A DNA stretch of 64,000 nucleotides from Cyclobacteriaceae bacterium. Lineage in GTDB: Bacteria; Bacteroidota; Bacteroidia; Cytophagales; Cyclobacteriaceae. Positions 1-64,000 of the stretch are shown piece by piece. Below the pieces are notes generated by a model, which saw only the letters and a list, made by a program, of their open reading frames with translations, was not told the origin of the DNA and did not search any database. Every line of letters begins with the position of its first letter. Positions within the stretch are counted from its first letter, which is position 1. Location: the NCBI GenBank assembly GCA_023151255.1, contig JAKLJG010000002.1, positions 192,574 to 256,573 of the forward strand. The letters run 5' to 3'. Position numbers and translations under genes: made by a program.

Positions 1-1
1 C

Positions 2-295
2 ATTACCCGCGACAGTGTGCTTAAGTTGGCGCATCATTGGGGTTGGAAAGTAGAGGAGCGAAGAATTTCCGTAAAAGAACTTATCGAAGGATTGGAGAAG
101 GGAACGGTAACCGAAGCGTTCGGTGCTGGCACGGCTGCTACAATCGCCCCGATTGAACTGATCGGTTATAACGATAAGGACTACTATTTACCTCCTGTTA
201 ACGATCGAAAATACTCCAATCATATTTTAAAAGAACTGGATAACATTAAGCGCGGATTGGCACCTGATCCGTTCAACTGGATTGTGAAGATGTAA
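2..295 (+). CDS. ilvE: Branched-chain amino acid aminotransferase, C-terminal part
   Basis: The reading frame is open from the window edge and ends in a TAA at 295, so only the last 97 codons are present. The sequence has the class IV aminotransferase ending: TRDSVLKLA, then a segment around EAFGAGTAATIAPI that in this family lines the PLP phosphate and substrate pocket, then a C-terminal helix ending NWIVKM. The family transfers the amino group between leucine, isoleucine or valine and 2-oxoglutarate in the cytoplasm. The assignment to the branched-chain enzyme rather than a D-amino acid transaminase rests on the GTAA motif. The start and the catalytic lysine lie outside the window. Confidence 0.85.
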   Translation: MTRDSVLKLAHHWGWKVEERRISVKELIEGLEKGTVTEAFGAGTAATIAPIELIGYNDKDYYLPPVNDRKYSNHILKELDNIKRGLAPDPFNWIVKM

Positions 296-328
296 CCGAT
301 TGCCTATTTTGGGGCAGTTCCGGTTTTA

Positions 329-814
329 ATGAAACAAGTTAGCCTGTTTCTATTCCTGCTGTTGCCTTTGTGGGGTAGTGCCCAATACCGGTTGATTCTG
401 CTGAAGCGAGACAACACCATTCTTTCATTTAAAGAAGGCGATTACATCCGGTTTAAGCGTAAAGATCGGAATCACTTCACCCGGGGATTTATTGCGGGTA
501 TTCATCAGGATTACTTCAGGATAGGCGAGGATACTACCTATACCCATCAGTTGCAGAAAATTGATTTAACCGAATTGCCCAACTCCGGCTTTCGTACGGC
601 ATCCATTGGCAAAGGATTGATCGCGGCCGGCCTGATGATTTTTCTGGGCGACCTGGTAAACACCACATTGGTACGGGATGATCCGTACACCGTGCACAGC
701 GGGGTGATGATTTCTTCGGCTTTGCTGGTTGGAGCAGGCGTAACCATGCAGTTTATTAATAACGACTACTTTGTATTGGGCAGGAAGAAAAAGGCCGTGA
801 TTGTGGATTGGTAA
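329..814 (+). CDS. Secreted or envelope protein of unknown function
   Basis: This is a 161-residue protein with a clear N-terminal signal peptide: a Lys at position 2, a leucine-rich core, and a probable signal peptidase I site after WGSAQ. The mature part is rich in basic and aromatic residues (RLILLKRDNT, GDYIRFKRKD) and resembles small beta-rich envelope proteins. It also has two hydrophobic stretches near residues 90-105 and 120-140 that could be membrane segments. It ends 3 nt before the THUMP methyltransferase and is probably cotranscribed with it. I do not recognise the family. Confidence 0.65.
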   Translation: MKQVSLFLFLLLPLWGSAQYRLILLKRDNTILSFKEGDYIRFKRKDRNHFTRGFIAGIHQDYFRIGEDTTYTHQLQKIDLTELPNSGFRTASIGKGLIAAGLMIFLGDLVNTTLVRDDPYTVHSGVMISSALLVGAGVTMQFINNDYFVLGRKKKAVIVDW

Positions 815-817
815 TCT

Positions 818-1993
818 ATGGATGTAGCCTCTAACCGTTCGCGCATCATTGTTACCTGCAACAGCCGCCTTTCGCCCTGGCTGAAGCAGGAAATTGAAGA
901 ACTAGGCTTTAAACCGGATCGGGTTTTTAAAACCGGTATTGAACTTCGCGGCACCATAAACGATTGCATCCGGCTTAACCTTAACCTGCGTTGTGCAAGC
1001 CAGGTGTTGTATTCATTGCGTGAGTTTCAGGCCAGCCACCCTGATCATATTTATGAGCAGGTAAAAAAATTTCCCTGGGAAGTGGTGATACCGGAAGGCA
1101 GTTATTTTTCAGTAACCTGCAACGTAAACCATCCTTCCGTTAATAATGAATTGTTTGTGAATGTAAAAGTAAAAGATGCAATTGCCGACCGGTTCAGGGA
1201 AAAAACAGGCAAGCGTCCGGATTCGGGGCCAAACCTCGATCAGGCAGTCATCCACCTGTTCTGGAAAGAAAAGTATGCCGAGTTATTCCTCGATACGTCC
1301 GGCCACACGCTTGCCAAGCACGGTTACCGAAAAATTCCGGGCAAAGCGCCCATGCTCGAAGCACTGGCGGCAGCAACTATTCTCGCCAGTAAGTGGGACC
1401 GATCATCTCCTTTTATAAACCCCATGTGTGGCTCGGGCACACTGGCTATTGAAGCAGCCTTGCTTGCTACCAACCGCAAGCCGGGTTTGTTCCGGAAAAA
1501 TTATTCCTTTATGCACATTGTCGGGTATGATGAGGCTGTTTATCAAGATGAATTTCGAAAACTTCAGAATGCAATAAAAGTAATTCCTAATCTCAAAATA
1601 ATAGCCACCGACATCAGTGGCGATGCCATTGCAATTTCTAAAGTGAATGCTGCACAAGCGGGTGTTCAAAGCCTGATAGATTTTGAACAATGCGATTTTG
1701 AGAAAACACCAATACCTGAAGGTGGGGGCGGGGTTGTTTTTTTTAACCCCGAATATGGCGAACGGCTGGGTGAGCAGGCAAAACTGGAAAGTACCTACAA
1801 GCGGATTGGTGATTTTCTGAAACAACAATGTAGGGGTTATACCGGCTACATTTTTACGGGTAATCCAGATCTGGCAAAGAAAATTGGTTTGCGGGCAAGC
1901 CGCAGGGTTGAGTTTTACTCGGCCAAACTGGATTGCCGGCTGCTGGAATATGAATTGTATGAGGGCAGTTTGAGAAACCGGGTAGTTACTTAG
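818..1993 (+). CDS. THUMP domain class I SAM-dependent RNA methyltransferase
   Basis: This 391-residue protein has an N-terminal THUMP-type RNA-binding region (about residues 1-150) and a Rossmann methyltransferase domain. The SAM-binding motif NPMCGSGTLAIEA lies near residue 200 and the catalytic motif NPEYGER near residue 309. The overall plan is that of the RlmL N-terminal half or YpsC family, which methylate the N2 of a guanine in 23S rRNA. The third motif residue is Glu where many relatives have Pro (NPPYG). I cannot tell whether that alters specificity. The ATG at 818 is 3 nt after the preceding stop. Confidence 0.85.
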   Translation: MDVASNRSRIIVTCNSRLSPWLKQEIEELGFKPDRVFKTGIELRGTINDCIRLNLNLRCASQVLYSLREFQASHPDHIYEQVKKFPWEVVIPEGSYFSVTCNVNHPSVNNELFVNVKVKDAIADRFREKTGKRPDSGPNLDQAVIHLFWKEKYAELFLDTSGHTLAKHGYRKIPGKAPMLEALAAATILASKWDRSSPFINPMCGSGTLAIEAALLATNRKPGLFRKNYSFMHIVGYDEAVYQDEFRKLQNAIKVIPNLKIIATDISGDAIAISKVNAAQAGVQSLIDFEQCDFEKTPIPEGGGGVVFFNPEYGERLGEQAKLESTYKRIGDFLKQQCRGYTGYIFTGNPDLAKKIGLRASRRVEFYSAKLDCRLLEYELYEGSLRNRVVT

Positions 1994-2949
1994 CGGCTGT
2001 TCAACAACCGGCCCTTGTCACTCCAAATTGAAACAGAATTTTCCCACCCCCCGGTTACCAGCATATCGTTGTTCCAATCGATTCCCCAGATATCGCTCAT
2101 GCCGTTATTAGCAGTAACCAACAGTTCTCCGTTCATTGACCAGATTCGAAGTGAATCACTCGCAGTGGCAAGTTTGGTTCCGTCTTTATTCCATTCCATT
2201 CCACGGTAGGGCCCCTTACTTCCCGTTAGGGTGAGCAAGTGTTCACCTTCTTCACTGAAGAATTTCAAATAAGAGGGTTCGGTTTCTCCTTCGTGCCCGT
2301 AGTCACCAGTTGCAAAAAAATTTCCGGAAGGATGCCAGCGTACGCACAGGATAGCTTTGTTGATATTGCTAATCTTGACAGAACGTATTTCTTCACCTGT
2401 TTCGGTATCAAACAATCGAACGTCATCATCAGCTGCGGCAATCAAGTTTTTGGTAGGATGCCAGGAAACGGAGAAAAGACTCCTGCCTGATGGATGCCTG
2501 ATGTCCCTGATTTTTTTTCCGTCAATCGAAAAAATGGAAATGAAACTATCTCTTCCTAAAGCAAGTTTGCTTCCATCCGGGCTCCAGTCAAGTCCGCGCC
2601 CGCCATACTTTCCCAATTCCATTAATTTTCCGGTTTCCATGTTCAGAATTTGAAGCGTTTGTGTTTCCGGCTTCCTGTTATGGGGATATGCGCTAAATGC
2701 TAACAGATTTTGAGTAGGGTGCCAGGCAACGGATGGAATAGTCATGCTGTCGAATGAAAATGATTTTACTATCGATAAATGACTTCCGTTAAGAATGACC
2801 AGTTTTCCATTGTCGCTCCCTACGGCAATGTAGGTTCCATCAGTACTCCATCCGGCTGTCCATAGAAACTTAAACTCATGTTGAGCAGGAGACTGCTTAA
2901 AGCCACAAGAAACGGTTAGAGCAAGGAGTATGAGTAGAGTTTTTTGCAT
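1990..2949 (-). CDS. WD40 repeat lipoprotein
   Basis: The 319-residue product begins with a lipoprotein signal peptide whose lipobox reads LTVSC, so Cys15 is the expected lipidated residue. The rest is a series of WD40-type blades with repeated patterns such as SVAWHPTQNLLAFSA, GLDWSPDGSKLALG, CVRWHPSGNFFATGD and GMEWNKDGTKLATAS, probably forming one seven-bladed propeller. No catalytic domain is attached, so a scaffolding role at the inner or outer membrane is the simplest guess. The gene overlaps the 3' end of the convergent methyltransferase gene by 4 nt. Confidence 0.75.
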   Translation of the reverse strand: MQKTLLILLALTVSCGFKQSPAQHEFKFLWTAGWSTDGTYIAVGSDNGKLVILNGSHLSIVKSFSFDSMTIPSVAWHPTQNLLAFSAYPHNRKPETQTLQILNMETGKLMELGKYGGRGLDWSPDGSKLALGRDSFISIFSIDGKKIRDIRHPSGRSLFSVSWHPTKNLIAAADDDVRLFDTETGEEIRSVKISNINKAILCVRWHPSGNFFATGDYGHEGETEPSYLKFFSEEGEHLLTLTGSKGPYRGMEWNKDGTKLATASDSLRIWSMNGELLVTANNGMSDIWGIDWNNDMLVTGGWENSVSIWSDKGRLLNSR

Positions 2950-3029
2950 TAAATTTGATGATTGTGAATTTTATTAAGTCTGAAATGGTGAATGGAGTTA
3001 TGAAGTTAAGAAGGAATTGCTAAACCATT

Positions 3030-3037
3030 TATATTTG
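3030..3037 (+). promoter_or_regulatory. Candidate -7 promoter element for prfB
   Basis: TATATTTG matches the Bacteroidota -7 consensus TAnnTTTG exactly and lies 17 nt before the prfB ATG, implying a leader of roughly a dozen bases. No good -33 TTTG sits at the usual distance upstream, so confidence is limited. Confidence 0.4.
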
Positions 3038-3054
3038 CCACTTAATTACTAACC

Positions 3055-4153
3055 ATGACCACCGAACAACTGAAAGATTTAAAAAGCCGAGTACAGGCTT
3101 TAAGGAGGTATCTTTGACTACGATCGCAAGATTGTTGAAGTAAAAGACGAGGAGGCTATTACCCACCAGGCCGATTTCTGGAACAACCCAAAACAAGCCG
3201 AAAGTATTCTAAAGAGCTTGCGCACCAAAAAGGTGTGGACAGATGCTTTTGAAAAAGTAAACAAGTTGCTTGAAGACCTTGATGTACTCAATGAGTTCCA
3301 TGAAGCAGGCGATGTTGGGGAGGAAGAGCTTGACCGGGAGTATCAAAAAACAGCCAAAGCGGTGGAGGAATTAGAGTTTAAAAAAATGCTCAGCCGGGAA
3401 GAAGATCAGTTAAGTGCTGTACTGGAAATTAACCCGGGCGCGGGTGGCACCGAGAGCAACGACTGGGCCGAAATGCTGAACCGCATGTACATTATGTGGG
3501 GCGAGAAAAACGGTTACAAAGTTTCGCAGGTAGACTACCAACCGGGCGAAGTGGCGGGTATTAAATCGGCTACACTGGAAATTGAAGGACCGTTTGCTTA
3601 TGGCAAGCTCAAATCTGAGATCGGGGTGCACCGGCTGGTACGCATCTCGCCCTTTGATTCAAACCAGCGCAGGCATACCTCGTTTGCTTCGGTGTTTGTA
3701 TACCCCAAAGTAGATGATTCGATAAATATTGAGGTAAACCCCGCGGATGTGGAAATCCAAACCTCCCGTTCGGGCGGAGCCGGTGGCCAGAATGTGAATA
3801 AAGTAGAAACAAAAGTGCAGCTTACGCACAAGCCTACCGGCATTGTAATTGTGTGCCAGGTTGAGCGTTCGCAGCACGCCAACCGCGAGCGCGCCATGCA
3901 AATGCTTAAATCAAAATTGTACCAGCTGGAAATGGAAAAACGTAATGCCGAGCGCGACAAGATTGAGGCGGGCAAAATGAAAATTGACTTTGGTTCGCAA
4001 ATACGTAATTATGTATTGCATCCTTACAAGTTAGTTAAAGATGCCCGCACCGGAGTGGAGCGCACCGATGCGCAAAATGTACTGGATGGCGACCTGGATG
4101 ATTTTATAAAAGCATATTTGCTGGAGTTGCAGGAGGAGGGAGTAAAGAAATAA
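3055..4153 (+). CDS. prfB: Peptide chain release factor 2, programmed +1 frameshift
   Basis: RF2 releases peptides at UGA and UAA codons. The gene begins at the ATG at 3055. It runs 20 codons to an in-frame TGA at 3115-3117 and continues in the +1 frame from 3116 to 4153, giving about 365 residues, the normal RF2 length. The shift site is the classical one: a Shine-Dalgarno-like AGGAGG at 3103-3108, then TAT CTT TGA C. The ribosome slips forward by one base on CTT when RF2 is scarce, so the protein regulates its own synthesis. The downstream part carries the SPF anticodon motif ([13 protein letters not shown]) and the catalytic GGQ ([14 protein letters not shown]). An ORF beginning at 3218 is only the downstream fragment. 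Confidence 0.95.
3103..3118 (+). promoter_or_regulatory. prfB +1 programmed frameshift signal
   Basis: The element consists of AGGAGG, a 3-nt spacer, CTT as the slippery P-site codon and TGA followed by C, a poor termination context. Spacing and content match the conserved RF2 autoregulatory site of most bacteria. Reading must move from the frame of the 3055 ATG into the frame of the RF2 body, which is open from here to 4153. Confidence 0.93.
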
Positions 4154-4217
4154 TGTAATGCAAACCGGTTACCGGTGACCTGAAACCGGCAACTTTCACG
4201 AATTATTGTAATAAAAC

Positions 4218-5447
4218 TTGACTTCGTCTAAACAAAAAGTTTACACCAGCCAGTTCTGGCTGCTGTGCCTCAGTTCGCTGCTGTTTTTTGCCAGTTTTAA
4301 TATGCTCATCCCCGAACTGCCCGCGTACCTGAGCAGTTTGGGCGGAGCCGAATACAAAGGCCTCATTATCTCGCTGTTTACCATTACGGCCATGGTATCC
4401 CGTCCGTTTAGCGGGAAGATGGCCGATAAAGTTGGCCGCATTCCGGTTATGGTTATCGGCACATCGGTTTGCTTTATCAGCAGTTTGCTATACCCGGTTG
4501 TTTCAAGTGTTGCCGGCTTCTTGTTGCTTCGGCTCGTGCATGGCTTTTCCACCGGCTTTACGCCCACCGGCTTAACGGCCTACCTTTCTGACATCATTCC
4601 GGCTCAGAAGCGGGGAGAAGCCATGGGCTTACTCGGCACGGCAGGTACGGTGGGCATGGCAGCCGGTCCGGCCATTGGCGGTGCGGTTGCCAACAACCTG
4701 GGGCTGAACTTTATGTTTTATACCTCTTCTGGTTTTGCCATCGTTTCCATTCTGATACTGACGGGCATCAAGGAAACATTGCAACAACGCAACCCCTTCA
4801 CACACGATGTTTTAAAAATTCATAAGCGTGATTTGTTTGAACCACGGGTGCTGGTTACGTGTATCGTGATGGTGCTCACTGCGTATGCATACGGAGCGGT
4901 TTATACCGTAATCCCCGACTTTGGCGAATTTGTTGGCATCCGGAATAAAGGTGTGCTGTTTACGTTTTTAACGGTGGCTTCGCTTTCCGTACGGTTAATT
5001 GCCGGCAAGGCTTCCGACTATTATGGCAGGCGTAACGTGCTTATTTTTTCAACCGGCCTGGCGGTGGTGGCCATGGTGTTGCTCGGTTTTGGCAGTACAC
5101 CCCGCGACCTGATGATTGCCGTTACGCTGTATGGTTTAGCACAAGGCATCACTTCGCCAACCCTGTTTGCCTGGGCTACCGACTTAAGTGACGAAAAACA
5201 CAAAGGCCGCGGCATTTCGAGCCTGTATATTTTTATGGAGATGGGCATAGGCATGGGCGCATTCGCCTCAGGATGGATTTACGGTAACCGGCCTGAGAAC
5301 TTTTTTATTACGTTTATAATCTGTGCGGTGCTGGCTGGCCTGGCGTTTTTATACCTGGTTACTTTGCGTAAACCGACACCGGCACCCCAACCCGCTCCGG
5401 TTACCAATCCCTCCGAAAGCGTGGGAAGTGAATTAGATCAACTATAA
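4218..5447 (+). CDS. MFS transporter
   Basis: This is a 409-residue protein with about twelve hydrophobic segments. It carries the major facilitator loop 2-3 signature (GKMADKVGRIPVM), its second-half counterpart (GKASDYYGRRNVL) and a motif C-like GTAGTVGMAAGPAIGG in TM5. These place it among drug:H+ antiporter-like carriers, and no substrate can be read from the sequence. The start is a TTG at 4218, chosen because the first membrane helix begins about 13 residues later and no earlier ATG exists. The C-terminus is a short Pro-rich tail. It is followed after 4 nt by the YhhN-family gene and is probably cotranscribed with it. Confidence 0.82.
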   Translation: MTSSKQKVYTSQFWLLCLSSLLFFASFNMLIPELPAYLSSLGGAEYKGLIISLFTITAMVSRPFSGKMADKVGRIPVMVIGTSVCFISSLLYPVVSSVAGFLLLRLVHGFSTGFTPTGLTAYLSDIIPAQKRGEAMGLLGTAGTVGMAAGPAIGGAVANNLGLNFMFYTSSGFAIVSILILTGIKETLQQRNPFTHDVLKIHKRDLFEPRVLVTCIVMVLTAYAYGAVYTVIPDFGEFVGIRNKGVLFTFLTVASLSVRLIAGKASDYYGRRNVLIFSTGLAVVAMVLLGFGSTPRDLMIAVTLYGLAQGITSPTLFAWATDLSDEKHKGRGISSLYIFMEMGIGMGAFASGWIYGNRPENFFITFIICAVLAGLAFLYLVTLRKPTPAPQPAPVTNPSESVGSELDQL

Positions 5448-5451
5448 TACC

Positions 5452-6156
5452 ATGAAGAAATATTTTTTTGTCCTTTTCCTGTTAGCGAGCGTTGCAGAAC
5501 TTTACTCCACGCTGGTGGATGCCCCGCTGGTCCACCAGTTTGCCAAACCGTTTTTACTGCTCACATTGATTGGCTACTATGTATTTTCGCGTGCCGGCCA
5601 GCCAATGGCCATTACTTTTCTACTTGCACTTTTCTGCAGTTGGGCGGGCGATGTGTTGCTGATGTTTCAGCAGGATGATGCTTCGTTTTTTATCTACGGG
5701 CTGGCCGCCTTTCTGCTGGCTCATGTGTTATATATTTTTTCCTACCGGCAGCATCGGTGGGAGGATGAGACCAACGCATTACAGGGTTTGCAACGGGTGC
5801 GCTTTGCTTTTCCGTTACTATTTGCAGGCAGCGGTTTGGTAGTGATTCTTTATCCTCACCTGGGCGATATGCAAGGGCCGGTTTTGGTTTATGCGTTAGT
5901 GATTACGCTGATGAGCATCAATGCACTGTTTCGCTATGGCCGTACAACTCAGGGTAGTTTTGTAATGGTGTTTGGCGGTTCAATTTTGTTTATGATTTCC
6001 GATTCCCTGCTGGCCATTAACAAATTTATTGAACCCCTGGCCCTGGCCGATTTCTGGATAATGCTCACCTACATGGGAGCACAACTGCTTATTGTGCAGG
6101 GCATCATTATTCATACTGAAAAGCCTCTCCTTGAAGAAGGACAAAGAGGGGTGTAG
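5452..6156 (+). CDS. YhhN/TMEM86 family membrane protein (lysoplasmalogenase-like)
   Basis: The 234-residue product is almost entirely membrane segments, about eight helices. It has the family hallmarks FCSWAGDVLLMF near residue 65 and a late ISDSLLAINKF motif, with the conserved acidic residues. Characterised relatives hydrolyse the vinyl ether bond of lysoplasmalogens. Whether this organism makes plasmalogens is unknown, so the function is by family only. It follows the MFS gene by 4 nt. Its stop directly abuts the stop of the convergent DUF2807 gene. Confidence 0.8.
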   Translation: MKKYFFVLFLLASVAELYSTLVDAPLVHQFAKPFLLLTLIGYYVFSRAGQPMAITFLLALFCSWAGDVLLMFQQDDASFFIYGLAAFLLAHVLYIFSYRQHRWEDETNALQGLQRVRFAFPLLFAGSGLVVILYPHLGDMQGPVLVYALVITLMSINALFRYGRTTQGSFVMVFGGSILFMISDSLLAINKFIEPLALADFWIMLTYMGAQLLIVQGIIIHTEKPLLEEGQRGV

Positions 6157-6969
6157 TTACATATTTAGCTTCTTCACCGACCCGCTGCCGCTGCTGTGCG
6201 CATTAACATGAGCGGGGTTGCCGCGGTAACGAACATCACCACTGCCCGAAATTTTGGCATCCAGTTCATCTTTTACATAAATCTCTACCGAGCCTGAACC
6301 GCTGATGCGCACCCGGCATTTACTGGTTTCCAGGTCGGCCGCCAGTACTTTGCCCGAACCGGAAATATCCACATCCACATCAGCAGATTTTCCGCTGGCA
6401 ACTGCCTTACCCGAGCCGGAAATTTCAAAAGACGCATTGCCCGTAACCGTGGCATTCATTTCGATTGCACCCGAGCCACTGATGTCGCTGCTGAACGAGG
6501 CCAGAATTCCACGCACAATCATATCGCCTGAGCCGCTTACATTAGCTTCTGTATCGCCTGCATCAGTTTCTACCTTCAGCGACCCTGATCCGCTGACGTT
6601 CAGCTTTAGGGTGCTGCATCGGATACGGTTTTCAACAAGCATATCACCTGAGCCGCTTACACTCAGCCCCTCAATATCCTTTACGGTTATGTACGCGTTT
6701 ATCCTGTCTTTATCCGTCCAGTTCCAGTTAAACCATTTTTCCTTCGAGCGGATAATCAGTTTGTTGCCTTCTACCCGTACCTCTACCTTATCAATTGCCT
6801 CGCGCGAACCTTCCAGCTCTACTTTTTGCGTGTTACCCTGGCGTACATAGGCTTTACCTGGAACACCAAACCCGATTTTGGTAAATGTGGGTACAGTTAC
6901 AGTTTCGCGTTGCTGTGAGAACGCGGTTAGGGAAATGAATAACAGGAATAAAACGGTAAGGTTTTTCAT
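6157..6969 (-). CDS. DUF2807 (head GIN domain) secreted protein
   Basis: The 270-residue protein has a signal peptide ending near FSQQ, then a repetitive beta structure in which a GSG turn recurs about every 20 residues: VSGSGDM, VSGSGSL, VSGSGDM, ISGSGAI, ISGSGKA, ISGSGKV, ISGSGSV, ISGSGDV and SSGSGSV. This is the DUF2807 or putative auto-transporter adhesin head GIN pattern, common in Bacteroidota and thought to form a right-handed beta-helix at the cell surface. No molecular role is established. The ATG at 6969 precedes a normal Lys-rich signal sequence. Confidence 0.82.
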   Translation of the reverse strand: MKNLTVLFLLFISLTAFSQQRETVTVPTFTKIGFGVPGKAYVRQGNTQKVELEGSREAIDKVEVRVEGNKLIIRSKEKWFNWNWTDKDRINAYITVKDIEGLSVSGSGDMLVENRIRCSTLKLNVSGSGSLKVETDAGDTEANVSGSGDMIVRGILASFSSDISGSGAIEMNATVTGNASFEISGSGKAVASGKSADVDVDISGSGKVLAADLETSKCRVRISGSGSVEIYVKDELDAKISGSGDVRYRGNPAHVNAHSSGSGSVKKLNM

Positions 6970-7073
6970 GGGAATAAACGTTTATGCACTAACAGACTAC
7001 CCGGCTTCGCTGGAGGTTGCACGGCAGCTTGATTTTACTTTCCTTAAGACGCAGAAATCTATTCCTTCGTTAC

Positions 7074-7691
7074 GTGCCGGAATTTTCATTTTATACGATT
7101 GATGGCCCTTCGCAGGGCATGTATCGCGAAAAGGGAAGTAAATTCCTGGCGTTTGCTTATCCGGTTAAGGATGAAGTCCGGATTAAGGAGAGACTGGAAG
7201 ACCTGAAAAAGGAGTATTTCGATGCCCGCCATATTTGCTATGCCTGGGTGCTGGGAGCCAAAAAAGATCGCTTTCGCGCGTTTGATGACGGAGAACCCAA
7301 CCATTCGGCAGGCGACCCGATACTGGGGCAGATCCGCTCACGGAACCTGACCAATGTACTTGTAGTGGTGGTGCGGTATTTTGGCGGGGTAAAACTGGGC
7401 GTGGGCGGTTTGATAGCGGCTTATCGTGCGGCTGCCGCACAGGCTCTGGATAATGCTATGCGTGTTGAAGTAGAGGTCATGCGTACATTCAGGCTCAGGT
7501 ATCCCTACGAACAGACTTCCGACATTATGAGGTTGGTAAAGCAGGTACATGCCCGGATTATTGCGCAACAAAATGAAGCAGGTTGCCTGTTGGAAATTGA
7601 AATAGCCCTTCGTGAAACAGGCCGGTTTATGGAGCAGATCAACCGCTTAACGCACAAGCACATTGAAGTGGAAGAAATTGCTTTAACTTGA
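7074..7691 (+). CDS. YigZ/IMPACT family protein
   Basis: The protein matches the UPF0029 family from its N-terminus: YREKGSKFLAFAYPV, then AYVLGAKKDRFRAFDDGEPNHSAGDPILGQI, and VVVRYFGGVKLGVGGLIAAY. A smaller alpha/beta domain fills the C-terminal third. Relatives are linked to translation control or RNA binding, but no activity is proven. The frame is open further upstream, from a TTG at 7017. I prefer the GTG at 7074 because it puts the first conserved motif at the usual distance from the N-terminus. The exact start remains uncertain. Confidence 0.8.
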   Translation: MPEFSFYTIDGPSQGMYREKGSKFLAFAYPVKDEVRIKERLEDLKKEYFDARHICYAWVLGAKKDRFRAFDDGEPNHSAGDPILGQIRSRNLTNVLVVVVRYFGGVKLGVGGLIAAYRAAAAQALDNAMRVEVEVMRTFRLRYPYEQTSDIMRLVKQVHARIIAQQNEAGCLLEIEIALRETGRFMEQINRLTHKHIEVEEIALT

Positions 7692-7704
7692 ATAAATTTT
7701 TTTT

Positions 7705-8937
7705 ATGCCACTATCGCGGAAGCCCGCCCTCGGCTTCATCTTTATTACGCTGTTAATTGATGTAACCGGTTGGGGTATCATCATCCCGGTGATGCCCCGG
7801 CTTATCCAGGAACTTTCGGGGGGCTCGTTGAGCGATGCATCTAAATATGGTGGCTGGCTGATTTCCACCTATGCGATTATGCAGTTTGCCTGTGCGCCCA
7901 TCGTGGGTGCGTTAAGCGACCGGTTTGGTCGCAGGCCGGTGTTGCTGGCATCATTATTTGGTTTTGGTATTGATTACCTGTTTCTGGCATTTGCTCCCAC
8001 AATGGGTTGGTTGTTTCTGGGCCGGGCTATTGCCGGCATAATGGGTGCAAGTTTTACCACGGCAGGCGCATACATTGCCGACATCAGCACACCCGAGAAG
8101 CGATCACAGAATTTCGGGATTATTGGTGCTGCCTTCGGGCTTGGTTTTATCATCGGGCCGGTTATTGGCGGATTGTTAGGCGGGCTTGGTACGCGGGTGC
8201 CTTTTTTAGTAACGGCCGGACTAACCTTGGTGAATTGGCTGTACGGTTTTTTTATTTTACCCGAGTCGTTGCCGCCTGAAAACCGCAGGGCGTTTAACTG
8301 GCAACGCGCAAACCCATTGGGTACGCTGAAGAGTTTGTTTCGCTTTCCGGTAATCCGCGGGCTGTTTGTGTCGCTGGCCTTCCTCTACATTGCTGCACAT
8401 GCAGTACAAAGTAACTGGTCGTACTACACAATCGAAAAATTCGGGTGGAAGGAGTCGGATATCGGCATATCGCTTGGGGTTGTCGGTTTTGTATATGCAA
8501 TCGTATCGGGGTGGCTTATCCGCCTGATCATACCTGCGCTCGGCCAGCAACGCAGCGTGTATGTTGGCTTGGGTTTACAAGCAGCCGGTTTTATTTTATA
8601 TGCCGCAGCTTCGCAAGGGTGGATGATGTATGCATTTACGGTGGTGTACTGTTTGGGTGGTATTGCCGGCCCGGCTTTGCAGGGCATTATGTCAACCATT
8701 ATACCGCCCAATGAGCAGGGCGAATTGCAGGGCGGCTTTACCAGCCTGATGAGTTTGTGCTCCATCATCGGGCCGTTTGTAATGAACAGTGTGTTGTTTG
8801 CCTGGTTTACCGGGCCCACCGCACCGGTTTATCTTCCGGAGGTGGCGATGGTGTTTGGTGCCGCGCTGGCCGTTATCAGCACGGTGCTGGCGCGGAGGAG
8901 TTTGAAGCGCAGCGCAAGTTCCCCACAGATGCCCTGA
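7705..8937 (+). CDS. TetA-like MFS transporter (DHA1 family)
   Basis: This 410-residue carrier has twelve predicted helices. It carries the TCR/Tet-type motifs D-x-T-G-x-G-I-I-I-P in TM1, [14 protein letters not shown] in loop 2-3, [20 protein letters not shown] in TM4 and [13 protein letters not shown] in TM5. Tet-type proteins exchange a drug for a proton across the inner membrane. The substrate cannot be named, and this sub-group is often found in drug-sensitive strains. The stop codon at 8935-8937 lies inside an inverted repeat that pairs with the first CRISPR repeat, so the mRNA end is structurally linked to the array. Confidence 0.85.
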
Positions 8938-8993
8938 AAGCAAAGCACAACGCTCCATTGAAAATGGAGGAACGCGTTGTGATTTGCTTTCAG
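8934..8993. repeat. Inverted partial CRISPR repeat forming a hairpin with repeat 1
   Basis: Bases 8934-8952 are the reverse complement of 8975-8993 with a single mismatch in 19 positions. Inside this, 8953-8959 pairs perfectly with 8963-8969 around a 3-nt loop, leaving a 5-nt bulge (8970-8974). The right arm covers the first 18 bases of the first CRISPR repeat, so the left arm is an inverted, truncated repeat or anti-repeat. It overlaps the last codon and stop of the upstream MFS gene. No T-tract follows, so it is not a standard intrinsic terminator. Confidence 0.85.
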
Positions 8994-10262
8994 TGAACGA
9001 TCTTTGACATGCCATTCTCTGTTCGCTTTCTGTGTCCGGTAGTTGTGATTTGCTTTCAGTGAACGATCTTTGACATGTAAGTTATACGCGGACGGCCTCG
9101 GTGTTATGTTGTGATTTGCTTTCAGTGAACGATCTTTGACATGCGGTGCCAACTTAAACGTGTTGAAGGTGCAGTTGTGATTTGCTTTCAGTGAACGATC
9201 TTTGACATGAAACTTAACATTGTTAAATAAGGTTTGCTGGTTGTGATTTGCTTTCAGTGAACGATCTTTGACATGGGCTAAGTTCCGGTGCCTTTCCTTC
9301 CCGTCGTTGTGATTTGCTTTCAGTGAACGATCTTTGACATGGAGGTAAGTGGTACGCCCATTGCAACGGTTGTTGTGATTTGCTTTCAGTGAACGATCTT
9401 TGACATGTAATCTTGCGGTTTCAGCCGGCCTAACTGGTTGTGATTTGCTTTCAGTGAACGATCTTTGACATGACAGTATCTGGCGGTCGTCTTGGTTTAA
9501 AAGTTGTGATTTGCTTTCAGTGAACGATCTTTGACATGGCGGGAATATTGAAAACGTCCGCGTGTTTGTTGTGATTTGCTTTCAGTGAACGATCTTTGAC
9601 ATGGAACTGGATGGGTTTGTGCTGTTCTGTAGGGTTGTGATTTGCTTTCAGTGAACGATCTTTGACATGGGTGCTCTGTTCCTGCCTTTGTAAGCTCTTG
9701 TTGTGATTTGCTTTCAGTGAACGATCTTTGACATGTATTCGAGGCTGGCGGCATATTTAATATTGGTTGTGATTTGCTTTCAGTGAACGATCTTTGACAT
9801 GCATTGAAGGGGAAGGAAAACTTTTGAACCTGTTGTGATTTGCTTTCAGTGAACGATCTTTGACATGCTATTGCTATTATTAACCGCTCGTGTTTTTGTT
9901 GTGATTTGCTTTCAGTGAACGATCTTTGACATGAAGCATTTTTTTTCTATTCTTCCGGTATCTGTTGTGATTTGCTTTCAGTGAACGATCTTTGACATGT
10001 GTCAGCTCTTTTACCCAGTAATAAGAGACGTTGTGATTTGCTTTCAGTGAACGATCTTTGACATGTCGCAGGTATTCAAGTATTGAAATCCGTACGTTGT
10101 GATTTGCTTTCAGTGAACGATCTTTGACATGGGTTAAAAAGTCATTGGTAACTCTGGTAGGTTGTGATTTGCTTTCAGTGAACGATCTTTGACATGCCCA
10201 CTTATCAGAATCAACAACGGATGAAAGTTGTGATTTGCTTTCAGTGAACGATCTTTGACATG
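8976..10262 (+). CRISPR. Type II-C CRISPR array, 20 repeats and 19 spacers
   Basis: Twenty identical 36-bp repeats begin GTTGTGATTTGC and end CTTTGACATG, starting at 8976, 9042, 9108, 9174, 9240, 9306, 9372, 9437, 9503, 9568, 9634, 9700, 9766, 9832, 9898, 9964, 10030, 10096, 10161 and 10227. Spacers are 30 bp except three of 29 bp (9408, 9539, 10132), and all differ. No repeat is degenerate, so sequence decay does not mark the trailer end. The orientation is set by pairing of the repeat's first 12 bases with the anti-repeat of the tracrRNA at 16185, which gives crRNAs reading left to right, opposite to the cas genes. Confidence 0.98.
8977..9006 (+). promoter_or_regulatory. Promoter embedded in the CRISPR repeat (first copy)
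   Basis: Repeat positions 2-4 are TTG and positions 24-31 are GATCTTTG, separated by 19 nt. This resembles the Bacteroidota promoter (TTG or TTTG at -33, TAnnTTTG at -7), with one mismatch in the -7 box. Transcription would start around repeat position 35-36, at the spacer boundary. The same element occurs in all 20 repeats. The fbp promoter in this window has the same 19-nt spacing. The call is an inference from sequence only. Confidence 0.5.
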
Positions 10263-10355
10263 CCATTTATAGCAAGCCTGTTGTAAACCAGCAGGTTGCA
10301 GCCGGTTGAGGACAGAAAAAATGGCCTGTCACATGTCGAAGAAGCCCCTGCTGCC

Positions 10356-10688
<333 letters not shown>

Positions 10689-11621
10689 TTAGGGCAGTTC
10701 GGGGTATATTATCTTTTTGGCATTTCCGCCAAAGCAGCGGGCCAGCGAGGCTGTGGTATGCTGGGCGGCCACCATCAGCGGGCTGCGTTCACCGTTCAGC
10801 AGTACATCAACCGAAGCAAGGCCCAGCAGTTTCTTTTTTACATCGGGCGAAAGCTGGTTGTAGTCACTTCCCTGAACAGCCAACCCTTTTACCAGCGAAT
10901 CGGCAAATGGGCGGTAAGGTTCCATCACATCATCGGCCAGGCAATAGTGGTTGTACTGGTTGTGGTGGTGAATGCCCAGCGTTGGCAGCAGGCCCGAGCC
11001 AACCAGACTGCGGGCAATAATGGCGCGCAGGATGGCGTAGGCATAGTTTAGTAAATTGTTTGGCGGGAGGCCTTCGCGTTCGCGTTTGAAACCGGGAATT
11101 TCCGGAAAGAGGTTTTTCCAGTAATAGGTAGCTGCACGGGCTTCGAGGTTTTCGGTATCGCCCGAAAGCACATCTTTGCTCCACTTCAGCAGGTTGCCCG
11201 CTTCGATGCCGCAGCGTTGAAGCAACAGCGCCTGGTTTTTGATTTTGGCCTTTACAGTTTGCTGCCACAATTGTTTTAGAAGAGGTTGGGAGGCGTTGAG
11301 TTGATCGCGGAACCGGGTGGCTTGCAGGGTATGGCCCGACAGGTTAAGCATAAGCCCGGTGGGCAAGTGGGTGTTATCGCAGGTAATGAAGGCCACGTTG
11401 TTGGCCAGCAGTTTGGCCATGAGAGCTTGCGATATAATAATTTGCTGGTGGTCGAGTATGACTACGCCAACATCCTCAATGGGTATGGTGGCCTGTGCTT
11501 CTTTTTTAAAGGCTTCGGGCAGGGTAGGGTTGTTTTCCACCTCGGGCAGACGCACCACCAGTTGTTCGAGGTGGGTGCTCAGGTATGCCGGGTTGCCGAA
11601 ATAGAGGGTGCGTTTGATCAT
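10689..11621 (-). CDS. cas1: CRISPR-associated endonuclease Cas1 (type II)
   Basis: Cas1 is the integrase that inserts new spacers into the array. The start is placed at the ATG at 11621 because type II Cas1 proteins begin MIKRTLYFGNPAYLS. The frame is open a little further upstream, but that part is unlike Cas1. The 310-residue product has the expected metal ligands: the Glu in SGDTENLEARAATYYW, then the His and acidic residues in GIHHHNQYNHYCLADDVMEPYRP. It lies 135 nt downstream of cas9 and 3 nt upstream of cas2. Confidence 0.95.
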   Translation of the reverse strand: MIKRTLYFGNPAYLSTHLEQLVVRLPEVENNPTLPEAFKKEAQATIPIEDVGVVILDHQQIIISQALMAKLLANNVAFITCDNTHLPTGLMLNLSGHTLQATRFRDQLNASQPLLKQLWQQTVKAKIKNQALLLQRCGIEAGNLLKWSKDVLSGDTENLEARAATYYWKNLFPEIPGFKREREGLPPNNLLNYAYAILRAIIARSLVGSGLLPTLGIHHHNQYNHYCLADDVMEPYRPFADSLVKGLAVQGSDYNQLSPDVKKKLLGLASVDVLLNGERSPLMVAAQHTTASLARCFGGNAKKIIYPELP

Positions 11622-11756
11622 AGCCGGCAAAAGACATACTGAATTTAACTCAATGCTATGAAAATCAAAAATGACACTTTTAATTTTCAAGGTTGGTGAT
11701 CAAGAAACTGATAAAAATCTTGAGCTTCTTAGGGGTATACTTAAAATTTTATCACG

Positions 11757-14700
11757 CTATTTCCATTTTATTGTTCCATCCCTTTTTATTTCAAAATCGT
11801 AGCCCTCAACTGCAAAATTCAGAGTGTCTTTTGAGAGCCTTAATTTTGGATATGGGTATTCGAAATTCACATTTGAAAACCCTTGCCAGATTGCCTTACC
11901 GAAGGTTTTCTCCAGTTTTTTTAAATCATTATCAGCTCGGCTATCTATATGATGCCTGAATCTGATACGTCCGTCTTTCTCAAAACCTTCAATCACATAC
12001 AGACGATTAGAGATTTCTTTTTCAATGATACCTAGCTCTTTAAGTTCAGCTAAATTTTCTTTAAAAAAAATCACCTTTCTTCCTGAGGTAAGCACATACT
12101 TTAATTGAACTTTTGTTTTGGGTTTTTGTATTTCTATTTCCTGTTCAAACATTTCTTCTAAAATTTTTGATGTCTTTTTTATTTGAGCAGCGTTAAATAG
12201 ACTAAGTATCCTATACCCTCTTTGTTTTTGATCATTTTCGTAAAGCCCGTATGCGAAATTTTCTCCATTAGCTGCATAGTAGCTTTGCTTATACTCCTTA
12301 TCAGAAAGATTAGTTTGCCTTTTAATTGCCAGGGGCTCCGAAACACTCGCCCATACCCGTATGTGCCGGATTTTATTGCCGTGTGGCTTACCATTTTTAT
12401 CTAACAGATACACCCCTTTTTCAAAAGCTTCTTTCAGGCCTCCGGCTTCGATTACTTGTTTTTCAATTTGTGATTTCAATCCATCATCCACAACTTGTTT
12501 TTTGATGTCATCCAGCGTCTTAAATCCAAGTGTGTTTGCATCTTTTTTATACTGAAGCGGGATCCTTACCACATATTTTACCTCTTCTTCCTGAACGAAT
12601 TTTTCATTTTCATCTTTCAATAAATTCCCTTTCTCGCCTTTTTTTGCAGGCTTTATTGCGCCATAGAATGTTTCCTGATGAAGTTGCCCGCGAATACTAT
12701 CTCCTGTTGCCCACTTGTTGACTTTCGTTCCATCCGGTTTTTCAATAAGTACTTCTTTACCGCGTTTACGCACTTTTCGCTTGGCGGGTGTTAACTCCTG
12801 GTTGTTGGCAATGTTATTTATCAAAATAGTATCATCAATACTCCAAACAAACTCTCGCTTAAAGCCTTTATAGGGCTCTTCTGAAAATGTAGCTTTTGGA
12901 TTTTTTTCCTTGGCTTCATAATACCTTTCTAAAATAGCATCGCGTTGTGCGGCCATAGGAATGAGGGTCAGTACTGCGGCATCTTTGGCATGATGCGAAT
13001 GTCTGCTCCGGTCTTTCTTCTCATCGGGAGCCTGCAGTTGGTATATTTTTCTGAATTCTGATATTATTGTTCCTTTTTGTAAATCTACTTTATCAAAATA
13101 GGTTTTCAAATAATGGAATGCATATTTTGAAATAAGCTGGGTATCCACCTTTTGACTGTTTTTGAAACCACTTGTAATTTCGGTAATCGTAAACCTTTCC
13201 AATTTGTTTTGCCAGTAATCCAACTCCATTTGCCACAGGTGCCGTTGTTGAATGGCATCATCTTTCCATTTTTTAATTACAGCTTTTTTAGATTTTGTCT
13301 TCCAAAAATCAATTTGCTGTTTGATGCGTTTAACTTTTTCTTCCCACGCTTCTAATCTTGGCTTTATGGCTGAACATTTTCCAATGTTCGCGCCAAAGTC
13401 ATGTTCTCTATCATAGTTAGGAAGTTGGGTAGGGATTTGATTTTTCTTTACACTACGATTATAGTCCGCATAACAAACTGTAAGGTTTGCCAAAGAATTA
13501 TCAAAAGATTTGCTTCTTGGAAGTGTGTGCTCAAAATCAATGACATTTTCATTGAACAAATCTGTTAATTTGATAAACCTGCCTGTATATAGGCACTGGT
13601 AACCCTGTTCTTTCCAAAGGCGAAACTTATCGATTAAGTTTTTACCATGTCCATTCCAACGAATTGCTTCATTCTTTTGAGTTGATTTTTTTCTTTTCTT
13701 CTTCCCTTTTTCATCTTCTTCTACTTCTTCAACTTCCGGCAGTGTTTGATCAGCATTTTGCTCGTAAAACAAGCGAACCTTATCGATGTCGTCATTACTG
13801 TCTGAGTTTGCTTTAATGCCTGGATCTTCGTTTAGAAGCTTGTTAATAGCCTCTGCAAACTCCTGATTTTCCGCTTCGCGTTGGCGTTGCCAGGCTTCAA
13901 TGGCCCAACGTTTATTCGCATCATTTAGCTCTCGTGCAACTTCTACCACAACCCTTGTTTCACTGTCAATTTGATTGGTTTCGATCATATAATTTATCAA
14001 CTTGCGCAGTTCGTGTAAAGTGCGCATAGCCATTGGGTTTTTGAATGAACCTGTTTTGGGGCTGCCGAGCTTTAGCACTCCGTCCTTATCGGGTTTAGCA
14101 GGCGGATAAATGTTGATTTCGGAAGGATGATAAATTTTTGAAAGCTTCTTCTCGTCAAGATTTTCAAATTTGTCCAATAGAAACTCTTTTAACGTATCAA
14201 TCAGTTTGGGTAACTGGTAGTAGCCCGATTCGGTTTTGAAATACTTTTTACCGTTCGATTGAATGGTAACAATTCGTTCTTTGCTTCCGGAATCCCTGAC
14301 AATTCCGTGCTTGGTAAAATAGGCTTGATAACAGTCTTTAACGGTATCGAATATGGGTTTCTTGTTCTGTTCAGAAAAGCTATTCCACTTACCTTTTCCG
14401 AGAGTTTCTTCAATGGCGATTTGAATCTGCTTTAAATCACTCTCATCTAGCACATAGTTTTTTCCACCAGACTTTTCATTTGCTTCCAGATTTTTGTGCT
14501 TTGAAATAAGGTTGTTAACAATATTGAGAATCGTTTTTTGCTGACGATTTTCATTAATGACCTCACTAATGCTTTCCAACAGCATTTTTTCGTTTTGTGA
14601 CCATAAATCTTTACCAAGAATTTCAGGAATATTGGCCAATAAAACAGCCTCCGTGTAAATTAAGCCTTTCTGTAAAAACACATTTATTTTGTTGATGGCA

Positions 14701-16154
14701 TTCAAGCTCAACATGCCATAACCAACGGGCAATGTGTTCCATGCAATTACAAATTTTTTAACTTTTTCAGGTTCAAGTTTCAATTTGTTTTCTGCGAATT
14801 CAGCAACATACTCCTGGTCTTCATAGCTAAATAAAACGTGCCAAATGTCTTCGATATCGTAATAGTCTTTTCCGGATTTGGATTTTCGGTCTTTTTTGAT
14901 TTTTACATTCAAAAAGTTATCACCAAAAATATCTTTTAACCGAGCCGAGACAGGGCAGCCGGTTACAGTTGTTTTAGGTGAATAATTGAGTTGCCAATTT
15001 TTTCCTTTTTTCTTAAAGAATTCTACTATTTCAGAGAATGGAAAGTAGCCTTTGGTTCGTAAGAAAAATTTTTCATATAGTTCTTGTAAAAGAGGGAGTT
15101 CAATTTTATGTGCCTCATTAGGGTTGTTCGAATAGGAAATTTTCTCCCCTGCAAATGGTTTGAATTTAATGTTGTTCAAAAATGCCCATGCTCTAAAAGT
15201 TTCAAATGCTGGGTGGCTGATGGGAGCGCGGTATTTGCTAGGTTCTAATGTACATTTTCCAATTAATCCTTTCTGTGAACGTAAGGGACGTTTGTAGAAA
15301 ATACTTCCATTATTCTTATTTCTGGCAGTTTCAACAAGTTTGGTATAAAGCGCGCTTTCAAATTTTAATCCTTGAAATTGAAAAATGAATTTAATCTCAT
15401 CTTTATAGTTTTCACGAATCAGGTATTGGGTAATATCAAGCCGAATTCTTTTTCCTTCATTTTCTTTATTTGCCAGGAAAACGCCAACAGGTACTGACGA
15501 ATCATAATCAGGAAATAATTCTTTCAGTTTGTTTGTTTTCTTTAGCTCCGATTTCTGAAGTGTAGTCTCATTTTCGTCAACAACATCAACTTCCTCCTCT
15601 TTCACATCTTCCGCAGCTTTGCGACTGCTTTTAAAACCCCTGCGTTGAGCAATGTGGTACAAGGCCCTGCCTAATTTAAAACGGTTTGTTTCTTTAGAAA
15701 AATCCAGTTTTGTTTCCGCTAATTCTTTTCGTAGTTGATAGGGACTTGTATAGTCTGGTTTGCCGTCATTATCAAAATCTAATTTTATCCAGGCATCAAA
15801 TGCTGTATTCCAAATCGGATAAACACGTCCTGCGTTGTTATTCTTGCGCGCTTCTTCCTTGCTGTAATGTCTCCATTTGTTTAAGTCTGCAATTGTTAAT
15901 GGACAATAGCCCTCTGTTATTAGAACTTCAAGCGTGGCCCAAAGCCGGTATTTTCGCGCTTGATATAGTCTTCTGATTGACCTTTTTTTCGTACGTTCGG
16001 CAGCATAGGAGTATTCTCCTGTTTTTCCAACACCCACACCTTTTTTAAAAGTGATTACTCCGAATTTCTCAATTTGGTTTTCTAAGGCATTAGGGTTTCT
16101 CAGTGCCCAGCCGATCGAATTTGTTCCTAAGTCAAGTCCTAGAATCTTGCTCAT
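11757..16154 (-). CDS. cas9: Cas9 RNA-guided DNA endonuclease, type II-C
   Basis: Cas9 cuts DNA matching the spacer with two nuclease centres. All catalytic motifs are present in this 1465-residue protein. RuvC-I is at the N-terminus (GLDLGTNSIGWAL, Asp8). An Arg-rich bridge helix follows (RTKKRSIRRLYQARKYRLW). RuvC-II is near residue 736 (VVVEVARELN), HNH near 871 (DFEHTLPRSKSFDNSLANL), and RuvC-III near 1056 (HSHHAKDAAVL). The length and the absence of cas4 or csn2 fit the large Bacteroidota II-C group. A strongly basic and acidic insert (EEDEKGKKKRKKS, near residue 820) precedes the HNH domain. No truncation or frameshift is seen. Confidence 0.97.
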   Translation of the reverse strand: MSKILGLDLGTNSIGWALRNPNALENQIEKFGVITFKKGVGVGKTGEYSYAAERTKKRSIRRLYQARKYRLWATLEVLITEGYCPLTIADLNKWRHYSKEEARKNNNAGRVYPIWNTAFDAWIKLDFDNDGKPDYTSPYQLRKELAETKLDFSKETNRFKLGRALYHIAQRRGFKSSRKAAEDVKEEEVDVVDENETTLQKSELKKTNKLKELFPDYDSSVPVGVFLANKENEGKRIRLDITQYLIRENYKDEIKFIFQFQGLKFESALYTKLVETARNKNNGSIFYKRPLRSQKGLIGKCTLEPSKYRAPISHPAFETFRAWAFLNNIKFKPFAGEKISYSNNPNEAHKIELPLLQELYEKFFLRTKGYFPFSEIVEFFKKKGKNWQLNYSPKTTVTGCPVSARLKDIFGDNFLNVKIKKDRKSKSGKDYYDIEDIWHVLFSYEDQEYVAEFAENKLKLEPEKVKKFVIAWNTLPVGYGMLSLNAINKINVFLQKGLIYTEAVLLANIPEILGKDLWSQNEKMLLESISEVINENRQQKTILNIVNNLISKHKNLEANEKSGGKNYVLDESDLKQIQIAIEETLGKGKWNSFSEQNKKPIFDTVKDCYQAYFTKHGIVRDSGSKERIVTIQSNGKKYFKTESGYYQLPKLIDTLKEFLLDKFENLDEKKLSKIYHPSEINIYPPAKPDKDGVLKLGSPKTGSFKNPMAMRTLHELRKLINYMIETNQIDSETRVVVEVARELNDANKRWAIEAWQRQREAENQEFAEAINKLLNEDPGIKANSDSNDDIDKVRLFYEQNADQTLPEVEEVEEDEKGKKKRKKSTQKNEAIRWNGHGKNLIDKFRLWKEQGYQCLYTGRFIKLTDLFNENVIDFEHTLPRSKSFDNSLANLTVCYADYNRSVKKNQIPTQLPNYDREHDFGANIGKCSAIKPRLEAWEEKVKRIKQQIDFWKTKSKKAVIKKWKDDAIQQRHLWQMELDYWQNKLERFTITEITSGFKNSQKVDTQLISKYAFHYLKTYFDKVDLQKGTIISEFRKIYQLQAPDEKKDRSRHSHHAKDAAVLTLIPMAAQRDAILERYYEAKEKNPKATFSEEPYKGFKREFVWSIDDTILINNIANNQELTPAKRKVRKRGKEVLIEKPDGTKVNKWATGDSIRGQLHQETFYGAIKPAKKGEKGNLLKDENEKFVQEEEVKYVVRIPLQYKKDANTLGFKTLDDIKKQVVDDGLKSQIEKQVIEAGGLKEAFEKGVYLLDKNGKPHGNKIRHIRVWASVSEPLAIKRQTNLSDKEYKQSYYAANGENFAYGLYENDQKQRGYRILSLFNAAQIKKTSKILEEMFEQEIEIQKPKTKVQLKYVLTSGRKVIFFKENLAELKELGIIEKEISNRLYVIEGFEKDGRIRFRHHIDSRADNDLKKLEKTFGKAIWQGFSNVNFEYPYPKLRLSKDTLNFAVEGYDFEIKRDGTIKWK

Positions 16155-16158
16155 ATAG

Positions 16159-16188
16159 TTGCTGATTTAGTTTCTATTACTATTTTTA
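16159..16188 (+). promoter_or_regulatory. Possible tracrRNA promoter
   Basis: TTG at 16159-16161 and TATTTTTA at 16181-16188 are separated by 19 nt and approximate TTG/TAnnTTTG. Initiation would fall near 16193, giving a minimal tracrRNA that starts at the 12-nt anti-repeat. If the upper stem at 16185-16190 is used in the cell, the true promoter must lie further upstream. Confidence 0.3.
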
Positions 16189-16257
16189 CTCTTGCAAATC
16201 ACAATAAGGCTATAAGCCGAAGAATTTCTCAGCCCTGCTTCGGTGGGGCTTCTTTTT
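16185..16257 (+). ncRNA. tracrRNA
   Basis: The RNA pairs with the CRISPR repeat in two parts. GCAAATCACAAT at 16194-16205 pairs with the first 12 bases of the repeat (one G-U), and TTTACT at 16185-16190 pairs with AGTGAA at repeat positions 17-22. A 3/4-nt internal bulge separates them. After the anti-repeat comes the II-C nexus, AATAAGGC-TATAA-GCC, similar to AATAAGGCCG in the Neisseria tracrRNA. It ends in a terminator hairpin at 16231-16250 followed by TCTTTTT. It is divergent from cas9 and starts about 30 nt upstream of it. The exact 5' end is not determined. Confidence 0.88.
16231..16257 (+). terminator. tracrRNA terminator hairpin
   Basis: AGCCC pairs with GGGCT around a CTTCGG-containing loop and is followed by TTCTTTTT. 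It is the last hairpin of the tracrRNA and an intrinsic terminator. Confidence 0.8.
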
Positions 16258-16361
16258 CCCAACCGAATTTACAGCAATTCCAAGACAGTTTGTGGCAGCA
16301 CTTGGGAAAAGTAACCCGCTTTACCAGGCAAATTCTTGTAAAAAATGGGTTTTTTAGGGCT

Positions 16362-16949
16362 TCAGCCCTTCAACCTCTTATACATCTCCAAACACACCCA
16401 GGCATCGGTGGCGGCATACTGCAGTTGCTTGGGGGTGAGGGTGGGGGCTTCCCAGTTGCTGGTTTGGGCGCTCTTGCTGATGCGGAAGCCCAGCAGCAGG
16501 GCGGTTAGTTTTTTTATACTCTCGGCTTCGTACCCTGCTTTGCGGGTAAGGTGGGTAAGTTCCAGAAAGCCTTCGGGCTTAAACCGTTTCAGGCGTTGCA
16601 GGGCGGCCAGGTCATCGCGCAGTGCAAGGCCAACTTTTAATTTGTCTTTATCCTGCAGGTAGTCGAGCAGTTCGGGGGTAAGTCCGGTGGCCTGAACGCG
16701 GATAAGAAAGGCCTTGTGGGGCAGGGCCAGTTGCATAAGCGCCACGTTGTAGCGCTGGCCTTTTACAAATGCGGGGCGGGTTTCGGTGTCAAAACCTGCA
16801 GTATCGTGCTCTTTAATTTCATCAAGTGCGCGCACCAGTTTGGTATGCTCCTGCACCACTACAATTTTTCCTTCAAAGGCCTTCAGCGGCAGGGATTGTA
16901 TTTCGCTGTGATCGATGGTGGCCCTATGGCTGTTCTTTTTGTCCGTCAT
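16362..16949 (-). CDS. RNase D-like 3'-5' exonuclease
   Basis: The 195-residue protein is a single DEDDy exonuclease domain: GFDTET (Exo I, near residue 52), LALRDDLAAL (Exo II, near 112) and YAATDAWVCLEMY (Exo III, near 180). It lacks the HRDC domains of full RNase D, as do many short Bacteroidota homologues annotated as 3'-5' exonuclease domain proteins. These trim structured RNA 3' ends. The start overlaps the antiporter gene by 26 nt, so the two are probably one transcript. Its position next to the tracrRNA locus is probably coincidental. Confidence 0.85.
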   Translation of the reverse strand: MTDKKNSHRATIDHSEIQSLPLKAFEGKIVVVQEHTKLVRALDEIKEHDTAGFDTETRPAFVKGQRYNVALMQLALPHKAFLIRVQATGLTPELLDYLQDKDKLKVGLALRDDLAALQRLKRFKPEGFLELTHLTRKAGYEAESIKKLTALLLGFRISKSAQTSNWEAPTLTPKQLQYAATDAWVCLEMYKRLKG

Positions 16950-18381
16950 TTACAAGTCGCCTGATTTTAATGTTGGCATACGCCATGAACACCGTCATAA
17001 AAGGGCTGATAATATTAAAGAAACAATATGGTGCAAAGGTAAGCGTAGAGATGCCGAGTACGGTTGCCTGGGTTGCTCCGCAGGTATTCCACGGAATCAG
17101 TACGGAGGTAACCGTGCCGCTGTCTTCGAGTGTGCGGCTCAGTACTTCGGGTTTTAAACCTCTTTTCTTAAACGTATCGGCATACATGCGGCCGGGTACT
17201 GCAATGGCCATGTACTGGTCGGAGGCGGTGAGGTTAAAGAACACACAGGTGGCGGCTGTTGAGGCTACCAGTGAGCCCACCGATTTGGCAAAGCGGATGA
17301 TCTCATCGGCAATTCGTTTAAGCATTCCACCGGCCTCCATCACACCGCCAAATACCATGGCGCATAAAATCAGCCACACGGTGTTGAGCATGCCGGCCAT
17401 GCCGCGCGCTTTCAGTAATTCAGAAACCATGTCGTTATCGGTGGTGAGTTGTACGCCTGTGCTCATGGCGTTCATCACGGCCAGGAATGATGATTTAAGA
17501 AAGTTATCATGAATGCCCGATACCTGGTTTACTACATGTGGCTGAAAGATGACGGCACATACACCACCCAGCAGGGCGCCAATCAGCAGGGCCGGGGTGG
17601 CGGGCACTTTGCGCACAATCATGATGATAACCAGCGCGGGCACGACAAACAAAACCGGGTTCAGGTTAAAGGCATCGTCAATAGCTTTCAATACTACGGC
17701 ATCCTGGGCTTCGGATTGTGTTGTGTCGAGCGTAAAGCCCCACACCAGGAAAATAATTAACGTGATGATGAGTGTGGGTATGGTTGTGTACATCAGGTAG
17801 CGGATGTGCGTGAACAGATCCGTGCCGGCCATGGCCGGTGCCAGGTTGGTGGTGTCGGATAATGGCGAAATCTTATCGCCAAAATAAGCACCCGAGATAA
17901 TGGCTCCGCCAATAACCCCGATGTGGATGCCCAGCGCCTGCCCGATGCCCAGCAGTGCAATACCAATGGTGGCGATGGTGCCCCATGAACTGCCGGTAGC
18001 CAACGAAACAATGCAACACACCACACAGGCTGCAAACAAAAAGATGGTAGGGTTAAGAATTTTTAATCCATAGTAGATCATAGCCGGTACAATGCCGCTC
18101 AGCAGCCAGGTGCCCGACAGCGAACCAATGACCAACAGGATGAGAATAGCCCCCATGGCCATGCTGATGCTCTTCACAATACTGTGTTCAATTTCTTTCC
18201 AGGTGCGCCCAAGGCGCCAGGCCACCACACCGGCCACAGCAGCCCCCAGCAGCAGGGCAATCTGGTTTGGACCACCGGTGGCATCGGCACTGTAAATAAT
18301 AACATTGGTTGCCAACAGAGCCGTTAAGATGGCGATGGGTATAAATGCCTGAGCCAGCGTAGGCTCTTTGTGGTGTGTCAT
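16924..18381 (-). CDS. NhaC-family Na+/H+ antiporter
   Basis: This 485-residue integral membrane protein has about twelve hydrophobic segments and NhaC-family motifs such as ATGSSWGTIATIG in the middle, ISGAYFGDKISPLSDTTNLA, and GTVTSVLIPWNTCGATQA near the C-terminus. The family exchanges Na+ for H+. Some members exchange organic acids or amines instead. Because it follows a Rieske oxygenase and flavoprotein genes on the same strand, it could import a substrate for that pathway, but this is only a contextual guess. Confidence 0.85.
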   Translation of the reverse strand: MTHHKEPTLAQAFIPIAILTALLATNVIIYSADATGGPNQIALLLGAAVAGVVAWRLGRTWKEIEHSIVKSISMAMGAILILLVIGSLSGTWLLSGIVPAMIYYGLKILNPTIFLFAACVVCCIVSLATGSSWGTIATIGIALLGIGQALGIHIGVIGGAIISGAYFGDKISPLSDTTNLAPAMAGTDLFTHIRYLMYTTIPTLIITLIIFLVWGFTLDTTQSEAQDAVVLKAIDDAFNLNPVLFVVPALVIIMIVRKVPATPALLIGALLGGVCAVIFQPHVVNQVSGIHDNFLKSSFLAVMNAMSTGVQLTTDNDMVSELLKARGMAGMLNTVWLILCAMVFGGVMEAGGMLKRIADEIIRFAKSVGSLVASTAATCVFFNLTASDQYMAIAVPGRMYADTFKKRGLKPEVLSRTLEDSGTVTSVLIPWNTCGATQATVLGISTLTFAPYCFFNIISPFMTVFMAYANIKIRRLVNDGQKEQP

Positions 18382-18440
18382 CCGGTAATAATTATCCGGG
18401 CAAGATAGGAATTCTACTCAAAGCAAAAACCTTTTGCAGG

Positions 18441-19595
18441 TCATGCTTCCGGGTCGGGATGGCCCAGGGCTTTTAATACCTCGCGGTCAAGTTGATATAA
18501 AATATCTTCACGACCTGAATAATAGCCTCGGGTAAACCGTTTTGATTTGGTACCGATTTGCATTTGTTCGCACACCTGCCAGTCTTGGCGATTGGTTAAG
18601 TCCCAAAATTCAACGGCCGAGTTGATGCCCGCCTGTGCGGATGGATCGTTAATTACTTCGGGCCGGAACAGCCAGTAACAGTCGTTAATAATTTTGCCCG
18701 GGCCCAGCGGGGTAATGTGATGGTACATTACAAAGTCGGGGTGGGGGGTAAGGAGCATGTTAGGAAATACCGAGTAGTAGTACACCCGTTGCAAATCATC
18801 ACCATGCACATTGCAGATGGGTGGCGCGGCTGCCTCACCGGTCATGGTCATGCTGCCGCGTTTGCGGGGCAGGTCCATAAACCCGCCAATTACGGCACCT
18901 TTGCTGGCATCGTGCTGAGCCGAATTAACCGGTGTGAGTTGGCTGAGCAGCGGATGCACTCCCGGGCAGTGGTAGCACTCCTGGTAGTTTTGTAAAATCA
19001 GTTTCCAGTTGCAGTTCAGTTCGTAGCGGATGTGGCGGGCTATGCGCAACTCGGCTATTTTCCAGTCGGCAAATTTCCCGATGAGGGCTTCCATCTGCAC
19101 TGCAAACGGTTCGGGGTTTTCGGCCAGGCTAATAAAGATAAAGCCTTCCCACACGTGTACATGGGCGCGGGGCAGCGCGCATTTTTCTTTTTCGAAGCCG
19201 TGCCCTTCCTGCATTAGCGGGGCGGCCATCAGTTTTCCATCAAGCGCATACGTCCAGGCATGGTAGGGGCACAGGATGGTTTTGGATTTGAAATTTCCTT
19301 TCGGCTCAGCACACAATTGTGTGCCGCGGTGACTGCACACATTGAAGAGTGCGTTTATTTCGTTGGCTTTATCGCGAACCAGGATGATGCTCTCATCGGC
19401 TACCTGGAGCAATTTATAATCTCCGGGATTCGGAATCTCCTCTTCACGACAGGCAAGCACCCAGAATTTGTAAAAGATCTTTTCAACTTCTTCCCGGTAA
19501 ATGTCCGGACTGTGGTAGTACACACCGGGTAATGTGCGCGCTCCGTCAATAATCGGGTAATCAACACCCCGTTTTTTGAATTGCCGCTGTTCCAT
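18441..19595 (-). CDS. Rieske 2Fe-2S oxygenase alpha subunit (choline/carnitine monooxygenase-like)
   Basis: The protein of about 384 residues has an N-terminal Rieske cluster site, NVCSHRGTQLC then LCPYHAWTYALDG (CxH...CxxH). A C-terminal mononuclear iron domain contains NYQECYHCPGVHPLL, where the two His serve as ligands. The layout matches aromatic-ring and quaternary-amine oxygenases of the choline, carnitine or stachydrine demethylase type. The ATG at 19595 is preferred over an upstream in-frame codon that would add 40 unrelated residues. It is the fourth gene of a block with two flavoproteins and a GcvT-like protein, suggesting oxidative demethylation of a methylated amine. Confidence 0.85.
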   Translation of the reverse strand: MEQRQFKKRGVDYPIIDGARTLPGVYYHSPDIYREEVEKIFYKFWVLACREEEIPNPGDYKLLQVADESIILVRDKANEINALFNVCSHRGTQLCAEPKGNFKSKTILCPYHAWTYALDGKLMAAPLMQEGHGFEKEKCALPRAHVHVWEGFIFISLAENPEPFAVQMEALIGKFADWKIAELRIARHIRYELNCNWKLILQNYQECYHCPGVHPLLSQLTPVNSAQHDASKGAVIGGFMDLPRKRGSMTMTGEAAAPPICNVHGDDLQRVYYYSVFPNMLLTPHPDFVMYHHITPLGPGKIINDCYWLFRPEVINDPSAQAGINSAVEFWDLTNRQDWQVCEQMQIGTKSKRFTRGYYSGREDILYQLDREVLKALGHPDPEA

Positions 19596-19630
19596 GGTAT
19601 TGAAGTTAATAGTTTTACCGCCCTGAATAC

Positions 19631-21175
19631 TCAACAATTTTTCAATATGGTTTGTGCCCCCAGGTAGCCCGGCATGCATGTAATGCCTCCACCGGGGTGA
19701 GAACCGCTGCCGCACAAGTAAAGCCCGCTAACCGGAGTTGCATATTGTGCACACAACGGGAACGGCCGGGTGATGATCTGATCAACGGCTTCTTCACCAT
19801 GGTAAATATGCCCGTTGGTAAGGCTGTAACGCGATTCCAGATCAGCCGGTGAAAGCACCTCGCTGCCGACAACCGAACTGGCGATACCCGGACTGTAGCT
19901 TTCCAGTGTTTTCATCACACTATCGAATAGTTTCTTCTTTGTTTCATCATGCCAGCCATCTTTAAGATTGAAAGGAGCAAAATGAACCAGTATGGAGATT
20001 ACGGAGTGACCGGCAGGTGCAAGATTTGGTTTCGATACGGTGGGCACATGAATGTCGAGCAGAGGCTCGGCCGAAGACTGCCTGTATTTGGCCGGATCAA
20101 AAGCGCGCTCCATGTCATCGAATGAGTTTCCTGTGCGGTAAAATTCCAGGCCGCCAACACCGTTAAACGTTACGGCTTTGTTTACTGCCAGGCTTACTTT
20201 GGCAGTAGTGCCGCGCGAGCGATAGTGTTTCACGGCATGCTCGAGCGCATAACTAATCTGGTTGGGCTGCAACAGATCGTAAAATGTTACCTGCGGGGTG
20301 CAGGAGGAAGCAACCACCGGGGCCGTAAAAGTTTCGCCATCTGCTAATTTTACACCGCTTACTTTCCGGCCGGCATCCAGCACAATCTTGTCAGCCGGTG
20401 CATTGGTTTTTATATCAACGCCTGCATTTTTTGCAGCTTCTTCGAGCGCAGCAATAAGCGCCTGCGGTCCGCCAATAATGTGCTCACCGGCCAGGCACTC
20501 CAGCATCAGCAGGTTAAGCGTGGTGTACGATGACCACGGCCCGGTAAATGAACCGTACAGGGCCGGTGCAGCAATACCTGCTTTGATAAAATCAGTTTCG
20601 AATTTTTCGTTCAGAAAGTCGGCCACGCTCATCGGGGCTACTTTCAAAAACTCCATCATGGTTTTTTTGCCCAGCCGCTTCAGGGCAAGGCCCTTTTTGA
20701 GCAACCCCCACAGTTGTTTGGTGCCGAGTGCTGAAAGGTCGGGCGGTTGTTCATCGAGCAGGTTTTTCATAAACGGCCTGATGGCCGAAATAAAGGCCAT
20801 ATAATCGCGGTAACCGGCAGCATCTTTTGCCGAAAATTTTGAAATAGCCGCTGCCGTTGCCTCAACATCGTTGCTTAGCGGCAGGCAATCACCCTGTTTG
20901 CTCAGTAAGCCTACTGTGGGTTTGCCTTGTTTGGTTTTAAGGCCAAACTTTTCAAGAGTAAATTCTTTGATTACCCGGTTGCGAACACCACTGGTATCGT
21001 GTAGCAAGCCGGTGGTTGAATAGCCCGGATGAAATTCCTCACCGGCTGCGATGCCACCAAGCATGGAGCGTTTTTCAAGCACCAGTACTTTTTTGTTTTC
21101 CCTCGCCAGCGTTATGGCTGCGGTTAGTCCGTTGTGTCCTCCGCCAATAACAATGATATCGTATGCTTTACTCAT
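19631..21175 (-). CDS. FAD-dependent oxidoreductase, PYROXD2/CrtI-like
   Basis: The 514-residue flavoprotein starts with a dinucleotide-binding motif (IIVIGGGHNGLTAAITLA, then a Glu at the end of strand 2). It ends with the family motif LYLCGSGSHPGGGITCMPGYLGA, which contacts FAD. It belongs to the phytoene-desaturase-like NAD(P)/FAD oxidoreductases. It is a diverged paralogue of the adjacent 21186 gene. The substrate is unknown. Gene order and spacing (10 nt after the previous gene) indicate one operon with the Rieske and GcvT-like genes. Confidence 0.85.
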   Translation of the reverse strand: MSKAYDIIVIGGGHNGLTAAITLARENKKVLVLEKRSMLGGIAAGEEFHPGYSTTGLLHDTSGVRNRVIKEFTLEKFGLKTKQGKPTVGLLSKQGDCLPLSNDVEATAAAISKFSAKDAAGYRDYMAFISAIRPFMKNLLDEQPPDLSALGTKQLWGLLKKGLALKRLGKKTMMEFLKVAPMSVADFLNEKFETDFIKAGIAAPALYGSFTGPWSSYTTLNLLMLECLAGEHIIGGPQALIAALEEAAKNAGVDIKTNAPADKIVLDAGRKVSGVKLADGETFTAPVVASSCTPQVTFYDLLQPNQISYALEHAVKHYRSRGTTAKVSLAVNKAVTFNGVGGLEFYRTGNSFDDMERAFDPAKYRQSSAEPLLDIHVPTVSKPNLAPAGHSVISILVHFAPFNLKDGWHDETKKKLFDSVMKTLESYSPGIASSVVGSEVLSPADLESRYSLTNGHIYHGEEAVDQIITRPFPLCAQYATPVSGLYLCGSGSHPGGGITCMPGYLGAQTILKNC

Positions 21176-21185
21176 TTTTCTGTTG

Positions 21186-22775
21186 TTAGATGGCCCGTGA
21201 TGTTAACATGGTTTTGGCGCACAGTTCACCGCTGGCGCCCATAATGCCTCCGCCCGGGTGTGTGCCCGACCCGCACATCCATAATTTAGGTATGGAAGTT
21301 TTGTAGCCGGAGTAGTTGGCCACTGGCCGTTGAAAGAGCAATTGTTCCAGGCTAAGTTCGCCCTGGAAAATATTTCCTTCGGTAAGCCCCATGGTTTGCT
21401 CAAGGTCCCACGGGGTGAGCACCTGCCGGAATAAAATCTTATCCTTCAGGCCTGGAATGTATTCAGCCAGTGTATCCACCACCGTGTCGCCAAAGGCTTC
21501 GCGGTACTTGGGCCAGTTTTCTGCACCCTCTTTTATATGGTATGGTGCGTACTGAACGAAGCACGACAGGATGTGCTTGCCCGGAGGAGCCAGGCTCGGA
21601 TCAGTTAAGGTTGGAATTACCGCGTTGATGTAAGGCCGTGTGCTGAACTCACCATACTTGGCCTGATCGTAGGCTTTCTCCAGGTAATCAATGCTGGGCG
21701 CAATAGCAATGTCACCACGAATATGGTCACCATCGCCCGGGCGGCAACTGAATTCGGGTACGCTGTCGAGTGCCAGGTTTACTTTACCGGAACTGCCGCG
21801 CAGTTTGAAGCGCTTAATGTCTTTCAGTACATCTGGATCAAGGTGGTTTTCGCCCACCATTTTCAGGTAGGTGCGGTTGGGGTCAAGGTTGGAGATGACG
21901 GTTTTGGCATACAGTTCATCTCCGTTTTCCAGCACTACGCCAGTGGCCATACCGTTTTTAATGATGACTTGTTTTACGGGCGCTTCGGTTCTGATTTCAG
22001 CGCCATAGCTCATGGCTGCACGTGCGCACGCCATGCTTACGCCACCGGTGCCGCCTTTTGAAAATCCCCACGAGCGGAACACCCCGTCAAGCTGGCCCAT
22101 GTAGTGATGCAGTAATACGTATGCTGTGCCCGGAGAACGAATGCCCTGAAACGTGCCGATGATACCGCTTACCGACATGGGTGCCTTGAGTACCTCGGAT
22201 TCGAACCACAGGTCGAGAAAGTCGAGTGCGCTCATCGTCACCAGTTTGATATTGAGGTGCAGCAGGTCGGGACCCAGATCTTTAAAGGCTTTACCTAATC
22301 GAAGTAGGTTGGCAATTTCTTTCGGATTTATCGAATTGATGTTCGGTGCGGGATGATCAATTACGGCTTTAGCCAGTTTGCCCATGTGCGTCATTACGCG
22401 GCTGAACTCCGGATACACTTCCGAATCTTTTTTGCTGAAGCGCGCAATCTCCCTGCGTGACCGGTGTGAATCGGCCCAGCGGGCCAGCGAGTCGCCATCG
22501 GGCAACGGCAGGAAGGAGCAGTCCATCGGGATTACTTCATAGCCGTGCTTGGCCAGTTCCAGTTCGCGGATGATGTGCGGCCGGAATAAGCTGACCACAT
22601 ACGAAGCGACAGAGAAGGTAAAGCCCGGATATAATTCTTCCGATACGGCTGCGCCTCCGAGCACGTGGCGTTTTTCCAGCACCAATACTTGTCGCCCCGC
22701 TTTGGCCAGGTAGGCGGCACAGATAAGGCCGTTGTGGCCTCCACCAATAATGATGGCATCGTATTTTTTGCTCAT
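21186..22775 (-). CDS. FAD-dependent oxidoreductase, PYROXD2/CrtI-like (paralogue)
   Basis: The 529-residue protein has the same architecture as its neighbour: IIIGGGHNGLICAAYLAKAG at the N-terminus, LEKRHVLGGAAVSEE after it, and LWMCGSGTHPGGGIMGASG at the C-terminus. The pair probably arose by duplication, and both are kept intact, so they may act as two subunits or on two steps. Its ATG overlaps the stop of the aminomethyltransferase gene by 4 nt (ATGA), evidence of translational coupling. Confidence 0.85.
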   Translation of the reverse strand: MSKKYDAIIIGGGHNGLICAAYLAKAGRQVLVLEKRHVLGGAAVSEELYPGFTFSVASYVVSLFRPHIIRELELAKHGYEVIPMDCSFLPLPDGDSLARWADSHRSRREIARFSKKDSEVYPEFSRVMTHMGKLAKAVIDHPAPNINSINPKEIANLLRLGKAFKDLGPDLLHLNIKLVTMSALDFLDLWFESEVLKAPMSVSGIIGTFQGIRSPGTAYVLLHHYMGQLDGVFRSWGFSKGGTGGVSMACARAAMSYGAEIRTEAPVKQVIIKNGMATGVVLENGDELYAKTVISNLDPNRTYLKMVGENHLDPDVLKDIKRFKLRGSSGKVNLALDSVPEFSCRPGDGDHIRGDIAIAPSIDYLEKAYDQAKYGEFSTRPYINAVIPTLTDPSLAPPGKHILSCFVQYAPYHIKEGAENWPKYREAFGDTVVDTLAEYIPGLKDKILFRQVLTPWDLEQTMGLTEGNIFQGELSLEQLLFQRPVANYSGYKTSIPKLWMCGSGTHPGGGIMGASGELCAKTMLTSRAI

Positions 22776-23989
22776 GATTTCGGAAATTTTGGTGTGGATG
22801 TTTTACGCTCCGGGTTATAGAACTGAGTTTTACATACAGTGGCCGAAACTGTGTGGCGCACGTGTTCAACCGTTACTTCAAACTGCAATTCCATCCCGAT
22901 TTTATCGTATTGTTTCTGAACGGTAGCCAGTGCAATGTTTTTTTTGAGGATGGGCGACCAGGTGCCGCTGGTGGCATAGCCGGCCTGGATGCGTTTGTCT
23001 TTTGCAGTGTAGATGGGAATGGAACTGCGCCAGGCGTGGTTGCTGAGTACAGGCGGAAGCCCTCTTTTATAATAGAGTTCTTCCAACTCGGGCCAGTTAA
23101 TATCCAACCCCACGATGGCCCATTTAGATCCATGTTCCTTTTCTGTCTGTAAAGCGGCTTGTCCGTTAAAAGGCGCCCGCTCCAGGTCCACCGTCCAACC
23201 CAACGAGATTTCGTAGGGTGAAGATTTGCGCTCATCAATTAATGCATGCAGGGCGTTGAAGTAATCAACATCTTTTAAAATAAGGCCTGCTTCAACCCGG
23301 GTAACATCGAGTGCATCGAGGCCGGCCGGGCGGATGTCGTAATTTCTGCCGGCAGCCATGATGGCATCCCACAGTTTCAATGCGTGTTCATTTTTAACCC
23401 ACAGTTCATAGCCAAGGTCACCGGTATACCCGGTGCGGGAAATGTAAATTTCAAATTCGTTAACACGGGCTTTACAGGTGGCAAAGTATTTCAGGGCGTC
23501 CAGGTCGGCATCGCAAATTTGTTTCAGGATGTCGCGCGAAGTGGGGCCCTGCAAGGCAAGCCCGGCTACCTGGTCGGAGATATCGGTAAGTTCAACCCGG
23601 TAGCCGCGCAGAAACCGGGAGAACCAGGAGTAACACGGATCGGCCGAGGTAACAAAAAATTCCTGCTCGCCACGCCTCATCACGGTACCATCGTCAACAA
23701 CTTTTCCGTAATCATCGCACCAGCAACAATACGACACACGGCCCACTGCAAGTTTTTCGATGTTGCGAACCATGATGCGCGAAAGAAAGGCAGCCGCATC
23801 GGGCCCGGTTACCCGGTACTTAAATAAAGGTGAAACATCCAGCAGGCCGGCCGAGTTGCGGAAGGCGTAGTACTCGGAATCATGCAATGTTTCATACGAG
23901 CACACGGCATAATAGCCGGCCCACTCTTTCCATTTCATGCTGTGGCACAAATCGGAGGTACGCGGAAAAAAAGGTGTTTTAACTGGCAT
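22772..23989 (-). CDS. GcvT-like aminomethyltransferase family protein
   Basis: The protein of about 405 residues has the glycine-cleavage T-protein fold: an N-terminal folate-binding domain (SAGLLDVSPLFKYRVTGPDAAAFL, LALQGPTSRDIL, SRTGYTGDLGYELWV, GLDALDVTRVEAGLIL) and a C-terminal beta-barrel. No gcvH or gcvP is nearby, so it is probably not the T-protein of the glycine cleavage system. Relatives transfer one-carbon units from dimethylglycine, sarcosine or DMSP to tetrahydrofolate. The ATG at 23989 is chosen over a GTG at 24013. It is the first gene of the demethylation-type block. Confidence 0.82.
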   Translation of the reverse strand: MPVKTPFFPRTSDLCHSMKWKEWAGYYAVCSYETLHDSEYYAFRNSAGLLDVSPLFKYRVTGPDAAAFLSRIMVRNIEKLAVGRVSYCCWCDDYGKVVDDGTVMRRGEQEFFVTSADPCYSWFSRFLRGYRVELTDISDQVAGLALQGPTSRDILKQICDADLDALKYFATCKARVNEFEIYISRTGYTGDLGYELWVKNEHALKLWDAIMAAGRNYDIRPAGLDALDVTRVEAGLILKDVDYFNALHALIDERKSSPYEISLGWTVDLERAPFNGQAALQTEKEHGSKWAIVGLDINWPELEELYYKRGLPPVLSNHAWRSSIPIYTAKDKRIQAGYATSGTWSPILKKNIALATVQKQYDKIGMELQFEVTVEHVRHTVSATVCKTQFYNPERKTSTPKFPKS

Positions 23990-24184
23990 ATATGAGTAAT
24001 TAAAATCCGGCACTGGTTACCGGGTAAAGATTAATTCAAAAAATCCGGAAGTGTGAAATGAGCGAATCACAACCCGGGCTCGAAAACCCAGGGAAATTTG
24101 GCGGTATCGGTAATGCTCGTGTTCATGTGTTGCGTAAATGTATGGATTTGAAAGTGAATTTGAGTAGTATTCGGGGAAATGATT

Positions 24185-24245
24185 TTTCAATCACCCCGTC
24201 CTGCGGACACCATTCTTCTAAGAAGAGGGTAAGGGGGAAGGGAAA
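24185..24245 (+). repeat. Possible dispersed intergenic repeat
   Basis: The stretch after 24185 reads TTTTCAATCACCCCGTCCTG and contains CTTCTAAGAAG followed by a G-rich run. It has the look of a short GC-rich mobile-type repeat often seen between genes in this phylum. Only one copy is visible here, so the call is weak. A small ORF crossing it (24058-24270) is not convincing. Confidence 0.2.
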
Positions 24246-24262
24246 AAAAAACGCATTCAACT

Positions 24263-24775
24263 ATGCTTAACCAAAACGACATTCTTAAACGCGCCCATAC
24301 TTCCTCTTTCTGGCGGTTGGTGCTTAATTGGTCACTCGATCGAATGATACCGTTTAACAGGTCGCACGGTTTTGCTATTCGTGAAATTGACGATTACCGG
24401 ATTAAGGTTTTGATTCCGTATAAACGCAGCAACTTCAATCATATTAACGGCCTGCATGCCTGCGCGCTGGCAACGGCTTCCGAGTTTGCAACCGGATTTA
24501 TATTGGTTTCCAGGCTAGATCCAAAGAAGTACCGGCTCATCATGAAGCGGCTGGAAATGGAATACCATTACCAGGGTAAAATGAATGCGTTTGCCGAGTT
24601 TTCGATTTCGGAAGAATGGCTTGTAGAAAATGTGTTTACGCCACTTACCCAAAGCGATGCCGTTGAAGTAAATTGTGTGGTTAAAATTCATGATGAAAGG
24701 GGCAATCACCTCACTACCGGAAAAATTTGCTGGCAGGTAAAGGATTGGACTAAAGTAAGGACAAAAGGGGGTTGA
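24263..24775 (+). CDS. DUF4442 hotdog-fold protein, thioesterase-like
   Basis: The 170-residue protein resembles the DUF4442 group of hotdog-fold proteins: a conserved HINGLHACALATASEFATG helix that would form the 'sausage', and strands such as EYHYQGKMNAFAEFSI. Many hotdog proteins hydrolyse acyl-CoA thioesters, but catalytic residues are not obvious here. It starts with a clear ATG after an A-rich stretch. It precedes a GNAT-like gene by 17 nt and is probably cotranscribed with it. Confidence 0.7.
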   Translation: MLNQNDILKRAHTSSFWRLVLNWSLDRMIPFNRSHGFAIREIDDYRIKVLIPYKRSNFNHINGLHACALATASEFATGFILVSRLDPKKYRLIMKRLEMEYHYQGKMNAFAEFSISEEWLVENVFTPLTQSDAVEVNCVVKIHDERGNHLTTGKICWQVKDWTKVRTKGG

Positions 24776-24792
24776 GTGCTGTTCTTTTGAAA

Positions 24793-25731
24793 ATGAGTAC
24801 CTATTCATTCCATAGTTGCGAGCCGAAAGATTACGTGGAGCGAACATACCCGGTAAGTCTTTTTCACTTACCACTGCACCTGGATTTACAAAAACGTACG
24901 GGGCGTAGGTCATTTTTTGTTCTTCATGAAAAAAGTAAAAAGCTTTTAGCCGAAGTACATTTTCATGGAGATGGCCCGTCAGCCACCAGCCCGCTGCGGG
25001 CGCCATTCGGCTCATACCTGTTTTCGGAAAAACTGCCTCCCGAAGTTTTGTTTGACTTTGTTTTGTTTGCAGAAGAAGAACTCGGAAAAGATAAAATCAA
25101 GAACATTACGCTAAAGCAGGCCCCTGCCGCCTATTTCTCCAAGCAGTATAATCTGCTTGTACCTGTGCTGTTAAATCTGGATTACACTATACAGCAAGCC
25201 GAAATCAGTTCAATTATTACAATTTCTGAGAAGTTGTTTGCTGAACGCATTGATACATGGGAGCAACGTAAACTGAAACAGGCCCGCGAAGCCGAATTGG
25301 TTACCCGGCTCATTCATGAAGAAAGCCTCGGGATGGTCTATTCTTTTATATTACAATGCCGCCAGCAAAAAGACTATTCGCTTTCGATGACATTGGATGA
25401 GTTAAAAGTAGTGGTACAGAAATTTCCTGATCGGTTTGTTTTGTTTGGCGTGTTTGATCAGGATAACCTGGCGGCAGCGGCCATTACCATTCGGGTTACT
25501 GATGATGTACTCTATAATTTTTATTCCGATCATCATCCTGATTATGATCATCTTAGCCCGGTTGTTATGCTCATCGAAAGTGAATATGCATACAGCCGGC
25601 ACCATGGGCTAAGCCGGCTCGACCTGGGCACATCTTCCGCAGGTGGTAAACTAAATTTTCCGTTGCTTGATTTTAAACTACGGTTAGGAGGAATGCCCTC
25701 GCCTAAATACACATTTGTAAAAAGTATCTGA
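24793..25731 (+). CDS. GNAT/FemAB-like acyltransferase
   Basis: The 312-residue product has a C-terminal half resembling GNAT or FemAB-type acyltransferases (ALFGVFDQDNLAAAAITIRV, DDVLYNFYSDHHPDYDHLSPVVMLIESEYAYSRHHG, then SRLDLGTSSAGGKLNF). The LDLG-T and gly-rich segment is typical of the FemAB subgroup used for cell-wall or lipid modification. The ATG at 24793 is chosen over a TTG at 24772. It sits directly before a family 2 glycosyltransferase gene, so a role in surface glycans or lipids is plausible but unproven. Confidence 0.55.
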   Translation: MSTYSFHSCEPKDYVERTYPVSLFHLPLHLDLQKRTGRRSFFVLHEKSKKLLAEVHFHGDGPSATSPLRAPFGSYLFSEKLPPEVLFDFVLFAEEELGKDKIKNITLKQAPAAYFSKQYNLLVPVLLNLDYTIQQAEISSIITISEKLFAERIDTWEQRKLKQAREAELVTRLIHEESLGMVYSFILQCRQQKDYSLSMTLDELKVVVQKFPDRFVLFGVFDQDNLAAAAITIRVTDDVLYNFYSDHHPDYDHLSPVVMLIESEYAYSRHHGLSRLDLGTSSAGGKLNFPLLDFKLRLGGMPSPKYTFVKSI

Positions 25732-25732
25732 C

Positions 25733-26599
25733 ATGTCCTCTCCGCTGGTTTCCATTGTTTGCCTTTGTTATAACCAAGGTCGGTTTGTAGAGGAGGCCGT
25801 GCAATCAGCATTACAGCAAACATACCCGAACATTGAAGTGCTTGTTGTTGATGATGCCAGTACAGATGACAGCGCGCAACGCATAAGAGCAATAGCCGCC
25901 AATCGGCCTTCGGTTAAAACCCTTTTTTTAAAAACCAATCATGGCCATTGTCGTGCTTTTAATAAGGCATACGGCATGGTTACCGGTGATTTTATTGTGG
26001 ACCTGGCTGCTGACGATGTGCTGTTGCCTGAGCGTGTAGCGATTGGTGTTTCCGATTTGGAAAAGGCTGGCTCCGGGTACGGGGTTCATTTCAGCGATGC
26101 CGGATATATTGATGCATCAGGGAAACATCTGTTCAACCATTCGGATAACTATCCGCATGAAACCATTCCTTTGGGTGATATATACATCGAGTTAATCAGG
26201 CGGTATTTTATCTGCCCGCCTACCATGCTGTTCAGGCGCAGCGTGCTGGAGGCGCTTGGCGGCTATGACGAATCGCTCAGTTTTGAGGATTTTGATTTCT
26301 GGATACGGTCCTCACGCCAGTTCAGCTATGCGTATTCTCCAAAGGTACTGGTAAAAAAGCGCGTGGTAACATCGGCACAAAACCGCAGGCAATTCAGGTT
26401 TTTCAGCCGCGAATCGGCCACGACTTATAAGGTTTGTGAGAAAATTATGAAGCTGAACCGTTCGCGGGCTGAGCAGGAGGCCCTGTCGAAACGCGTGTTG
26501 TATGAGATGAGGCTTAATACCCGGTTGCTGAACTTTGGACTGGTAAAAAAATATTTTCAGTTGTGGAATAAAAACCGCGAACTGGTTTATCCGGAGTAG
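25733..26599 (+). CDS. Family 2 glycosyltransferase
   Basis: This GT-A fold enzyme of 288 residues has the N-terminal nucleotide-sugar motifs: VSIVCLCYNQGRFVEEAVQSAL, VLVVDDASTDDSAQRI, and the DxD-like ADD in VDLAADDVLLPE near residue 90. The acceptor-side motif is SFEDFDFWIR. Such enzymes add sugars to lipids, polysaccharides or proteins at the membrane. No transmembrane helix is present. The gene follows the acyltransferase-like gene by 1 nt and ends exactly where the convergent rsgA gene ends. Confidence 0.82.
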   Translation: MSSPLVSIVCLCYNQGRFVEEAVQSALQQTYPNIEVLVVDDASTDDSAQRIRAIAANRPSVKTLFLKTNHGHCRAFNKAYGMVTGDFIVDLAADDVLLPERVAIGVSDLEKAGSGYGVHFSDAGYIDASGKHLFNHSDNYPHETIPLGDIYIELIRRYFICPPTMLFRRSVLEALGGYDESLSFEDFDFWIRSSRQFSYAYSPKVLVKKRVVTSAQNRRQFRFFSRESATTYKVCEKIMKLNRSRAEQEALSKRVLYEMRLNTRLLNFGLVKKYFQLWNKNRELVYPE

Positions 26600-27514
26600 T
26601 TACTTCCGGTTATCCTCATTCAACAACATGCTCAGGTAATTTTGGTAGCGGCTCATGGCGATGGTCCCATTTTCAACAGCATCCTTAATGGCACATTTGG
26701 GTTCATTAACATGGAGGCATCGCGAACCGAACTTACAGTTCAGTCGCAGGTCGCGCATTTCCGGAAAGTAATCTGACAATTCCTCGGGGGTCATGTCGAT
26801 TAAACCAAACTCTTTGATACCCGGTGTATCGATAATAAACGTGGTATCATTAAGTTGGAACATTTCAGCAAATGTGGTTGTGTGTGTTCCCTTCTCGGTA
26901 TAATCCGAAACTTCGCTCACCTTTTGGTTGATGGCGGGAGCGAGTTGGTTGATGAGCGTGGATTTTCCCACGCCCGAGTGTCCGGCAATGAGGGTTGTTT
27001 TTCCGGAAAGTATTTTTTCCAAGTCGGGCTGGTTTTTCTCAAGCGCGCTGGTTACGATGCAGGTTACACCGATTTGTTCATAGATTTTAATAAGGCTGTT
27101 TTGATGATGGATTGCTTCGTTATCAAGCAGATCTTTTTTGTTGAACACAATTACCTGCGGAATGCGAAACGATTCGGCCGCTACCAGAAAGCGATCGATA
27201 AAACCGGTGGAGGTGCGGGGCATCATCATGGTAGCCATCACCAACGCCTGGTCGATATTGGCAGCAATTACATGGGCATGGCCGGTTTTTTTTACCGATT
27301 GGCGAACAATGTAATTTACACGGGGAAGAATTTCTGTGATTATTCCTTCCTTGTTTTCTGCGATTACTTCAACCAAATCGCCTACTGCTACGGGATTGGT
27401 TTCTTTGATGCCCTCCAGCCGGATTTTTCCGCGAATGCGGCATTGTAATATTGAGCCGTCATCCATCAGCACATCATACCACGAACCGGTTGAACGCATC
27501 ACACGGCCTTTCAT
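26600..27514 (-). CDS. rsgA: Ribosome small-subunit-dependent GTPase A
   Basis: RsgA is a GTPase that helps 30S ribosome subunits mature. The 304-residue protein has an N-terminal OB-fold and a circularly permuted GTPase core (NKKD as G4, then G5, then the P-loop GHSGVGKSTLIN near residue 170, then DTPGIKEFGL). A C-terminal zinc-binding region follows (FGSRCLHVNEPKCAIK with Cys and His ligands). The G order 4-5-1-2-3 is diagnostic. Its start overlaps the end of waaA by 4 nt, suggesting one minus-strand transcript. Confidence 0.93.
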   Translation of the reverse strand: MKGRVMRSTGSWYDVLMDDGSILQCRIRGKIRLEGIKETNPVAVGDLVEVIAENKEGIITEILPRVNYIVRQSVKKTGHAHVIAANIDQALVMATMMMPRTSTGFIDRFLVAAESFRIPQVIVFNKKDLLDNEAIHHQNSLIKIYEQIGVTCIVTSALEKNQPDLEKILSGKTTLIAGHSGVGKSTLINQLAPAINQKVSEVSDYTEKGTHTTTFAEMFQLNDTTFIIDTPGIKEFGLIDMTPEELSDYFPEMRDLRLNCKFGSRCLHVNEPKCAIKDAVENGTIAMSRYQNYLSMLLNEDNRK

Positions 27515-28755
27515 GCTTTGAGCAGGTTGCGGCAGTATGCCGTTATTTTTTCAGTAGCGCCCAGGTTTTCTTCCACGTAAAGGCGGGTTACTTCACAGGC
27601 CAGTAAGAAATTCTGTGGCAGGTTTATCATTTCATACTTGGTTTTTAAGTCGTGGTAATCGGCAACTTCAAATGCTCCACCCCGATTGATCAGGTCAACG
27701 GCTTCTTGAAATTTATGATAATTTTTGTTACCAAAGAAAATCGGGATACCGTAACAGGCGGCTTCAAGTATGTTATGTAATCCTTTGCCGAAGGCTCCTC
27801 CCACAAAAGCAAATTCGCCATAGCGATAGAGTTTGCCAAGCATACCAATATTATCAATCATCAGCACGTGATAATCATTTAGGTTTTCGGTTGCTTTGGA
27901 ATAGCGTATGGTTTTTGCGTTCACCGCTTTTTCAAAATTACTCATGAATGACTCGGTTATTTCGTGTGGAGCGATGATAAACTTCAGGTGAAAGTAATTT
28001 TCATTAATAAAGGGAATAAGTACCTCCAAATCCTCGGCCCAGCAACTGCCGATAACCATGAGCTTGTCAGTGCCCTTGAATTTTCTGGCAACCGGAACTT
28101 CTTCTCCCTGTTTAACCAGTTGATTAACCCTGTCAAAACGGGTATCGCCAGCGCGTGTAACGTTGGTCAGGCCAATGGATTTCAGTAAGCGCACAGACTC
28201 ATCGTTTTGCACAAAAAAATGGACAAAATTTTTTAGTATGCTGCGGTAAAAGTTGCCGGCCGTTTTGAAAAAAAACTGATCGGGTCGGAATATGGACGAA
28301 ATGGAAAGTAAAGGAATATTGCGTTCCCTGATTTGCTTTGTATAGTGATACCAGAACTCATATTTCACAAACAATACCAGCTTGGGCTTACTGATATCGA
28401 GAAAGCGTACGGCATTGATTTTGGTATCCCAGGGCAGGTAAAAAACGTAATCGGTCTTCGGGTAATTTTTTCGTACTTCATACCCTGAAGGAGAAAAAAA
28501 CGTTAACAGGATTTTATAATCCGGAAATTCCTCTTTGAGTTTTTCGATTACCGGCCGGCCTTGCTCAAATTCGCCCAATGAGGCACAATGTATCCATACC
28601 AACGGCTGGGAGTTGGCCCTTAGTGCCGCAGCGAAGCGACTGAAAAAATTTCTGCGGCCGTTGTTGAAAGCCTCTGCTTTTGCATTAAAAAGGCCGGCAA
28701 GGTAGTAGAGCACCCGGAGCAGCAATATGCTAAGGTTGTACAGAAAGGTGGCCAT
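27511..28755 (-). CDS. waaA: 3-deoxy-D-manno-octulosonic acid (Kdo) transferase
   Basis: This enzyme adds Kdo to lipid A during LPS assembly at the inner membrane. The 414-residue protein begins with an N-terminal membrane anchor, and then has GT30-family features: WIHCASLGEFEQGRPVIEKLK near residue 55, a central VIGSCWAEDLEVLIPFIN, and GAFGKGLHNILEAACYGIPIFFG near residue 318 in the C-terminal nucleotide-sugar domain. Its presence supports a Gram-negative outer membrane with Kdo-type LPS. Confidence 0.92.
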   Translation of the reverse strand: MATFLYNLSILLLRVLYYLAGLFNAKAEAFNNGRRNFFSRFAAALRANSQPLVWIHCASLGEFEQGRPVIEKLKEEFPDYKILLTFFSPSGYEVRKNYPKTDYVFYLPWDTKINAVRFLDISKPKLVLFVKYEFWYHYTKQIRERNIPLLSISSIFRPDQFFFKTAGNFYRSILKNFVHFFVQNDESVRLLKSIGLTNVTRAGDTRFDRVNQLVKQGEEVPVARKFKGTDKLMVIGSCWAEDLEVLIPFINENYFHLKFIIAPHEITESFMSNFEKAVNAKTIRYSKATENLNDYHVLMIDNIGMLGKLYRYGEFAFVGGAFGKGLHNILEAACYGIPIFFGNKNYHKFQEAVDLINRGGAFEVADYHDLKTKYEMINLPQNFLLACEVTRLYVEENLGATEKITAYCRNLLKA

Positions 28756-28824
28756 GAGCGCTCAAAAATAGGAATAGTAAGGGCCATTACCCGTACCAAA
28801 AGATAATTTTAAGTTTTTATCGTG

Positions 28825-28851
28825 TTGTGGTTTACCAAAATTATAAATTTG
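28825..28851 (+). promoter_or_regulatory. Promoter upstream of DUF6588 gene
   Basis: TTG at 28825-28827 and an exact -7 box TAAATTTG at 28844-28851 are 16 nt apart. The start point would be near 28856, about 30 nt before the ATG at 28888. The region is divergent to waaA. Confidence 0.5.
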
Positions 28852-28887
28852 GCATGAAGGATATTGATAAACAGAAATTCGACAATT

Positions 28888-29979
28888 ATGAGTTGGAAAA
28901 TACAATCCACAATTATGGTAATGGCATTAGCAAGTGCCTTGCCGATGACGTTAAAGGCCCAAAATGAAGATGATCTTGTGCGCTTTTTACAGGCCAACAG
29001 GAATGATGGAAATAAATTGATCACGGCCTACATCAATCCGTTTGTGGAGGGATTTTCCTACGCACTAAATGGTGGCTGGTTTCATACGGCTAAGCCGCAT
29101 AAGTTGGGTGGTTTTGATATTAATATTTCACTAACCCCCGTGTTCATACCTTCATCACAAGATCGTTTTAATCCTGATAATCTTCAGTTCGAGAATATAG
29201 CTGGCTTTGCCAACACCACTAATCCCGGTAAGAATCCGCCAACTTTTATCGGCCCGAAAGAACGAACAACATATTATTTTAACTACGACTTTGACGGAGA
29301 TGGAAATGTAAATACAGCCGGTAATTTGATTGATCCGGATGATACTTTTAGTGGCCCCGAGGGATTGGGTTTACGTGAATCCTTAAAAGTTGCTGCGGTC
29401 GGCTCACCCATGATGCAGGTGGGTATTGGTCTTATAAAAGGAACCGATGTGATGGTGCGGTTTGTTCCGAAAACAACTTTGGGCAGCACCGAAGTGAAGT
29501 TGCTTGGTTTTGGCGTCCGTCACGACATCAAACAGCATATACCCGCAATTAAAATGTTGCCATTTGATTTATCGGTGATGGCCGCTTACACATCTTTTAA
29601 TGGAGTTACCGATTTATCAGGACTTGCCACAGAATTTCCACCCGCAACTTCAGGCACTACGCAGGAAGCAATCTATAAGTTTAATGCCTTTTTGTTTCAA
29701 GCACTGGTTTCCAAAAAGATAGCCTTCTTAACGGTGTTTGGCGGTGTTGGTTATAATGGTATTAAAACTACGGCAGATGTACGTGGCAGTTATACATTTT
29801 TTAACAACACTGTGGCTGAATTTGATCTCACTAATCCCTATTCGGCAACGTTTAAAAACAACAGCATGCGATTTGATGTGGGCTTTAGGCTTAACTTATT
29901 GGCATTCTATATTTATGGTGATTATACCATACAGGAGTATAGTTCGGTTACAGCCGGGTTAGGCTTCACGTTCCGGTAA
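28888..29979 (+). CDS. DUF6588-like outer membrane beta-barrel protein
   Basis: The 363-residue protein has a signal peptide (LASALPMTLKAQ) and a mature part of alternating aromatic beta strands ending in YTIQEYSSVTAGLGFTFR. The terminal phenylalanine motif is typical of outer membrane barrels. The middle has an Asp-rich loop (YFNYDFDGDGNVNTAG) that resembles a calcium site. The ATG at 28888 begins a well-formed signal sequence; an upstream TTG at 28864 is also in frame. The family assignment is from general pattern recognition and is uncertain. Confidence 0.6.
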   Translation: MSWKIQSTIMVMALASALPMTLKAQNEDDLVRFLQANRNDGNKLITAYINPFVEGFSYALNGGWFHTAKPHKLGGFDINISLTPVFIPSSQDRFNPDNLQFENIAGFANTTNPGKNPPTFIGPKERTTYYFNYDFDGDGNVNTAGNLIDPDDTFSGPEGLGLRESLKVAAVGSPMMQVGIGLIKGTDVMVRFVPKTTLGSTEVKLLGFGVRHDIKQHIPAIKMLPFDLSVMAAYTSFNGVTDLSGLATEFPPATSGTTQEAIYKFNAFLFQALVSKKIAFLTVFGGVGYNGIKTTADVRGSYTFFNNTVAEFDLTNPYSATFKNNSMRFDVGFRLNLLAFYIYGDYTIQEYSSVTAGLGFTFR

Positions 29980-30039
29980 AAGCGCCACCGGCTGATAAGG
30001 TCGCATTTAACAAGGTTGTTCTTACACCCTTGTATTCTG

Positions 30040-31107
30040 TCAAGTCAGATCAACTTCTCCGGTTTCCGATAACCAGATGGCAATAAATTTGGTTTGCTCA
30101 AAACGCGCACAGGTAATTACCATTACTGATGTAATGGGTACCGACAGGATCATGCCTAATACGCCCCAGATGATTCCCCAAAAAGTAAGCGCTAACAATA
30201 CGCCTAACGGACTAAGATTAAGTGTGCGCCCCATGACCTTCGGCTCCAACACATTGCCCACCAACAGCTGAACTACCTGGATGGCCAGAAATACCCAGAG
30301 AAAAATCCAGAACGATTGAAACTGGAACATGGCAAATGCGGAGGGGAGCAGGGTAGCAAAGAACGATCCGATATAGGGTATGTAGTTAAGCAGAAAAATC
30401 AGAAAGGCCCACCATACGGGAAAATCAACCTCAAAAAATAGTAGAATAAAATAACTTAGTAAGCCAGTTAACAGGCTCATTTGGGTTTTTATTGAAATGT
30501 ATTTGCGCGTGGCCGTAGCAACCTGATCGATTATAGAGGTTATGTTTTCAAGTCGGGCCGAATTTTTTATCCACAACTTTAGCTTTTTATCGAAAAATTT
30601 TTCCTCGACTAATAAAAAGGCAACATAAATAATAATAATGAAAATGTTGCCGGCAATACTGGTCAGGCTGTTCAGCAAACCGGAGAGCAGGGGTTGAATA
30701 TTGAACGATGAAACTAATTCTAAAGTCCTTTCCTGAATAACCTCAAAACCCTCTACTGTTTTTAAGTTGGCAATCATGCTTTTGAAATTCGCAATGTATT
30801 GCGGTGACTTTTCAATGATAAGATTAAGATTAATAACGACAATTTCATATATACCAATTGTAACCAACAGGATTATTACGAATGCCAGTATTGTAAGCAG
30901 CCAATTGGGGAGCTTTCGGTTTTTGATGGATACTTTACCGAATAATCGTTTAAGTTCAAATACAGCGTACCAAATCATGCCGGCAATAACAATCGGCTGA
31001 AGAAAACTGCTGAAGTACACCAGGCAGAAAACAATAATGGCCAGGATAATCAACCAGGCTGCTGCCCGCTCAACACGAAAACTGTGAGCCGCTGTGTTTT
31101 GCTCCAT
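30040..31107 (-). CDS. AI-2E family transporter
   Basis: The 355-residue protein has about seven or eight hydrophobic segments and the family motifs in the last third: ALLTGLLSYFILLFFEVDFPVWWAFLIFLLNYIPYIGSFFATLLPS and GNVLEPKVMGRTLNLSPLGVLLALTFWGIIWGVLGMILSVP. Family members have been linked to export of autoinducer-2, but for most the substrate is unproven. It follows the enoyl-CoA hydratase gene by 3 nt on the same strand. Confidence 0.85.
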   Translation of the reverse strand: MEQNTAAHSFRVERAAAWLIILAIIVFCLVYFSSFLQPIVIAGMIWYAVFELKRLFGKVSIKNRKLPNWLLTILAFVIILLVTIGIYEIVVINLNLIIEKSPQYIANFKSMIANLKTVEGFEVIQERTLELVSSFNIQPLLSGLLNSLTSIAGNIFIIIIYVAFLLVEEKFFDKKLKLWIKNSARLENITSIIDQVATATRKYISIKTQMSLLTGLLSYFILLFFEVDFPVWWAFLIFLLNYIPYIGSFFATLLPSAFAMFQFQSFWIFLWVFLAIQVVQLLVGNVLEPKVMGRTLNLSPLGVLLALTFWGIIWGVLGMILSVPITSVMVITCARFEQTKFIAIWLSETGEVDLT

Positions 31108-31110
31108 ATT

Positions 31111-31884
31111 TTATTTACCGGTATAGGTAGGTTTTCTTTTTTCGATAAACGCCTGCATACCTTCTTTCTGGTCGGCTGAAGCGAACGTGAGGTAAAAATT
31201 TTTACGCTCAAAGGCCAGTCCTTCATCCAATTGCGTTTCGAATGACCGGTTAATCGCCTCTTTAGCAAGTTGCACCGCCACGGGTGACATTTGCGCAATT
31301 TCTTTTGCCAGTTCCACGGCCTCGTGCATCAGCATTTCCACCGGTACCACTTTATTTACCAACCCGTAAAAGTGGGCCTCTTCGGCCGACAGGAACCGGC
31401 CGGTTAAAATTAACTCCATCGCCTTTGCTTTTCCTATGGCTTTGGTAAGCCGTTGTGTTCCGCCAGCGCCCGGTATGGTACCGATTTTTATTTCCGGCTG
31501 CCCGAATTTGGCAGTTTCCGAAGCGATGATCATATCGCACATCATGGTAAACTCGCAGCCTCCCCCAAGCGCAAAGCCCGAAACAGCAGCGATAATGGGT
31601 TTCTTTGTTCTGCGTATCTGGTCCCAGGTGCTGAACTGATCGATTAGCAACATATCAATAGCCGATTTGTCGGCCATTTGCTTAATATCGGCACCGGCCG
31701 CAAAGGCCTGTTCGTTGCCGGTGATGATAATAACCCGAACGCCTTCATTTTTATCCAAAGCCTGCAACGCATCGCGCACTTCTTCCATGAGTTTGCGATT
31801 CAGTGCATTAAGTTCCTTCGGACGGTTTAACTGGATTAAGGCAATACCCGGATAATATTGCTCGGTTACAATGATGAATTCCAT
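31111..31884 (-). CDS. Enoyl-CoA hydratase/isomerase family protein
   Basis: The 257-residue crotonase-fold enzyme has the oxyanion-hole motifs: NEQAFAAGADIKQMA near residue 60 and AVSGFALGGGCEFTMMCD near 105. Catalytic-type Glu residues occur in GCEF and in the following EIKIGTIPGAGGTQRL. It most resembles short-chain enoyl-CoA hydratase (crotonase), which hydrates 2-enoyl-CoA in beta-oxidation. No other beta-oxidation genes are adjacent. A terminator-like hairpin and a small ORF precede it by about 95-220 nt. Confidence 0.88.
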   Translation of the reverse strand: MEFIIVTEQYYPGIALIQLNRPKELNALNRKLMEEVRDALQALDKNEGVRVIIITGNEQAFAAGADIKQMADKSAIDMLLIDQFSTWDQIRRTKKPIIAAVSGFALGGGCEFTMMCDMIIASETAKFGQPEIKIGTIPGAGGTQRLTKAIGKAKAMELILTGRFLSAEEAHFYGLVNKVVPVEMLMHEAVELAKEIAQMSPVAVQLAKEAINRSFETQLDEGLAFERKNFYLTFASADQKEGMQAFIEKRKPTYTGK

Positions 31885-31980
31885 GCGTTAGATCAATTAA
31901 TGTTTGAGCGCCTTAATTTCGGTTAAAAAAACGGGTCAGCGAAAAGATAATGCTGAAAGCATTGTAAAAAGACTAAAAAG

Positions 31981-32011
31981 AAAAGCCCCTCTGAGCAGGA
32001 GGGGACTTTTC
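31981..32011 (-). terminator. Terminator-like hairpin between divergent genes
   Basis: CCCCTC at 31986-31991 pairs with GAGGGG at 31999-32004, extended by G-C and A-T pairs around one bulged base. On the minus strand it is followed by CTTTTCTTTTT, a good intrinsic terminator. It lies 97 nt before the enoyl-CoA hydratase start, so it ends a transcript that starts further upstream on that strand. Confidence 0.6.
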
Positions 32012-32046
32012 AAACCAAAAGGCGGTAAAAAGTGTGCTATGCAGTC

Positions 32047-32103
32047 TTATATACGTGGGCGGTAATCGTTTGTAACCTGCCAGCTTGCTATTTTTGACCC
32101 CAT
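32047..32103 (-). CDS. Candidate 18-residue leader peptide or small protein
   Basis: An ATG at 32103 opens an 18-codon frame, MGSKIASWQVTNDYRPRI, ending in TAA and followed 35 nt later by the terminator hairpin at 31981-32011. It lies in the divergent gap between the enoyl-CoA hydratase gene (minus) and the tyrosine phosphatase gene (plus). The peptide has a composition unlike random spacer, with a DYRPR C-terminus and one Trp. It could be an attenuator leader or an independent small protein with its own terminator. I recognise no family, and no clear promoter was found. Confidence 0.35.
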   Translation of the reverse strand: MGSKIASWQVTNDYRPRI

Positions 32104-32154
32104 TATCCGGCTGTTCAACTGTACTTTAGGCTGTTGGCCGGTAGCAGAAAAGCC

Positions 32155-32661
32155 ATGAAAAAAATAAACGTGCTGTTTGTTTGCCTCGGAAATATTTGTC
32201 GTTCACCGCTTGCAGAAGCCTTGTTTAAACACAAACTAAAACAACTCGGCCTGGAAGATTTTATTGAAGCGGACTCCTGCGGCACCTCTGATTATCATAT
32301 TGGTGACCCTCCGGATAGCCGTACGCTGGCCAACGCCAGGAGAAACGGCATCACTATTCAACACCGGGGTCGTCAGTTATCGAAGGATGACCTGAACCGC
32401 TTTGATTACATCCTGGCTATGGATGAAAGCAATTACGAAAACATTCTTTACCTGGGTCGCAACCTGAATATTATTCATAAGGTATCGCTTATGCGAAGTT
32501 TCGAACCGGATGCAAAAGCTAGAGAGGTGCCCGATCCATACTATGGGGGCGAACGCGGCTTCCAGGAAGTATTTGAAATTCTCGACCGATCACTGGACGG
32601 ATTTCTTGATTATCTGAAGCAAAAAGAAGGGATTACGGTTTCACCAAAACCTGCAGGGTAG
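32155..32661 (+). CDS. Low-molecular-weight protein tyrosine phosphatase
   Basis: The 168-residue protein has the catalytic P-loop VCLGNICRSPLAEALF (Cys-x5-Arg-Ser) near residue 8 and the general acid loop VPDPYYGGERGF near residue 125. The structure follows the LMW-PTP family, which removes phosphate from tyrosine residues, often in control of capsule or exopolysaccharide export by BY-kinases. No kinase is adjacent here. The ATG at 32155 is used because the conserved N-terminal strand KINVLFVC begins just after it. Confidence 0.9.
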   Translation: MKKINVLFVCLGNICRSPLAEALFKHKLKQLGLEDFIEADSCGTSDYHIGDPPDSRTLANARRNGITIQHRGRQLSKDDLNRFDYILAMDESNYENILYLGRNLNIIHKVSLMRSFEPDAKAREVPDPYYGGERGFQEVFEILDRSLDGFLDYLKQKEGITVSPKPAG

Positions 32662-33871
32662 AACGCGAAGATTGTTCCAGCAGCAGATTTTTTTGTTTCC
32701 GGTAGGTTTCAAAAGTTTGCGAATCGTAGTTTTTTACGGTAATCAGCACCAGGCCGGTGTTGTAGTACACTTCGAAGTGATGGCGCAACTTTTCAAGCAG
32801 AGCCACCAGTTTGCTCTCGCGGTAATCAATGCAAAATGAAAAGGATATGGCTGAGTTTTGCATTACGTTAATTTTGATGTCCAGTTCGGAAATGGCCTGG
32901 AATAGTAAACTAAGTTGTTGCTCATTAATAAAGGTATAGTCGGTTACACGGCACGACACCAGGCACTGATTTTCTTTAAACACGATAAGTGGTGGGAGTT
33001 TTTCAACATGGCATTCGTGGATACGGGTACCGGGCAGGTCGGGGTTATCGAAGCTTTTAACCAGTAGCGGAATACCTTTAAGGGCTAATGGTTTTATGGT
33101 TTTCGGATGGATAACCGAAGCCCCATAGTAGGTCATCTCGGCTGCCTCTTTGTAGGGAAGTTCATGAAATACGACAGCATCCGGAATTCGCTTTGGGTCG
33201 GCACTCATTACACCCGGTACATCCTTCCAGATAGTTACCGAATCTGCATCAAGGCAGGAAGCAAAAATAGCTGCCGTATAGTCCGAGCCTTCGCGGCCAA
33301 GGGTTGTGGTGTGCCCACCCGCGGTACCACCGATAAAACCCTGTGTAAGGATAATTTTATTTTCAAGTTCAGGAATCAGCGATTGAATGTTTTTGCGGGT
33401 GGCTTCCCAGTTTACTTTTCCTTCGCGAAAACAATCATCGGTAAGAATGTACTGGCGGGCATCTTTCCAGGCGCAGGCAACACCTTCTTGCATTAGAAAG
33501 TCACACACGATGACCGATGAAATAATTTCTCCGAAGCTAACCACCTGGTCATACACCTGGTCATCCGGTCCGGGTGTTAGTTGTTCAACAAGCCGGTCAA
33601 ATAGGTCTTCTATCTTTTGATGGATGGTTTTTTCAGTGAACAGTTCATTGGCGAGGTTTATATGGTACGTTTTCAGTTCGGTTAGTTCTTTCTGGAATGA
33701 CAGCCCCTGACGATACAGGCTAACAACATGTTCAAGCGCATTGGTAGTTTTACCCATAGCCGAAACCACCACCACCAGAGGTTTTTGTTTATGGTTTTTA
33801 ACAATGCCAGTCATGTTGCGCACGGCTGCGCTGGTTTTGAGTGAGGCACCCCCGAATTTAAAAACGTTCAT
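32633..33871 (-). CDS. Aspartate kinase
   Basis: This is the first enzyme of lysine, threonine and methionine synthesis, making aspartyl phosphate from aspartate and ATP. The 412-residue protein starts with MNVFKFGGASLKTS (KFGG substrate motif) and has a mid-domain VSFGEIISS and GFIGGTAGGHTTTLGREGSDYTAA. The C-terminal region has two ACT-like regulatory segments. The ATG at 33871 is chosen because the KFGG motif is then at residue 5. It overlaps the end of the tyrosine phosphatase gene by 29 nt on the opposite strand. Confidence 0.9.
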   Translation of the reverse strand: MNVFKFGGASLKTSAAVRNMTGIVKNHKQKPLVVVVSAMGKTTNALEHVVSLYRQGLSFQKELTELKTYHINLANELFTEKTIHQKIEDLFDRLVEQLTPGPDDQVYDQVVSFGEIISSVIVCDFLMQEGVACAWKDARQYILTDDCFREGKVNWEATRKNIQSLIPELENKIILTQGFIGGTAGGHTTTLGREGSDYTAAIFASCLDADSVTIWKDVPGVMSADPKRIPDAVVFHELPYKEAAEMTYYGASVIHPKTIKPLALKGIPLLVKSFDNPDLPGTRIHECHVEKLPPLIVFKENQCLVSCRVTDYTFINEQQLSLLFQAISELDIKINVMQNSAISFSFCIDYRESKLVALLEKLRHHFEVYYNTGLVLITVKNYDSQTFETYRKQKNLLLEQSSRSTLQVLVKP

Positions 33872-33876
33872 TTTAG

Positions 33877-33906
33877 TTGTTCTAAATCGTTTGCAACTTA
33901 AATTTG
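33877..33906 (+). promoter_or_regulatory. Promoter of fbp
   Basis: TTG at 33877-33879, a 19-nt spacer and an exact -7 box TAAATTTG at 33899-33906 give a canonical Bacteroidota promoter. Transcription would start near 33911, 41 nt before the fbp ATG. It also overlaps the start region of the divergent aspartate kinase gene. Confidence 0.6.
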
Positions 33907-33951
33907 CTTTAGAATAATTCATCGAAGTTGGCAAAAGAATTTTCAACAGCC

Positions 33952-34938
33952 ATGGAAGAATCGCGGATAGCCGCCCCCATCGGCAGTGCGCTCGATCGGT
34001 TTATCAAAAGCAAGCAGGACCAGTTTGCCTATGCCAGCGGTGAACTTTCGCAGTTGCTGCGCGATATTGCCCTTGCCTCCAAAGTGGTTAACCGCGAAGT
34101 AAATAAGGCCGGCCTGATTGACATTATGGGTGCGATGGGCTCAACCAACACGGCCGGTGATGCGCAACAGAAACTGGATGTGCTGGCCAACATCCGCTTT
34201 TCGCGGGCGCTGATGAAGGGTGGAGAAGCTTGTGCCTTGATTTCAGAAGAGTCTGAGTCGTATGTGGATCTGAACAACTCCGGAAAATATGTTATTGCTA
34301 TTGATCCGCTGGATGGTTCATCAAATATTGATGTGAATGTTTCTATTGGTACTATTTTTTCTATCTATCGCAGAAAGAGTAAAGAAGGCACTCCTATACA
34401 GGATCAGGATATTTTACAAAGAGGTTCGGAGCAGGTGGCAGCCGGTTATATTTTATATGGTTCGTCCACCATGCTGGTATATACCACCGGGCATGGTGTT
34501 AACGGATTTACCTACGAGCCTACTCTGGGTGAATATTTTCTTTCCCATCCAGACATGAAGATGCCGGAAGATGGGAAGATCTACTCGGTAAATGAGGGTT
34601 CTTATAATTCATTCTCGCAGCCGGTAAAAGAGTATATCGCCTATTGCAAGGAGAAAAATTATACAGGTCGCTACATCGGGTCGTTGGTGGCTGATTTTCA
34701 CCGCAACCTGCTTAAAGGCGGCATTTACATCTACCCGGCAACGGCAAAAGATCCAAACGGTAAACTTCGGTTAATGTATGAGTGCAACGCGCTGGCATTT
34801 GTTGCTGAGCAGGCAGGGGGCAAAGCATCGGATGGAAAAAACAGGATTTTAGACATTCAACCAACTTCACTTCATCAGCGCACCCCGTTTTATGTAGGCT
34901 CAAAAAAAATGGTCGAAAAAGCCGAAAGTTTCGGTTAA
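33952..34938 (+). CDS. fbp: Fructose-1,6-bisphosphatase class 1
   Basis: The enzyme of about 328 residues hydrolyses fructose-1,6-bisphosphate to fructose-6-phosphate in gluconeogenesis. The metal-binding signature is complete: SEESESYVD, then [25 protein letters not shown], and later [24 protein letters not shown]. An ATG at 33952 is taken as the start; a TTG at 33928 is also in frame. The last codons overlap the end of the convergent DUF5606 gene by 4 nt. Confidence 0.93.
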
Positions 34939-35360
34939 CCTTCTTTGGTTGCTTCGTCTTTGTTTGCTGTAAAAAGTTCGGGGCGGTGTTTATTCAGGAT
35001 GGCATACCACTTCACCAGTTTTTTAATATCGGAAACGTAAACCCGGTTTTCATCATATTCCGGTAAAACGGATTTAAGAAAAGCCTTTAATTCTGCAGGG
35101 TCGGCTTCCGCATCAATGCCCAAATCAGTACCAAACTCCGAATGTATTTTTCTAAGCACTTGCTCCAGCGGTACGGTGCCCTCCTTTGTGGTTGTGTATA
35201 TCGAAATTTCACTCAGTACCGACATGCGGTGGTTGGGCGTAGCCACCAACTTTATTTTCTGATCGTCTAATGACTCTAGAATAACACCTGATTTAGCAGG
35301 TTTCAGCACTTTAAATAAGCCGCCTTTACCCGATAGGGTAGCGATTTCATCAAGTTTCAT
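34935..35360 (-). CDS. DUF5606 family protein
   Basis: The start is placed at the ATG at 35360, giving about 141 residues beginning [25 protein letters not shown]. This N-terminus is typical of DUF5606, a small conserved Bacteroidota protein of unknown role. The central part is a compact beta region and the C-terminus is charged ([19 protein letters not shown]). The open frame extends further upstream, but it overlaps the end of engB and looks unlike the family. It lies 50 nt downstream of engB on the same strand. Confidence 0.75.
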
Positions 35361-35410
35361 AAGTACATTGTTATCGGGCGCAAAGCTAACTAATTTCAGG
35401 CGGGCGTCTT

Positions 35411-35995
35411 CTATGCCGAAGCAATGAAGTCGAGAATTTCGTTGCCGCCTGTTTTTTTTAACGAGGATGTTACAAATACCGGAGGCAGCGATTCCCATTG
35501 CTTAAGCAGTTCGGCTTCAAATACCTGCAGCGTTTTTTTTAACTCACTTTTCGTAACCTTATCAGCCTTGGTGAAAACCAGTGCCAACGGAATGCCTGCC
35601 TTGCCTGCCCATGCAATAAAATCCAGGTCAATTGGTTGTGGTTTTAGGCGGCTGTCCAGCAATACAAAAGTGCAAAACAGGTTGCGGCTCTTAGTGAGGT
35701 ACATTTCAATGAGTTTGCCAAAGCCCTGCTGTTGCACCTTACTTACCTTGGCGTAACCATACCCCGGCAAGTCAACCAGGTACCAGCTGTTATTGATAAG
35801 GAAATAGTTGATGGTTTGGGTTTTGCCTGGTGTAGCCGATACTTTGGCCAGTTGTTTCCGGCCGGTTAACAGATTTATAAACGAAGACTTTCCTACATTT
35901 GAACGGCCAACAACGGCAAATTCAGGTTTCCCATCCGTGGGCAGGGCGGATATTGAAGATATACTACAAATGAATACGGCCTCAGTAACCCTCAT
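35411..35995 (-). CDS. engB: Ribosome biogenesis GTP-binding protein EngB/YihA/YsxC
   Basis: EngB is a small essential GTPase needed for assembly of the 50S ribosome subunit. The 194-residue protein carries the G1 motif VVGRSNVGKSSFINLLTG near residue 28, the G2 and G3 region ATPGKTQTINYFLIN ... DLPGYGYAKV, and a G4 FTKADKVTKSELKK. The size and order match the family. It begins with ATG at 35995. The neighbours are DUF5606 and, divergently, the PorE-like gene. Confidence 0.93.
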   Translation of the reverse strand: MRVTEAVFICSISSISALPTDGKPEFAVVGRSNVGKSSFINLLTGRKQLAKVSATPGKTQTINYFLINNSWYLVDLPGYGYAKVSKVQQQGFGKLIEMYLTKSRNLFCTFVLLDSRLKPQPIDLDFIAWAGKAGIPLALVFTKADKVTKSELKKTLQVFEAELLKQWESLPPVFVTSSLKKTGGNEILDFIASA

Positions 35996-36110
35996 TGCTA
36001 GATACTTGAAGTAATGCTTTCACCCCAAAATACTAATAATGTAAGATTCGGGTACTTTATGAGCCTAAAATTGCACGATTTAAACATCAGTTTTTCCTAT
36101 ATTGGCAAGC

Positions 36111-36138
36111 TTTGTTGATGGTTTTATTTCTAACTTTA
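36111..36138 (+). promoter_or_regulatory. Candidate promoter of the PorE-like gene
   Basis: TTTG at 36111-36114 and TAACTTTA at 36131-36138 are 16 nt apart, giving one mismatch to TAnnTTTG. The start would be near 36143, 17 nt before the ATG at 36160. Confidence 0.45.
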
Positions 36139-36159
36139 ATTGTTAACCCACTTTAAGAC

Positions 36160-38166
36160 ATGTACAGTATGCGCAGTATACTGATTTTTTTAGCTGTCGC
36201 GGGAACTATCCTAACCGGTTACAGCCAAACCGAAAAAGAGCAGGCAAAGGTTTACATGGAACAGGCCGAATTAATCATGGCCGAAACCCGTGCTATTGAC
36301 GATGCCCGCGACCTGATGGTAACGGCTGCCAACCTTGATCCCACCAACATCAAGGCAAACTTTGAGGCCGGCCATTACCATATTAAAACTATTGGCAAAG
36401 ATTTGGCCGTAAAATATTTCCTGCGCGTATATGAGTTAGATCCTAACTACCGGTTCGACCTGGAATTCTGGATTGGCCAAAGCTATCAATACGGTCTTGA
36501 ATTTGATAAAGCCATCGATTTTTATAATCGCTATAAGCAGCGTCTGGCTAAACGCCCCAACTACCTGGGTAACGATAGGGTAAGCCCTGCGGTAGTTGAT
36601 CGCGCCATTTATGAATGCGAGAACGGAAAAGAATATGTGGCTAATCCGAAAAATTTTTCGATTGTAAACATTGGCCGGGAAATTAATTCTGAATGGGACG
36701 ATTACGCACCCGTATTCAACGAAAGCGAAGACCAGGTCATCTTCACCTCGCGCAGGCGCGATGGCAACATGAACCAGAACGTGGATCTGGATAATAAGCC
36801 TTTTGAAGACATCTTTATCGCACGCAAAGTGAACGGACAATGGACGGCCGCTGAGAATATTGGTTCACCTATCAACACACCTTACCACGACTCCAACCTT
36901 GCCCTTTCGGCTGATGGTCAGACGCTGTTCATCTATACCGATGAGGGCGGTGGCGACATCTACTACAGCGACCGCCAGCCCAACGGTACCTGGGGCGCTC
37001 CGGTTCCGCTTCCCGGAATCATCAACTCATCGTACGAAGAAAAGTCCATCACGATTTCATCGGATGAAAAAACCCTGTACTTCTCCAGCAACCGGCCGGG
37101 CGGCTACGGTGGGCTTGATATTTACCGCGCCACAAAGGATGCGAAAGGCGAGTGGTCAAATGTGAAGAACATGGGCCCCAAAATAAATACCGAGTATGAT
37201 GATGACGGCCCTTTTATTGATTATGATGGAAAAACGCTCTACTTCAGCTCAAAAGGAAGGAAGGGCATGGGCGGCTTTGATATTTACAAGTCGGTGTTTG
37301 ATGAGGCCACCAACGAATGGAGTGAACCTGAAAACCTGGGCTACCCCATCAACACACCGGATAATGACATCTACTTTGTGAGCACCAAAGATGGCAAACG
37401 GGCTTACTATTCATCGGTACGCGAAGATGGTCTGGGGTATGATGATATCTTCATGATCACCATTCCGCAGCCCGTAGTTGCCGCAAAAGAACCTGAAAAG
37501 CTGCCGGAGCCCATACCGGAAATTGAGAAGCAAAAATTCCCTTTGCGGTATCAGGTTAAAGTGGTGGAAGCAGGCTCGGGCCGTCCGCTTGAAGCTAAGG
37601 TGAGGTTGCAGGGCTTGCGCGATAACCTGGTGGTGCCCGGTGTTTCGGGAGAAACCGGCATAATGGAATTTTTGATACGTGCAGAAGAGCCTAAAGATTA
37701 CCGGTTATCGGTTGAACTGGAAGGCTATGCCTTTGTGAATCAGAATCTGAAATTAGAGGGGGCTTCGGAAACAGAACGCTCCATTACCCGCACGGTTGAA
37801 TTGCGCAAGTTAACAACAGGCGTTGTTTCGGTTTTACGTAACATTTATTTTGATTTTGATAAAGCTACGTTCAGAACCGAATCATACACTGAGTTAAACA
37901 AGCTGGAACGCATGATGGCCGAGAACCCTAACCTAAAGGTGGAAATTGCAGGCCATACCGATGCCATCGGTACTGCCGCTTACAACAAATTGCTCTCGCA
38001 GCGCAGGGCCGAAGCGGTAAAAGACTTTTTGACCAAAAAAGGCATTGACCCCCGAAGGATAACAGCTGTCGGTTATGGTAAAACCCGCCCGCTGGCCAGT
38101 AACGATGATGAAGAAGAAGGCCGCGAACTTAACCGCAGGGTGGAGTTTAAAGTACTCGGCAATTAA
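36160..38166 (+). CDS. PorE-like OmpA family protein with TPR and propeller domains
   Basis: The 668-residue protein has a signal peptide (SQ cleavage near residue 23), TPR-like helices (about 25-160), WD40-like PD40 blades (about 170-445, repeated DIYYSDRQPNG, DIYRATKDAKGEW, DIYKSVFDEATNEW), and a carboxypeptidase regulatory-like region (about 455-545). It ends with an OmpA domain (about 560-668, IYFDFDKATF, HTDAIGTAAYNKLLSQRRAEAV, NRRVEFKV). This order is that of PorE, which links the type IX secretion system to peptidoglycan. PorT is 2.8 kb downstream. Confidence 0.8.
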   Translation: MYSMRSILIFLAVAGTILTGYSQTEKEQAKVYMEQAELIMAETRAIDDARDLMVTAANLDPTNIKANFEAGHYHIKTIGKDLAVKYFLRVYELDPNYRFDLEFWIGQSYQYGLEFDKAIDFYNRYKQRLAKRPNYLGNDRVSPAVVDRAIYECENGKEYVANPKNFSIVNIGREINSEWDDYAPVFNESEDQVIFTSRRRDGNMNQNVDLDNKPFEDIFIARKVNGQWTAAENIGSPINTPYHDSNLALSADGQTLFIYTDEGGGDIYYSDRQPNGTWGAPVPLPGIINSSYEEKSITISSDEKTLYFSSNRPGGYGGLDIYRATKDAKGEWSNVKNMGPKINTEYDDDGPFIDYDGKTLYFSSKGRKGMGGFDIYKSVFDEATNEWSEPENLGYPINTPDNDIYFVSTKDGKRAYYSSVREDGLGYDDIFMITIPQPVVAAKEPEKLPEPIPEIEKQKFPLRYQVKVVEAGSGRPLEAKVRLQGLRDNLVVPGVSGETGIMEFLIRAEEPKDYRLSVELEGYAFVNQNLKLEGASETERSITRTVELRKLTTGVVSVLRNIYFDFDKATFRTESYTELNKLERMMAENPNLKVEIAGHTDAIGTAAYNKLLSQRRAEAVKDFLTKKGIDPRRITAVGYGKTRPLASNDDEEEGRELNRRVEFKVLGN

Positions 38167-38243
38167 CAGCCGTACCGCTTTTTTATTCCTGCATTTTATT
38201 AGCAATTTGCCCCGCTTTGTTGTTATGCTAACACGAGTTTGTA

Positions 38244-38966
38244 ATGGAAGTTGTTCCCTATAAGGAAGAAAAAGCAACAAAAAAGGAGCAGGTAGCGCGG
38301 ATGTTTGATAACATCAGCCACCGCTATGATTTCCTGAACCACCTGCTCAGCCTGGGTATTGATAAAGGTTGGCGGAGGAAGGCAGTTAATTTGTTGAAAC
38401 CATTTAAGCCCCGGCTGATACTGGATGTTGCCACCGGCACAGGCGATTTTGCTATTGCAGCTTTGCGCATGAATCCGGAGAAGATTGTTGGCGTGGATAT
38501 TTCGGAAGGCATGCTTGAAATTGGCCGTAAGAAGATGCAGCGCAAGGGGGTGCATAAACAAATTGAATTGATAAGCGGGGACTCTGAAAATCTTCCCTTC
38601 GAAGAAAATAAGTTCGATGCCGTTACCGTTGGATTTGGAGTGAGAAACTTTGAAAATCTTGAAAAGGGCCTGGCGGAAATCAGGCGGGTGTTGCGACCGG
38701 GCGGAATGCTGGTTATCCTTGAATTTTCACGACCGAAACAGTTTCCGTTTAAGCAGGTGTATAAGTTCTATTTCAAATTTATCCTTCCGAAACTCGGCCG
38801 TCTGATATCGCGCGATAAAGCTGCTTACACCTATTTACCTGAATCGGTGGAGGCCTTCCCGGATGGTGACGATTTTCTGACTATCTTGACAAACCTTGGA
38901 TATAAAGAATCCGCATGCAAGCCTTTAACTCTGGGTATCAGTTCAATTTATACCGCGCGAAAATAA
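38244..38966 (+). CDS. ubiE: Demethylmenaquinone methyltransferase (UbiE/MenG)
   Basis: The 240-residue SAM-dependent methyltransferase completes menaquinone synthesis. The motifs are present in order: RVARMFDNISHRYDFLNHLLSLG near the N-terminus, DVATGTGDFAIAAL (SAM-binding motif I), DSENLPFEENKFDAVTVGFGVRNF (post-I and II), and PGGMLVILEFSRPKQFP. Menaquinone is the usual quinone in this phylum, so MenG is the likelier activity. Its last 52 nt overlap the start of porT in another frame, so the two genes are expected to be cotranscribed. Confidence 0.92.
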   Translation: MEVVPYKEEKATKKEQVARMFDNISHRYDFLNHLLSLGIDKGWRRKAVNLLKPFKPRLILDVATGTGDFAIAALRMNPEKIVGVDISEGMLEIGRKKMQRKGVHKQIELISGDSENLPFEENKFDAVTVGFGVRNFENLEKGLAEIRRVLRPGGMLVILEFSRPKQFPFKQVYKFYFKFILPKLGRLISRDKAAYTYLPESVEAFPDGDDFLTILTNLGYKESACKPLTLGISSIYTARK

Positions 38967-39652
38967 TTCTCCTGGCAGCGCTGCTTGTACCGGGTTCGCT
39001 TGCTGCACAAAGTTTTTTGTGGGCGCGTAAAAACAATCCGAACTATGATGAGAGCCGTAAAATCAGCTACGGATTTCTCATCGGCTTACACACTACCTCG
39101 TACCAGCTTAAATACTCCGATGTGTTTGTTACACCGGCTTTTGATACACTGCATTCCGTTGAGCCTGACTGGAAGCCCGGCTTTTCACTGGGCTTTATCG
39201 TTAACTACCGGGCACATGAATTTCTGGATTTAAGGATTATGCCTACCGTGGCATTTTATGAACACGCCCTAACCTACCGGTTTACCGATGGCCAGTCAAT
39301 CAATCAATTGGTTGAAACTACAATGGTAGAGTTTCCTTTTTTGGTCAAATATAAATCAATGCGCAGAGGGAACATCCGGATGTACATGGTGGGCGGTGTG
39401 AGGCCCGGCATTGAAGCTTCTGGTAAAAAAGAAATTGAAAATGTTACCAACAGTCTTGAGGTAGCAGCCTTCAATCTAAGCCTGGAGGCGGGTATCGGTT
39501 TTGATTTGTATTTTCCGCTGTTCAAACTTTCGCCTGAAATCCGGTTCTCCCGTGGTATTTATAATGTGTTGGATAATCCGGATAACATTTACGGAAAACC
39601 CCTGAAGCACCTTACAACCAATACCGTTCACGTTTATTTTCTATTTCAGTGA
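38915..39652 (+). CDS. porT: PorT family type IX secretion protein
   Basis: PorT is an outer-membrane component needed for type IX secretion in gliding and other Bacteroidota. The 245-residue protein has an N-terminal signal peptide (LLAALLVPGSLAAQS), then a barrel-like sequence of alternating strands with typical motifs YGFLIGLHTTSYQLKYSD and LDLRIMPTVAFYEHALTYRF, ending in NTVHVYFLFQ. Location directly after ubiE is the same as in many other Bacteroidota. The ATG at 38915 lies inside the ubiE frame. Confidence 0.88.
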   Translation: MQAFNSGYQFNLYRAKIILLAALLVPGSLAAQSFLWARKNNPNYDESRKISYGFLIGLHTTSYQLKYSDVFVTPAFDTLHSVEPDWKPGFSLGFIVNYRAHEFLDLRIMPTVAFYEHALTYRFTDGQSINQLVETTMVEFPFLVKYKSMRRGNIRMYMVGGVRPGIEASGKKEIENVTNSLEVAAFNLSLEAGIGFDLYFPLFKLSPEIRFSRGIYNVLDNPDNIYGKPLKHLTTNTVHVYFLFQ

Positions 39653-40407
39653 TGAAACGAACTGTTTTAATAACCGGAGCAACTTCCGGCATCGGGCTGG
39701 CAACGGCAAAACTGCTGGCCCGGCATCCGTTCAGGCTGATACTCTGCGGCAGGAGGCTCGACAGGCTTAACGCATTGCAAACGGAATTGACCGGCTTAAC
39801 TGAATGCAAAGTTCTTTCGTTTGATGTTCGTGAATCGGAAGAGGTTCAGGCAGCTTTACAATCTTTACAGGGCGACTGGAAGGATATTGAGGTGCTCATT
39901 AACAATGCAGGCAATGCCCACGGGCTTGACCCAATTCAAACCGGTAAGCAATACGATTGGGATGCGATGATTGACATTAATGTAAAGGGGTTACTCTATG
40001 TTTCGCAACATGTTATACCTGGCATGACCGAACGAAAAAGCGGGCACATCATCAACATCGGTTCTATTGCCGGTAAGGAAGTATATCCGAATGGCAACGT
40101 GTATTGCGCCAGCAAGTTTGCCGTAGATGCGTTAACCAGGGGTATGCGCATGGATTTAAATCCGTATGGCATTAAAGTAACGGGCATTCATCCTGGGCTG
40201 GTTGAAACGGAATTTTCGTTGGTGCGGTTTAAGGGCGATGAGGCCAGGGCCTCGCAGGTTTATAAAGGCTATGAACCGCTAAAGGCCGAAGATATTGCCG
40301 AGTTGATTCTGTTTACCGTAACCCGACCGCCTCATGTGGTGCTTGCCGATGTGGTTGTTTTGCCGACTGCGCAGGCCTCGGCCACAATAGTTAAGAAAGA
40401 TCTTTGA
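39652..40407 (+). CDS. SDR family oxidoreductase (YdfG-like)
   Basis: The protein of about 251 residues is a classical short-chain dehydrogenase: TGATSGIGLATAKLL (cofactor motif, residues about 7-20), NNAG near 89, and the catalytic set with Ser in NIGSIAGKEVYPNG and Tyr-Lys in VYCASKFAVD. It is closest to the NADP-dependent serine or 3-hydroxy acid dehydrogenase group (YdfG). A GTG at 39649 also fits, but the ATG at 39652 overlaps the stop of porT (TGATG), suggesting translational coupling. Confidence 0.87.
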   Translation: MKRTVLITGATSGIGLATAKLLARHPFRLILCGRRLDRLNALQTELTGLTECKVLSFDVRESEEVQAALQSLQGDWKDIEVLINNAGNAHGLDPIQTGKQYDWDAMIDINVKGLLYVSQHVIPGMTERKSGHIINIGSIAGKEVYPNGNVYCASKFAVDALTRGMRMDLNPYGIKVTGIHPGLVETEFSLVRFKGDEARASQVYKGYEPLKAEDIAELILFTVTRPPHVVLADVVVLPTAQASATIVKKDL

Positions 40408-41056
40408 GTTGGAGCAGTGTACTTTCATCAATATCGTGGCCACCGGCAAATGTAATTAGCTCTGGTGCGATACCCAGTTTTAGCGTTAGTTGCTTCATTT
40501 CGTTTAGCCGGTCGGGCGTAATAAAAGGATCGTTATTTCCGTAAACCACCAGAAACTCTTTGCCTGACAAGATTCTTTTTCCTGCTTCAAAATCCATATC
40601 GGGCGGTAAAATGCCCGACCACAGGATGAGCCGGTGAAGGTTGATTCGGCTGTCCAGTGCCCAGCGTGAGGCGGTGGCTGCGCCCTGCGAAAAACCAAGC
40701 AGGTTTATGCAAACCTCAGGGTATTTCTCTAATGCTGTTTTATAAATCGTGGTAAGGTATTCGCAGTAGTTATCAATGTCCATCAGTCGGTTTTCGCGGG
40801 TCATCCAAGTGGCACCAACCCGGTTGTTGCCGGTGCGTGTACGCGTTGGCAAATCTTCAACATAAAACCGCGACAAGCCTTCGGGTGCTATAACACAGGT
40901 TTCGCTATCAACCAGCGCGTTGAATTTTTTTAGAAAGTATTGGGCCAACTGGCCGTAACCGTGAAGTACAATCCACACATTTTTGGTTTGCTGGTTCAGG
41001 GTACCTGCTATATAGTACCGTGCTTTAAACTGAAATTGAACTGCCTGCTCTTTCAT
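40391..41056 (-). CDS. Alpha/beta hydrolase, phospholipase/carboxylesterase type
   Basis: The 221-residue protein has the hydrolase triad: a nucleophile in LLGFSQGAATASRWAL (Ser in GFSQG, near residue 121), an acid in NNDPFI (Asp near 172), and a His in FAGGHDID near 205. The short length fits the carboxylesterase or lysophospholipase family. The natural substrate is not indicated. It overlaps the 3' end of the convergent SDR gene by 17 nt. Confidence 0.85.
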   Translation of the reverse strand: MKEQAVQFQFKARYYIAGTLNQQTKNVWIVLHGYGQLAQYFLKKFNALVDSETCVIAPEGLSRFYVEDLPTRTRTGNNRVGATWMTRENRLMDIDNYCEYLTTIYKTALEKYPEVCINLLGFSQGAATASRWALDSRINLHRLILWSGILPPDMDFEAGKRILSGKEFLVVYGNNDPFITPDRLNEMKQLTLKLGIAPELITFAGGHDIDESTLLQLKDLS

Positions 41057-41075
41057 GCGGTGAAGGTAAGCAATA

Positions 41076-41107
41076 AAAAACCCTGGCCTTTGCAGGTCAG
41101 GGTTTTT
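41076..41107. terminator. Bidirectional-type terminator hairpin
   Basis: AAAAACCCTG at 41076-41085 pairs exactly with CAGGGTTTTT at 41098-41107 around a short loop that includes further G-C pairs. It lies 18 nt downstream of the stop of the minus-strand gene at 41125, so it probably ends the large sensor-transporter transcript. Being symmetric it could also work the other way. Confidence 0.75.
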
Positions 41108-41124
41108 GCAAACTTGTTTTTCAT

Positions 41125-41547
41125 TTACCGCTTAAATCCGAGGGCGCTGCCTCCGCAATACGAAGTAGAGCCATCAAACGTGTATTGAATGTAGTAAATA
41201 CCGGTTGCATTGCAGGGGTAGGCAATGGCCGCAATGTATTGGCCGTTGATTTTACTGGTGGCCACTTTGTTCCGGTTGGAATCATACAAGGTCACTACAA
41301 TACCATCGGTTGGCTGTGAAGGGGCGCAGATGTTTATCATGTACTGTGTTCCTTTAGTGAACACATAGGAGTATTCCACTTTATCTTTTGATCCGCCTGT
41401 GCCGTCTATTTTGTAGCTCTTTAAAAAGTTAAACCCTGATGCCAGCTTGGGTATGCACTGATTTGAAAGATTTTCAGAATTGCACTGAGCAGCGGCATCG
41501 GCTGAGACTATAAAAAGCGACAAAGCAAGAATGATTATGTGTTTCAT
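41125..41547 (-). CDS. Small secreted protein with paired cysteines
   Basis: The 140-residue protein has a signal peptide (LFIVSADAAAQ) and a mature part with cysteines near residues 22, 31, 74, 111 and 132, suggesting disulfide bonds. Beta-strand-like segments are VEYSYVFTKGTQYMINICAPS, GIVVTLYDSNRNKVATS and ATGIYYIQYTFDGSTSYCGG, a pattern like a small beta-sandwich found in secreted binding domains. I do not recognise the family. It is the last gene of the cluster running from 54.9 to 41.1 kb, ending at a terminator. Confidence 0.6.
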   Translation of the reverse strand: MKHIIILALSLFIVSADAAAQCNSENLSNQCIPKLASGFNFLKSYKIDGTGGSKDKVEYSYVFTKGTQYMINICAPSQPTDGIVVTLYDSNRNKVATSKINGQYIAAIAYPCNATGIYYIQYTFDGSTSYCGGSALGFKR

Positions 41548-41562
41548 AGGTTGTCGGTTATC

Positions 41563-42462
41563 TTAGCTAATAATCTTATTTCTGATTGATCCTGTTATCG
41601 TTCTGATGTTGGTAATATCATCAGGGGTAATATCAATGGTAGTGGTGCTGTTGTCTTTAATAACCATAACCCCGTTTACTACTTCGAAGGTTGATTCCTT
41701 ATACGTATAGGTGATGTTTACCTTATCAAAGGCTTTTTTCAGTTCTTCCATATCGGTAAGTAGCGCGGCCATGTTCTGGTCAACGTCTTTGTAGAAACTC
41801 AGCAAGAGCAGAATGTTTTCAAGTATTACTTTCTGTTCACCTATTTTTTCCTGCAACTCCTTGTTGTTGGGATCCTGAGCTGCAACGTTACAGGTAATGT
41901 GCATAGCTTCGAGCCATCCGCCCGTAAGCAGTAATACACTCAGGTTTGCCCGTCCCTGGGTTTGCAGGTAGTGGTTAATGTTATTAAAGTTCTGGGTAGT
42001 TATTAACAAAAGTGAGTCCAGATTTTTACTGTTGGTGGCCAGTCGGCCAATAGTTTCAATGTCAAAAAACTGGCCAATATTAAGCCCATCGGCCAGGCTT
42101 TTAATGGCCGACATGTATTTAACGCCATCCTGGTTTTGCTCGTAAATGTTGGTATATCCCAAATCGGTACCATAAATTCCAAGATTAAGCGCCTTTTTAT
42201 AGTTGCTGTTGTATTTAGGCAGGTTATCGGCTGAGTTCAAGTAGTTTACATTGTATTTTTTTCCCGATTCTTTCAACAGTACTGAAATTTCCAGCGGGCT
42301 GGGGATTTGCTGGAGAATGTCACCAATAACTGCTTCCGAAATGGAAGGTCCCGTTATTTTGGCCGAATCGAGGCTTTCCATGAAGGCCTGTTCATCTGAC
42401 TTTTTGCCCGACCCGCAACCCGATAACAAGGCTGCGATTAGGGTGTATTTGATTATTTTCAT
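41563..42462 (-). CDS. Lipoprotein of unknown function
   Basis: The 299-residue product begins with a lipoprotein signal, lipobox ALLSGC with Cys16, and a following Ser/Gly/Lys-rich linker. The remaining sequence is mostly helical and polar (ITGPSISEAVIGDILQQIPSPLEISVLLKESG; YKKALNLGIYGTDLGYTNIYEQNQDGVKYMSAI) with no catalytic motif. Asp is absent after the lipidated Cys. I do not recognise it. It is 15 nt upstream of the secreted protein gene and 67 nt downstream of the ABC transporter gene, and may serve the transporter. Confidence 0.65.
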   Translation of the reverse strand: MKIIKYTLIAALLSGCGSGKKSDEQAFMESLDSAKITGPSISEAVIGDILQQIPSPLEISVLLKESGKKYNVNYLNSADNLPKYNSNYKKALNLGIYGTDLGYTNIYEQNQDGVKYMSAIKSLADGLNIGQFFDIETIGRLATNSKNLDSLLLITTQNFNNINHYLQTQGRANLSVLLLTGGWLEAMHITCNVAAQDPNNKELQEKIGEQKVILENILLLLSFYKDVDQNMAALLTDMEELKKAFDKVNITYTYKESTFEVVNGVMVIKDNSTTTIDITPDDITNIRTITGSIRNKIIS

Positions 42463-42529
42463 AATGCCTAAAATTAAGCGGTTACAAAGTTATAAATTCA
42501 GCATTCCTGACCAAAACAGTACAAGGCTG

Positions 42530-45500
42530 CTATTTTTTCTTCGGCAGATTTACTTTACCAAACAGGTTCACAAATTTTCTGAGTAATTCAAAGTATAAGG
42601 TAATATAAAAGAATACAGCCATTGCCCACACCACCAGCAGGTTGAAGGCAAAGGTGCTGAACTCGATGTTGAGAAAATATTTTTTAGGAGCGAAGAAATG
42701 TGTACGGTAGTTCAACAGACCTGCCGGTTTTGGATCAAGAAATATCGGGTTGATTTCCTGGATGAGTTGTCCGTTGTATTCCAGGATTCGGTTTTTGGTT
42801 GAAACATTTTTTACCAAGTCGGCCAGGCTTTCGTTGTAATACCGATTTTTATATTCATTCAGGTTATACGTTGATCCTTTTTCATTCTCTTTTTTGAAGA
42901 TGATTTGTTCGCGGTACGCAACGGCTTTGTTGTAGGCATCCTGATAAAATCTCCGGTAGGCTATTAAAAACTCTTCCAACATGGTGCTGAAGGTGGGTGT
43001 AAAAAGTTGAAGGGTCCAAGGTTCATTCAGGTTTACCTGTTCAAGTCCCCGCTTAAAGTAATCATCCTTTATTGTCTTTCGTATAATTTCAAGGTCTTTG
43101 GTCATTTGCTTACGCACTGAGTCATCGGCTGACCGGATGTTATCGGCAACGAACTTGCGTTTTTTCTCCAGTTCATCGGCCAGGAAAGAAGCCCGGAAAT
43201 CGGCCTGCGATTCGATTTTTTCGTAAGGGTAGTATGGCTTTTCGTATGAGTTGTTCATGAAATTATAAACGGCCAATGCCTCATATGCCCAGCGCGAGGC
43301 CATAAAGTCGGCTACCAACGGAACTTTGCCTTTTGTACTGATAATGTTGTTGAGTTTATCGAATCGAAATAATAGTCCGCTTAGAATCATTTGTGGAATA
43401 AGGAGCAACGGAATCATCACATACACAGTAACAGCCGAGTTGAAGGCTGAGGAGATATTCAGGCCCAGTACGTTGGCCATACACGAAACGGAAAACAGTA
43501 CAACCCAGAACGGGATGATCATGCGCCACTCTACTTCCAGTATCAGGTGCCCGATGAGTACAAAGGTGAGTGTTTGAATGGCCGAAAGCGTAAACAAGAT
43601 GGTGAGTTTCGACATCAGGTAACTGTTCCAGCTTAAATTCAAAAAGGATTCGCGCTTAAGTATTTTTCGATCGCGTATGATTTCTTCAGCGCTAACGGTT
43701 AATCCCATAAACAAGGCCACCACAATACTCATCAGTATAAAGGCCGGGAAATTATCGTTGAAGCGGAACACATACTCATTACCACCCGGTGCGCTTTTGT
43801 ATTTTATGATGAAGGCTAGAATAAGCGCCAGCAGCGGAGCTTCCAGCATGTTAATGAGCAGGTATTGCTTGTTGCTGAGTTTTGACAGGGTATCGCGCGT
43901 GATGAATATTACGGTCTGTTTGATTTTGTTGGGCAGGTTCAGGGAGTGAGGCGGTTCTTCTTTTACATCTTCAACCTTGCTTATTTTAAAGCGTTCATTA
44001 TACCACTCGTGCCATTGTACGGGGGTAATTTTTCGTTTGTTGGTGGGCTGGCCGTATTCATCCACCACCTTCGCTTCGATGATGTTGAAGATTTGTTCGG
44101 GGTTAACGTTACCGCAGGTTTCGCACTGGCCGCGGTTGCTGTCAACCTGCAGGGTTGATTTTTTGAAGTAGGTTACCGCTTCAACCGGAGGCCCGTAGTA
44201 GGCTGGGTAGCCCCCGGTATCCATAATAATCATCTTGTCGAACATTTTATAGATGTCCGATGAGGGTTGGTGGATGACCACGAAAATGAGTTTGCCTTTC
44301 AGTGAAAGTTCTTTGAGCAGGTCGATTACATTTTCCGAATCGCGAGAAGAAAGACCGGAAGTGGGCTCATCCAGAAAAAGAATAGCCGGTTCGCGGATGA
44401 GTTCCAGGGCGATGTTGAGCCGTTTACGTTGTCCACCGCTGATGGTCTTTTCAAGCGGGTTGCCCACTTTTAAATCTTTGCGCTGATCAAGGCCCAGGTT
44501 TTCGAGTACCTCCATAACCCGCTTGTGAATCTCTTCTTCTGTAAAGTGAGCGAAGCAAAGTTTAGCGTTATAGTACAGGTTTTGGTAAACGGTGAGTTCT
44601 TCAATGAGCAGGTCATCCTGCGAAACATAGCCGATCACACCATGTATTTTGTCTTTCTCCTCGAAAATATCGAACCCATTAATAAGAATTTTACCTACTG
44701 AAGGTTTGGCAAGTCCGGCCATTACATTCAGTAAGGTGGTTTTACCGGCACCGCTGGCGCCCATAATGCCTATCAGGCGGCCGGGGCCTTCAGAGACCTT
44801 TACATTGCGCAGGCCGATGGTGCCGTTGGGAAAACGGAATTCGTCAATTACTGCGTTGAACGAAAGTTTGGTGGTTTTTATTTCCTCATTGAAATCGGCA
44901 ATGATGTCGCTGTAATACAAGGCATCACCCGACTGGGTTTTAATGGTACTGCCGTGCGAAAACAGGTACACCCGGTTGGGTTGCATAATGAAGCCGTTCA
45001 TCAGCGTTGACTCTTCGCCAGCGTATTTTACAAAGTACATGTCAACGCTGCGCACGCGCATGCACACCAGGTCACCGGTAATGTGGATGTGCACGTGCTT
45101 GTGAAGTTTACCCGGTTCGGCATTTTCTTGGCTGTTGCCAATGAGAATGTCGGGATAGTTTAGCGAACGGGGTTCGGTTGCCGTTATAAAATCTTCAATC
45201 AGTTTATATTCACTCGGTTCAATATTAAATACAGTAGAAACTGTATTGATGATTTCCATCCGCTGGGCTGAGAAATTTTTGTCGGTTGCAACCAGTTCCA
45301 ACAACTTTATTAGTACAACAACTTTTTGTTTTTGGGTAAGGGTTTTGTTGATTTTTTTACAAATACCCAAAACGCGTACTGATTCTTTTACGCTGGTGAG
45401 TTTAGCCGCACCATCGGTTGTTTTGCCATACCCGGATTGCTCATCATACTGGGCCAGGTATTCTTTAAGCGTGTCCTGGTCCAGTTCGGTCTGGAAGAAG

Positions 45501-45598
45501 GTAATTACATACTGGCGCTCATTGGCGCTTACTCCGCCATCCTGTTTGGTAATGATGGCAAAAAGCTGGGTTAGCGCCTTGAGAATTTCCTCACTCAT
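42530..45598 (-). CDS. TerB-ABCG type ABC transporter (ATPase and permease fused)
   Basis: The 1022-residue protein combines several parts. An N-terminal TerB-like helical domain (about 1-130) is followed by a beta-rich segment (about 170-245) resembling an FHA-like fold. An ABCG-type nucleotide-binding domain carries Walker A GASGAGKTTL near residue 284, signature SGGQRKRL near 386 and Walker B ILFLDEPTSG near 407. A C-terminal ABC2 membrane domain has about six helices and a large extracytoplasmic loop (about 790-960). The TerB-type N-terminus is unusual for an exporter. It sits 36 nt after the SiaC-like gene, so it may be an effector of that switch. Confidence 0.82.
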   Translation of the reverse strand: MSEEILKALTQLFAIITKQDGGVSANERQYVITFFQTELDQDTLKEYLAQYDEQSGYGKTTDGAAKLTSVKESVRVLGICKKINKTLTQKQKVVVLIKLLELVATDKNFSAQRMEIINTVSTVFNIEPSEYKLIEDFITATEPRSLNYPDILIGNSQENAEPGKLHKHVHIHITGDLVCMRVRSVDMYFVKYAGEESTLMNGFIMQPNRVYLFSHGSTIKTQSGDALYYSDIIADFNEEIKTTKLSFNAVIDEFRFPNGTIGLRNVKVSEGPGRLIGIMGASGAGKTTLLNVMAGLAKPSVGKILINGFDIFEEKDKIHGVIGYVSQDDLLIEELTVYQNLYYNAKLCFAHFTEEEIHKRVMEVLENLGLDQRKDLKVGNPLEKTISGGQRKRLNIALELIREPAILFLDEPTSGLSSRDSENVIDLLKELSLKGKLIFVVIHQPSSDIYKMFDKMIIMDTGGYPAYYGPPVEAVTYFKKSTLQVDSNRGQCETCGNVNPEQIFNIIEAKVVDEYGQPTNKRKITPVQWHEWYNERFKISKVEDVKEEPPHSLNLPNKIKQTVIFITRDTLSKLSNKQYLLINMLEAPLLALILAFIIKYKSAPGGNEYVFRFNDNFPAFILMSIVVALFMGLTVSAEEIIRDRKILKRESFLNLSWNSYLMSKLTILFTLSAIQTLTFVLIGHLILEVEWRMIIPFWVVLFSVSCMANVLGLNISSAFNSAVTVYVMIPLLLIPQMILSGLLFRFDKLNNIISTKGKVPLVADFMASRWAYEALAVYNFMNNSYEKPYYPYEKIESQADFRASFLADELEKKRKFVADNIRSADDSVRKQMTKDLEIIRKTIKDDYFKRGLEQVNLNEPWTLQLFTPTFSTMLEEFLIAYRRFYQDAYNKAVAYREQIIFKKENEKGSTYNLNEYKNRYYNESLADLVKNVSTKNRILEYNGQLIQEINPIFLDPKPAGLLNYRTHFFAPKKYFLNIEFSTFAFNLLVVWAMAVFFYITLYFELLRKFVNLFGKVNLPKKK

Positions 45599-45634
45599 TC
45601 AGGATAGAATTGGTTTCCGTTACCGGTAAACGTG

Positions 45635-45997
45635 TCAGTATGTTTTAAACTCAAACGGTATTTCAACCAGTTCGGAAAATTCCTGCCCGGCTTCTTCCAT
45701 ATCTTCATCATCCTCGTGGTAATACCATAAAATTTTCATGCCCTTAATGTCTTCCAGTGCGGAAAGAACATCGAGAATGAGTTTAGATGAGGCTGTATTA
45801 AAATACTCCAGCTTAAAAACAAAGTCGGTAGTAGGGTTTGGATCGGATCCGTAGTTGCCAATCCACTCCAGCACCGGGCGATAAAACTCGGCTGAGTCTT
45901 CGGGTAATGAACGGCCGGATATTTCAAAGATGCCATTCTTTTTATCCAGGATGATTTTCGGGGTATCTTCCGTTCCTTCGAGATTTAATATTTCCAT
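45635..45997 (-). CDS. SiaC-like STAS-type regulatory phosphoprotein (DUF1987)
   Basis: The 120-residue protein starts MEILNLEGTEDTPKIILDKKN and has the SiaC motif LEYFNTASSKLILDVLSAL. The Thr at position 68 aligns with the Thr that in Pseudomonas aeruginosa SiaC is phosphorylated by SiaB and dephosphorylated by SiaA. It belongs to the DUF1987 family of anti-anti-sigma-like switch proteins. It follows the SiaB-like gene by 25 nt and precedes the ABC gene by 36 nt. No SiaD-like GGDEF protein is nearby, so the downstream partner is unknown. Confidence 0.85.
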   Translation of the reverse strand: MEILNLEGTEDTPKIILDKKNGIFEISGRSLPEDSAEFYRPVLEWIGNYGSDPNPTTDFVFKLEYFNTASSKLILDVLSALEDIKGMKILWYYHEDDEDMEEAGQEFSELVEIPFEFKTY

Positions 45998-46022
45998 GGT
46001 GATTAGTTTAAAACGTTCAACA

Positions 46023-46577
46023 TTAATTTTCGCCAGCTTCGCGCGGCACGTTTACTTTCAGGCAGAAGAAGCAGTACTCGGCATTCATTTCCGGAAATGC
46101 AAATTCAAGTTTGGCGCCTGATTTTCGGGCCATGTCAACAAAGCCAAGCCCGGCACCGCCTTTTTCAGAGATGGTTGTATTCTTGATAATCTCCTTGTAT
46201 AAATCTTTCAGGCCGTCTTTATCGAGGCTGTTGATTTTATCCAAGGCGGCTTTCAGTTTATCTACATTCACCTTGCGGATGGGGTTGCCGCTCATGATGG
46301 AGTAGCGGTTGGCTTCTTTGCCGATGAGGAAGATGGCGGCATGGCTGCGCGTTTGGCCATCAACCAGTTCATCGCTGTGTTTTACGATGTTCTGTAAGGA
46401 CTCCACCATTACATTGAACACTTTTCGCTTTATACTTGATTCTTCCCCGGAAGAATCAAGGTTGCGCTCGGCCATGGCCAGTATGGATTTGGTGGTTTCC
46501 TGGGTAAAATCGCCCTGGTACACCAGAATCAGTTTCTGCGACATCATGGTACGGTGCAGATCGTAAATGAAATTCAT
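46023..46577 (-). CDS. SiaB-like serine/threonine kinase (ATPase-type)
   Basis: The 184-residue protein resembles the SiaB family of anti-sigma-type kinases. It has the GHKL-like fold in reduced form: a helix with KVFNVMVESLQNIVKHSDE, which carries the Asn/Glu residues for Mg-ATP, and a Gly-rich lid SEKGGAGLGFVDMARKSGAKL. In Pseudomonas, SiaB phosphorylates SiaC. The gene is placed between the SpoIIE-type phosphatase and the SiaC-like gene, exactly as expected for such a switch. Confidence 0.82.
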   Translation of the reverse strand: MNFIYDLHRTMMSQKLILVYQGDFTQETTKSILAMAERNLDSSGEESSIKRKVFNVMVESLQNIVKHSDELVDGQTRSHAAIFLIGKEANRYSIMSGNPIRKVNVDKLKAALDKINSLDKDGLKDLYKEIIKNTTISEKGGAGLGFVDMARKSGAKLEFAFPEMNAEYCFFCLKVNVPREAGEN

Positions 46578-46667
46578 TTTCAGTTGCTTATTTGAGGTTT
46601 CGAATTTATTAAGTTTTACATCAATATCGGCTATGCTATTTCTTCAAAATGAGGGATTTTCATACAT

Positions 46668-49600
46668 CTAAAATTTTATCCCTATCAGCAGTACATCATC
46701 GGTTTGCCGGGTATCGCCCCGCCAGGCTTCCCACTCGGTTTCGAAAATAACCGAGGCTTCGCGCATGGGCAGGGTATGCACCCGCTCAATAATTTCGCGT
46801 ATTTTCTTCGGTCCAAACTTGCGTCCTTCCGGTCCGCCAAACTGGTCGGGGAAGCCATCGGAACTGAAGTAGATGGAATCGCCTTTATCCAGTTTGATTT
46901 TGGTGTTGGTAAAGTTGGTTTGGTTTTTAAAGATACCGCCCCCTATTGGGAATTTATTGCCTTTTATTTCGTCCATAGCACCGCCCTTCATAATGTAGAG
47001 CGGGCGGTGTGCCCCGGCATATTCCACTTCGCGGGTGTTCATGTTTATTTTACACAGGGCGATGTCCATCCCGTCTTTGGTCGAAGCGTCTTCATCTTGC
47101 CGTAACGTTTTTGTAACGCCTTCATCCAGCAGGTCGAGTATAACGCCCGGGTCGGTAACTTTTCGGCTGCGTACAATATCGTTTAGCAGGAAGTACCCTA
47201 TCAGCGAAAGCAAGGCGCCCGGTACACCATGGCCGGTGCAATCCACGGCAGCAATGTAAATATCGTCTTTAACCTGCATGTACCAGGGGAAGTCTCCACT
47301 TACCACATCGCGCGGTTTATATAATATAAAGGAGTCGGGCAGGGCTCGGTTAATCACGCGGGTGTTGGGCAGGATGGCCGTTTGTATGCGTTTTGCGTAA
47401 TTGATACTCTCGGTGATCTTTTTGTTTTTGGCCTGGATTTCCAGTTCAATCATTTTCCTCTCGGTGATATCGTGCGATACGACCAGCACGGATTCCACTT
47501 TGTTGGTCTCGTCAAACTCCGGGATGGCATTCACCTGCATTACCCGTTTGCCCATTTCTGAGGGAAAATCCATTTCGGTGGCCACTGTATTTTCAGTGGC
47601 ATTAACCTGCTCAACAATCCGGAGCCAGGTTTCGAGTACTGATTTATCAAGTTCAACATCCTGCACTTTTCTGTTCAGGAACAAACTGGGGCTTTTGCCG
47701 GTGTACGATTCAATAACCGGGTTGATATAGGAGATGGCTTCCTGCTCAAGGCGTGTAATGAGGTCGGGCGAGTTTTCCGAAAGCGCCTGCATCTTGCTTC
47801 GCATGCGTTGTTCCTGCTCGGCTCTTCTGCGTTCGGTAATGTCGCGCGAGTTGAGGATGAAGCCGTGAATGGCCGGGTTGGACATGCAGTTGGTTCCGGT
47901 GGCTTCAATCCAGATGTAGTTGCCGTCTTTGGTTTTGTATTCAAACTGTACGGTAACTTTTTCATCCGGATTTTCCTTCATTTTCCGGAACAGGCCGTCA
48001 AAGATTTCGCGGTGGTCAGCATGTACGTTGTTCATATCGCTGCGGCCGATAAGTTCCTTCTGGCCGTAGCCGAGAATGGTTTCAACGGAAGGCGAGATGT
48101 AACGAATCGTTTCGTCTTCTTCGTAAATGGTAATTACTTCCGAAGCATTTTCCAACAGCAACTGCATGCGCTTCTGGGTGCGGTTTACTTCCTCTACCTG
48201 GTTCTCCAGTTCGCGGTTGGTCCGTTCCAGTTCTTCCTGCGTGGCCTGCATTTCTTCGGCATTTTGCCTGAGTACTTCCTGCTTTTCTTTCAGTTCGTTG
48301 CTCATGGCCTGCGATTCTTCGAGCAGCCTGCGGGTGCGTTCGTTAACTTTAATATTGAAGATGGTGCGGGCCAGAATTAAGCTGAGTTCTTCCACAAACT
48401 TTACCTGTGAAGGATTAAAGCGCTTCAAGCCGGCAAACTCCAGCACACCGTAAACTTCTTCATTGGTAATCAGGGGCACAATCAGAATGCAGGTTGGCCG
48501 TTGTTCGCCCAGCAAGCCCGAAGTAATGGTTACGTAATCAGGTGGTATTTCGGTGCGTAAAACTGTATCCTTTTCGATGGCAGCCTGGCCGACCAATCCC
48601 TCGGCAAAGCGAAAGCTTTTTTGCAGGTATTTTTTTCGCCCGTAGGCATAGCTGGCGCGCATTTCGATAAGTCGTTCGTTGCCTTCGTCATTTACCGCAT
48701 AGAAAGCGCCTTGGATAGCACCAATTTTATCAAGGATAAACCGGATGACGTCATCGCCCAGGGTATCGAGTGAATCGTGCAAGCGAAGGATTTCACTGAT
48801 TTCGGCAACGCCCCGAACAATCCAGTTGCGCTCGTTATCGCGCCTTTCATTTTCGATGAGGTTGTTGCGCATGGTGATGAGCGACAATCCCAACAGGTCA
48901 TTTTCACCTTCAGCCTCAAACTGGGTATCAAATTTGCCTTCGCCAATACGCTGGGTAAACTCGGCTTTTTGTTTGAGTGAGTTTACCAGGTGGTTTACTT
49001 TTTCGGTAATTTGTCCAAACTCATCGCGGCTGGTTACTTCAATGTTCTCCGGCAGCACTCCTTCTGCAACCATGCCCAGCAGGGTGCGTGTAGTGTTAAG
49101 GGGGCGCGTGAGCGAACGGGCGAACAGCATGGTGAGCAGGGTGGTAAGCAACACCATGCAGATGCCTGCATATATATAAATCCGGATTAAGCCGGCCGCA
49201 TCGCCATCGGCTTCGGCTACATCCATTTTGCCGATAAGACCCCAGCCGGGTAAGGCTAATGGTTTGCCGGTGTAATACACCGAGGCACCGCGGTAATCTT
49301 TTCCTGACACCATGGTGGTGGTGCCAGACAGGATGCGGTTGATGCCTTGCACAAACGGATCATCGGGATTAAAGATTTTAATGGCAGCGTTGGGCTCGAA
49401 GCGCAGCGGACTGGCCAGCAGAATTTTCTTATTGGTAACATCCTGCTTTACCAACAGGATTTCACCTGTATTGCCAACGCCTTTAGTTTCGGCCAGCGTT
49501 TGGTAAAGTTCGTTCAAATCAATGCGGGCAACAAGAAAATGCTCGCCACCTGCTATAGTGACAGGAGCAAAGCCAAACAGGTAATAACTATTTTTTTCTT

Positions 49601-50015
49601 TGAATACCGAACTGAAGTGGATGCCTTTTTGTGCATTGGAAAAACTGGAACCGTCCGGATCGGTAAATGGTTTACCGGGTTCATATTTCCCATCGGTTGA
49701 GTAGAGGATGGAACCGGATGGTGACATGATGTAAAACTCGGCAAACCCGAACCGGTTGTTTTCTTCCAGCGAGTCTATACGTTCCCACAGAGAAGATTGC
49801 TGCAGGTTTTTTAGTTCGTTTTCCTTTTGGGCAAAAAATGCGGCTACAAACTCAGCCCGGGTATCCGTTATAGCCGCCAGGCTGTACATAAACTTATCAC
49901 GGTTGGCTTTCTGGTTGTATTCAAAAGTGAAAAAGCCGATAGCGCCCACAGCTACCAATGCAATGAGCATGACCAACAGGGTAATTTTTGTGCTAACTTT
50001 TATTCCTTTAAGCAT
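46668..50015 (-). CDS. SiaA-like SpoIIE phosphatase with dCache, HAMP, GAF and PAS domains
   Basis: The 1115-residue protein has two membrane helices near residues 12-30 and 275-300. Between them lies a periplasmic Cache-type sensor (about 35-270). The cytoplasm holds HAMP (about 300-355), GAF (about 400-560), coiled coil (about 560-640), two PAS/PAC domains (about 640-760 and 765-880) and a SpoIIE-type PP2C phosphatase (about 900-1115). Phosphatase motifs are present: VSGDFPWY, AVDCTGHGVPGALLSLIG, DGMDIALCKI, FSSDGFPDQFGG and TDDVLLIG. It would dephosphorylate the SiaC-like protein in response to a ligand or GAF signal. It also has its own ATG 25 nt after a GAF gene. Confidence 0.85.
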   Translation of the reverse strand: MLKGIKVSTKITLLVMLIALVAVGAIGFFTFEYNQKANRDKFMYSLAAITDTRAEFVAAFFAQKENELKNLQQSSLWERIDSLEENNRFGFAEFYIMSPSGSILYSTDGKYEPGKPFTDPDGSSFSNAQKGIHFSSVFKEKNSYYLFGFAPVTIAGGEHFLVARIDLNELYQTLAETKGVGNTGEILLVKQDVTNKKILLASPLRFEPNAAIKIFNPDDPFVQGINRILSGTTTMVSGKDYRGASVYYTGKPLALPGWGLIGKMDVAEADGDAAGLIRIYIYAGICMVLLTTLLTMLFARSLTRPLNTTRTLLGMVAEGVLPENIEVTSRDEFGQITEKVNHLVNSLKQKAEFTQRIGEGKFDTQFEAEGENDLLGLSLITMRNNLIENERRDNERNWIVRGVAEISEILRLHDSLDTLGDDVIRFILDKIGAIQGAFYAVNDEGNERLIEMRASYAYGRKKYLQKSFRFAEGLVGQAAIEKDTVLRTEIPPDYVTITSGLLGEQRPTCILIVPLITNEEVYGVLEFAGLKRFNPSQVKFVEELSLILARTIFNIKVNERTRRLLEESQAMSNELKEKQEVLRQNAEEMQATQEELERTNRELENQVEEVNRTQKRMQLLLENASEVITIYEEDETIRYISPSVETILGYGQKELIGRSDMNNVHADHREIFDGLFRKMKENPDEKVTVQFEYKTKDGNYIWIEATGTNCMSNPAIHGFILNSRDITERRRAEQEQRMRSKMQALSENSPDLITRLEQEAISYINPVIESYTGKSPSLFLNRKVQDVELDKSVLETWLRIVEQVNATENTVATEMDFPSEMGKRVMQVNAIPEFDETNKVESVLVVSHDITERKMIELEIQAKNKKITESINYAKRIQTAILPNTRVINRALPDSFILYKPRDVVSGDFPWYMQVKDDIYIAAVDCTGHGVPGALLSLIGYFLLNDIVRSRKVTDPGVILDLLDEGVTKTLRQDEDASTKDGMDIALCKINMNTREVEYAGAHRPLYIMKGGAMDEIKGNKFPIGGGIFKNQTNFTNTKIKLDKGDSIYFSSDGFPDQFGGPEGRKFGPKKIREIIERVHTLPMREASVIFETEWEAWRGDTRQTDDVLLIGIKF

Positions 50016-50040
50016 AGGCGTTTCTTCTTCACTGTTATCG

Positions 50041-50766
50041 TTAACTGCTTATTTTTTCTGCTATCAGCGTGGCAACTTCTTCAACAAATTTTCGTTGTTC
50101 AGTTGTAATAGGTGTAAATGATGCTATTTCAACAATTCCGACAACCTCCGTTTGCTTTTTAGCCGGTACAATTAAAACATAGCGGGGCGATGAACTGCCT
50201 AATCCGGAAATTATTTTAACGTATCCCTCTGGTATTTCATCCAGGTACAGGGTTTGGCCGGTTACGGCCGCCTGTCCGATTAAACCTTCACCGGCTTCAT
50301 ATTCTACTGAGTTTCCTTCTGTTAAGGTAAGGGCGTAACCCGCTTTTAATACCGCCAGTCGTTTATCGGAACGAACTTCAACGTGGTAAAAAGCCCCCTG
50401 GCCAGCTTGCAGTTGTTTGCAGATAGCTGATAACCCGCTTTGCATACTTTCGCCTGGATTACGGGTTGATTGGATGGCTGCCCGAACCGATTCAACGGCA
50501 TTGGATTTTATGGTTGATTCTTTGCTCTCCTTATTTTTCTGATTTTCAATCATTTTCTTTTCGCGGTACACCACCAGGGCCTCCGTACCGGTTAAAGCCA
50601 CAATCAAGGCGGCAGCACCTGAAATTGCGCTGATGCCCAGCACCAAGTAAAACCGGTCAGGTATGCCCTGTGCCTCTGATTGAAAAAGGGTGTAGAATGC
50701 ATATACAATCCCCATCATGAAAAGGACGGTCAATGCGATGCTGATAGGTCGTGCTGTAATTTTCAT
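50041..50766 (-). CDS. Membrane-anchored GAF domain protein
   Basis: The 241-residue protein has two N-terminal hydrophobic helices (about 10-30 and 42-63), a short linker rich in Lys and Ser, and one GAF domain (about 95-241). The GAF part, YLDEIPEGYVKIISGLGSSSPRYVLIVP, is closely related to the GAF domains of the 46668 and 52413 genes, evidence of common origin. It has no output domain and could sequester a ligand or partner. It starts exactly at the end of the cheB-like gene, overlapping by 1 nt. Confidence 0.75.
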   Translation of the reverse strand: MKITARPISIALTVLFMMGIVYAFYTLFQSEAQGIPDRFYLVLGISAISGAAALIVALTGTEALVVYREKKMIENQKNKESKESTIKSNAVESVRAAIQSTRNPGESMQSGLSAICKQLQAGQGAFYHVEVRSDKRLAVLKAGYALTLTEGNSVEYEAGEGLIGQAAVTGQTLYLDEIPEGYVKIISGLGSSSPRYVLIVPAKKQTEVVGIVEIASFTPITTEQRKFVEEVATLIAEKISS

Positions 50767-51359
50767 TACCTGTATAGCTTATCCAGTTCTTTAAAAAAAT
50801 TAACAATCTGATCAATCTTTAACACTTGGTCAATTTGTGTAATTGCCAGGGCCGATTTGGGCATGGTGTCTATCATGCATTCGGAGGGCTCCTGCACAAT
50901 AGTAAATCCGCCCCGGTCTTTTATCTGCTTCATGCCCAGGGCGCCATCTTTGTTCGCACCTGAAAGCAGGATGCCAATGAGTTTATCCTTGAATACATAA
51001 GCGCAGGTTCCTAAGGTGATATCAATGGCCGGCCTTGAGTTGTTGATCATCTCTTCGGTAGAGAGGGCGAAGTAATGGCCTAACTCAACCGAAAGATGAT
51101 AGTTGGCCGGAGCAAGGTAAACACTGCCCCGTTTTATAGTTTCTTTATCGTATGGTTCAGTTACCTGCACAACACTTTTTAATGACAATGCTTCAACGAA
51201 ACCGTGCCGCACATGCTTAAGCCGGTGCAGGCACATGATAATGGGCAGCGGAAATCCCTTTGGCAATTGTGATAGGATTTTAACCACACCCTGAAAGCTG
51301 CCTGCCGACCCACCGATAACAACGGCCTTGTAGCTGTTATTTAGGTTGAATTTGTTCAT
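50766..51359 (-). CDS. CheB-like methylesterase without receiver domain
   Basis: The 197-residue protein is only the catalytic domain of CheB: active-site Ser in VIGGSAGSFQG near residue 19, His in MCLHRLKHV near 40, and Asp in SGANKDGALG near 138. No response-regulator domain is attached, so it is not controlled by a phospho-receiver in cis. CheB demethylates glutamate methyl esters on chemoreceptors, but no chemoreceptor is encoded here. It follows the cheR-like gene by 20 nt, and the pair is likely to act on the neighbouring sensor proteins or on an unlinked receptor. Confidence 0.85.
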   Translation of the reverse strand: MNKFNLNNSYKAVVIGGSAGSFQGVVKILSQLPKGFPLPIIMCLHRLKHVRHGFVEALSLKSVVQVTEPYDKETIKRGSVYLAPANYHLSVELGHYFALSTEEMINNSRPAIDITLGTCAYVFKDKLIGILLSGANKDGALGMKQIKDRGGFTIVQEPSECMIDTMPKSALAITQIDQVLKIDQIVNFFKELDKLYR

Positions 51360-51379
51360 GAGCCGCGAGCAACTTCGTG

Positions 51380-52201
51380 TTAGTCTTTTATTTTCTTATA
51401 AATTTTTTCTTCATTATTCACCACAATAAAGCGGTTGGCATAATCACACCAGATGAGTGATTCTTTCGATCCGATGGCGAGGTATCCGTATTTAAATAAA
51501 CTTTCATGAAACTTCTTAAGTACTTCATTCTGCAAAGTCTGATTAAAATAGATCATTACATTCCGGCACAATATCAGGTCAAACTTGTTGAAGATTTCGC
51601 CAGTTACCAGGTCGTGTTTACGGAAGGTTACGTTGTTCAGTAATTCTTTATTGAAAACTGCCAGTCCGTTTTCTTCGCGGTAATAATCTTTCAGAGAGCC
51701 GGCTCCCTGGAAGCGGATGTAGTTTTTTTCGTTGAGCTCCATGTTTTTAATGGAGTACGTGCCTGATTTGGCGCGCTCAAGGATATTCGTATCCAGGTCG
51801 GTAGCGTATAGTTGCACATCCTGGTGGATACCCATTTCTTTTAGAAGAATGGCCATAGAAAGAACTTCTTCGCCTGATGAACAGCCGGCATGCCAGATTT
51901 TAAACTGCTTGTGGTTAAGCAGGATGGCGGGTATAATCTCTTCGCGCATGATCCGCCAGAAACTCGGGTCGCGAAACATTTCGGTTACATTAACTGTAAG
52001 TTCGTCCAGGAACTCATGGATGAATTCGGGAGATTCGGTGAGTTTGCGGATGAGTGCCTCAACGGTAAAGCGCTTCAGGTCCATTATGCGGAGTACCCTG
52101 CGCTTGAAGGACGACATGGCATAATTGCGGAAGTCGTAGCCGTATTTTTGGTAAATCAGCTCCGAAATCCGTTTCAGGTCGGCTATGTCAATGTCCTGCA
52201 T
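51380..52201 (-). CDS. CheR-like protein-glutamate methyltransferase
   Basis: The 273-residue enzyme has a CheR-type N-terminal helical region (about 1-75) and a SAM domain with IWHAGCSSGEEVLSMAILL near residue 104, and FDLILCRNVMIYFNQTLQ near 215. A C-terminal motif YGYLAIGSKESL also matches CheR. It methylates glutamate side chains of receptor helical bundles. With the CheB-like gene it forms a modification pair in a cluster of GAF/PAS sensors, without the CheA/W/Y proteins. Confidence 0.88.
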   Translation of the reverse strand: MQDIDIADLKRISELIYQKYGYDFRNYAMSSFKRRVLRIMDLKRFTVEALIRKLTESPEFIHEFLDELTVNVTEMFRDPSFWRIMREEIIPAILLNHKQFKIWHAGCSSGEEVLSMAILLKEMGIHQDVQLYATDLDTNILERAKSGTYSIKNMELNEKNYIRFQGAGSLKDYYREENGLAVFNKELLNNVTFRKHDLVTGEIFNKFDLILCRNVMIYFNQTLQNEVLKKFHESLFKYGYLAIGSKESLIWCDYANRFIVVNNEEKIYKKIKD

Positions 52202-52412
52202 GGAGAGGTTCTTTTGGTTATGTTAACAGGGCCTCAAAAATAACTTACCACCCGGTTCTGCCATTCCCGTTTCCCGGTAAAATCTTACATGTGTTAAAGC
52301 ACCAGGTCAAACGTTCCTATAAAGCCTTAAAAATTTTTGAGGGCTTGAAATTTAGCGATTTCAGCGGGATTTTGAATAACGAACCGATTTTCTATCGGTA
52401 TGCAAGGCCGGT

Positions 52413-54401
52413 TCAGGGATGTTTATTCCTGAGGGTTTCGCGGGTAATTTGGAGGGCTTCGAGGTTAACTCTAAGCATTTGTTCGAGTTCGGTTAATGAT
52501 TCATCGCTTGTTTTGGCCGAGGCGGCAGCCAGTTGTTGTTCAAGGGATTTAATCCGGCTTTCCATTTCCTGCTGTTCGCTTAAATCGTGGGCATAGATGG
52601 CGGCCCCGATAATCTCACCGGTGGGTGACATTAGCGGTTTATAATTAACCGAGTAGGGCTTACCAAAGTATTCTTTTTCCACACTCAGTGTTTGCCCGCT
52701 AAAGACCTTATCATATATAGCTTTGTGATACTCAAACTCATCTTCTTTAAACAGGCTTAACACATAGTATCCTTTTTCATAGGGGATACCGGAACGGATA
52801 AACTGATCAAACAGCGGAGCATTGTTGCGTAACACTACACGGTAATCAAGGCCAATGGCCACGAACGCATCAGTGGTGGCGTTCATCAGGTTGCTCAGGT
52901 AGGTTTCCTTTTGCTGGGCTTCTTTCATTACGCGCTGCATTTCTTCCTGGGTAGCGGTAAGTTCTTCCATATTTTGTCGCATCTCTTCTTCCTGCGCCCG
53001 CATGGCTTCGGTGGTCAGGCGGCTTTCCTCCAGCAGTTTGCGGTTGTTTTGTGCAGCCTTAACGGAGGCCAGGGTGCTGGCAATGGTTTCGCCCAGCTTT
53101 TCTACAAACGAAATTTCATGAGGTTGATAATCTCTGAATGAAGCGAGTTCAACCATACCGTAAACAGTATCATCAACTTTTAGAGGAACAATGAGTAATG
53201 TTTTCGGATTGGCATCGCCCAGGCCGGAAGTGATGCGCACATAATCTTCGGGTATTTCGCTCAGGTAAACCGTTTGCTTCTCCAGGTAAGTCTGTCCCAG
53301 CAATCCTTCACCTGGTTTTACTTTTTGCTGCTGATGTTTTTTGATGTTAAATGCAAACAGCGAGATTAACTCAAGGTAGGGATGTTGGGGATCATCTTCA
53401 TTTAATACATAAAGTCCGCCCTGGTTGGAGCCGGTATAGTGCACCAAGGCCGAGATGATCCTGTCGCCCAGTTGGTGGAGGTTGCTGGCCGATGAGCGCA
53501 GGATATCAACAAACTGCGAAAGCCCTTCGTTTGCCCACTTGCGTTTTTGCTCCTCATCGTTCATAGCCAGCAGTTTGCGCTGCATGGCAATTAGCGAATC
53601 AGCCAGTTTGTTTTTGCCTGGCTGGTATTCGGGCTCCAGTTCGCGGTAGTCTTTTGTGAGGTTTCCTTCACCAATTTCTTTTACAAAATCCGAGGCATCA
53701 CGCAGGTTTTCTACTACTTCGTTGATGTGGTGGGCCACTGCGCTAATTTCATGGTATTGAATCCCGTTGGTGTGTTCATGATTGGCCGTATTGGTTGCCA
53801 ATATCCGCAAGGGTTTAATGATGGTTCTTCGGACAAATACAATCAGCCATCCGATCATAAATGCATCGGTTATCAATGCAAGTGCCACAACCCACGCAGC
53901 CGTATTTTTCAGCTTGCTCTCTTCGTAACTAAAGTCGGCAACTAGTTTGTCAAACCACTCCAGCAACAGGTTAGTATGGGCTTCCAGCCGGCTGGTGTCG
54001 GGCGATGCAGTAATAAGCGATTGAAAGATGGTCCAATCAGCCTGTAGTCGTTCAAGCGTAATGGCGGGCAGGCGCTGCAGGGGTGGTAATACGCTTTGTG
54101 TTCCTGAAACACGGCCACCTTGTTTTAATAGCTCTAATGCTTTATCTGTTTTAGCCAGTTGAGTTAGTCGGGTACTTCTATCAACTGAATTCCGGTCGAG
54201 GAAAATCCGGTGGACCTGCAGTTGTAATTTACGTGTGTGGTCAATTTGTTGTTGTACACTGAGGATGTTCGTGAATTTATTTTGAATCCAGAACATCTGT
54301 AAAACGATAGCCGCGAATAAAACCGCACCGGCCAGTATACTGGCTTGCGCGATAGTTAGGTTTTTAAGGCCCTTCATGGGGGCAAATAAACGAAAATTCA
54401 T
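52413..54401 (-). CDS. Sensor protein with HAMP, GAF and PAS domains
   Basis: The 662-residue protein has two membrane helices near residues 20-40 and 165-190 with a helical extracytoplasmic bundle between them. After the second helix come a HAMP-like linker (about 190-245), a GAF domain (about 300-445, including YLSEIPEDYVRITSGLGDANPKTLLIVP), coiled coil (445-500), a PAS-type domain (about 505-620), and a helical tail. There is no kinase or phosphatase, so its output must pass to another protein, perhaps through coiled coils that CheR and CheB modify. A 211-nt AT-rich gap separates it from cheR. Confidence 0.78.
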   Translation of the reverse strand: MNFRLFAPMKGLKNLTIAQASILAGAVLFAAIVLQMFWIQNKFTNILSVQQQIDHTRKLQLQVHRIFLDRNSVDRSTRLTQLAKTDKALELLKQGGRVSGTQSVLPPLQRLPAITLERLQADWTIFQSLITASPDTSRLEAHTNLLLEWFDKLVADFSYEESKLKNTAAWVVALALITDAFMIGWLIVFVRRTIIKPLRILATNTANHEHTNGIQYHEISAVAHHINEVVENLRDASDFVKEIGEGNLTKDYRELEPEYQPGKNKLADSLIAMQRKLLAMNDEEQKRKWANEGLSQFVDILRSSASNLHQLGDRIISALVHYTGSNQGGLYVLNEDDPQHPYLELISLFAFNIKKHQQQKVKPGEGLLGQTYLEKQTVYLSEIPEDYVRITSGLGDANPKTLLIVPLKVDDTVYGMVELASFRDYQPHEISFVEKLGETIASTLASVKAAQNNRKLLEESRLTTEAMRAQEEEMRQNMEELTATQEEMQRVMKEAQQKETYLSNLMNATTDAFVAIGLDYRVVLRNNAPLFDQFIRSGIPYEKGYYVLSLFKEDEFEYHKAIYDKVFSGQTLSVEKEYFGKPYSVNYKPLMSPTGEIIGAAIYAHDLSEQQEMESRIKSLEQQLAAASAKTSDESLTELEQMLRVNLEALQITRETLRNKHP

Positions 54402-54423
54402 CTGGTGCTGAACGCCTCAAAAA

Positions 54424-54906
54424 TCATTTTTTACCGGGATTGTCGAGGTTTTGTTTTGAAAATGAATACGGCATTAAATCCGCAGCTGAAGCGGCCTGTA
54501 TCCACTGGTGGTCTTCGTTTTGCATGATGAGGGTAATGGGCTTTTTCTGGTTGGTTTCAAACTCTAAAATCACCTGCCGGCAGCCCCCGCACGAAGTGGC
54601 TGGAACCAAATCTTTATTGCCCTTCTTTTTAGCAACTACCACCAGTTTTACAATGCGTTTATCCGGATGCTGCGCGGCAGCCGCATACAATGCAACACGT
54701 TCAGCACACATGCTCAGTGGGTACGAGGCATTTTCATAATTGGCCCCCGTAACCACGGTTCCATCGTCTAACACCAGGGCAGCGCCAACGCAGAATTTGG
54801 AGTAGTTGGCGTGTGCAAAATGGGCAGCATCTTTTGCTTTGTGTGCCAGGTATTTTGACTCCTGATCAAGGTCGTCAAAATGCTTGAAGACCATTATTTT
54901 ACTCAT
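54424..54906 (-). CDS. cdd: Cytidine deaminase
   Basis: The 160-residue protein is a zinc-dependent deaminase that converts cytidine to uridine for pyrimidine salvage. Zinc-binding residues are in SMCAERVALYAAAA (Cys and catalytic Glu) and TSCGGCRQVILEF (two Cys). The Cys-type first ligand, where dimeric enzymes have His, is typical of the tetrameric group. FCVGAALVLDDG and TGANYENASYPLS match the substrate pocket. It begins the minus-strand cluster, 22 nt before the sensor gene. Confidence 0.92.
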   Translation of the reverse strand: MSKIMVFKHFDDLDQESKYLAHKAKDAAHFAHANYSKFCVGAALVLDDGTVVTGANYENASYPLSMCAERVALYAAAAQHPDKRIVKLVVVAKKKGNKDLVPATSCGGCRQVILEFETNQKKPITLIMQNEDHQWIQAASAADLMPYSFSKQNLDNPGKK

Positions 54907-54988
54907 GGGGACAGGGGAAAAGTTTATGTAAGATAAAAATTTTACCCAGACCTTTCTGGCAGGTGCACAATTGAATTACTTTGCCGAT

Positions 54989-56323
54989 ATGAAAACGATT
55001 TTGGTTTTAGGGGCCGGGCGGTCGTCATCGGCACTAATTTCCTACCTGCTTGAATTTGCACGGAAGAGTAACAACCAGGTTGTTGTGGGTGACCTATCGT
55101 ACGAACTGGCCCTCGAGCGGGTAAACGATGCCGAGGCAGGCAAGGCCATTGCGTTTAATATTACCAATGACCAGCAAAGTGCAGAGGCCATCCGTGCAGC
55201 CGATGTGGTTGTATCGCTGTTGCCGCCTCATTTGCATCCAGCAGTGGCTCGCCATTGTTTAGCCCACGACAAACATCTGCTTACCGCCAGCTATGTTTCT
55301 GAAGAGATGCAAAGCCTGCACCATGCAGCGACTGCTAAAGGATTATTGTTTTTAAATGAGTGTGGCTTGGATCCGGGCATTGATCACATGAGCGCCATGG
55401 AGATTATTCATCGCGTTAAGCAGCAAGGTGGCAAACTGAAGTCGTTCGAATCGTTTACCGGGGGACTGATTGCACCGGAGACCGATCCGGAAAATCCCTG
55501 GCGGTACAAGTTTACCTGGAATCCCCGCAATGTGGTGATGGCCGGCCAGGGTACGGCAAAATATCTGCACAACGGTCTTTATAAGTATATTCCATACCAA
55601 CAGTTGTTTAAACGAACCACTGCCATTACTGTGCCCGGCTATGGCCAGTTCGAAGGGTATGCCAACCGTAATTCGTTAGCCTATATTAATGCGTATGGGT
55701 TGGACGAAATAAAAACCATGTTACGCGGCACCTTGCGCTACAAAGGTTTTTGCGATGCCTGGAATGTACTGGTGCAGTTGGGTTGTTGTGATGACACCTA
55801 TATAATAGAACAGGTTACCGGCATGTCGCATGCAGATTTTATTGAAGTATTTCTGGTTGATGGGTCAGGGTCAGTTAAGCAGCGGGTCGTGCAACACTTC
55901 GGCCTTCATCCGGATGGGGAAGAAATAAAGCGTTTGGCCTGGTCGGGATTTTTTTCGGATGAAAAGATTGGATTACCCAATGGCACACCTGCCCAAATCA
56001 CTGAGCATATATTGAATAAGAAATGGAAGCTGCATGCAGCTGATAGAGATATGATTGTGATGTGGCACCGCTTTGTTTATGAAGCGGGTGGAAAACAACA
56101 TGAAATTCAATCCTCGCTGGTCGTTACCGGAAAAGATTCCGTAAACACCGCCATGGCTAAAACCGTGGGGCTTCCGCTGGGTATGGCCGCGCGATTATTG
56201 ATAGAAGGTAGAATTAAAGCTACGGGTGTTCAACTTCCGGTGCTGCCGGAGATTTACGCTCCGATATTGAAGGAGTTGAAGGAATATGGAATAAGTTTTA
56301 AGGAACAGGAGCGCACACTATAG
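54989..56323 (+). CDS. Saccharopine dehydrogenase-like enzyme
   Basis: The protein of about 444 residues has an N-terminal Rossmann domain (TILVLGAGRSSSALISYLL, VSLLPPHLHPAVARHCL) and a catalytic C-terminal domain with LNECGLDPGIDHMSAMEIIH, ESFTGGLIAPETDPENPWRYKFTWNPRN and GMAARLLIEGR. These match the saccharopine dehydrogenase (Lys9) family that splits saccharopine or makes related imino acids. The start is put at the ATG at 54989; a TTG at 54971 is also in frame. The 3' end overlaps rnhA by 6 nt on the other strand. Confidence 0.85.
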   Translation: MKTILVLGAGRSSSALISYLLEFARKSNNQVVVGDLSYELALERVNDAEAGKAIAFNITNDQQSAEAIRAADVVVSLLPPHLHPAVARHCLAHDKHLLTASYVSEEMQSLHHAATAKGLLFLNECGLDPGIDHMSAMEIIHRVKQQGGKLKSFESFTGGLIAPETDPENPWRYKFTWNPRNVVMAGQGTAKYLHNGLYKYIPYQQLFKRTTAITVPGYGQFEGYANRNSLAYINAYGLDEIKTMLRGTLRYKGFCDAWNVLVQLGCCDDTYIIEQVTGMSHADFIEVFLVDGSGSVKQRVVQHFGLHPDGEEIKRLAWSGFFSDEKIGLPNGTPAQITEHILNKKWKLHAADRDMIVMWHRFVYEAGGKQHEIQSSLVVTGKDSVNTAMAKTVGLPLGMAARLLIEGRIKATGVQLPVLPEIYAPILKELKEYGISFKEQERTL

Positions 56324-56776
56324 CCCGTTCGTCTGCTCATAAACTTCATCCACCAACAGGTTAGCAGCATGGGCGGCCTGCACGGCCAGTTCATCGCACC
56401 GTTCATTTTCCGGATGCCCTGCGTGGCCTTTTACCCAAATGAATTTTGGTTTATATGCGTGATAGAGTGGGATAAACCGTTTCCATAAATCGGGATTAGC
56501 CTTGTTTTTAAAGTTTTTTTTCTCCCAATTCCACAGCCATCCTTGCTTTACCGCCTCAACCACATACTTAGAATCCGAATAAATAGTAACAGGTATGCCT
56601 TTTTTACGGATAGCTTCCAGCCCGGCAATAACGGCCAGCAGTTCCATGCGGTTATTGGTGGTTAACCGGTACCCCTGGCTTAATTCTTTAACATGATTAT
56701 TGAACTTAAGGATAGTGCCGTAACCACCTGGCCCCGGATTACCCTGGGCAGCGCCATCGGTGTAGATGCGGATCAT
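56318..56776 (-). CDS. rnhA: Ribonuclease HI
   Basis: RNase HI cuts the RNA strand of RNA-DNA hybrids. The 152-residue protein has the acidic catalytic set: Asp in YTDGAAQGNPGPGGYG near residue 7, Glu in NNRMELLAVIAGL near 45, Asp in TIYSDSKYVVEAV near 67, and a later Asp in ENERCDELAVQAA near 131, plus the His in KGHAGHPENE. The handle region has KQGWLWNWEKKNFKNKAN. It overlaps the marC start by 4 nt (ATGA) and is probably coupled. Confidence 0.93.
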   Translation of the reverse strand: MIRIYTDGAAQGNPGPGGYGTILKFNNHVKELSQGYRLTTNNRMELLAVIAGLEAIRKKGIPVTIYSDSKYVVEAVKQGWLWNWEKKNFKNKANPDLWKRFIPLYHAYKPKFIWVKGHAGHPENERCDELAVQAAHAANLLVDEVYEQTNGL

Positions 56777-57348
56777 AGCGGGATGTCGACATTATCTTTA
56801 AAAATCTTAACTGCGATGGCCAGCAGGATTACGCCAAACACCCTGCGCAAAACAGAAAAAACAGATTTGCCAAGTTTGCGCTCCAGCCAAGAGGATGAAC
56901 GCAAAACCATGTAAACAAAAATAAGGTTTAGTAAAATTCCGATGAGGATATTCACTTCCTCATATACGGCCCGAAGCGACAGAATGGTGGTGAGCGTACC
57001 TGCCCCGGCAATTAACGGAAAAGCCAATGGCACAATGGAGCCGGATCCTTTTGCTTCCGGATCGTCTTTAATTAATGTGCGGCCAAGGATCATTTCCATC
57101 GCTACAATAAAGATGACGATGGATCCGGCTACCGCAAAAGAGGCTACATCCAGACCAAAAAGTTTAAGTATAGACTGGCCCAGAAAAAGAAAACCAACCA
57201 TTAGTACTGCCGAAATAATAGTAGCTTTTTCGGCATGGATGCGACCTTCACGTTGCTTTATCACAATAATGAAAGGAATGGCTCCAATGATATCAATGAC
57301 GGAGAACAGGATAAGTGTAACAGAAAAGATTTCCTTAATGTTGGCCAT
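56773..57348 (-). CDS. MarC family integral membrane protein
   Basis: The 191-residue protein has six hydrophobic segments and MarC-family features: LFSVIDIIGAIPFIIVI near the start, a repeat region VPLAFPLIAGAGTLTTILSL in the middle, and VFGVILLAIAVKIFKDNV near the end. The family has been linked to antibiotic response but its transport role is not settled. The ATG at 57348 is 50 nt downstream of the stop of the DUF2490 gene. Confidence 0.83.
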   Translation of the reverse strand: MANIKEIFSVTLILFSVIDIIGAIPFIIVIKQREGRIHAEKATIISAVLMVGFLFLGQSILKLFGLDVASFAVAGSIVIFIVAMEMILGRTLIKDDPEAKGSGSIVPLAFPLIAGAGTLTTILSLRAVYEEVNILIGILLNLIFVYMVLRSSSWLERKLGKSVFSVLRRVFGVILLAIAVKIFKDNVDIPL

Positions 57349-57378
57349 ACCGATTACGCTGCTGCAAAACTAAAATAA

Positions 57379-57398
57379 AAAGCCGGAATGATCCCGCT
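57379..57398 (-). terminator. Short hairpin at the end of the DUF2490 gene
   Basis: AAGC pairs with GCTT around a GG/CC stem with one mismatch, and the minus strand reads GCTTTTTATTTTAG afterwards. It overlaps the stop codon and is a moderate intrinsic terminator. Confidence 0.45.
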
Positions 57399-58138
57399 TA
57401 TTGGTTGCCTTTGCTAAAGTTGGCATTGTATGTGAGGCTTACCTGAAGTGTATGATTGCGCTCTGCCTGCAAACCATCGCCTTTAATTATAAATTGCTGC
57501 ATGTAGCCGAGTTGTACATTGCCTTTAGCGGAGAATTGATACCCCAATGCTCCGTATAAGCGGTTTTGATCTAAATAGTTCCTGTCGAAGTTGGGCCCGA
57601 ACTGGATGAAAATTTCATCATACAAACTTGCAAATAAAGTTTTGGGGCTCATTTCCTTTTTAGTGAGCGGGTAGTTTATCATAAACCGGTACCGCATGCG
57701 GTTGCGATATACCCAGCCATCCTTGCCAAACACATTACCTTCGAGCCACCGTTGTTCGGGCCTGAAGCGGTGATTGAAATATAATCTTCCTTCGCGTTGT
57801 GTAAGGATAAAATTCTGCCAAATGCGGTGCTCAGTAAATTTTTCCGGCACAGGCTGTTCGCCATACGGCCAGGTTACAATATGGCCATAGCCCAGCGTAA
57901 GGAGCACATTGTTTGTAACCCGATAGTCAAGCCCCAGTCGTAACAGCGACTGCTGCCAGTGAGTAATCCAATCAGCCCTGCGCCACTGGTACTCGGTGTG
58001 CAGGCTGAATTTTTCGGTTAGCCGGTGATTGCCGAAATACATGTACCAGCCGTTGTATTGATTTACGATTTGTTTCTGGGCCAACGCAGGAATGAGTACC
58101 ATTAGTGCAAGGCTAAACAGCCATATTCGTTTGTTCAT
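57398..58138 (-). CDS. DUF2490 family outer membrane protein
   Basis: The 246-residue protein has a signal peptide (LMVLIPALAQ) and a barrel-like mature sequence: NGWYMYFGNHRLTEKFSLHTEYQWRR, LLRLGLDYRVTNNVLLTLGYGH and VQLGYMQQFIIKGDG. These match the DUF2490 family, found next to transport genes in Bacteroidota and thought to be outer-membrane barrels. It follows the SulP gene by 23 nt on the same strand, so it may form the outer-membrane part of that uptake system. This is contextual inference. Confidence 0.75.
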   Translation of the reverse strand: MNKRIWLFSLALMVLIPALAQKQIVNQYNGWYMYFGNHRLTEKFSLHTEYQWRRADWITHWQQSLLRLGLDYRVTNNVLLTLGYGHIVTWPYGEQPVPEKFTEHRIWQNFILTQREGRLYFNHRFRPEQRWLEGNVFGKDGWVYRNRMRYRFMINYPLTKKEMSPKTLFASLYDEIFIQFGPNFDRNYLDQNRLYGALGYQFSAKGNVQLGYMQQFIIKGDGLQAERNHTLQVSLTYNANFSKGNQ

Positions 58139-58161
58139 CTTGGTTCGAAAATAGGGAATTT

Positions 58162-60366
58162 TCAGAGCACGGTGCGTACCGTTGTATTGGCATCAAGTAG
58201 CTTCAGGAATTTTTCCGAAAACTGTATCAGGTTTGGTATCTCATGGAGCTCTGCTAAACCACGGTTTTTGTAAAGCAAGAATTTATTTTTATGGCATTCA
58301 ATGTGCATCTCTTCCTCTTTTTCTAAAAAGTCAATTACCGGCTCTGAGAAGAGTTTCCGAACAGCGGATTCATCCTGCCCGCGCAGGTAATATTTTTTTG
58401 AAAATACCTGGTGCGCAGAAAAATCGATGTCGGTACCGCTGGTCAGTTCCGATAGTTTTGACCATAAATTTTCAGGTTCCAATGCGAAATCAGGAATAGT
58501 AAGATTCGATTCAGTAATCATTGCTACGGTAATCTGTGTGTCTTGCTGGGCCTGGCCGGCTCCTTCAGTAAGGGTAATATCTGAAATAGTAAGCCGGCCC
58601 TGATCGATGTATCGCTCCATGATATTTTCTTCAAACCGGATGCGGGTTCCTATTTCAATAGGGAAGTCCTTATACTTAAGCACACTTTTTATTTTTTGCG
58701 GATAAAAACTGAAATCATTCTCTTCGCAGAATTTTCTCAGGGTAAGCTGGCGAGGAGAGAGTTTTAGTTCAAAGGTAATTTGTTTAACCGGGTCAAACTT
58801 ACGGGCTGCCAAGGGGTGGTTGGAAAAGGCTCTGAAGTTGTCAAACCCGGTTGCCAATGCCTGACCACCGTGATGCTGGTATTCTTCTTGAAAATGGTAA
58901 AAGGCTTCCATAAAGGTATGGTCCACCATGCGTGCCTCACTGAAATTGAATACGACTTTTTTGCCGGGCACAAAACTTCGGAAGAGTCTCTTATAGCCTA
59001 TCAGGTTAGAAAAGATAGCGGCATCAAGCACCTTAATGTAATAATCTCCGTTGGTTTGAACCAGCTCAAACCGGGCTTTAAACAGGCTGCGCAAGGGCAC
59101 CCCGTTAATCATGTGAAAGATAAATTTCATCAAAATGCCCGAGCCTACACCAACCAGCAGATCGGTTGCCAGCGTTACGATAATCGTGGTTACAAAGATG
59201 ACGAGTTGTTCCGAGCCAATTTTATAGGTTTTAAAAAATTCATTAGGCGAGGCCAGGCGATAGCCAACGGCAATCAGCAAAGCGGCAAGTGCTGTGTTGG
59301 GAATCATTTCAATTACCGGTATAAACAGCAGCATGGCCGTTAGTAAGAAAAACCCATGAAAGAAGTTAGCCCACTGGGTTCGGCCGCCAAAAGTGATATT
59401 GGCCGAACTCCTAGCTACTTCGGATATCATGGGCAAACCACCAAGCATACCAGAAATAGCGTTGCCGATTCCCACGGCCCGAAGGTCTTTGTCGTAATCG
59501 GATATTCGCCTCCAGGGATCCAAGCCGTCAATCGCTTTTACGGTTAACAATGTTTCCAGGCTGTTGACGAAAAGAAACATGATGACATATTTCCAGAAGA
59601 CCCAGGTGCCAATCATGTCAAAGTTGGCGTTAAAACCAACAGATGCCCAGAAGTTCCCTACCTGTACCATATCAAATGCGGGCTCGGTATGTTTGAAATC
59701 CATGATCCATGCCAGCGGAATGGTTACCAGTAATACAAAAACCGGTGCGGGCAATTTTTTAACCATTTTTGATTTAATCAGTGGCAAACCAAAAATGATG
59801 AGGAGGCTGATAACCCCTATAAGTGTTACCCGAAAGTCTTCATGAATAATGGAGTCGGGAATGCGCTCATATAATTCAAGGGTTTCCAGGCCATTCAATG
59901 TGGCTGGGTCAATACCCAACAGGATGTGAATTTGCTTCGAAAAAATAATGAGACCAATGGCTGCCAACATGCCGTGAATGGCCGAATGAGGAAAGAAATC
60001 GCTGAGTGAACCGAATTTTAAAAAACCAAAAACAAGTTGAATAAGTGCGGCCACAACAATAACCCCCAAGGCAAGGTGCCAGCCATCGGGGCCACCGCCC
60101 ATTTCGGTTACTGCGCCCGCGCAAATGGTGATCAGTCCTGCCGCTGGCCCTTTTATGGTGAGGCGGCTGCCGGCAAAAAAACTAACAACCAGGCCGCCAA
60201 TCATGGCGGTCAGCACGCCCATAGCAGCCGGAAACTCGCTGGCTTTGGCAATACCCAGGCTAAGCGGCAATGCCAGTAGAAATACTAAAAATCCGGAAAG
60301 CGCATCGGCTTTCCAGTTTTGTTTAAGGCCTTCAAGACCGTCTTTAGGAATAGTTTTAATGTTCAT
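58162..60366 (-). CDS. SulP family anion transporter with C-terminal extension
   Basis: The 734-residue protein has ten or more membrane segments in the SulP pattern: GLKQNWKADALSGFLVFLLALPLSLGIAKASEFP at the start, an FFAGSRLTIKGPAAGLITICAG motif, NSLETLLTVKAIDGLDPWRRIS near residue 275, and SGMLGGLPMISEVARSSANITFGGRTQW. A STAS-like domain (about 430-520) is followed by about 200 further residues that I do not recognise. SulP proteins move sulfate, bicarbonate or chloride; BicA-type members carry Na+-coupled bicarbonate. Nearby DabA and DabB favour bicarbonate. It is divergent from the DabA gene. Confidence 0.85.
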   Translation of the reverse strand: MNIKTIPKDGLEGLKQNWKADALSGFLVFLLALPLSLGIAKASEFPAAMGVLTAMIGGLVVSFFAGSRLTIKGPAAGLITICAGAVTEMGGGPDGWHLALGVIVVAALIQLVFGFLKFGSLSDFFPHSAIHGMLAAIGLIIFSKQIHILLGIDPATLNGLETLELYERIPDSIIHEDFRVTLIGVISLLIIFGLPLIKSKMVKKLPAPVFVLLVTIPLAWIMDFKHTEPAFDMVQVGNFWASVGFNANFDMIGTWVFWKYVIMFLFVNSLETLLTVKAIDGLDPWRRISDYDKDLRAVGIGNAISGMLGGLPMISEVARSSANITFGGRTQWANFFHGFFLLTAMLLFIPVIEMIPNTALAALLIAVGYRLASPNEFFKTYKIGSEQLVIFVTTIIVTLATDLLVGVGSGILMKFIFHMINGVPLRSLFKARFELVQTNGDYYIKVLDAAIFSNLIGYKRLFRSFVPGKKVVFNFSEARMVDHTFMEAFYHFQEEYQHHGGQALATGFDNFRAFSNHPLAARKFDPVKQITFELKLSPRQLTLRKFCEENDFSFYPQKIKSVLKYKDFPIEIGTRIRFEENIMERYIDQGRLTISDITLTEGAGQAQQDTQITVAMITESNLTIPDFALEPENLWSKLSELTSGTDIDFSAHQVFSKKYYLRGQDESAVRKLFSEPVIDFLEKEEEMHIECHKNKFLLYKNRGLAELHEIPNLIQFSEKFLKLLDANTTVRTVL

Positions 60367-60452
60367 GTCTAAGTTTTACTGAAAAAATTTGGAAACAACA
60401 GGCACAGCTTACCGGCAAAGCATACCGGTAAATGCAACAGCACCTGTAAAAA

Positions 60453-60803
60453 TCAAATCAGTAAAACCCGGTGCAGGGTAAATAGTGGAGGGTGGGTGTT
60501 AAACTTTTTTTGTGGAAGGTACCAGGTAATGCTAGCGGACTGAAACTTTAACAGATCATTGAAAATTTCCAAAATGAATGAACTGTGCTCAAACGTTACT
60601 TGCTCAATTCGCTCTTCAGCTCCGGGCTCACTAATAAACAGTATTGAAATCAAATCCGCCCGGCTGGCCTTTGCGTTCTGGTATATGCAACAGGTTTTTT
60701 CTGCATGCCTAACCGAAGTGTCAGAAAAAGCAGGTGCTGTCGTTTCAAAACAAACTAACAGGATGAGGAGGTATTTTAACTGGTGAAGTTTTACCCAACG
60801 CAT
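60453..60803 (-). CDS. Small secreted protein, low confidence
   Basis: The 116-residue frame has a signal-peptide-like N-terminus (YLLILLVCFETTAPAFS) and two Cys in a CC pair followed by a helical, slightly acidic part (FEHSSFILEIFNDLLKF). Codon content looks reasonable. It lies between the SulP and DabA genes, so it might be part of the carbon-uptake system, or it could be a chance ORF. No family is recognised. Confidence 0.35.
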   Translation of the reverse strand: MRWVKLHQLKYLLILLVCFETTAPAFSDTSVRHAEKTCCIYQNAKASRADLISILFISEPGAEERIEQVTFEHSSFILEIFNDLLKFQSASITWYLPQKKFNTHPPLFTLHRVLLI

Positions 60804-60971
60804 CGAAACGGAATTTTAAATCAAAGGTCTGTATATTTTTATGATATTTTCAAAATCTTTAATTCGAAATCGTTTGTGTATAATGTATCAGGGCATTTCC
60901 AACCGTTTAAGTTATTTCGCCTAATCAGGGGTTGTTGTATGGGGTAAATGCTTTTACTTACCTTTGTTGGA

Positions 60972-61313
60972 ATGGGACGCTTGATTTTACGCCTGGTTGC
61001 TGCTTTTTTAATTCTATGCTTTGCGGTCGTTTCAGTATTTAACCGCCTGCCGTACGTCAATTCCGGTTTTTCCAATCAATCCACTTGTTATGGTACAGCA
61101 GCAGTTCAACTTAAGAATATAGTTCAGTTTATTTTGGAAGAAAAGGAAGGTCAAAAAGAATCTGAAAAACAATTTATCGGATTGGACTTTGCGCTTACCT
61201 CCGATTTAAAACCGAGTGTTCTTACAACTGGTTTTTCATGTTATCGTTCTGGTGATCCCATCCCCTCGTTATCCTGCCCGCGTTATCTCTTTAATTGTAG
61301 TTTGTTGATATAG
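60972..61313 (+). CDS. Small membrane-anchored protein, low confidence
   Basis: From the ATG at 60972 the frame gives about 113 residues: an N-terminal hydrophobic helix (LILRLVAAFLILCFAVVSVF) and a polar remainder with four cysteines (STCYG, FSCYRS, LSCPRY, FNCSL). The upstream part (from 60948) is also open. It precedes dabA by about 80 nt and could be cotranscribed. No family is recognised, so the call rests on the open frame and helix alone. Confidence 0.4.
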   Translation: MGRLILRLVAAFLILCFAVVSVFNRLPYVNSGFSNQSTCYGTAAVQLKNIVQFILEEKEGQKESEKQFIGLDFALTSDLKPSVLTTGFSCYRSGDPIPSLSCPRYLFNCSLLI

Positions 61314-61390
61314 GAATTTGCCTTTTTTCAACCGTACCTGTCCTTAGCATCCTTTCAATAAACTAACCAGCGGCCCGACCGCACTATTTT

Positions 61391-63901
61391 ATGATTCAGT
61401 CAGATTCTGATGTTTTTAACGAGCAAACCATCTTGCATAAACTCAGGCATTACCTGCCTGCCCAGGCTCCGCTAAAGGATTTTATTCACCACAATACCTT
61501 GCACGCTTTCCAGGCGTTGCCTTTTGACAAAGCCATTTTCAGTGCATCGGCCATTCTGGGTTATAAGGTTTCGCTTACACTTGCCGAATACCGCCACCAG
61601 TATGCCAAGGGCCGCATACGCGATGAGGTTCTCAACCAAATTATCATCAAAAAAAAGGGCGAGGCTCAATTGCCTGAATGGAAACAGAAATTGCTGCACG
61701 GAGTTTATCATCGCCCTATGCCCCGCATTGGTACGTTACGGGCTAACTGGAAAAAGCTCCATCAGGTTGATCTCGATTCGCTGGTGCACCCCTTGTTGTT
61801 TAGGATATTGTGCAGCTACCTCGACCAGGGCATTGCCATTTGGAATTTTCCGGTTTGGCATAAGGGATTTCTGGCCTCCATCCGGGAATTGGAGCGTACC
61901 AGCTTAACCAGCTTTTTTCGTTCATCGCGCGCAAAGGAGTTACTCTTAAAAGGGCACTGCCGTATTGAACAATTGCTCCGCATCCTGGTAGGTTTCGACC
62001 GTACGCTCTATGCTCATTACCTGTTCGATCAGCAGTTTGCCCACCAGGGCTGGTCGGGTATGGTGGCTGTTGTTGAGGAGCATCCCGAAACGTTACTCGA
62101 TAAACGAAAAATATCACTACACGATTTAATCGTGTTTGAGCTGTTGCTCGAAATTGATGCGCTTGACTTTTATTTTGGGCCGTACTGGCTGCCACTGGAA
62201 CAAGGACTTCACGAAAAACCAGAGCCCCTGTTTGCTGATGTGTCTGTTACAGAACTTGATGAGGTAACCATGTTGTGGCAGGAGGCCTTTGAGTGGAGTT
62301 ACTACAACCCGGTATTGGCTGGTATTCAGGTGGCTGTTCAGGATAAGCCGGCCCGAGAAAAGAGTTTTCAGGCCGTGTTTTGTATTGACGACCGGGAGTG
62401 TTCGCTGAGGCGTTACCTGGAACAGACTGATGGGCGGTGCGAAACGTTTGGAACCCCTGGCTTTTTTGGTGTTGAGTTTTACTTTCAACCCGACCATGGT
62501 AAGTTTTACGATAAGCTGTGCCCTGCACCGGTTACACCTAAGTATTTAATTAAAGAAGTGGGTATTCGCAGAAAACATAGCCGCGATACCCATTTTACCC
62601 AGCGCACGCATTCCCTTTTAGGTGGCTGGCTGATTAGCCAGACGCTTGGCTTTTGGTCGGCATTTAAGTTATTTCTAAACATAATCAGGCCATCAATCAG
62701 CCCTGCCACGGCTACGTCCTTTCAACATATGCATGAGCATTCGCGGCTCACCATCGAATGCCGAAATCCGGAGTATAAAGAAAAAGGTCTTCAGCTTGGC
62801 TTTACTATTGAAGAAATGGCAGAAAGGGTAGAGGCCGTATTACGCAGCATTGGTATGGTGAACGATTTTGCACCGTTGGTGTACGTGGTGGGGCACGGTG
62901 CGAGCAGCGTTAATAATCCGCACTATGCCGCATACGATTGTGGGGCCTGTTCCGGGCGGGCCGGGTCGGTCAATGCGCGAGTTTTCAGCTTCATGGCGAA
63001 TCACGCAGGGGTTCGCGCGCTTTTGGAGAGACGCGGTATAACCATACCGCACCATACCCGGTTTGTGGGCGGTTTACATGATACCACCCGTGACGAAATT
63101 GCTTTTTTTGATGAAGACTCGCTGCAGGCTGATCATAACCTTCTTCATAAGCAGAATAAGCGGGTTTTTTTACATGCCCTTGATTTGAATGCGAAAGAAC
63201 GTTCACGAAGGTTTTATTCTGTTGACACAACAAGTTCGTTAACGAAAATACACAATGCCATCAAACTTCGTTCGGTGTCGCTGTTTGAGCCACGCCCCGA
63301 ACTGAACCATGCTACCAATGCGCTGTGCATTATCGGCCGTAGGCAGTTAACCCGGCATTTATTTCTCGACAGGCGTGCGTTTCTGAACTCGTTTGATTAC
63401 CGCGTTGACCCCGATGGAAAATACCTGTTCAACATTGTAAAGGCAGCTGCACCGGTGTGTGGCGGTATTAACCTGGAATACTTCTTCTCCCGTACCGACA
63501 ATCAGAAATTAGGAGCCGGCACAAAATTACCACACAACGTGATGGGATTATTTGGTGTGGCCAACGGCATTGATGGCGACCTGCGACCCGGTTTGCCCAG
63601 TCAGATGATTGAAATTCATGAACCAGTTCGATTGCTGATGGTAATTGAACACTACCCGGAGGTTGTACTTCACACCATTCAACGCTCAGCCGAAACATAC
63701 GAGTGGTTTGTCAATCAGTGGATTCACCTGGTGGTGGTTCATCCCGATACGCGGGAATTGTTTGTTTTTCAGAATGGCAATTTTGTTTTGTATAAGCCGC
63801 AGGCGCCCCCAATACCCAGAACAACTGATGTAACAAAAATCATTGAGCAAAGCCATGATGATTTGCCGGTGTATGAGTTAATAAGCTCCGAACAGCCATG
63901 A
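61391..63901 (+). CDS. dabA: DabA-like inorganic carbon transporter subunit (DUF2309)
   Basis: DabA works with the membrane protein DabB to accumulate dissolved inorganic carbon; it resembles a beta-carbonic anhydrase. The 836-residue protein has the zinc-site features: CIDDRECSLRR near residue 331, then VGHGASSVNNPHYAAYDCGACSG with His502 and Cys517. The distance between the His and Cys matches the characterised Halothiobacillus protein. The last codons overlap the dabB ATG by 4 nt (ATGA). The organism is likely heterotrophic, so the system may aid anaplerotic CO2 fixation. Confidence 0.9.
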   Translation: MIQSDSDVFNEQTILHKLRHYLPAQAPLKDFIHHNTLHAFQALPFDKAIFSASAILGYKVSLTLAEYRHQYAKGRIRDEVLNQIIIKKKGEAQLPEWKQKLLHGVYHRPMPRIGTLRANWKKLHQVDLDSLVHPLLFRILCSYLDQGIAIWNFPVWHKGFLASIRELERTSLTSFFRSSRAKELLLKGHCRIEQLLRILVGFDRTLYAHYLFDQQFAHQGWSGMVAVVEEHPETLLDKRKISLHDLIVFELLLEIDALDFYFGPYWLPLEQGLHEKPEPLFADVSVTELDEVTMLWQEAFEWSYYNPVLAGIQVAVQDKPAREKSFQAVFCIDDRECSLRRYLEQTDGRCETFGTPGFFGVEFYFQPDHGKFYDKLCPAPVTPKYLIKEVGIRRKHSRDTHFTQRTHSLLGGWLISQTLGFWSAFKLFLNIIRPSISPATATSFQHMHEHSRLTIECRNPEYKEKGLQLGFTIEEMAERVEAVLRSIGMVNDFAPLVYVVGHGASSVNNPHYAAYDCGACSGRAGSVNARVFSFMANHAGVRALLERRGITIPHHTRFVGGLHDTTRDEIAFFDEDSLQADHNLLHKQNKRVFLHALDLNAKERSRRFYSVDTTSSLTKIHNAIKLRSVSLFEPRPELNHATNALCIIGRRQLTRHLFLDRRAFLNSFDYRVDPDGKYLFNIVKAAAPVCGGINLEYFFSRTDNQKLGAGTKLPHNVMGLFGVANGIDGDLRPGLPSQMIEIHEPVRLLMVIEHYPEVVLHTIQRSAETYEWFVNQWIHLVVVHPDTRELFVFQNGNFVLYKPQAPPIPRTTDVTKIIEQSHDDLPVYELISSEQP

Positions 63902-64000
63902 CGAAGATACTTGTACTTTTCATACTCATCCCGCTGGCCGGATTTCTGGTAAGCCTGGCCGTGCCTGCCAGAAAAGAAGGGTTAATGTCGCAGGTGGCCT
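63898..64000 (+). CDS. DabB-like proton-pumping subunit, N-terminal part
   Basis: A frame opens with ATG at 63898, overlapping the dabA stop, and continues past the window edge. The 34 codons seen read TKILVLFILIPLAGFLVSLAVPARKE, resembling the first membrane helix of NuoL/MrpA-like proteins, as expected for DabB. It is a partial gene; the identification depends on the DabA neighbour. Confidence 0.7.
   Translation, partial: MTKILVLFILIPLAGFLVSLAVPARKEGLMSQVA

Follow-up and report, generated by a model that had tools for sequence, protein, structure and literature searches.

The window analysed here, a 64,000-nucleotide stretch of contig JAKLJG010000002.1 from a Cyclobacteriaceae bacterium, contains four adjacent minus-strand genes and the following flanking features:

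22772..23989, minus strand: GcvTL, a GcvT-like folate-binding C1 transferase of 405 aa (PF01571, 219 bits; PF08669)
21186..22775, minus strand: FAD1, a PYROXD2/CrtI-superfamily flavoprotein of 529 aa (PF01593, Amino_oxidase)
19631..21175, minus strand: FAD2, a second PYROXD2/CrtI-superfamily flavoprotein, of 514 aa (PF01593)
18441..19595, minus strand: Rieske oxygenase of Group V type, 384 aa (PF00848, 149 bits; PF00355)
16924..18381, minus strand: NhaC-type carrier, a possible partner directly downstream of the Rieske gene (TIGR00931)
16362..16949, minus strand: RNase D-like 3'-5' exonuclease, after NhaC (PF01612)
24263..24775, plus strand: DUF4442 protein, at the other edge of the insertion site (PF14539)

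Operon structure and host locus

All four open reading frames of the operon are intact, and their Pfam domains (GCV_T and GCV_T_C in GcvTL, Amino_oxidase/FAD in FAD1 and FAD2, Rieske and Ring_hydroxyl_A in the oxygenase, with Na_H_antiporter in NhaC) agree with the families named in the original prediction. The close linkage it described is also present: GcvTL and FAD1 overlap by 4 nt, while gaps of 10 and 35 nt separate FAD1 from FAD2 and FAD2 from the Rieske gene. A further 59 nt lie between the Rieske gene and NhaC. As predicted, neither GcvH nor GcvP occurs among the 10 window proteins scanned around the operon. The ATG start of GcvTL at 23989 fits the position where matches to relatives begin, with an alternative GTG form reaching 24013; likewise, the Rieske ATG at 19595 fits the relatives, and its GTG form reaches 19715. 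Promoter-like sites (8, versus 8.8 in shuffled sequences) and terminator-like sites (12, versus 11.7) show no excess at the operon. In the open-access literature, we found no paper on this four-gene arrangement.

The NhaC assignment is supported by a TIGR00931 score of 401.4 bits (cut-off 370). Its position after the operon is as described, but it is not specific to the operon: as a family-wide host gene, NhaC occurs in 39 of 41 genomes of the host family, and finding it here does not by itself argue for the pathway. The RNase D-like gene, which adjoins NhaC in 28 of 29 relatives' loci, similarly marks the host locus rather than the pathway. In a relative that lacks the operon (L117), the DUF4442 gene lies 165 bp from NhaC. 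The slot before NhaC is filled by a DAO-family oxidoreductase in 16 of the 29 relatives and by a lysine/saccharopine-dehydrogenase-like enzyme in four; the latter type also occupies it in the two same-genus genomes sampled.

The operon is rare and was probably acquired by transfer. Sequence identity of FAD1 between classes is high, but this was not counted as evidence of transfer because the protein changes slowly throughout. Each insert edge contains only one short palindrome, and the longest exact match between the edges is 7 nt in direct orientation (shuffled mean 7.5, maximum 12) and 9 nt inverted.

The trio of GcvTL, FAD1 and FAD2

FAD1 directly adjoins GcvTL in all 17 Bacteroidota and Myxococcota loci read, a linkage beyond chance. 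A second flavoprotein is present in 16 of them, the contig of the remaining one (L043) ending inside FAD1; in L044–L049 and L050 this second protein is not a close FAD2 (23–39% matches). The trio is reordered as FAD1-FAD2-GcvT in five alphaproteobacterial plasmid loci, which were fetched from the seven records that lead the match lists of GcvTL and FAD1 alike (NZ_CP093529 and NZ_CP069303 were left out). GcvTL, FAD1 and FAD2 form the core of the operon. Two other plasmids were rejected as trio carriers: Sinorhizobium pSymA has a 35% GcvT relative and no flavoprotein relative in the stretch, and in Rhizobium johnstonii pRL11 the GcvT match falls in a DUF1989 protein.

The neighbours of the trio in relatives indicate a link to the metabolism of amines or basic amino acids. 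They include a BetI-like TetR regulator and other Rieske enzymes, and the five alphaproteobacterial loci contain Pot-like ABC transporters and class III aminotransferases. The "Pot-type" substrate-binding proteins are only 22–24% identical to the Fuscovulum one, and the two tested had no NCBIfam match. Since Rieske-type proteins only 24–31% identical to that of the window lie in four of the five alphaproteobacterial stretches, the sequences suggest that the pairing of trio and Rieske enzyme arose more than once.

GcvTL contains D100 (the second Asp of VVDDG), E195 (GYTGDLGYE) and R231 (TRVEAG), which we take to be the catalytic Asp and the folate-site Glu and Arg, consistent with membership of the folate-dependent GcvT superfamily. 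These residues are kept across 22 aligned trio members, apart from a Glu in place of D100 in L050. Every NCBIfam model scores below its cut-off. The best match is the C-terminal GcvT half of Tdm, with 266.8 bits over profile positions 387–759 of 763, against a cut-off of 1100 bits for the full-length model NF053776. The glycine cleavage T model TIGR00528 gives 201.5 bits (cut-off 235.85), whereas a separate, true GcvT of the same genome (L041) reaches 404 bits. Phage matches to GcvTL comprise 13 records, all below 60% identity.

Among known structures, GcvTL matches the GcvT-like folate domain of dimethylglycine oxidase/dehydrogenase and heterotetrameric sarcosine oxidase (1pj5, 5l46 and 1vrq). 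In these enzymes, flavin-dependent amine oxidation is coupled to the folate domain, and the flavin domain, fused or in complex, is of the DAO type. The operon differs in having two separate CrtI/PYROXD2-type proteins. An excerpt of PMC5520151 describes Tdm and DmmD as two precedents for GcvT domains in methylamine demethylation and proposes that DmmD loads formaldehyde onto tetrahydrofolate. Like these, GcvTL would be a GcvT-like domain within a demethylating system, here a predicted one; unlike Tdm, it stands alone without the N-terminal half, and its partners are two CrtI-type flavoproteins rather than DmmABC.

Both flavoproteins carry the two FAD motifs of the CrtO/CrtI/PYROXD2 superfamily (GGGHNG at 11 in each; CGSGTHPGGG at 501 in FAD1 and CGSGSHPGGG at 488 in FAD2), and we assume their kinship to PYROXD2. 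In our tree, they form separate groups across phyla, FAD1 being the slower-changing paralogue and FAD2 the faster-changing one; FAD1 is a single clade spanning Bacteroidota, Myxococcota and Alphaproteobacteria. A carotenoid gene adjoins the Deinococcus outgroup flavoprotein (L075), which is not part of a trio. The best NCBIfam match of both is CrtO (NF045689), at 318.7 bits for FAD1 and 225.8 bits for FAD2 against a cut-off of 1000, and the crtI model TIGR02734 (cut-off 238.1) gives 133.4 and 110.1 bits. Both proteins thus lie well under the carotenoid cut-offs and, unlike CrtO and CrtI, are linked to a GcvT gene, with amine genes nearby in relatives. Predicted structures of the Rieske enzyme and FAD1 had mean pLDDT values of 39.7 and 39.6, too low for pocket inspection.

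The Rieske oxygenase as a companion of the trio

The Rieske enzyme contains the cluster ligands C87/H89 and C109/H112 (C-x-H...C-x-x-H) and the iron ligands H209, H214 and Asp338, identical in all seven full-length orthologues, that of the window included. Glu206, at the bridging position, and Cys207-x-x-Cys210 are present in all eight aligned orthologues (one partial). A bridging Glu and, in some members, a Cys-x-x-Cys by the iron are given as marks of Group V in an excerpt of PMC10952381. The enzyme shares these features with CntA, Stc2 and GbcA, but strong similarity to solved Group V enzymes extends only across about residues 17–230 of 384. Its best NCBIfam match, GbcA (NF058607), scores 199.5 bits against a cut-off of 670.

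Beside Glu206, the same eight orthologues have Tyr204 at the position of CntA Y203. In the part of PMC7948474 that deals with this position, clade Va (carnitine, choline, benzalkonium) has a Tyr or Phe, a pi-cation aromatic, and the N-demethylating clade Vb of glycine-betaine and stachydrine demethylases has an Asn. Tyr204 matches clade Va and not Vb; Stc2 (3vca) and 3n0q have Asn at the aligned position. The aromatic residue is not an absolute mark of Va: in Priestia, the enzyme encoded within a betaine-like cluster has Phe there. Tyr204, Glu206 and the Cys-x-x-Cys together therefore support quaternary amines as substrates. This agrees with the quaternary-amine type named in the original prediction, whereas O2-dependent N-demethylation by the Rieske enzyme itself is not supported, its Tyr204 beside Glu206 matching clade Va.

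Orthologues 60–94% identical to the Rieske enzyme were found in seven other trio genomes. Across 17 trio genomes, the gene is linked in five and on another contig in three (G537, G721 and G722); no orthologue was found in the other nine, six of which have no PF00848 match at all. The trio must therefore also function without it, and the Rieske enzyme is a companion of the trio, not the fixed operon part it had been taken for. Within a sample of 395 genomes of the phylum, the orthologue occurs in three, all among the 10 carrying GcvTL (hypergeometric probability 1.2e-5, or 4.6e-4 without the window's own genome, with shared ancestry ignored). The top-listed plasmid homologue, from Priestia (33–34% identity), neighbours a FAD-GcvT fusion, SolA, a BCCT carrier and glycine cleavage genes. 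The match with the best E-value is from Nonomuraea, and phage matches to one orthologue comprise 11 records, all below 60% identity.

Unlike CntA, Stc2 and GbcA, the Rieske enzyme has no reductase gene alongside it in the cluster. The window's own genome has two PF00175 matches, one being an unlinked PaaE-like protein (L113), and G329 and G537, both Rieske carriers, have none. A reductase common to Rieske carriers was rejected, PF00175 being present in only one of three genomes searched.

Proposed pathway and alternatives

We hypothesize, with a probability of about 0.5, that the Rieske enzyme, the CrtI-type flavoproteins and GcvTL remove N-methyl groups oxidatively and capture the C1 unit on tetrahydrofolate. 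The gene structure, the conserved ligands and folate-site residues, the conserved linkage and the co-occurrence are observed, and from these we infer which reactions are catalysed, in what order and on what substrate. The Rieske enzyme would bind a quaternary ammonium through a pi-cation contact (Tyr204) and perform the first O2-dependent oxidation. FAD1 and FAD2 would oxidise the C–N bond of the N-methyl groups that are left, one enzyme taking the tertiary amine to the secondary and the other the secondary to the primary, or both acting as a pair on one substrate, and GcvTL would pass the methylene unit to tetrahydrofolate. The predicted pathway of methylated or quaternary amines with folate capture is supported by the amine-type neighbours in relatives, the Group V residues and the folate site of GcvTL. 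For homarine as substrate, nothing usable was found in the literature.

If the Rieske enzyme were instead CntA-like, it would oxidise the carbon beside the nitrogen and free a whole methylamine such as trimethylamine, and the trio would demethylate tri- or dimethylamine onto folate. Tyr204 as a clade Va signature in the excerpt of PMC7948474 fits this reading, as does the similarity of GcvTL to the GcvT half of the TMAO demethylase. In G721 and G722, moreover, the off-contig Rieske gene is divergent from a basic amino-acid/polyamine-antiporter-like permease and an ADI/DDAH-family gene. DDAH releases dimethylamine, but the encoded protein is similar to arginine deiminases and DDAH alike. In the general scan of trio neighbours, no gene resembling dmmABC, Tmm or Tdm stood out. 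Choline monooxygenases do not release trimethylamine, yet they too belong to clade Va in the same excerpt (PMC7948474), and we consider this alternative unlikely. Plain degradation of glycine betaine, with the Rieske enzyme acting on betaine, FAD1 and FAD2 on dimethylglycine and sarcosine, and GcvTL on the C1 units, would match three methyl groups to three oxidising enzymes, and both the GbcA match and the Priestia cluster agree with it. We regard it as rather improbable: the GbcA score is far under the cut-off, the enzyme has Tyr where clade Vb has Asn, and class III aminotransferases and Pot-like transporters at the alphaproteobacterial trios would be unexpected for this substrate. BCCT carriers, the only betaine carrier type searched, are absent from all 10 trio genomes, and BCCT uptake was rejected.

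Still less probable is a salvage route that would recover basic amino acids or polyamines from their methylated forms, such as lysine from trimethyllysine. The Pot-like transporters and aminotransferases of the five alphaproteobacterial loci and the genes divergent from the Rieske gene in G721 and G722 are consistent with it, and a lysine-dehydrogenase-like gene follows the Rieske gene in L055 (best PDB match 3abi, presumably a lysine dehydrogenase) and fills the slot before NhaC in the two same-genus genomes. However, such a gene occurs in 45 of the 395 phylum genomes and in one of the 10 trio genomes, the window's own not among them; there is no enrichment, and the route through lysine dehydrogenase was rejected on this co-occurrence. 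Tailoring of carotenoids or other lipids, with an accidental GcvT-like neighbour, is highly improbable. CrtO is the best match of both flavoproteins, but its cut-off is missed, GcvTL accompanies FAD1 in two phyla and, in a different gene order, in a third, and no carotenoid or steroid gene, which the original prediction had named as a ground for refuting it, was seen in the annotated or scanned part of the trio neighbours.

Returning to folate-linked demethylation by the trio, we tentatively suggest, at less than even odds, an N-demethylase of a new class. Beside GcvTL, two CrtI/PYROXD2-type flavoproteins would take over from the DAO-type flavin domain, the Rieske enzyme would extend the range to quaternary amines, and in the host family of Bacteroidota the set would have displaced unrelated amine-oxidising enzymes at the slot before NhaC. 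To our knowledge, the known flavin-dependent folate-linked N-demethylases all use DAO-type flavin domains. Methylated amines are an abundant class of nitrogen compounds. The conserved trio would provide a second way of carrying out the same N-demethylation chemistry. Such a reading would correct the carotenoid names that these flavoprotein genes tend to receive, and the trio offers a concrete protein set for testing. If the proposal is true, the bacterial PYROXD2 family gains a function and the NhaC carrier is an amine or amino-acid transporter, with the replaceable slot before NhaC providing a lead to the solute it moves.

Gene content and protein families

The assembly carrying the window comprises 3.17 Mb in 44 contigs and is 99.89% complete. 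Its open reading frames and sequence bear out the four minus-strand genes and the spacing claimed in the original prediction:

22772–23989, minus strand: GcvT-like folate-binding C1 transferase (GcvTL), intact ORF
21186–22775, minus strand: PYROXD2/CrtI-type flavoprotein FAD1, intact ORF
19631–21175, minus strand: PYROXD2/CrtI-type flavoprotein FAD2, intact ORF
18441–19595, minus strand: Group V-type Rieske oxygenase, intact ORF
16924–18381, after the Rieske gene: NhaC-type carrier
16362–16949, after NhaC: RNase D-like gene

The families of the operon proteins were confirmed with Pfam. Against NCBIfam models, the Rieske protein scored 199.5 bits for GbcA (cut-off 670), FAD1 and FAD2 scored 318.7 and 225.8 bits for CrtO (cut-off 1000), and GcvTL reached 266.8 bits for Tdm (cut-off 1100; the match is confined to the GcvT half of Tdm), 238 for PRK00389 (cut-off 300) and 201.5 for TIGR00528 (cut-off 235.85). 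All four proteins lie under the curated cut-offs, and therefore none receives a named function; NhaC is above its own (401.4 versus 370 bits). Both FAD motifs are kept in each flavoprotein. GcvTL retains D100, which is the second Asp of VVDDG, as well as the GYTGDLGYE Glu and the TRVEAG Arg; the homolog at locus L050 has Glu in place of D100. Judged by these genes, the closest named relative is a Cytophagales MAG (locus L051; GcvTL 93%), which places the window in the Bacteroidota. A separate, proper GcvT (404 bits) is encoded elsewhere in the same genome.

The window also contains a type II CRISPR-Cas locus (8976–16154), with an array of 66-bp repeat-spacer units (about 8976–10262), Cas1 (TIGR03639; 10689–11690; 52% GC) and a putative Cas9-like ORF, labeled from reading of the sequence (1465 aa; 11757–16154; 37% GC). 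Further along are genes for a sulfate-permease-family transporter (58162–60366) and, in the opposite orientation, for a DabA-type inorganic carbon transporter subunit (61391–63901).

A separable trio and its Rieske companion

GcvTL was found in 10 of 395 genomes sampled across the phylum, its own included (E<=1e-90), and a scan of genome contigs added seven named loci, giving 17 in Bacteroidota and Myxococcota. FAD1 directly adjoins GcvTL in all 17, divergently in L050, and a second flavoprotein comes next in 16; the remaining contig (L043) stops inside FAD1. At L044–L049 and L050 this second flavoprotein is far from the FAD2 of the window (23–39% matches). Seven plasmid records top the match lists of both GcvTL and FAD1, and the five fetched (Fuscovulum, Shinella zoogloeoides, Parasedimentitalea, Rhizobium SL42 and Ensifer) all show the order FAD1-FAD2-GcvT. 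In a 42-row flavoprotein tree, limited by midpoint rooting, several long branches and eight open forks, a single starred clade of 18 rows unites FAD1 from Bacteroidota, Myxococcota and Alphaproteobacteria. Outside this clade, the FAD2 rows divide into two starred groups, of 12 and 5 rows, and the second flavoprotein of L050 groups with none of these. Branches are longer for FAD2 than for FAD1 (0.09 versus 0.011 for the window).

Several neighboring genes were observed. At the five loci L044–L048, which come from a single family, a conserved HtrA-like protease and two more conserved genes of no clear function lie after the trio, and at L050 an IclR-type regulator (12581–13384; best match BhcR, 153.5 bits, cut-off 350) lies past the GcvT-like gene. 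On a Shinella sumterensis plasmid (L072, 7001–9752), a single related flavoprotein directly precedes a gcvT gene, a second flavoprotein-GcvT pairing, with a 3-keto-5-aminohexanoate cleavage gene nearby. In a Rhizobium plasmid stretch (L064), a DUF1989 protein (6768–9137) includes the GcvT match, and a dimethylamine monooxygenase DmmA-family gene is also present.

Rieske orthologues share 60–94% identity across the region aligned. Their genes are linked to the trio in 5 of the 17 genomes (the window, L042, L051, L055 and L056), taking L122 as the continuation of L051, whose contig stops inside the Rieske gene. In three more (G537, G721 and G722) the orthologue lies on a contig other than that of the trio, and in nine none was found: six have no PF00848 match (G399, G460, G441, G391, G571 and G723), and three (G340, G354 and G726) have only proteins at 24–33% identity. 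In the phylum sample, the orthologue occurs in 3 of 395 genomes (E<=1e-70), all among the ten with GcvTL. Taking both searches as the same 395-genome draw, as size, tallies and handles agree, the hypergeometric probability of this co-occurrence is 1.2e-5, or 4.6e-4 without the own genome, with kinship between genomes ignored. Four of the five alphaproteobacterial trio stretches contain other Rieske-type proteins, 24–31% identical to that of the window, some of them separated from the trio by several kb; the 21-kb Ensifer stretch showed none. The Rieske oxygenase is thus a companion of the trio, not an obligatory member.

Active site, electron supply and substrate

Both metal sites are present in the Rieske protein, together with Glu206 as the bridging residue and Cys207-x-x-Cys210; a bridging Glu and Cys-x-x-Cys characterize Group V, whose substrates are quaternary ammonium compounds (PMC10952381). 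PMC7948474 divides this group at the CntA Tyr203 position into Va (aromatic; carnitine, choline, benzalkonium) and Vb (Asn; glycine betaine and stachydrine N-demethylases). The equivalent residue is Tyr204, and Tyr occupies it in all eight orthologues aligned (window included, one partial), so that by this criterion the enzyme is Va-like. Quaternary amines are thereby favored, but the N-demethylation step of the original proposal loses support. The criterion is not absolute, since a Priestia enzyme with Phe at this position sits in a cluster resembling glycine-betaine degradation. Among the alphaproteobacterial proteins, Fuscovulum aR1 and Parasedimentitalea P1 combine Tyr with Cys-x-x-Cys. 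The Cys pair is missing from the aR2 type, in which the residue is Asp, and from the two Parasedimentitalea SRPBCC proteins, in which it is Phe.

No reductase gene lies within the cluster. The genome has two PF00175 matches, of which the stronger, encoded on a different contig, is of PaaE type (304.4 bits, cut-off 420.8; GbcB 206.2, cut-off 500); G329 and G537, which both carry the Rieske gene, have no PF00175 match.

A simple betaine reading is opposed by the lack of a BCCT carrier in all ten trio genomes searched, and a lysine reading by the distribution of a lysine-dehydrogenase-like gene, which 45 of the 395 genomes sampled possess, against one of the ten with the trio. Class III aminotransferases occur in all five alphaproteobacterial stretches: those of Shinella, SL42 and Parasedimentitalea exceed the PRK07036 cut-off, that of Fuscovulum is GntE-like and under cut-off, and that of Ensifer is a partial gene at the stretch edge. 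These stretches also encode ABC transporters like the Fuscovulum Pot type, with binding proteins just 22–24% alike, and TetR regulators in all four annotated; the one scanned is BetI-like (121.9 bits, cut-off 201.3). In G721 and G722, the Rieske gene is divergent from a conserved pair, assigned from a scan of the G722 copies: a basic-amino-acid/polyamine-antiporter-like permease (332.7, cut-off 409) and an ADI/DDAH-family protein. A DMSP-lyase-family protein (PF16867; L058, 21515–22366) ends the Fuscovulum trio cluster.

A replaceable slot before NhaC

NhaC was found in 39 of 41 family genomes, its own included (E<=1e-60), and the slot before it was read in 29 of the 38 relatives with a match. 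The RNase D-like gene adjoins NhaC in 28 of these 29. In G064 the order is RNaseD-NhaC-DUF4442-GNAT-GT2-RsgA-KdtA (the last two labeled by reading of the sequence alone). This genome lacks the operon at the locus, and NhaC and DUF4442 are separated by 165 bp, the interval that the four operon genes occupy in the window. A DAO-family oxidoreductase fills the slot in 16 relatives (6 assigned by Pfam, the others by 44–52% identity), directly adjacent to NhaC in 14 and with short ORFs between in 2; a saccharopine/lysine-dehydrogenase-like gene does so in 4, and 9 have something else or nothing. Both same-genus genomes sampled likewise carry the lysine-dehydrogenase-like gene between DUF4442 and NhaC. 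At L053 the slot contains the trio but no Rieske gene, and in G720 NhaC follows the Rieske gene, the order seen in the window.

Across the family (L084–L112, L141 and L143), unrelated oxidoreductases therefore share one slot. Shared ancestry accounts for the frequency of DAO genes, and it is the replacements that are suggestive. The slot enzymes may use amino acids or amines as substrates, and NhaC may transport either. GcvTL was not found in the eight same-genus and same-family genomes listed, and operon genes are in none of the 29 relatives' loci, which suggests that the operon was acquired, although its surroundings showed neither a mobile element nor repeats at the edges.

Our literature search covered open-access papers (most subscription papers and all preprints fell outside it) and found none on this gene set. 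The nearest precedent found for a GcvT-like protein that works with a demethylating oxygenase is DmmD (PMC5520151). The original observation holds, and its interpretation is correct in kind, with a key step that is still putative. Newly recognized are that the trio is separable, that the Rieske oxygenase is Va-like and a companion rather than an obligatory member, and that the slot before NhaC is replaceable.
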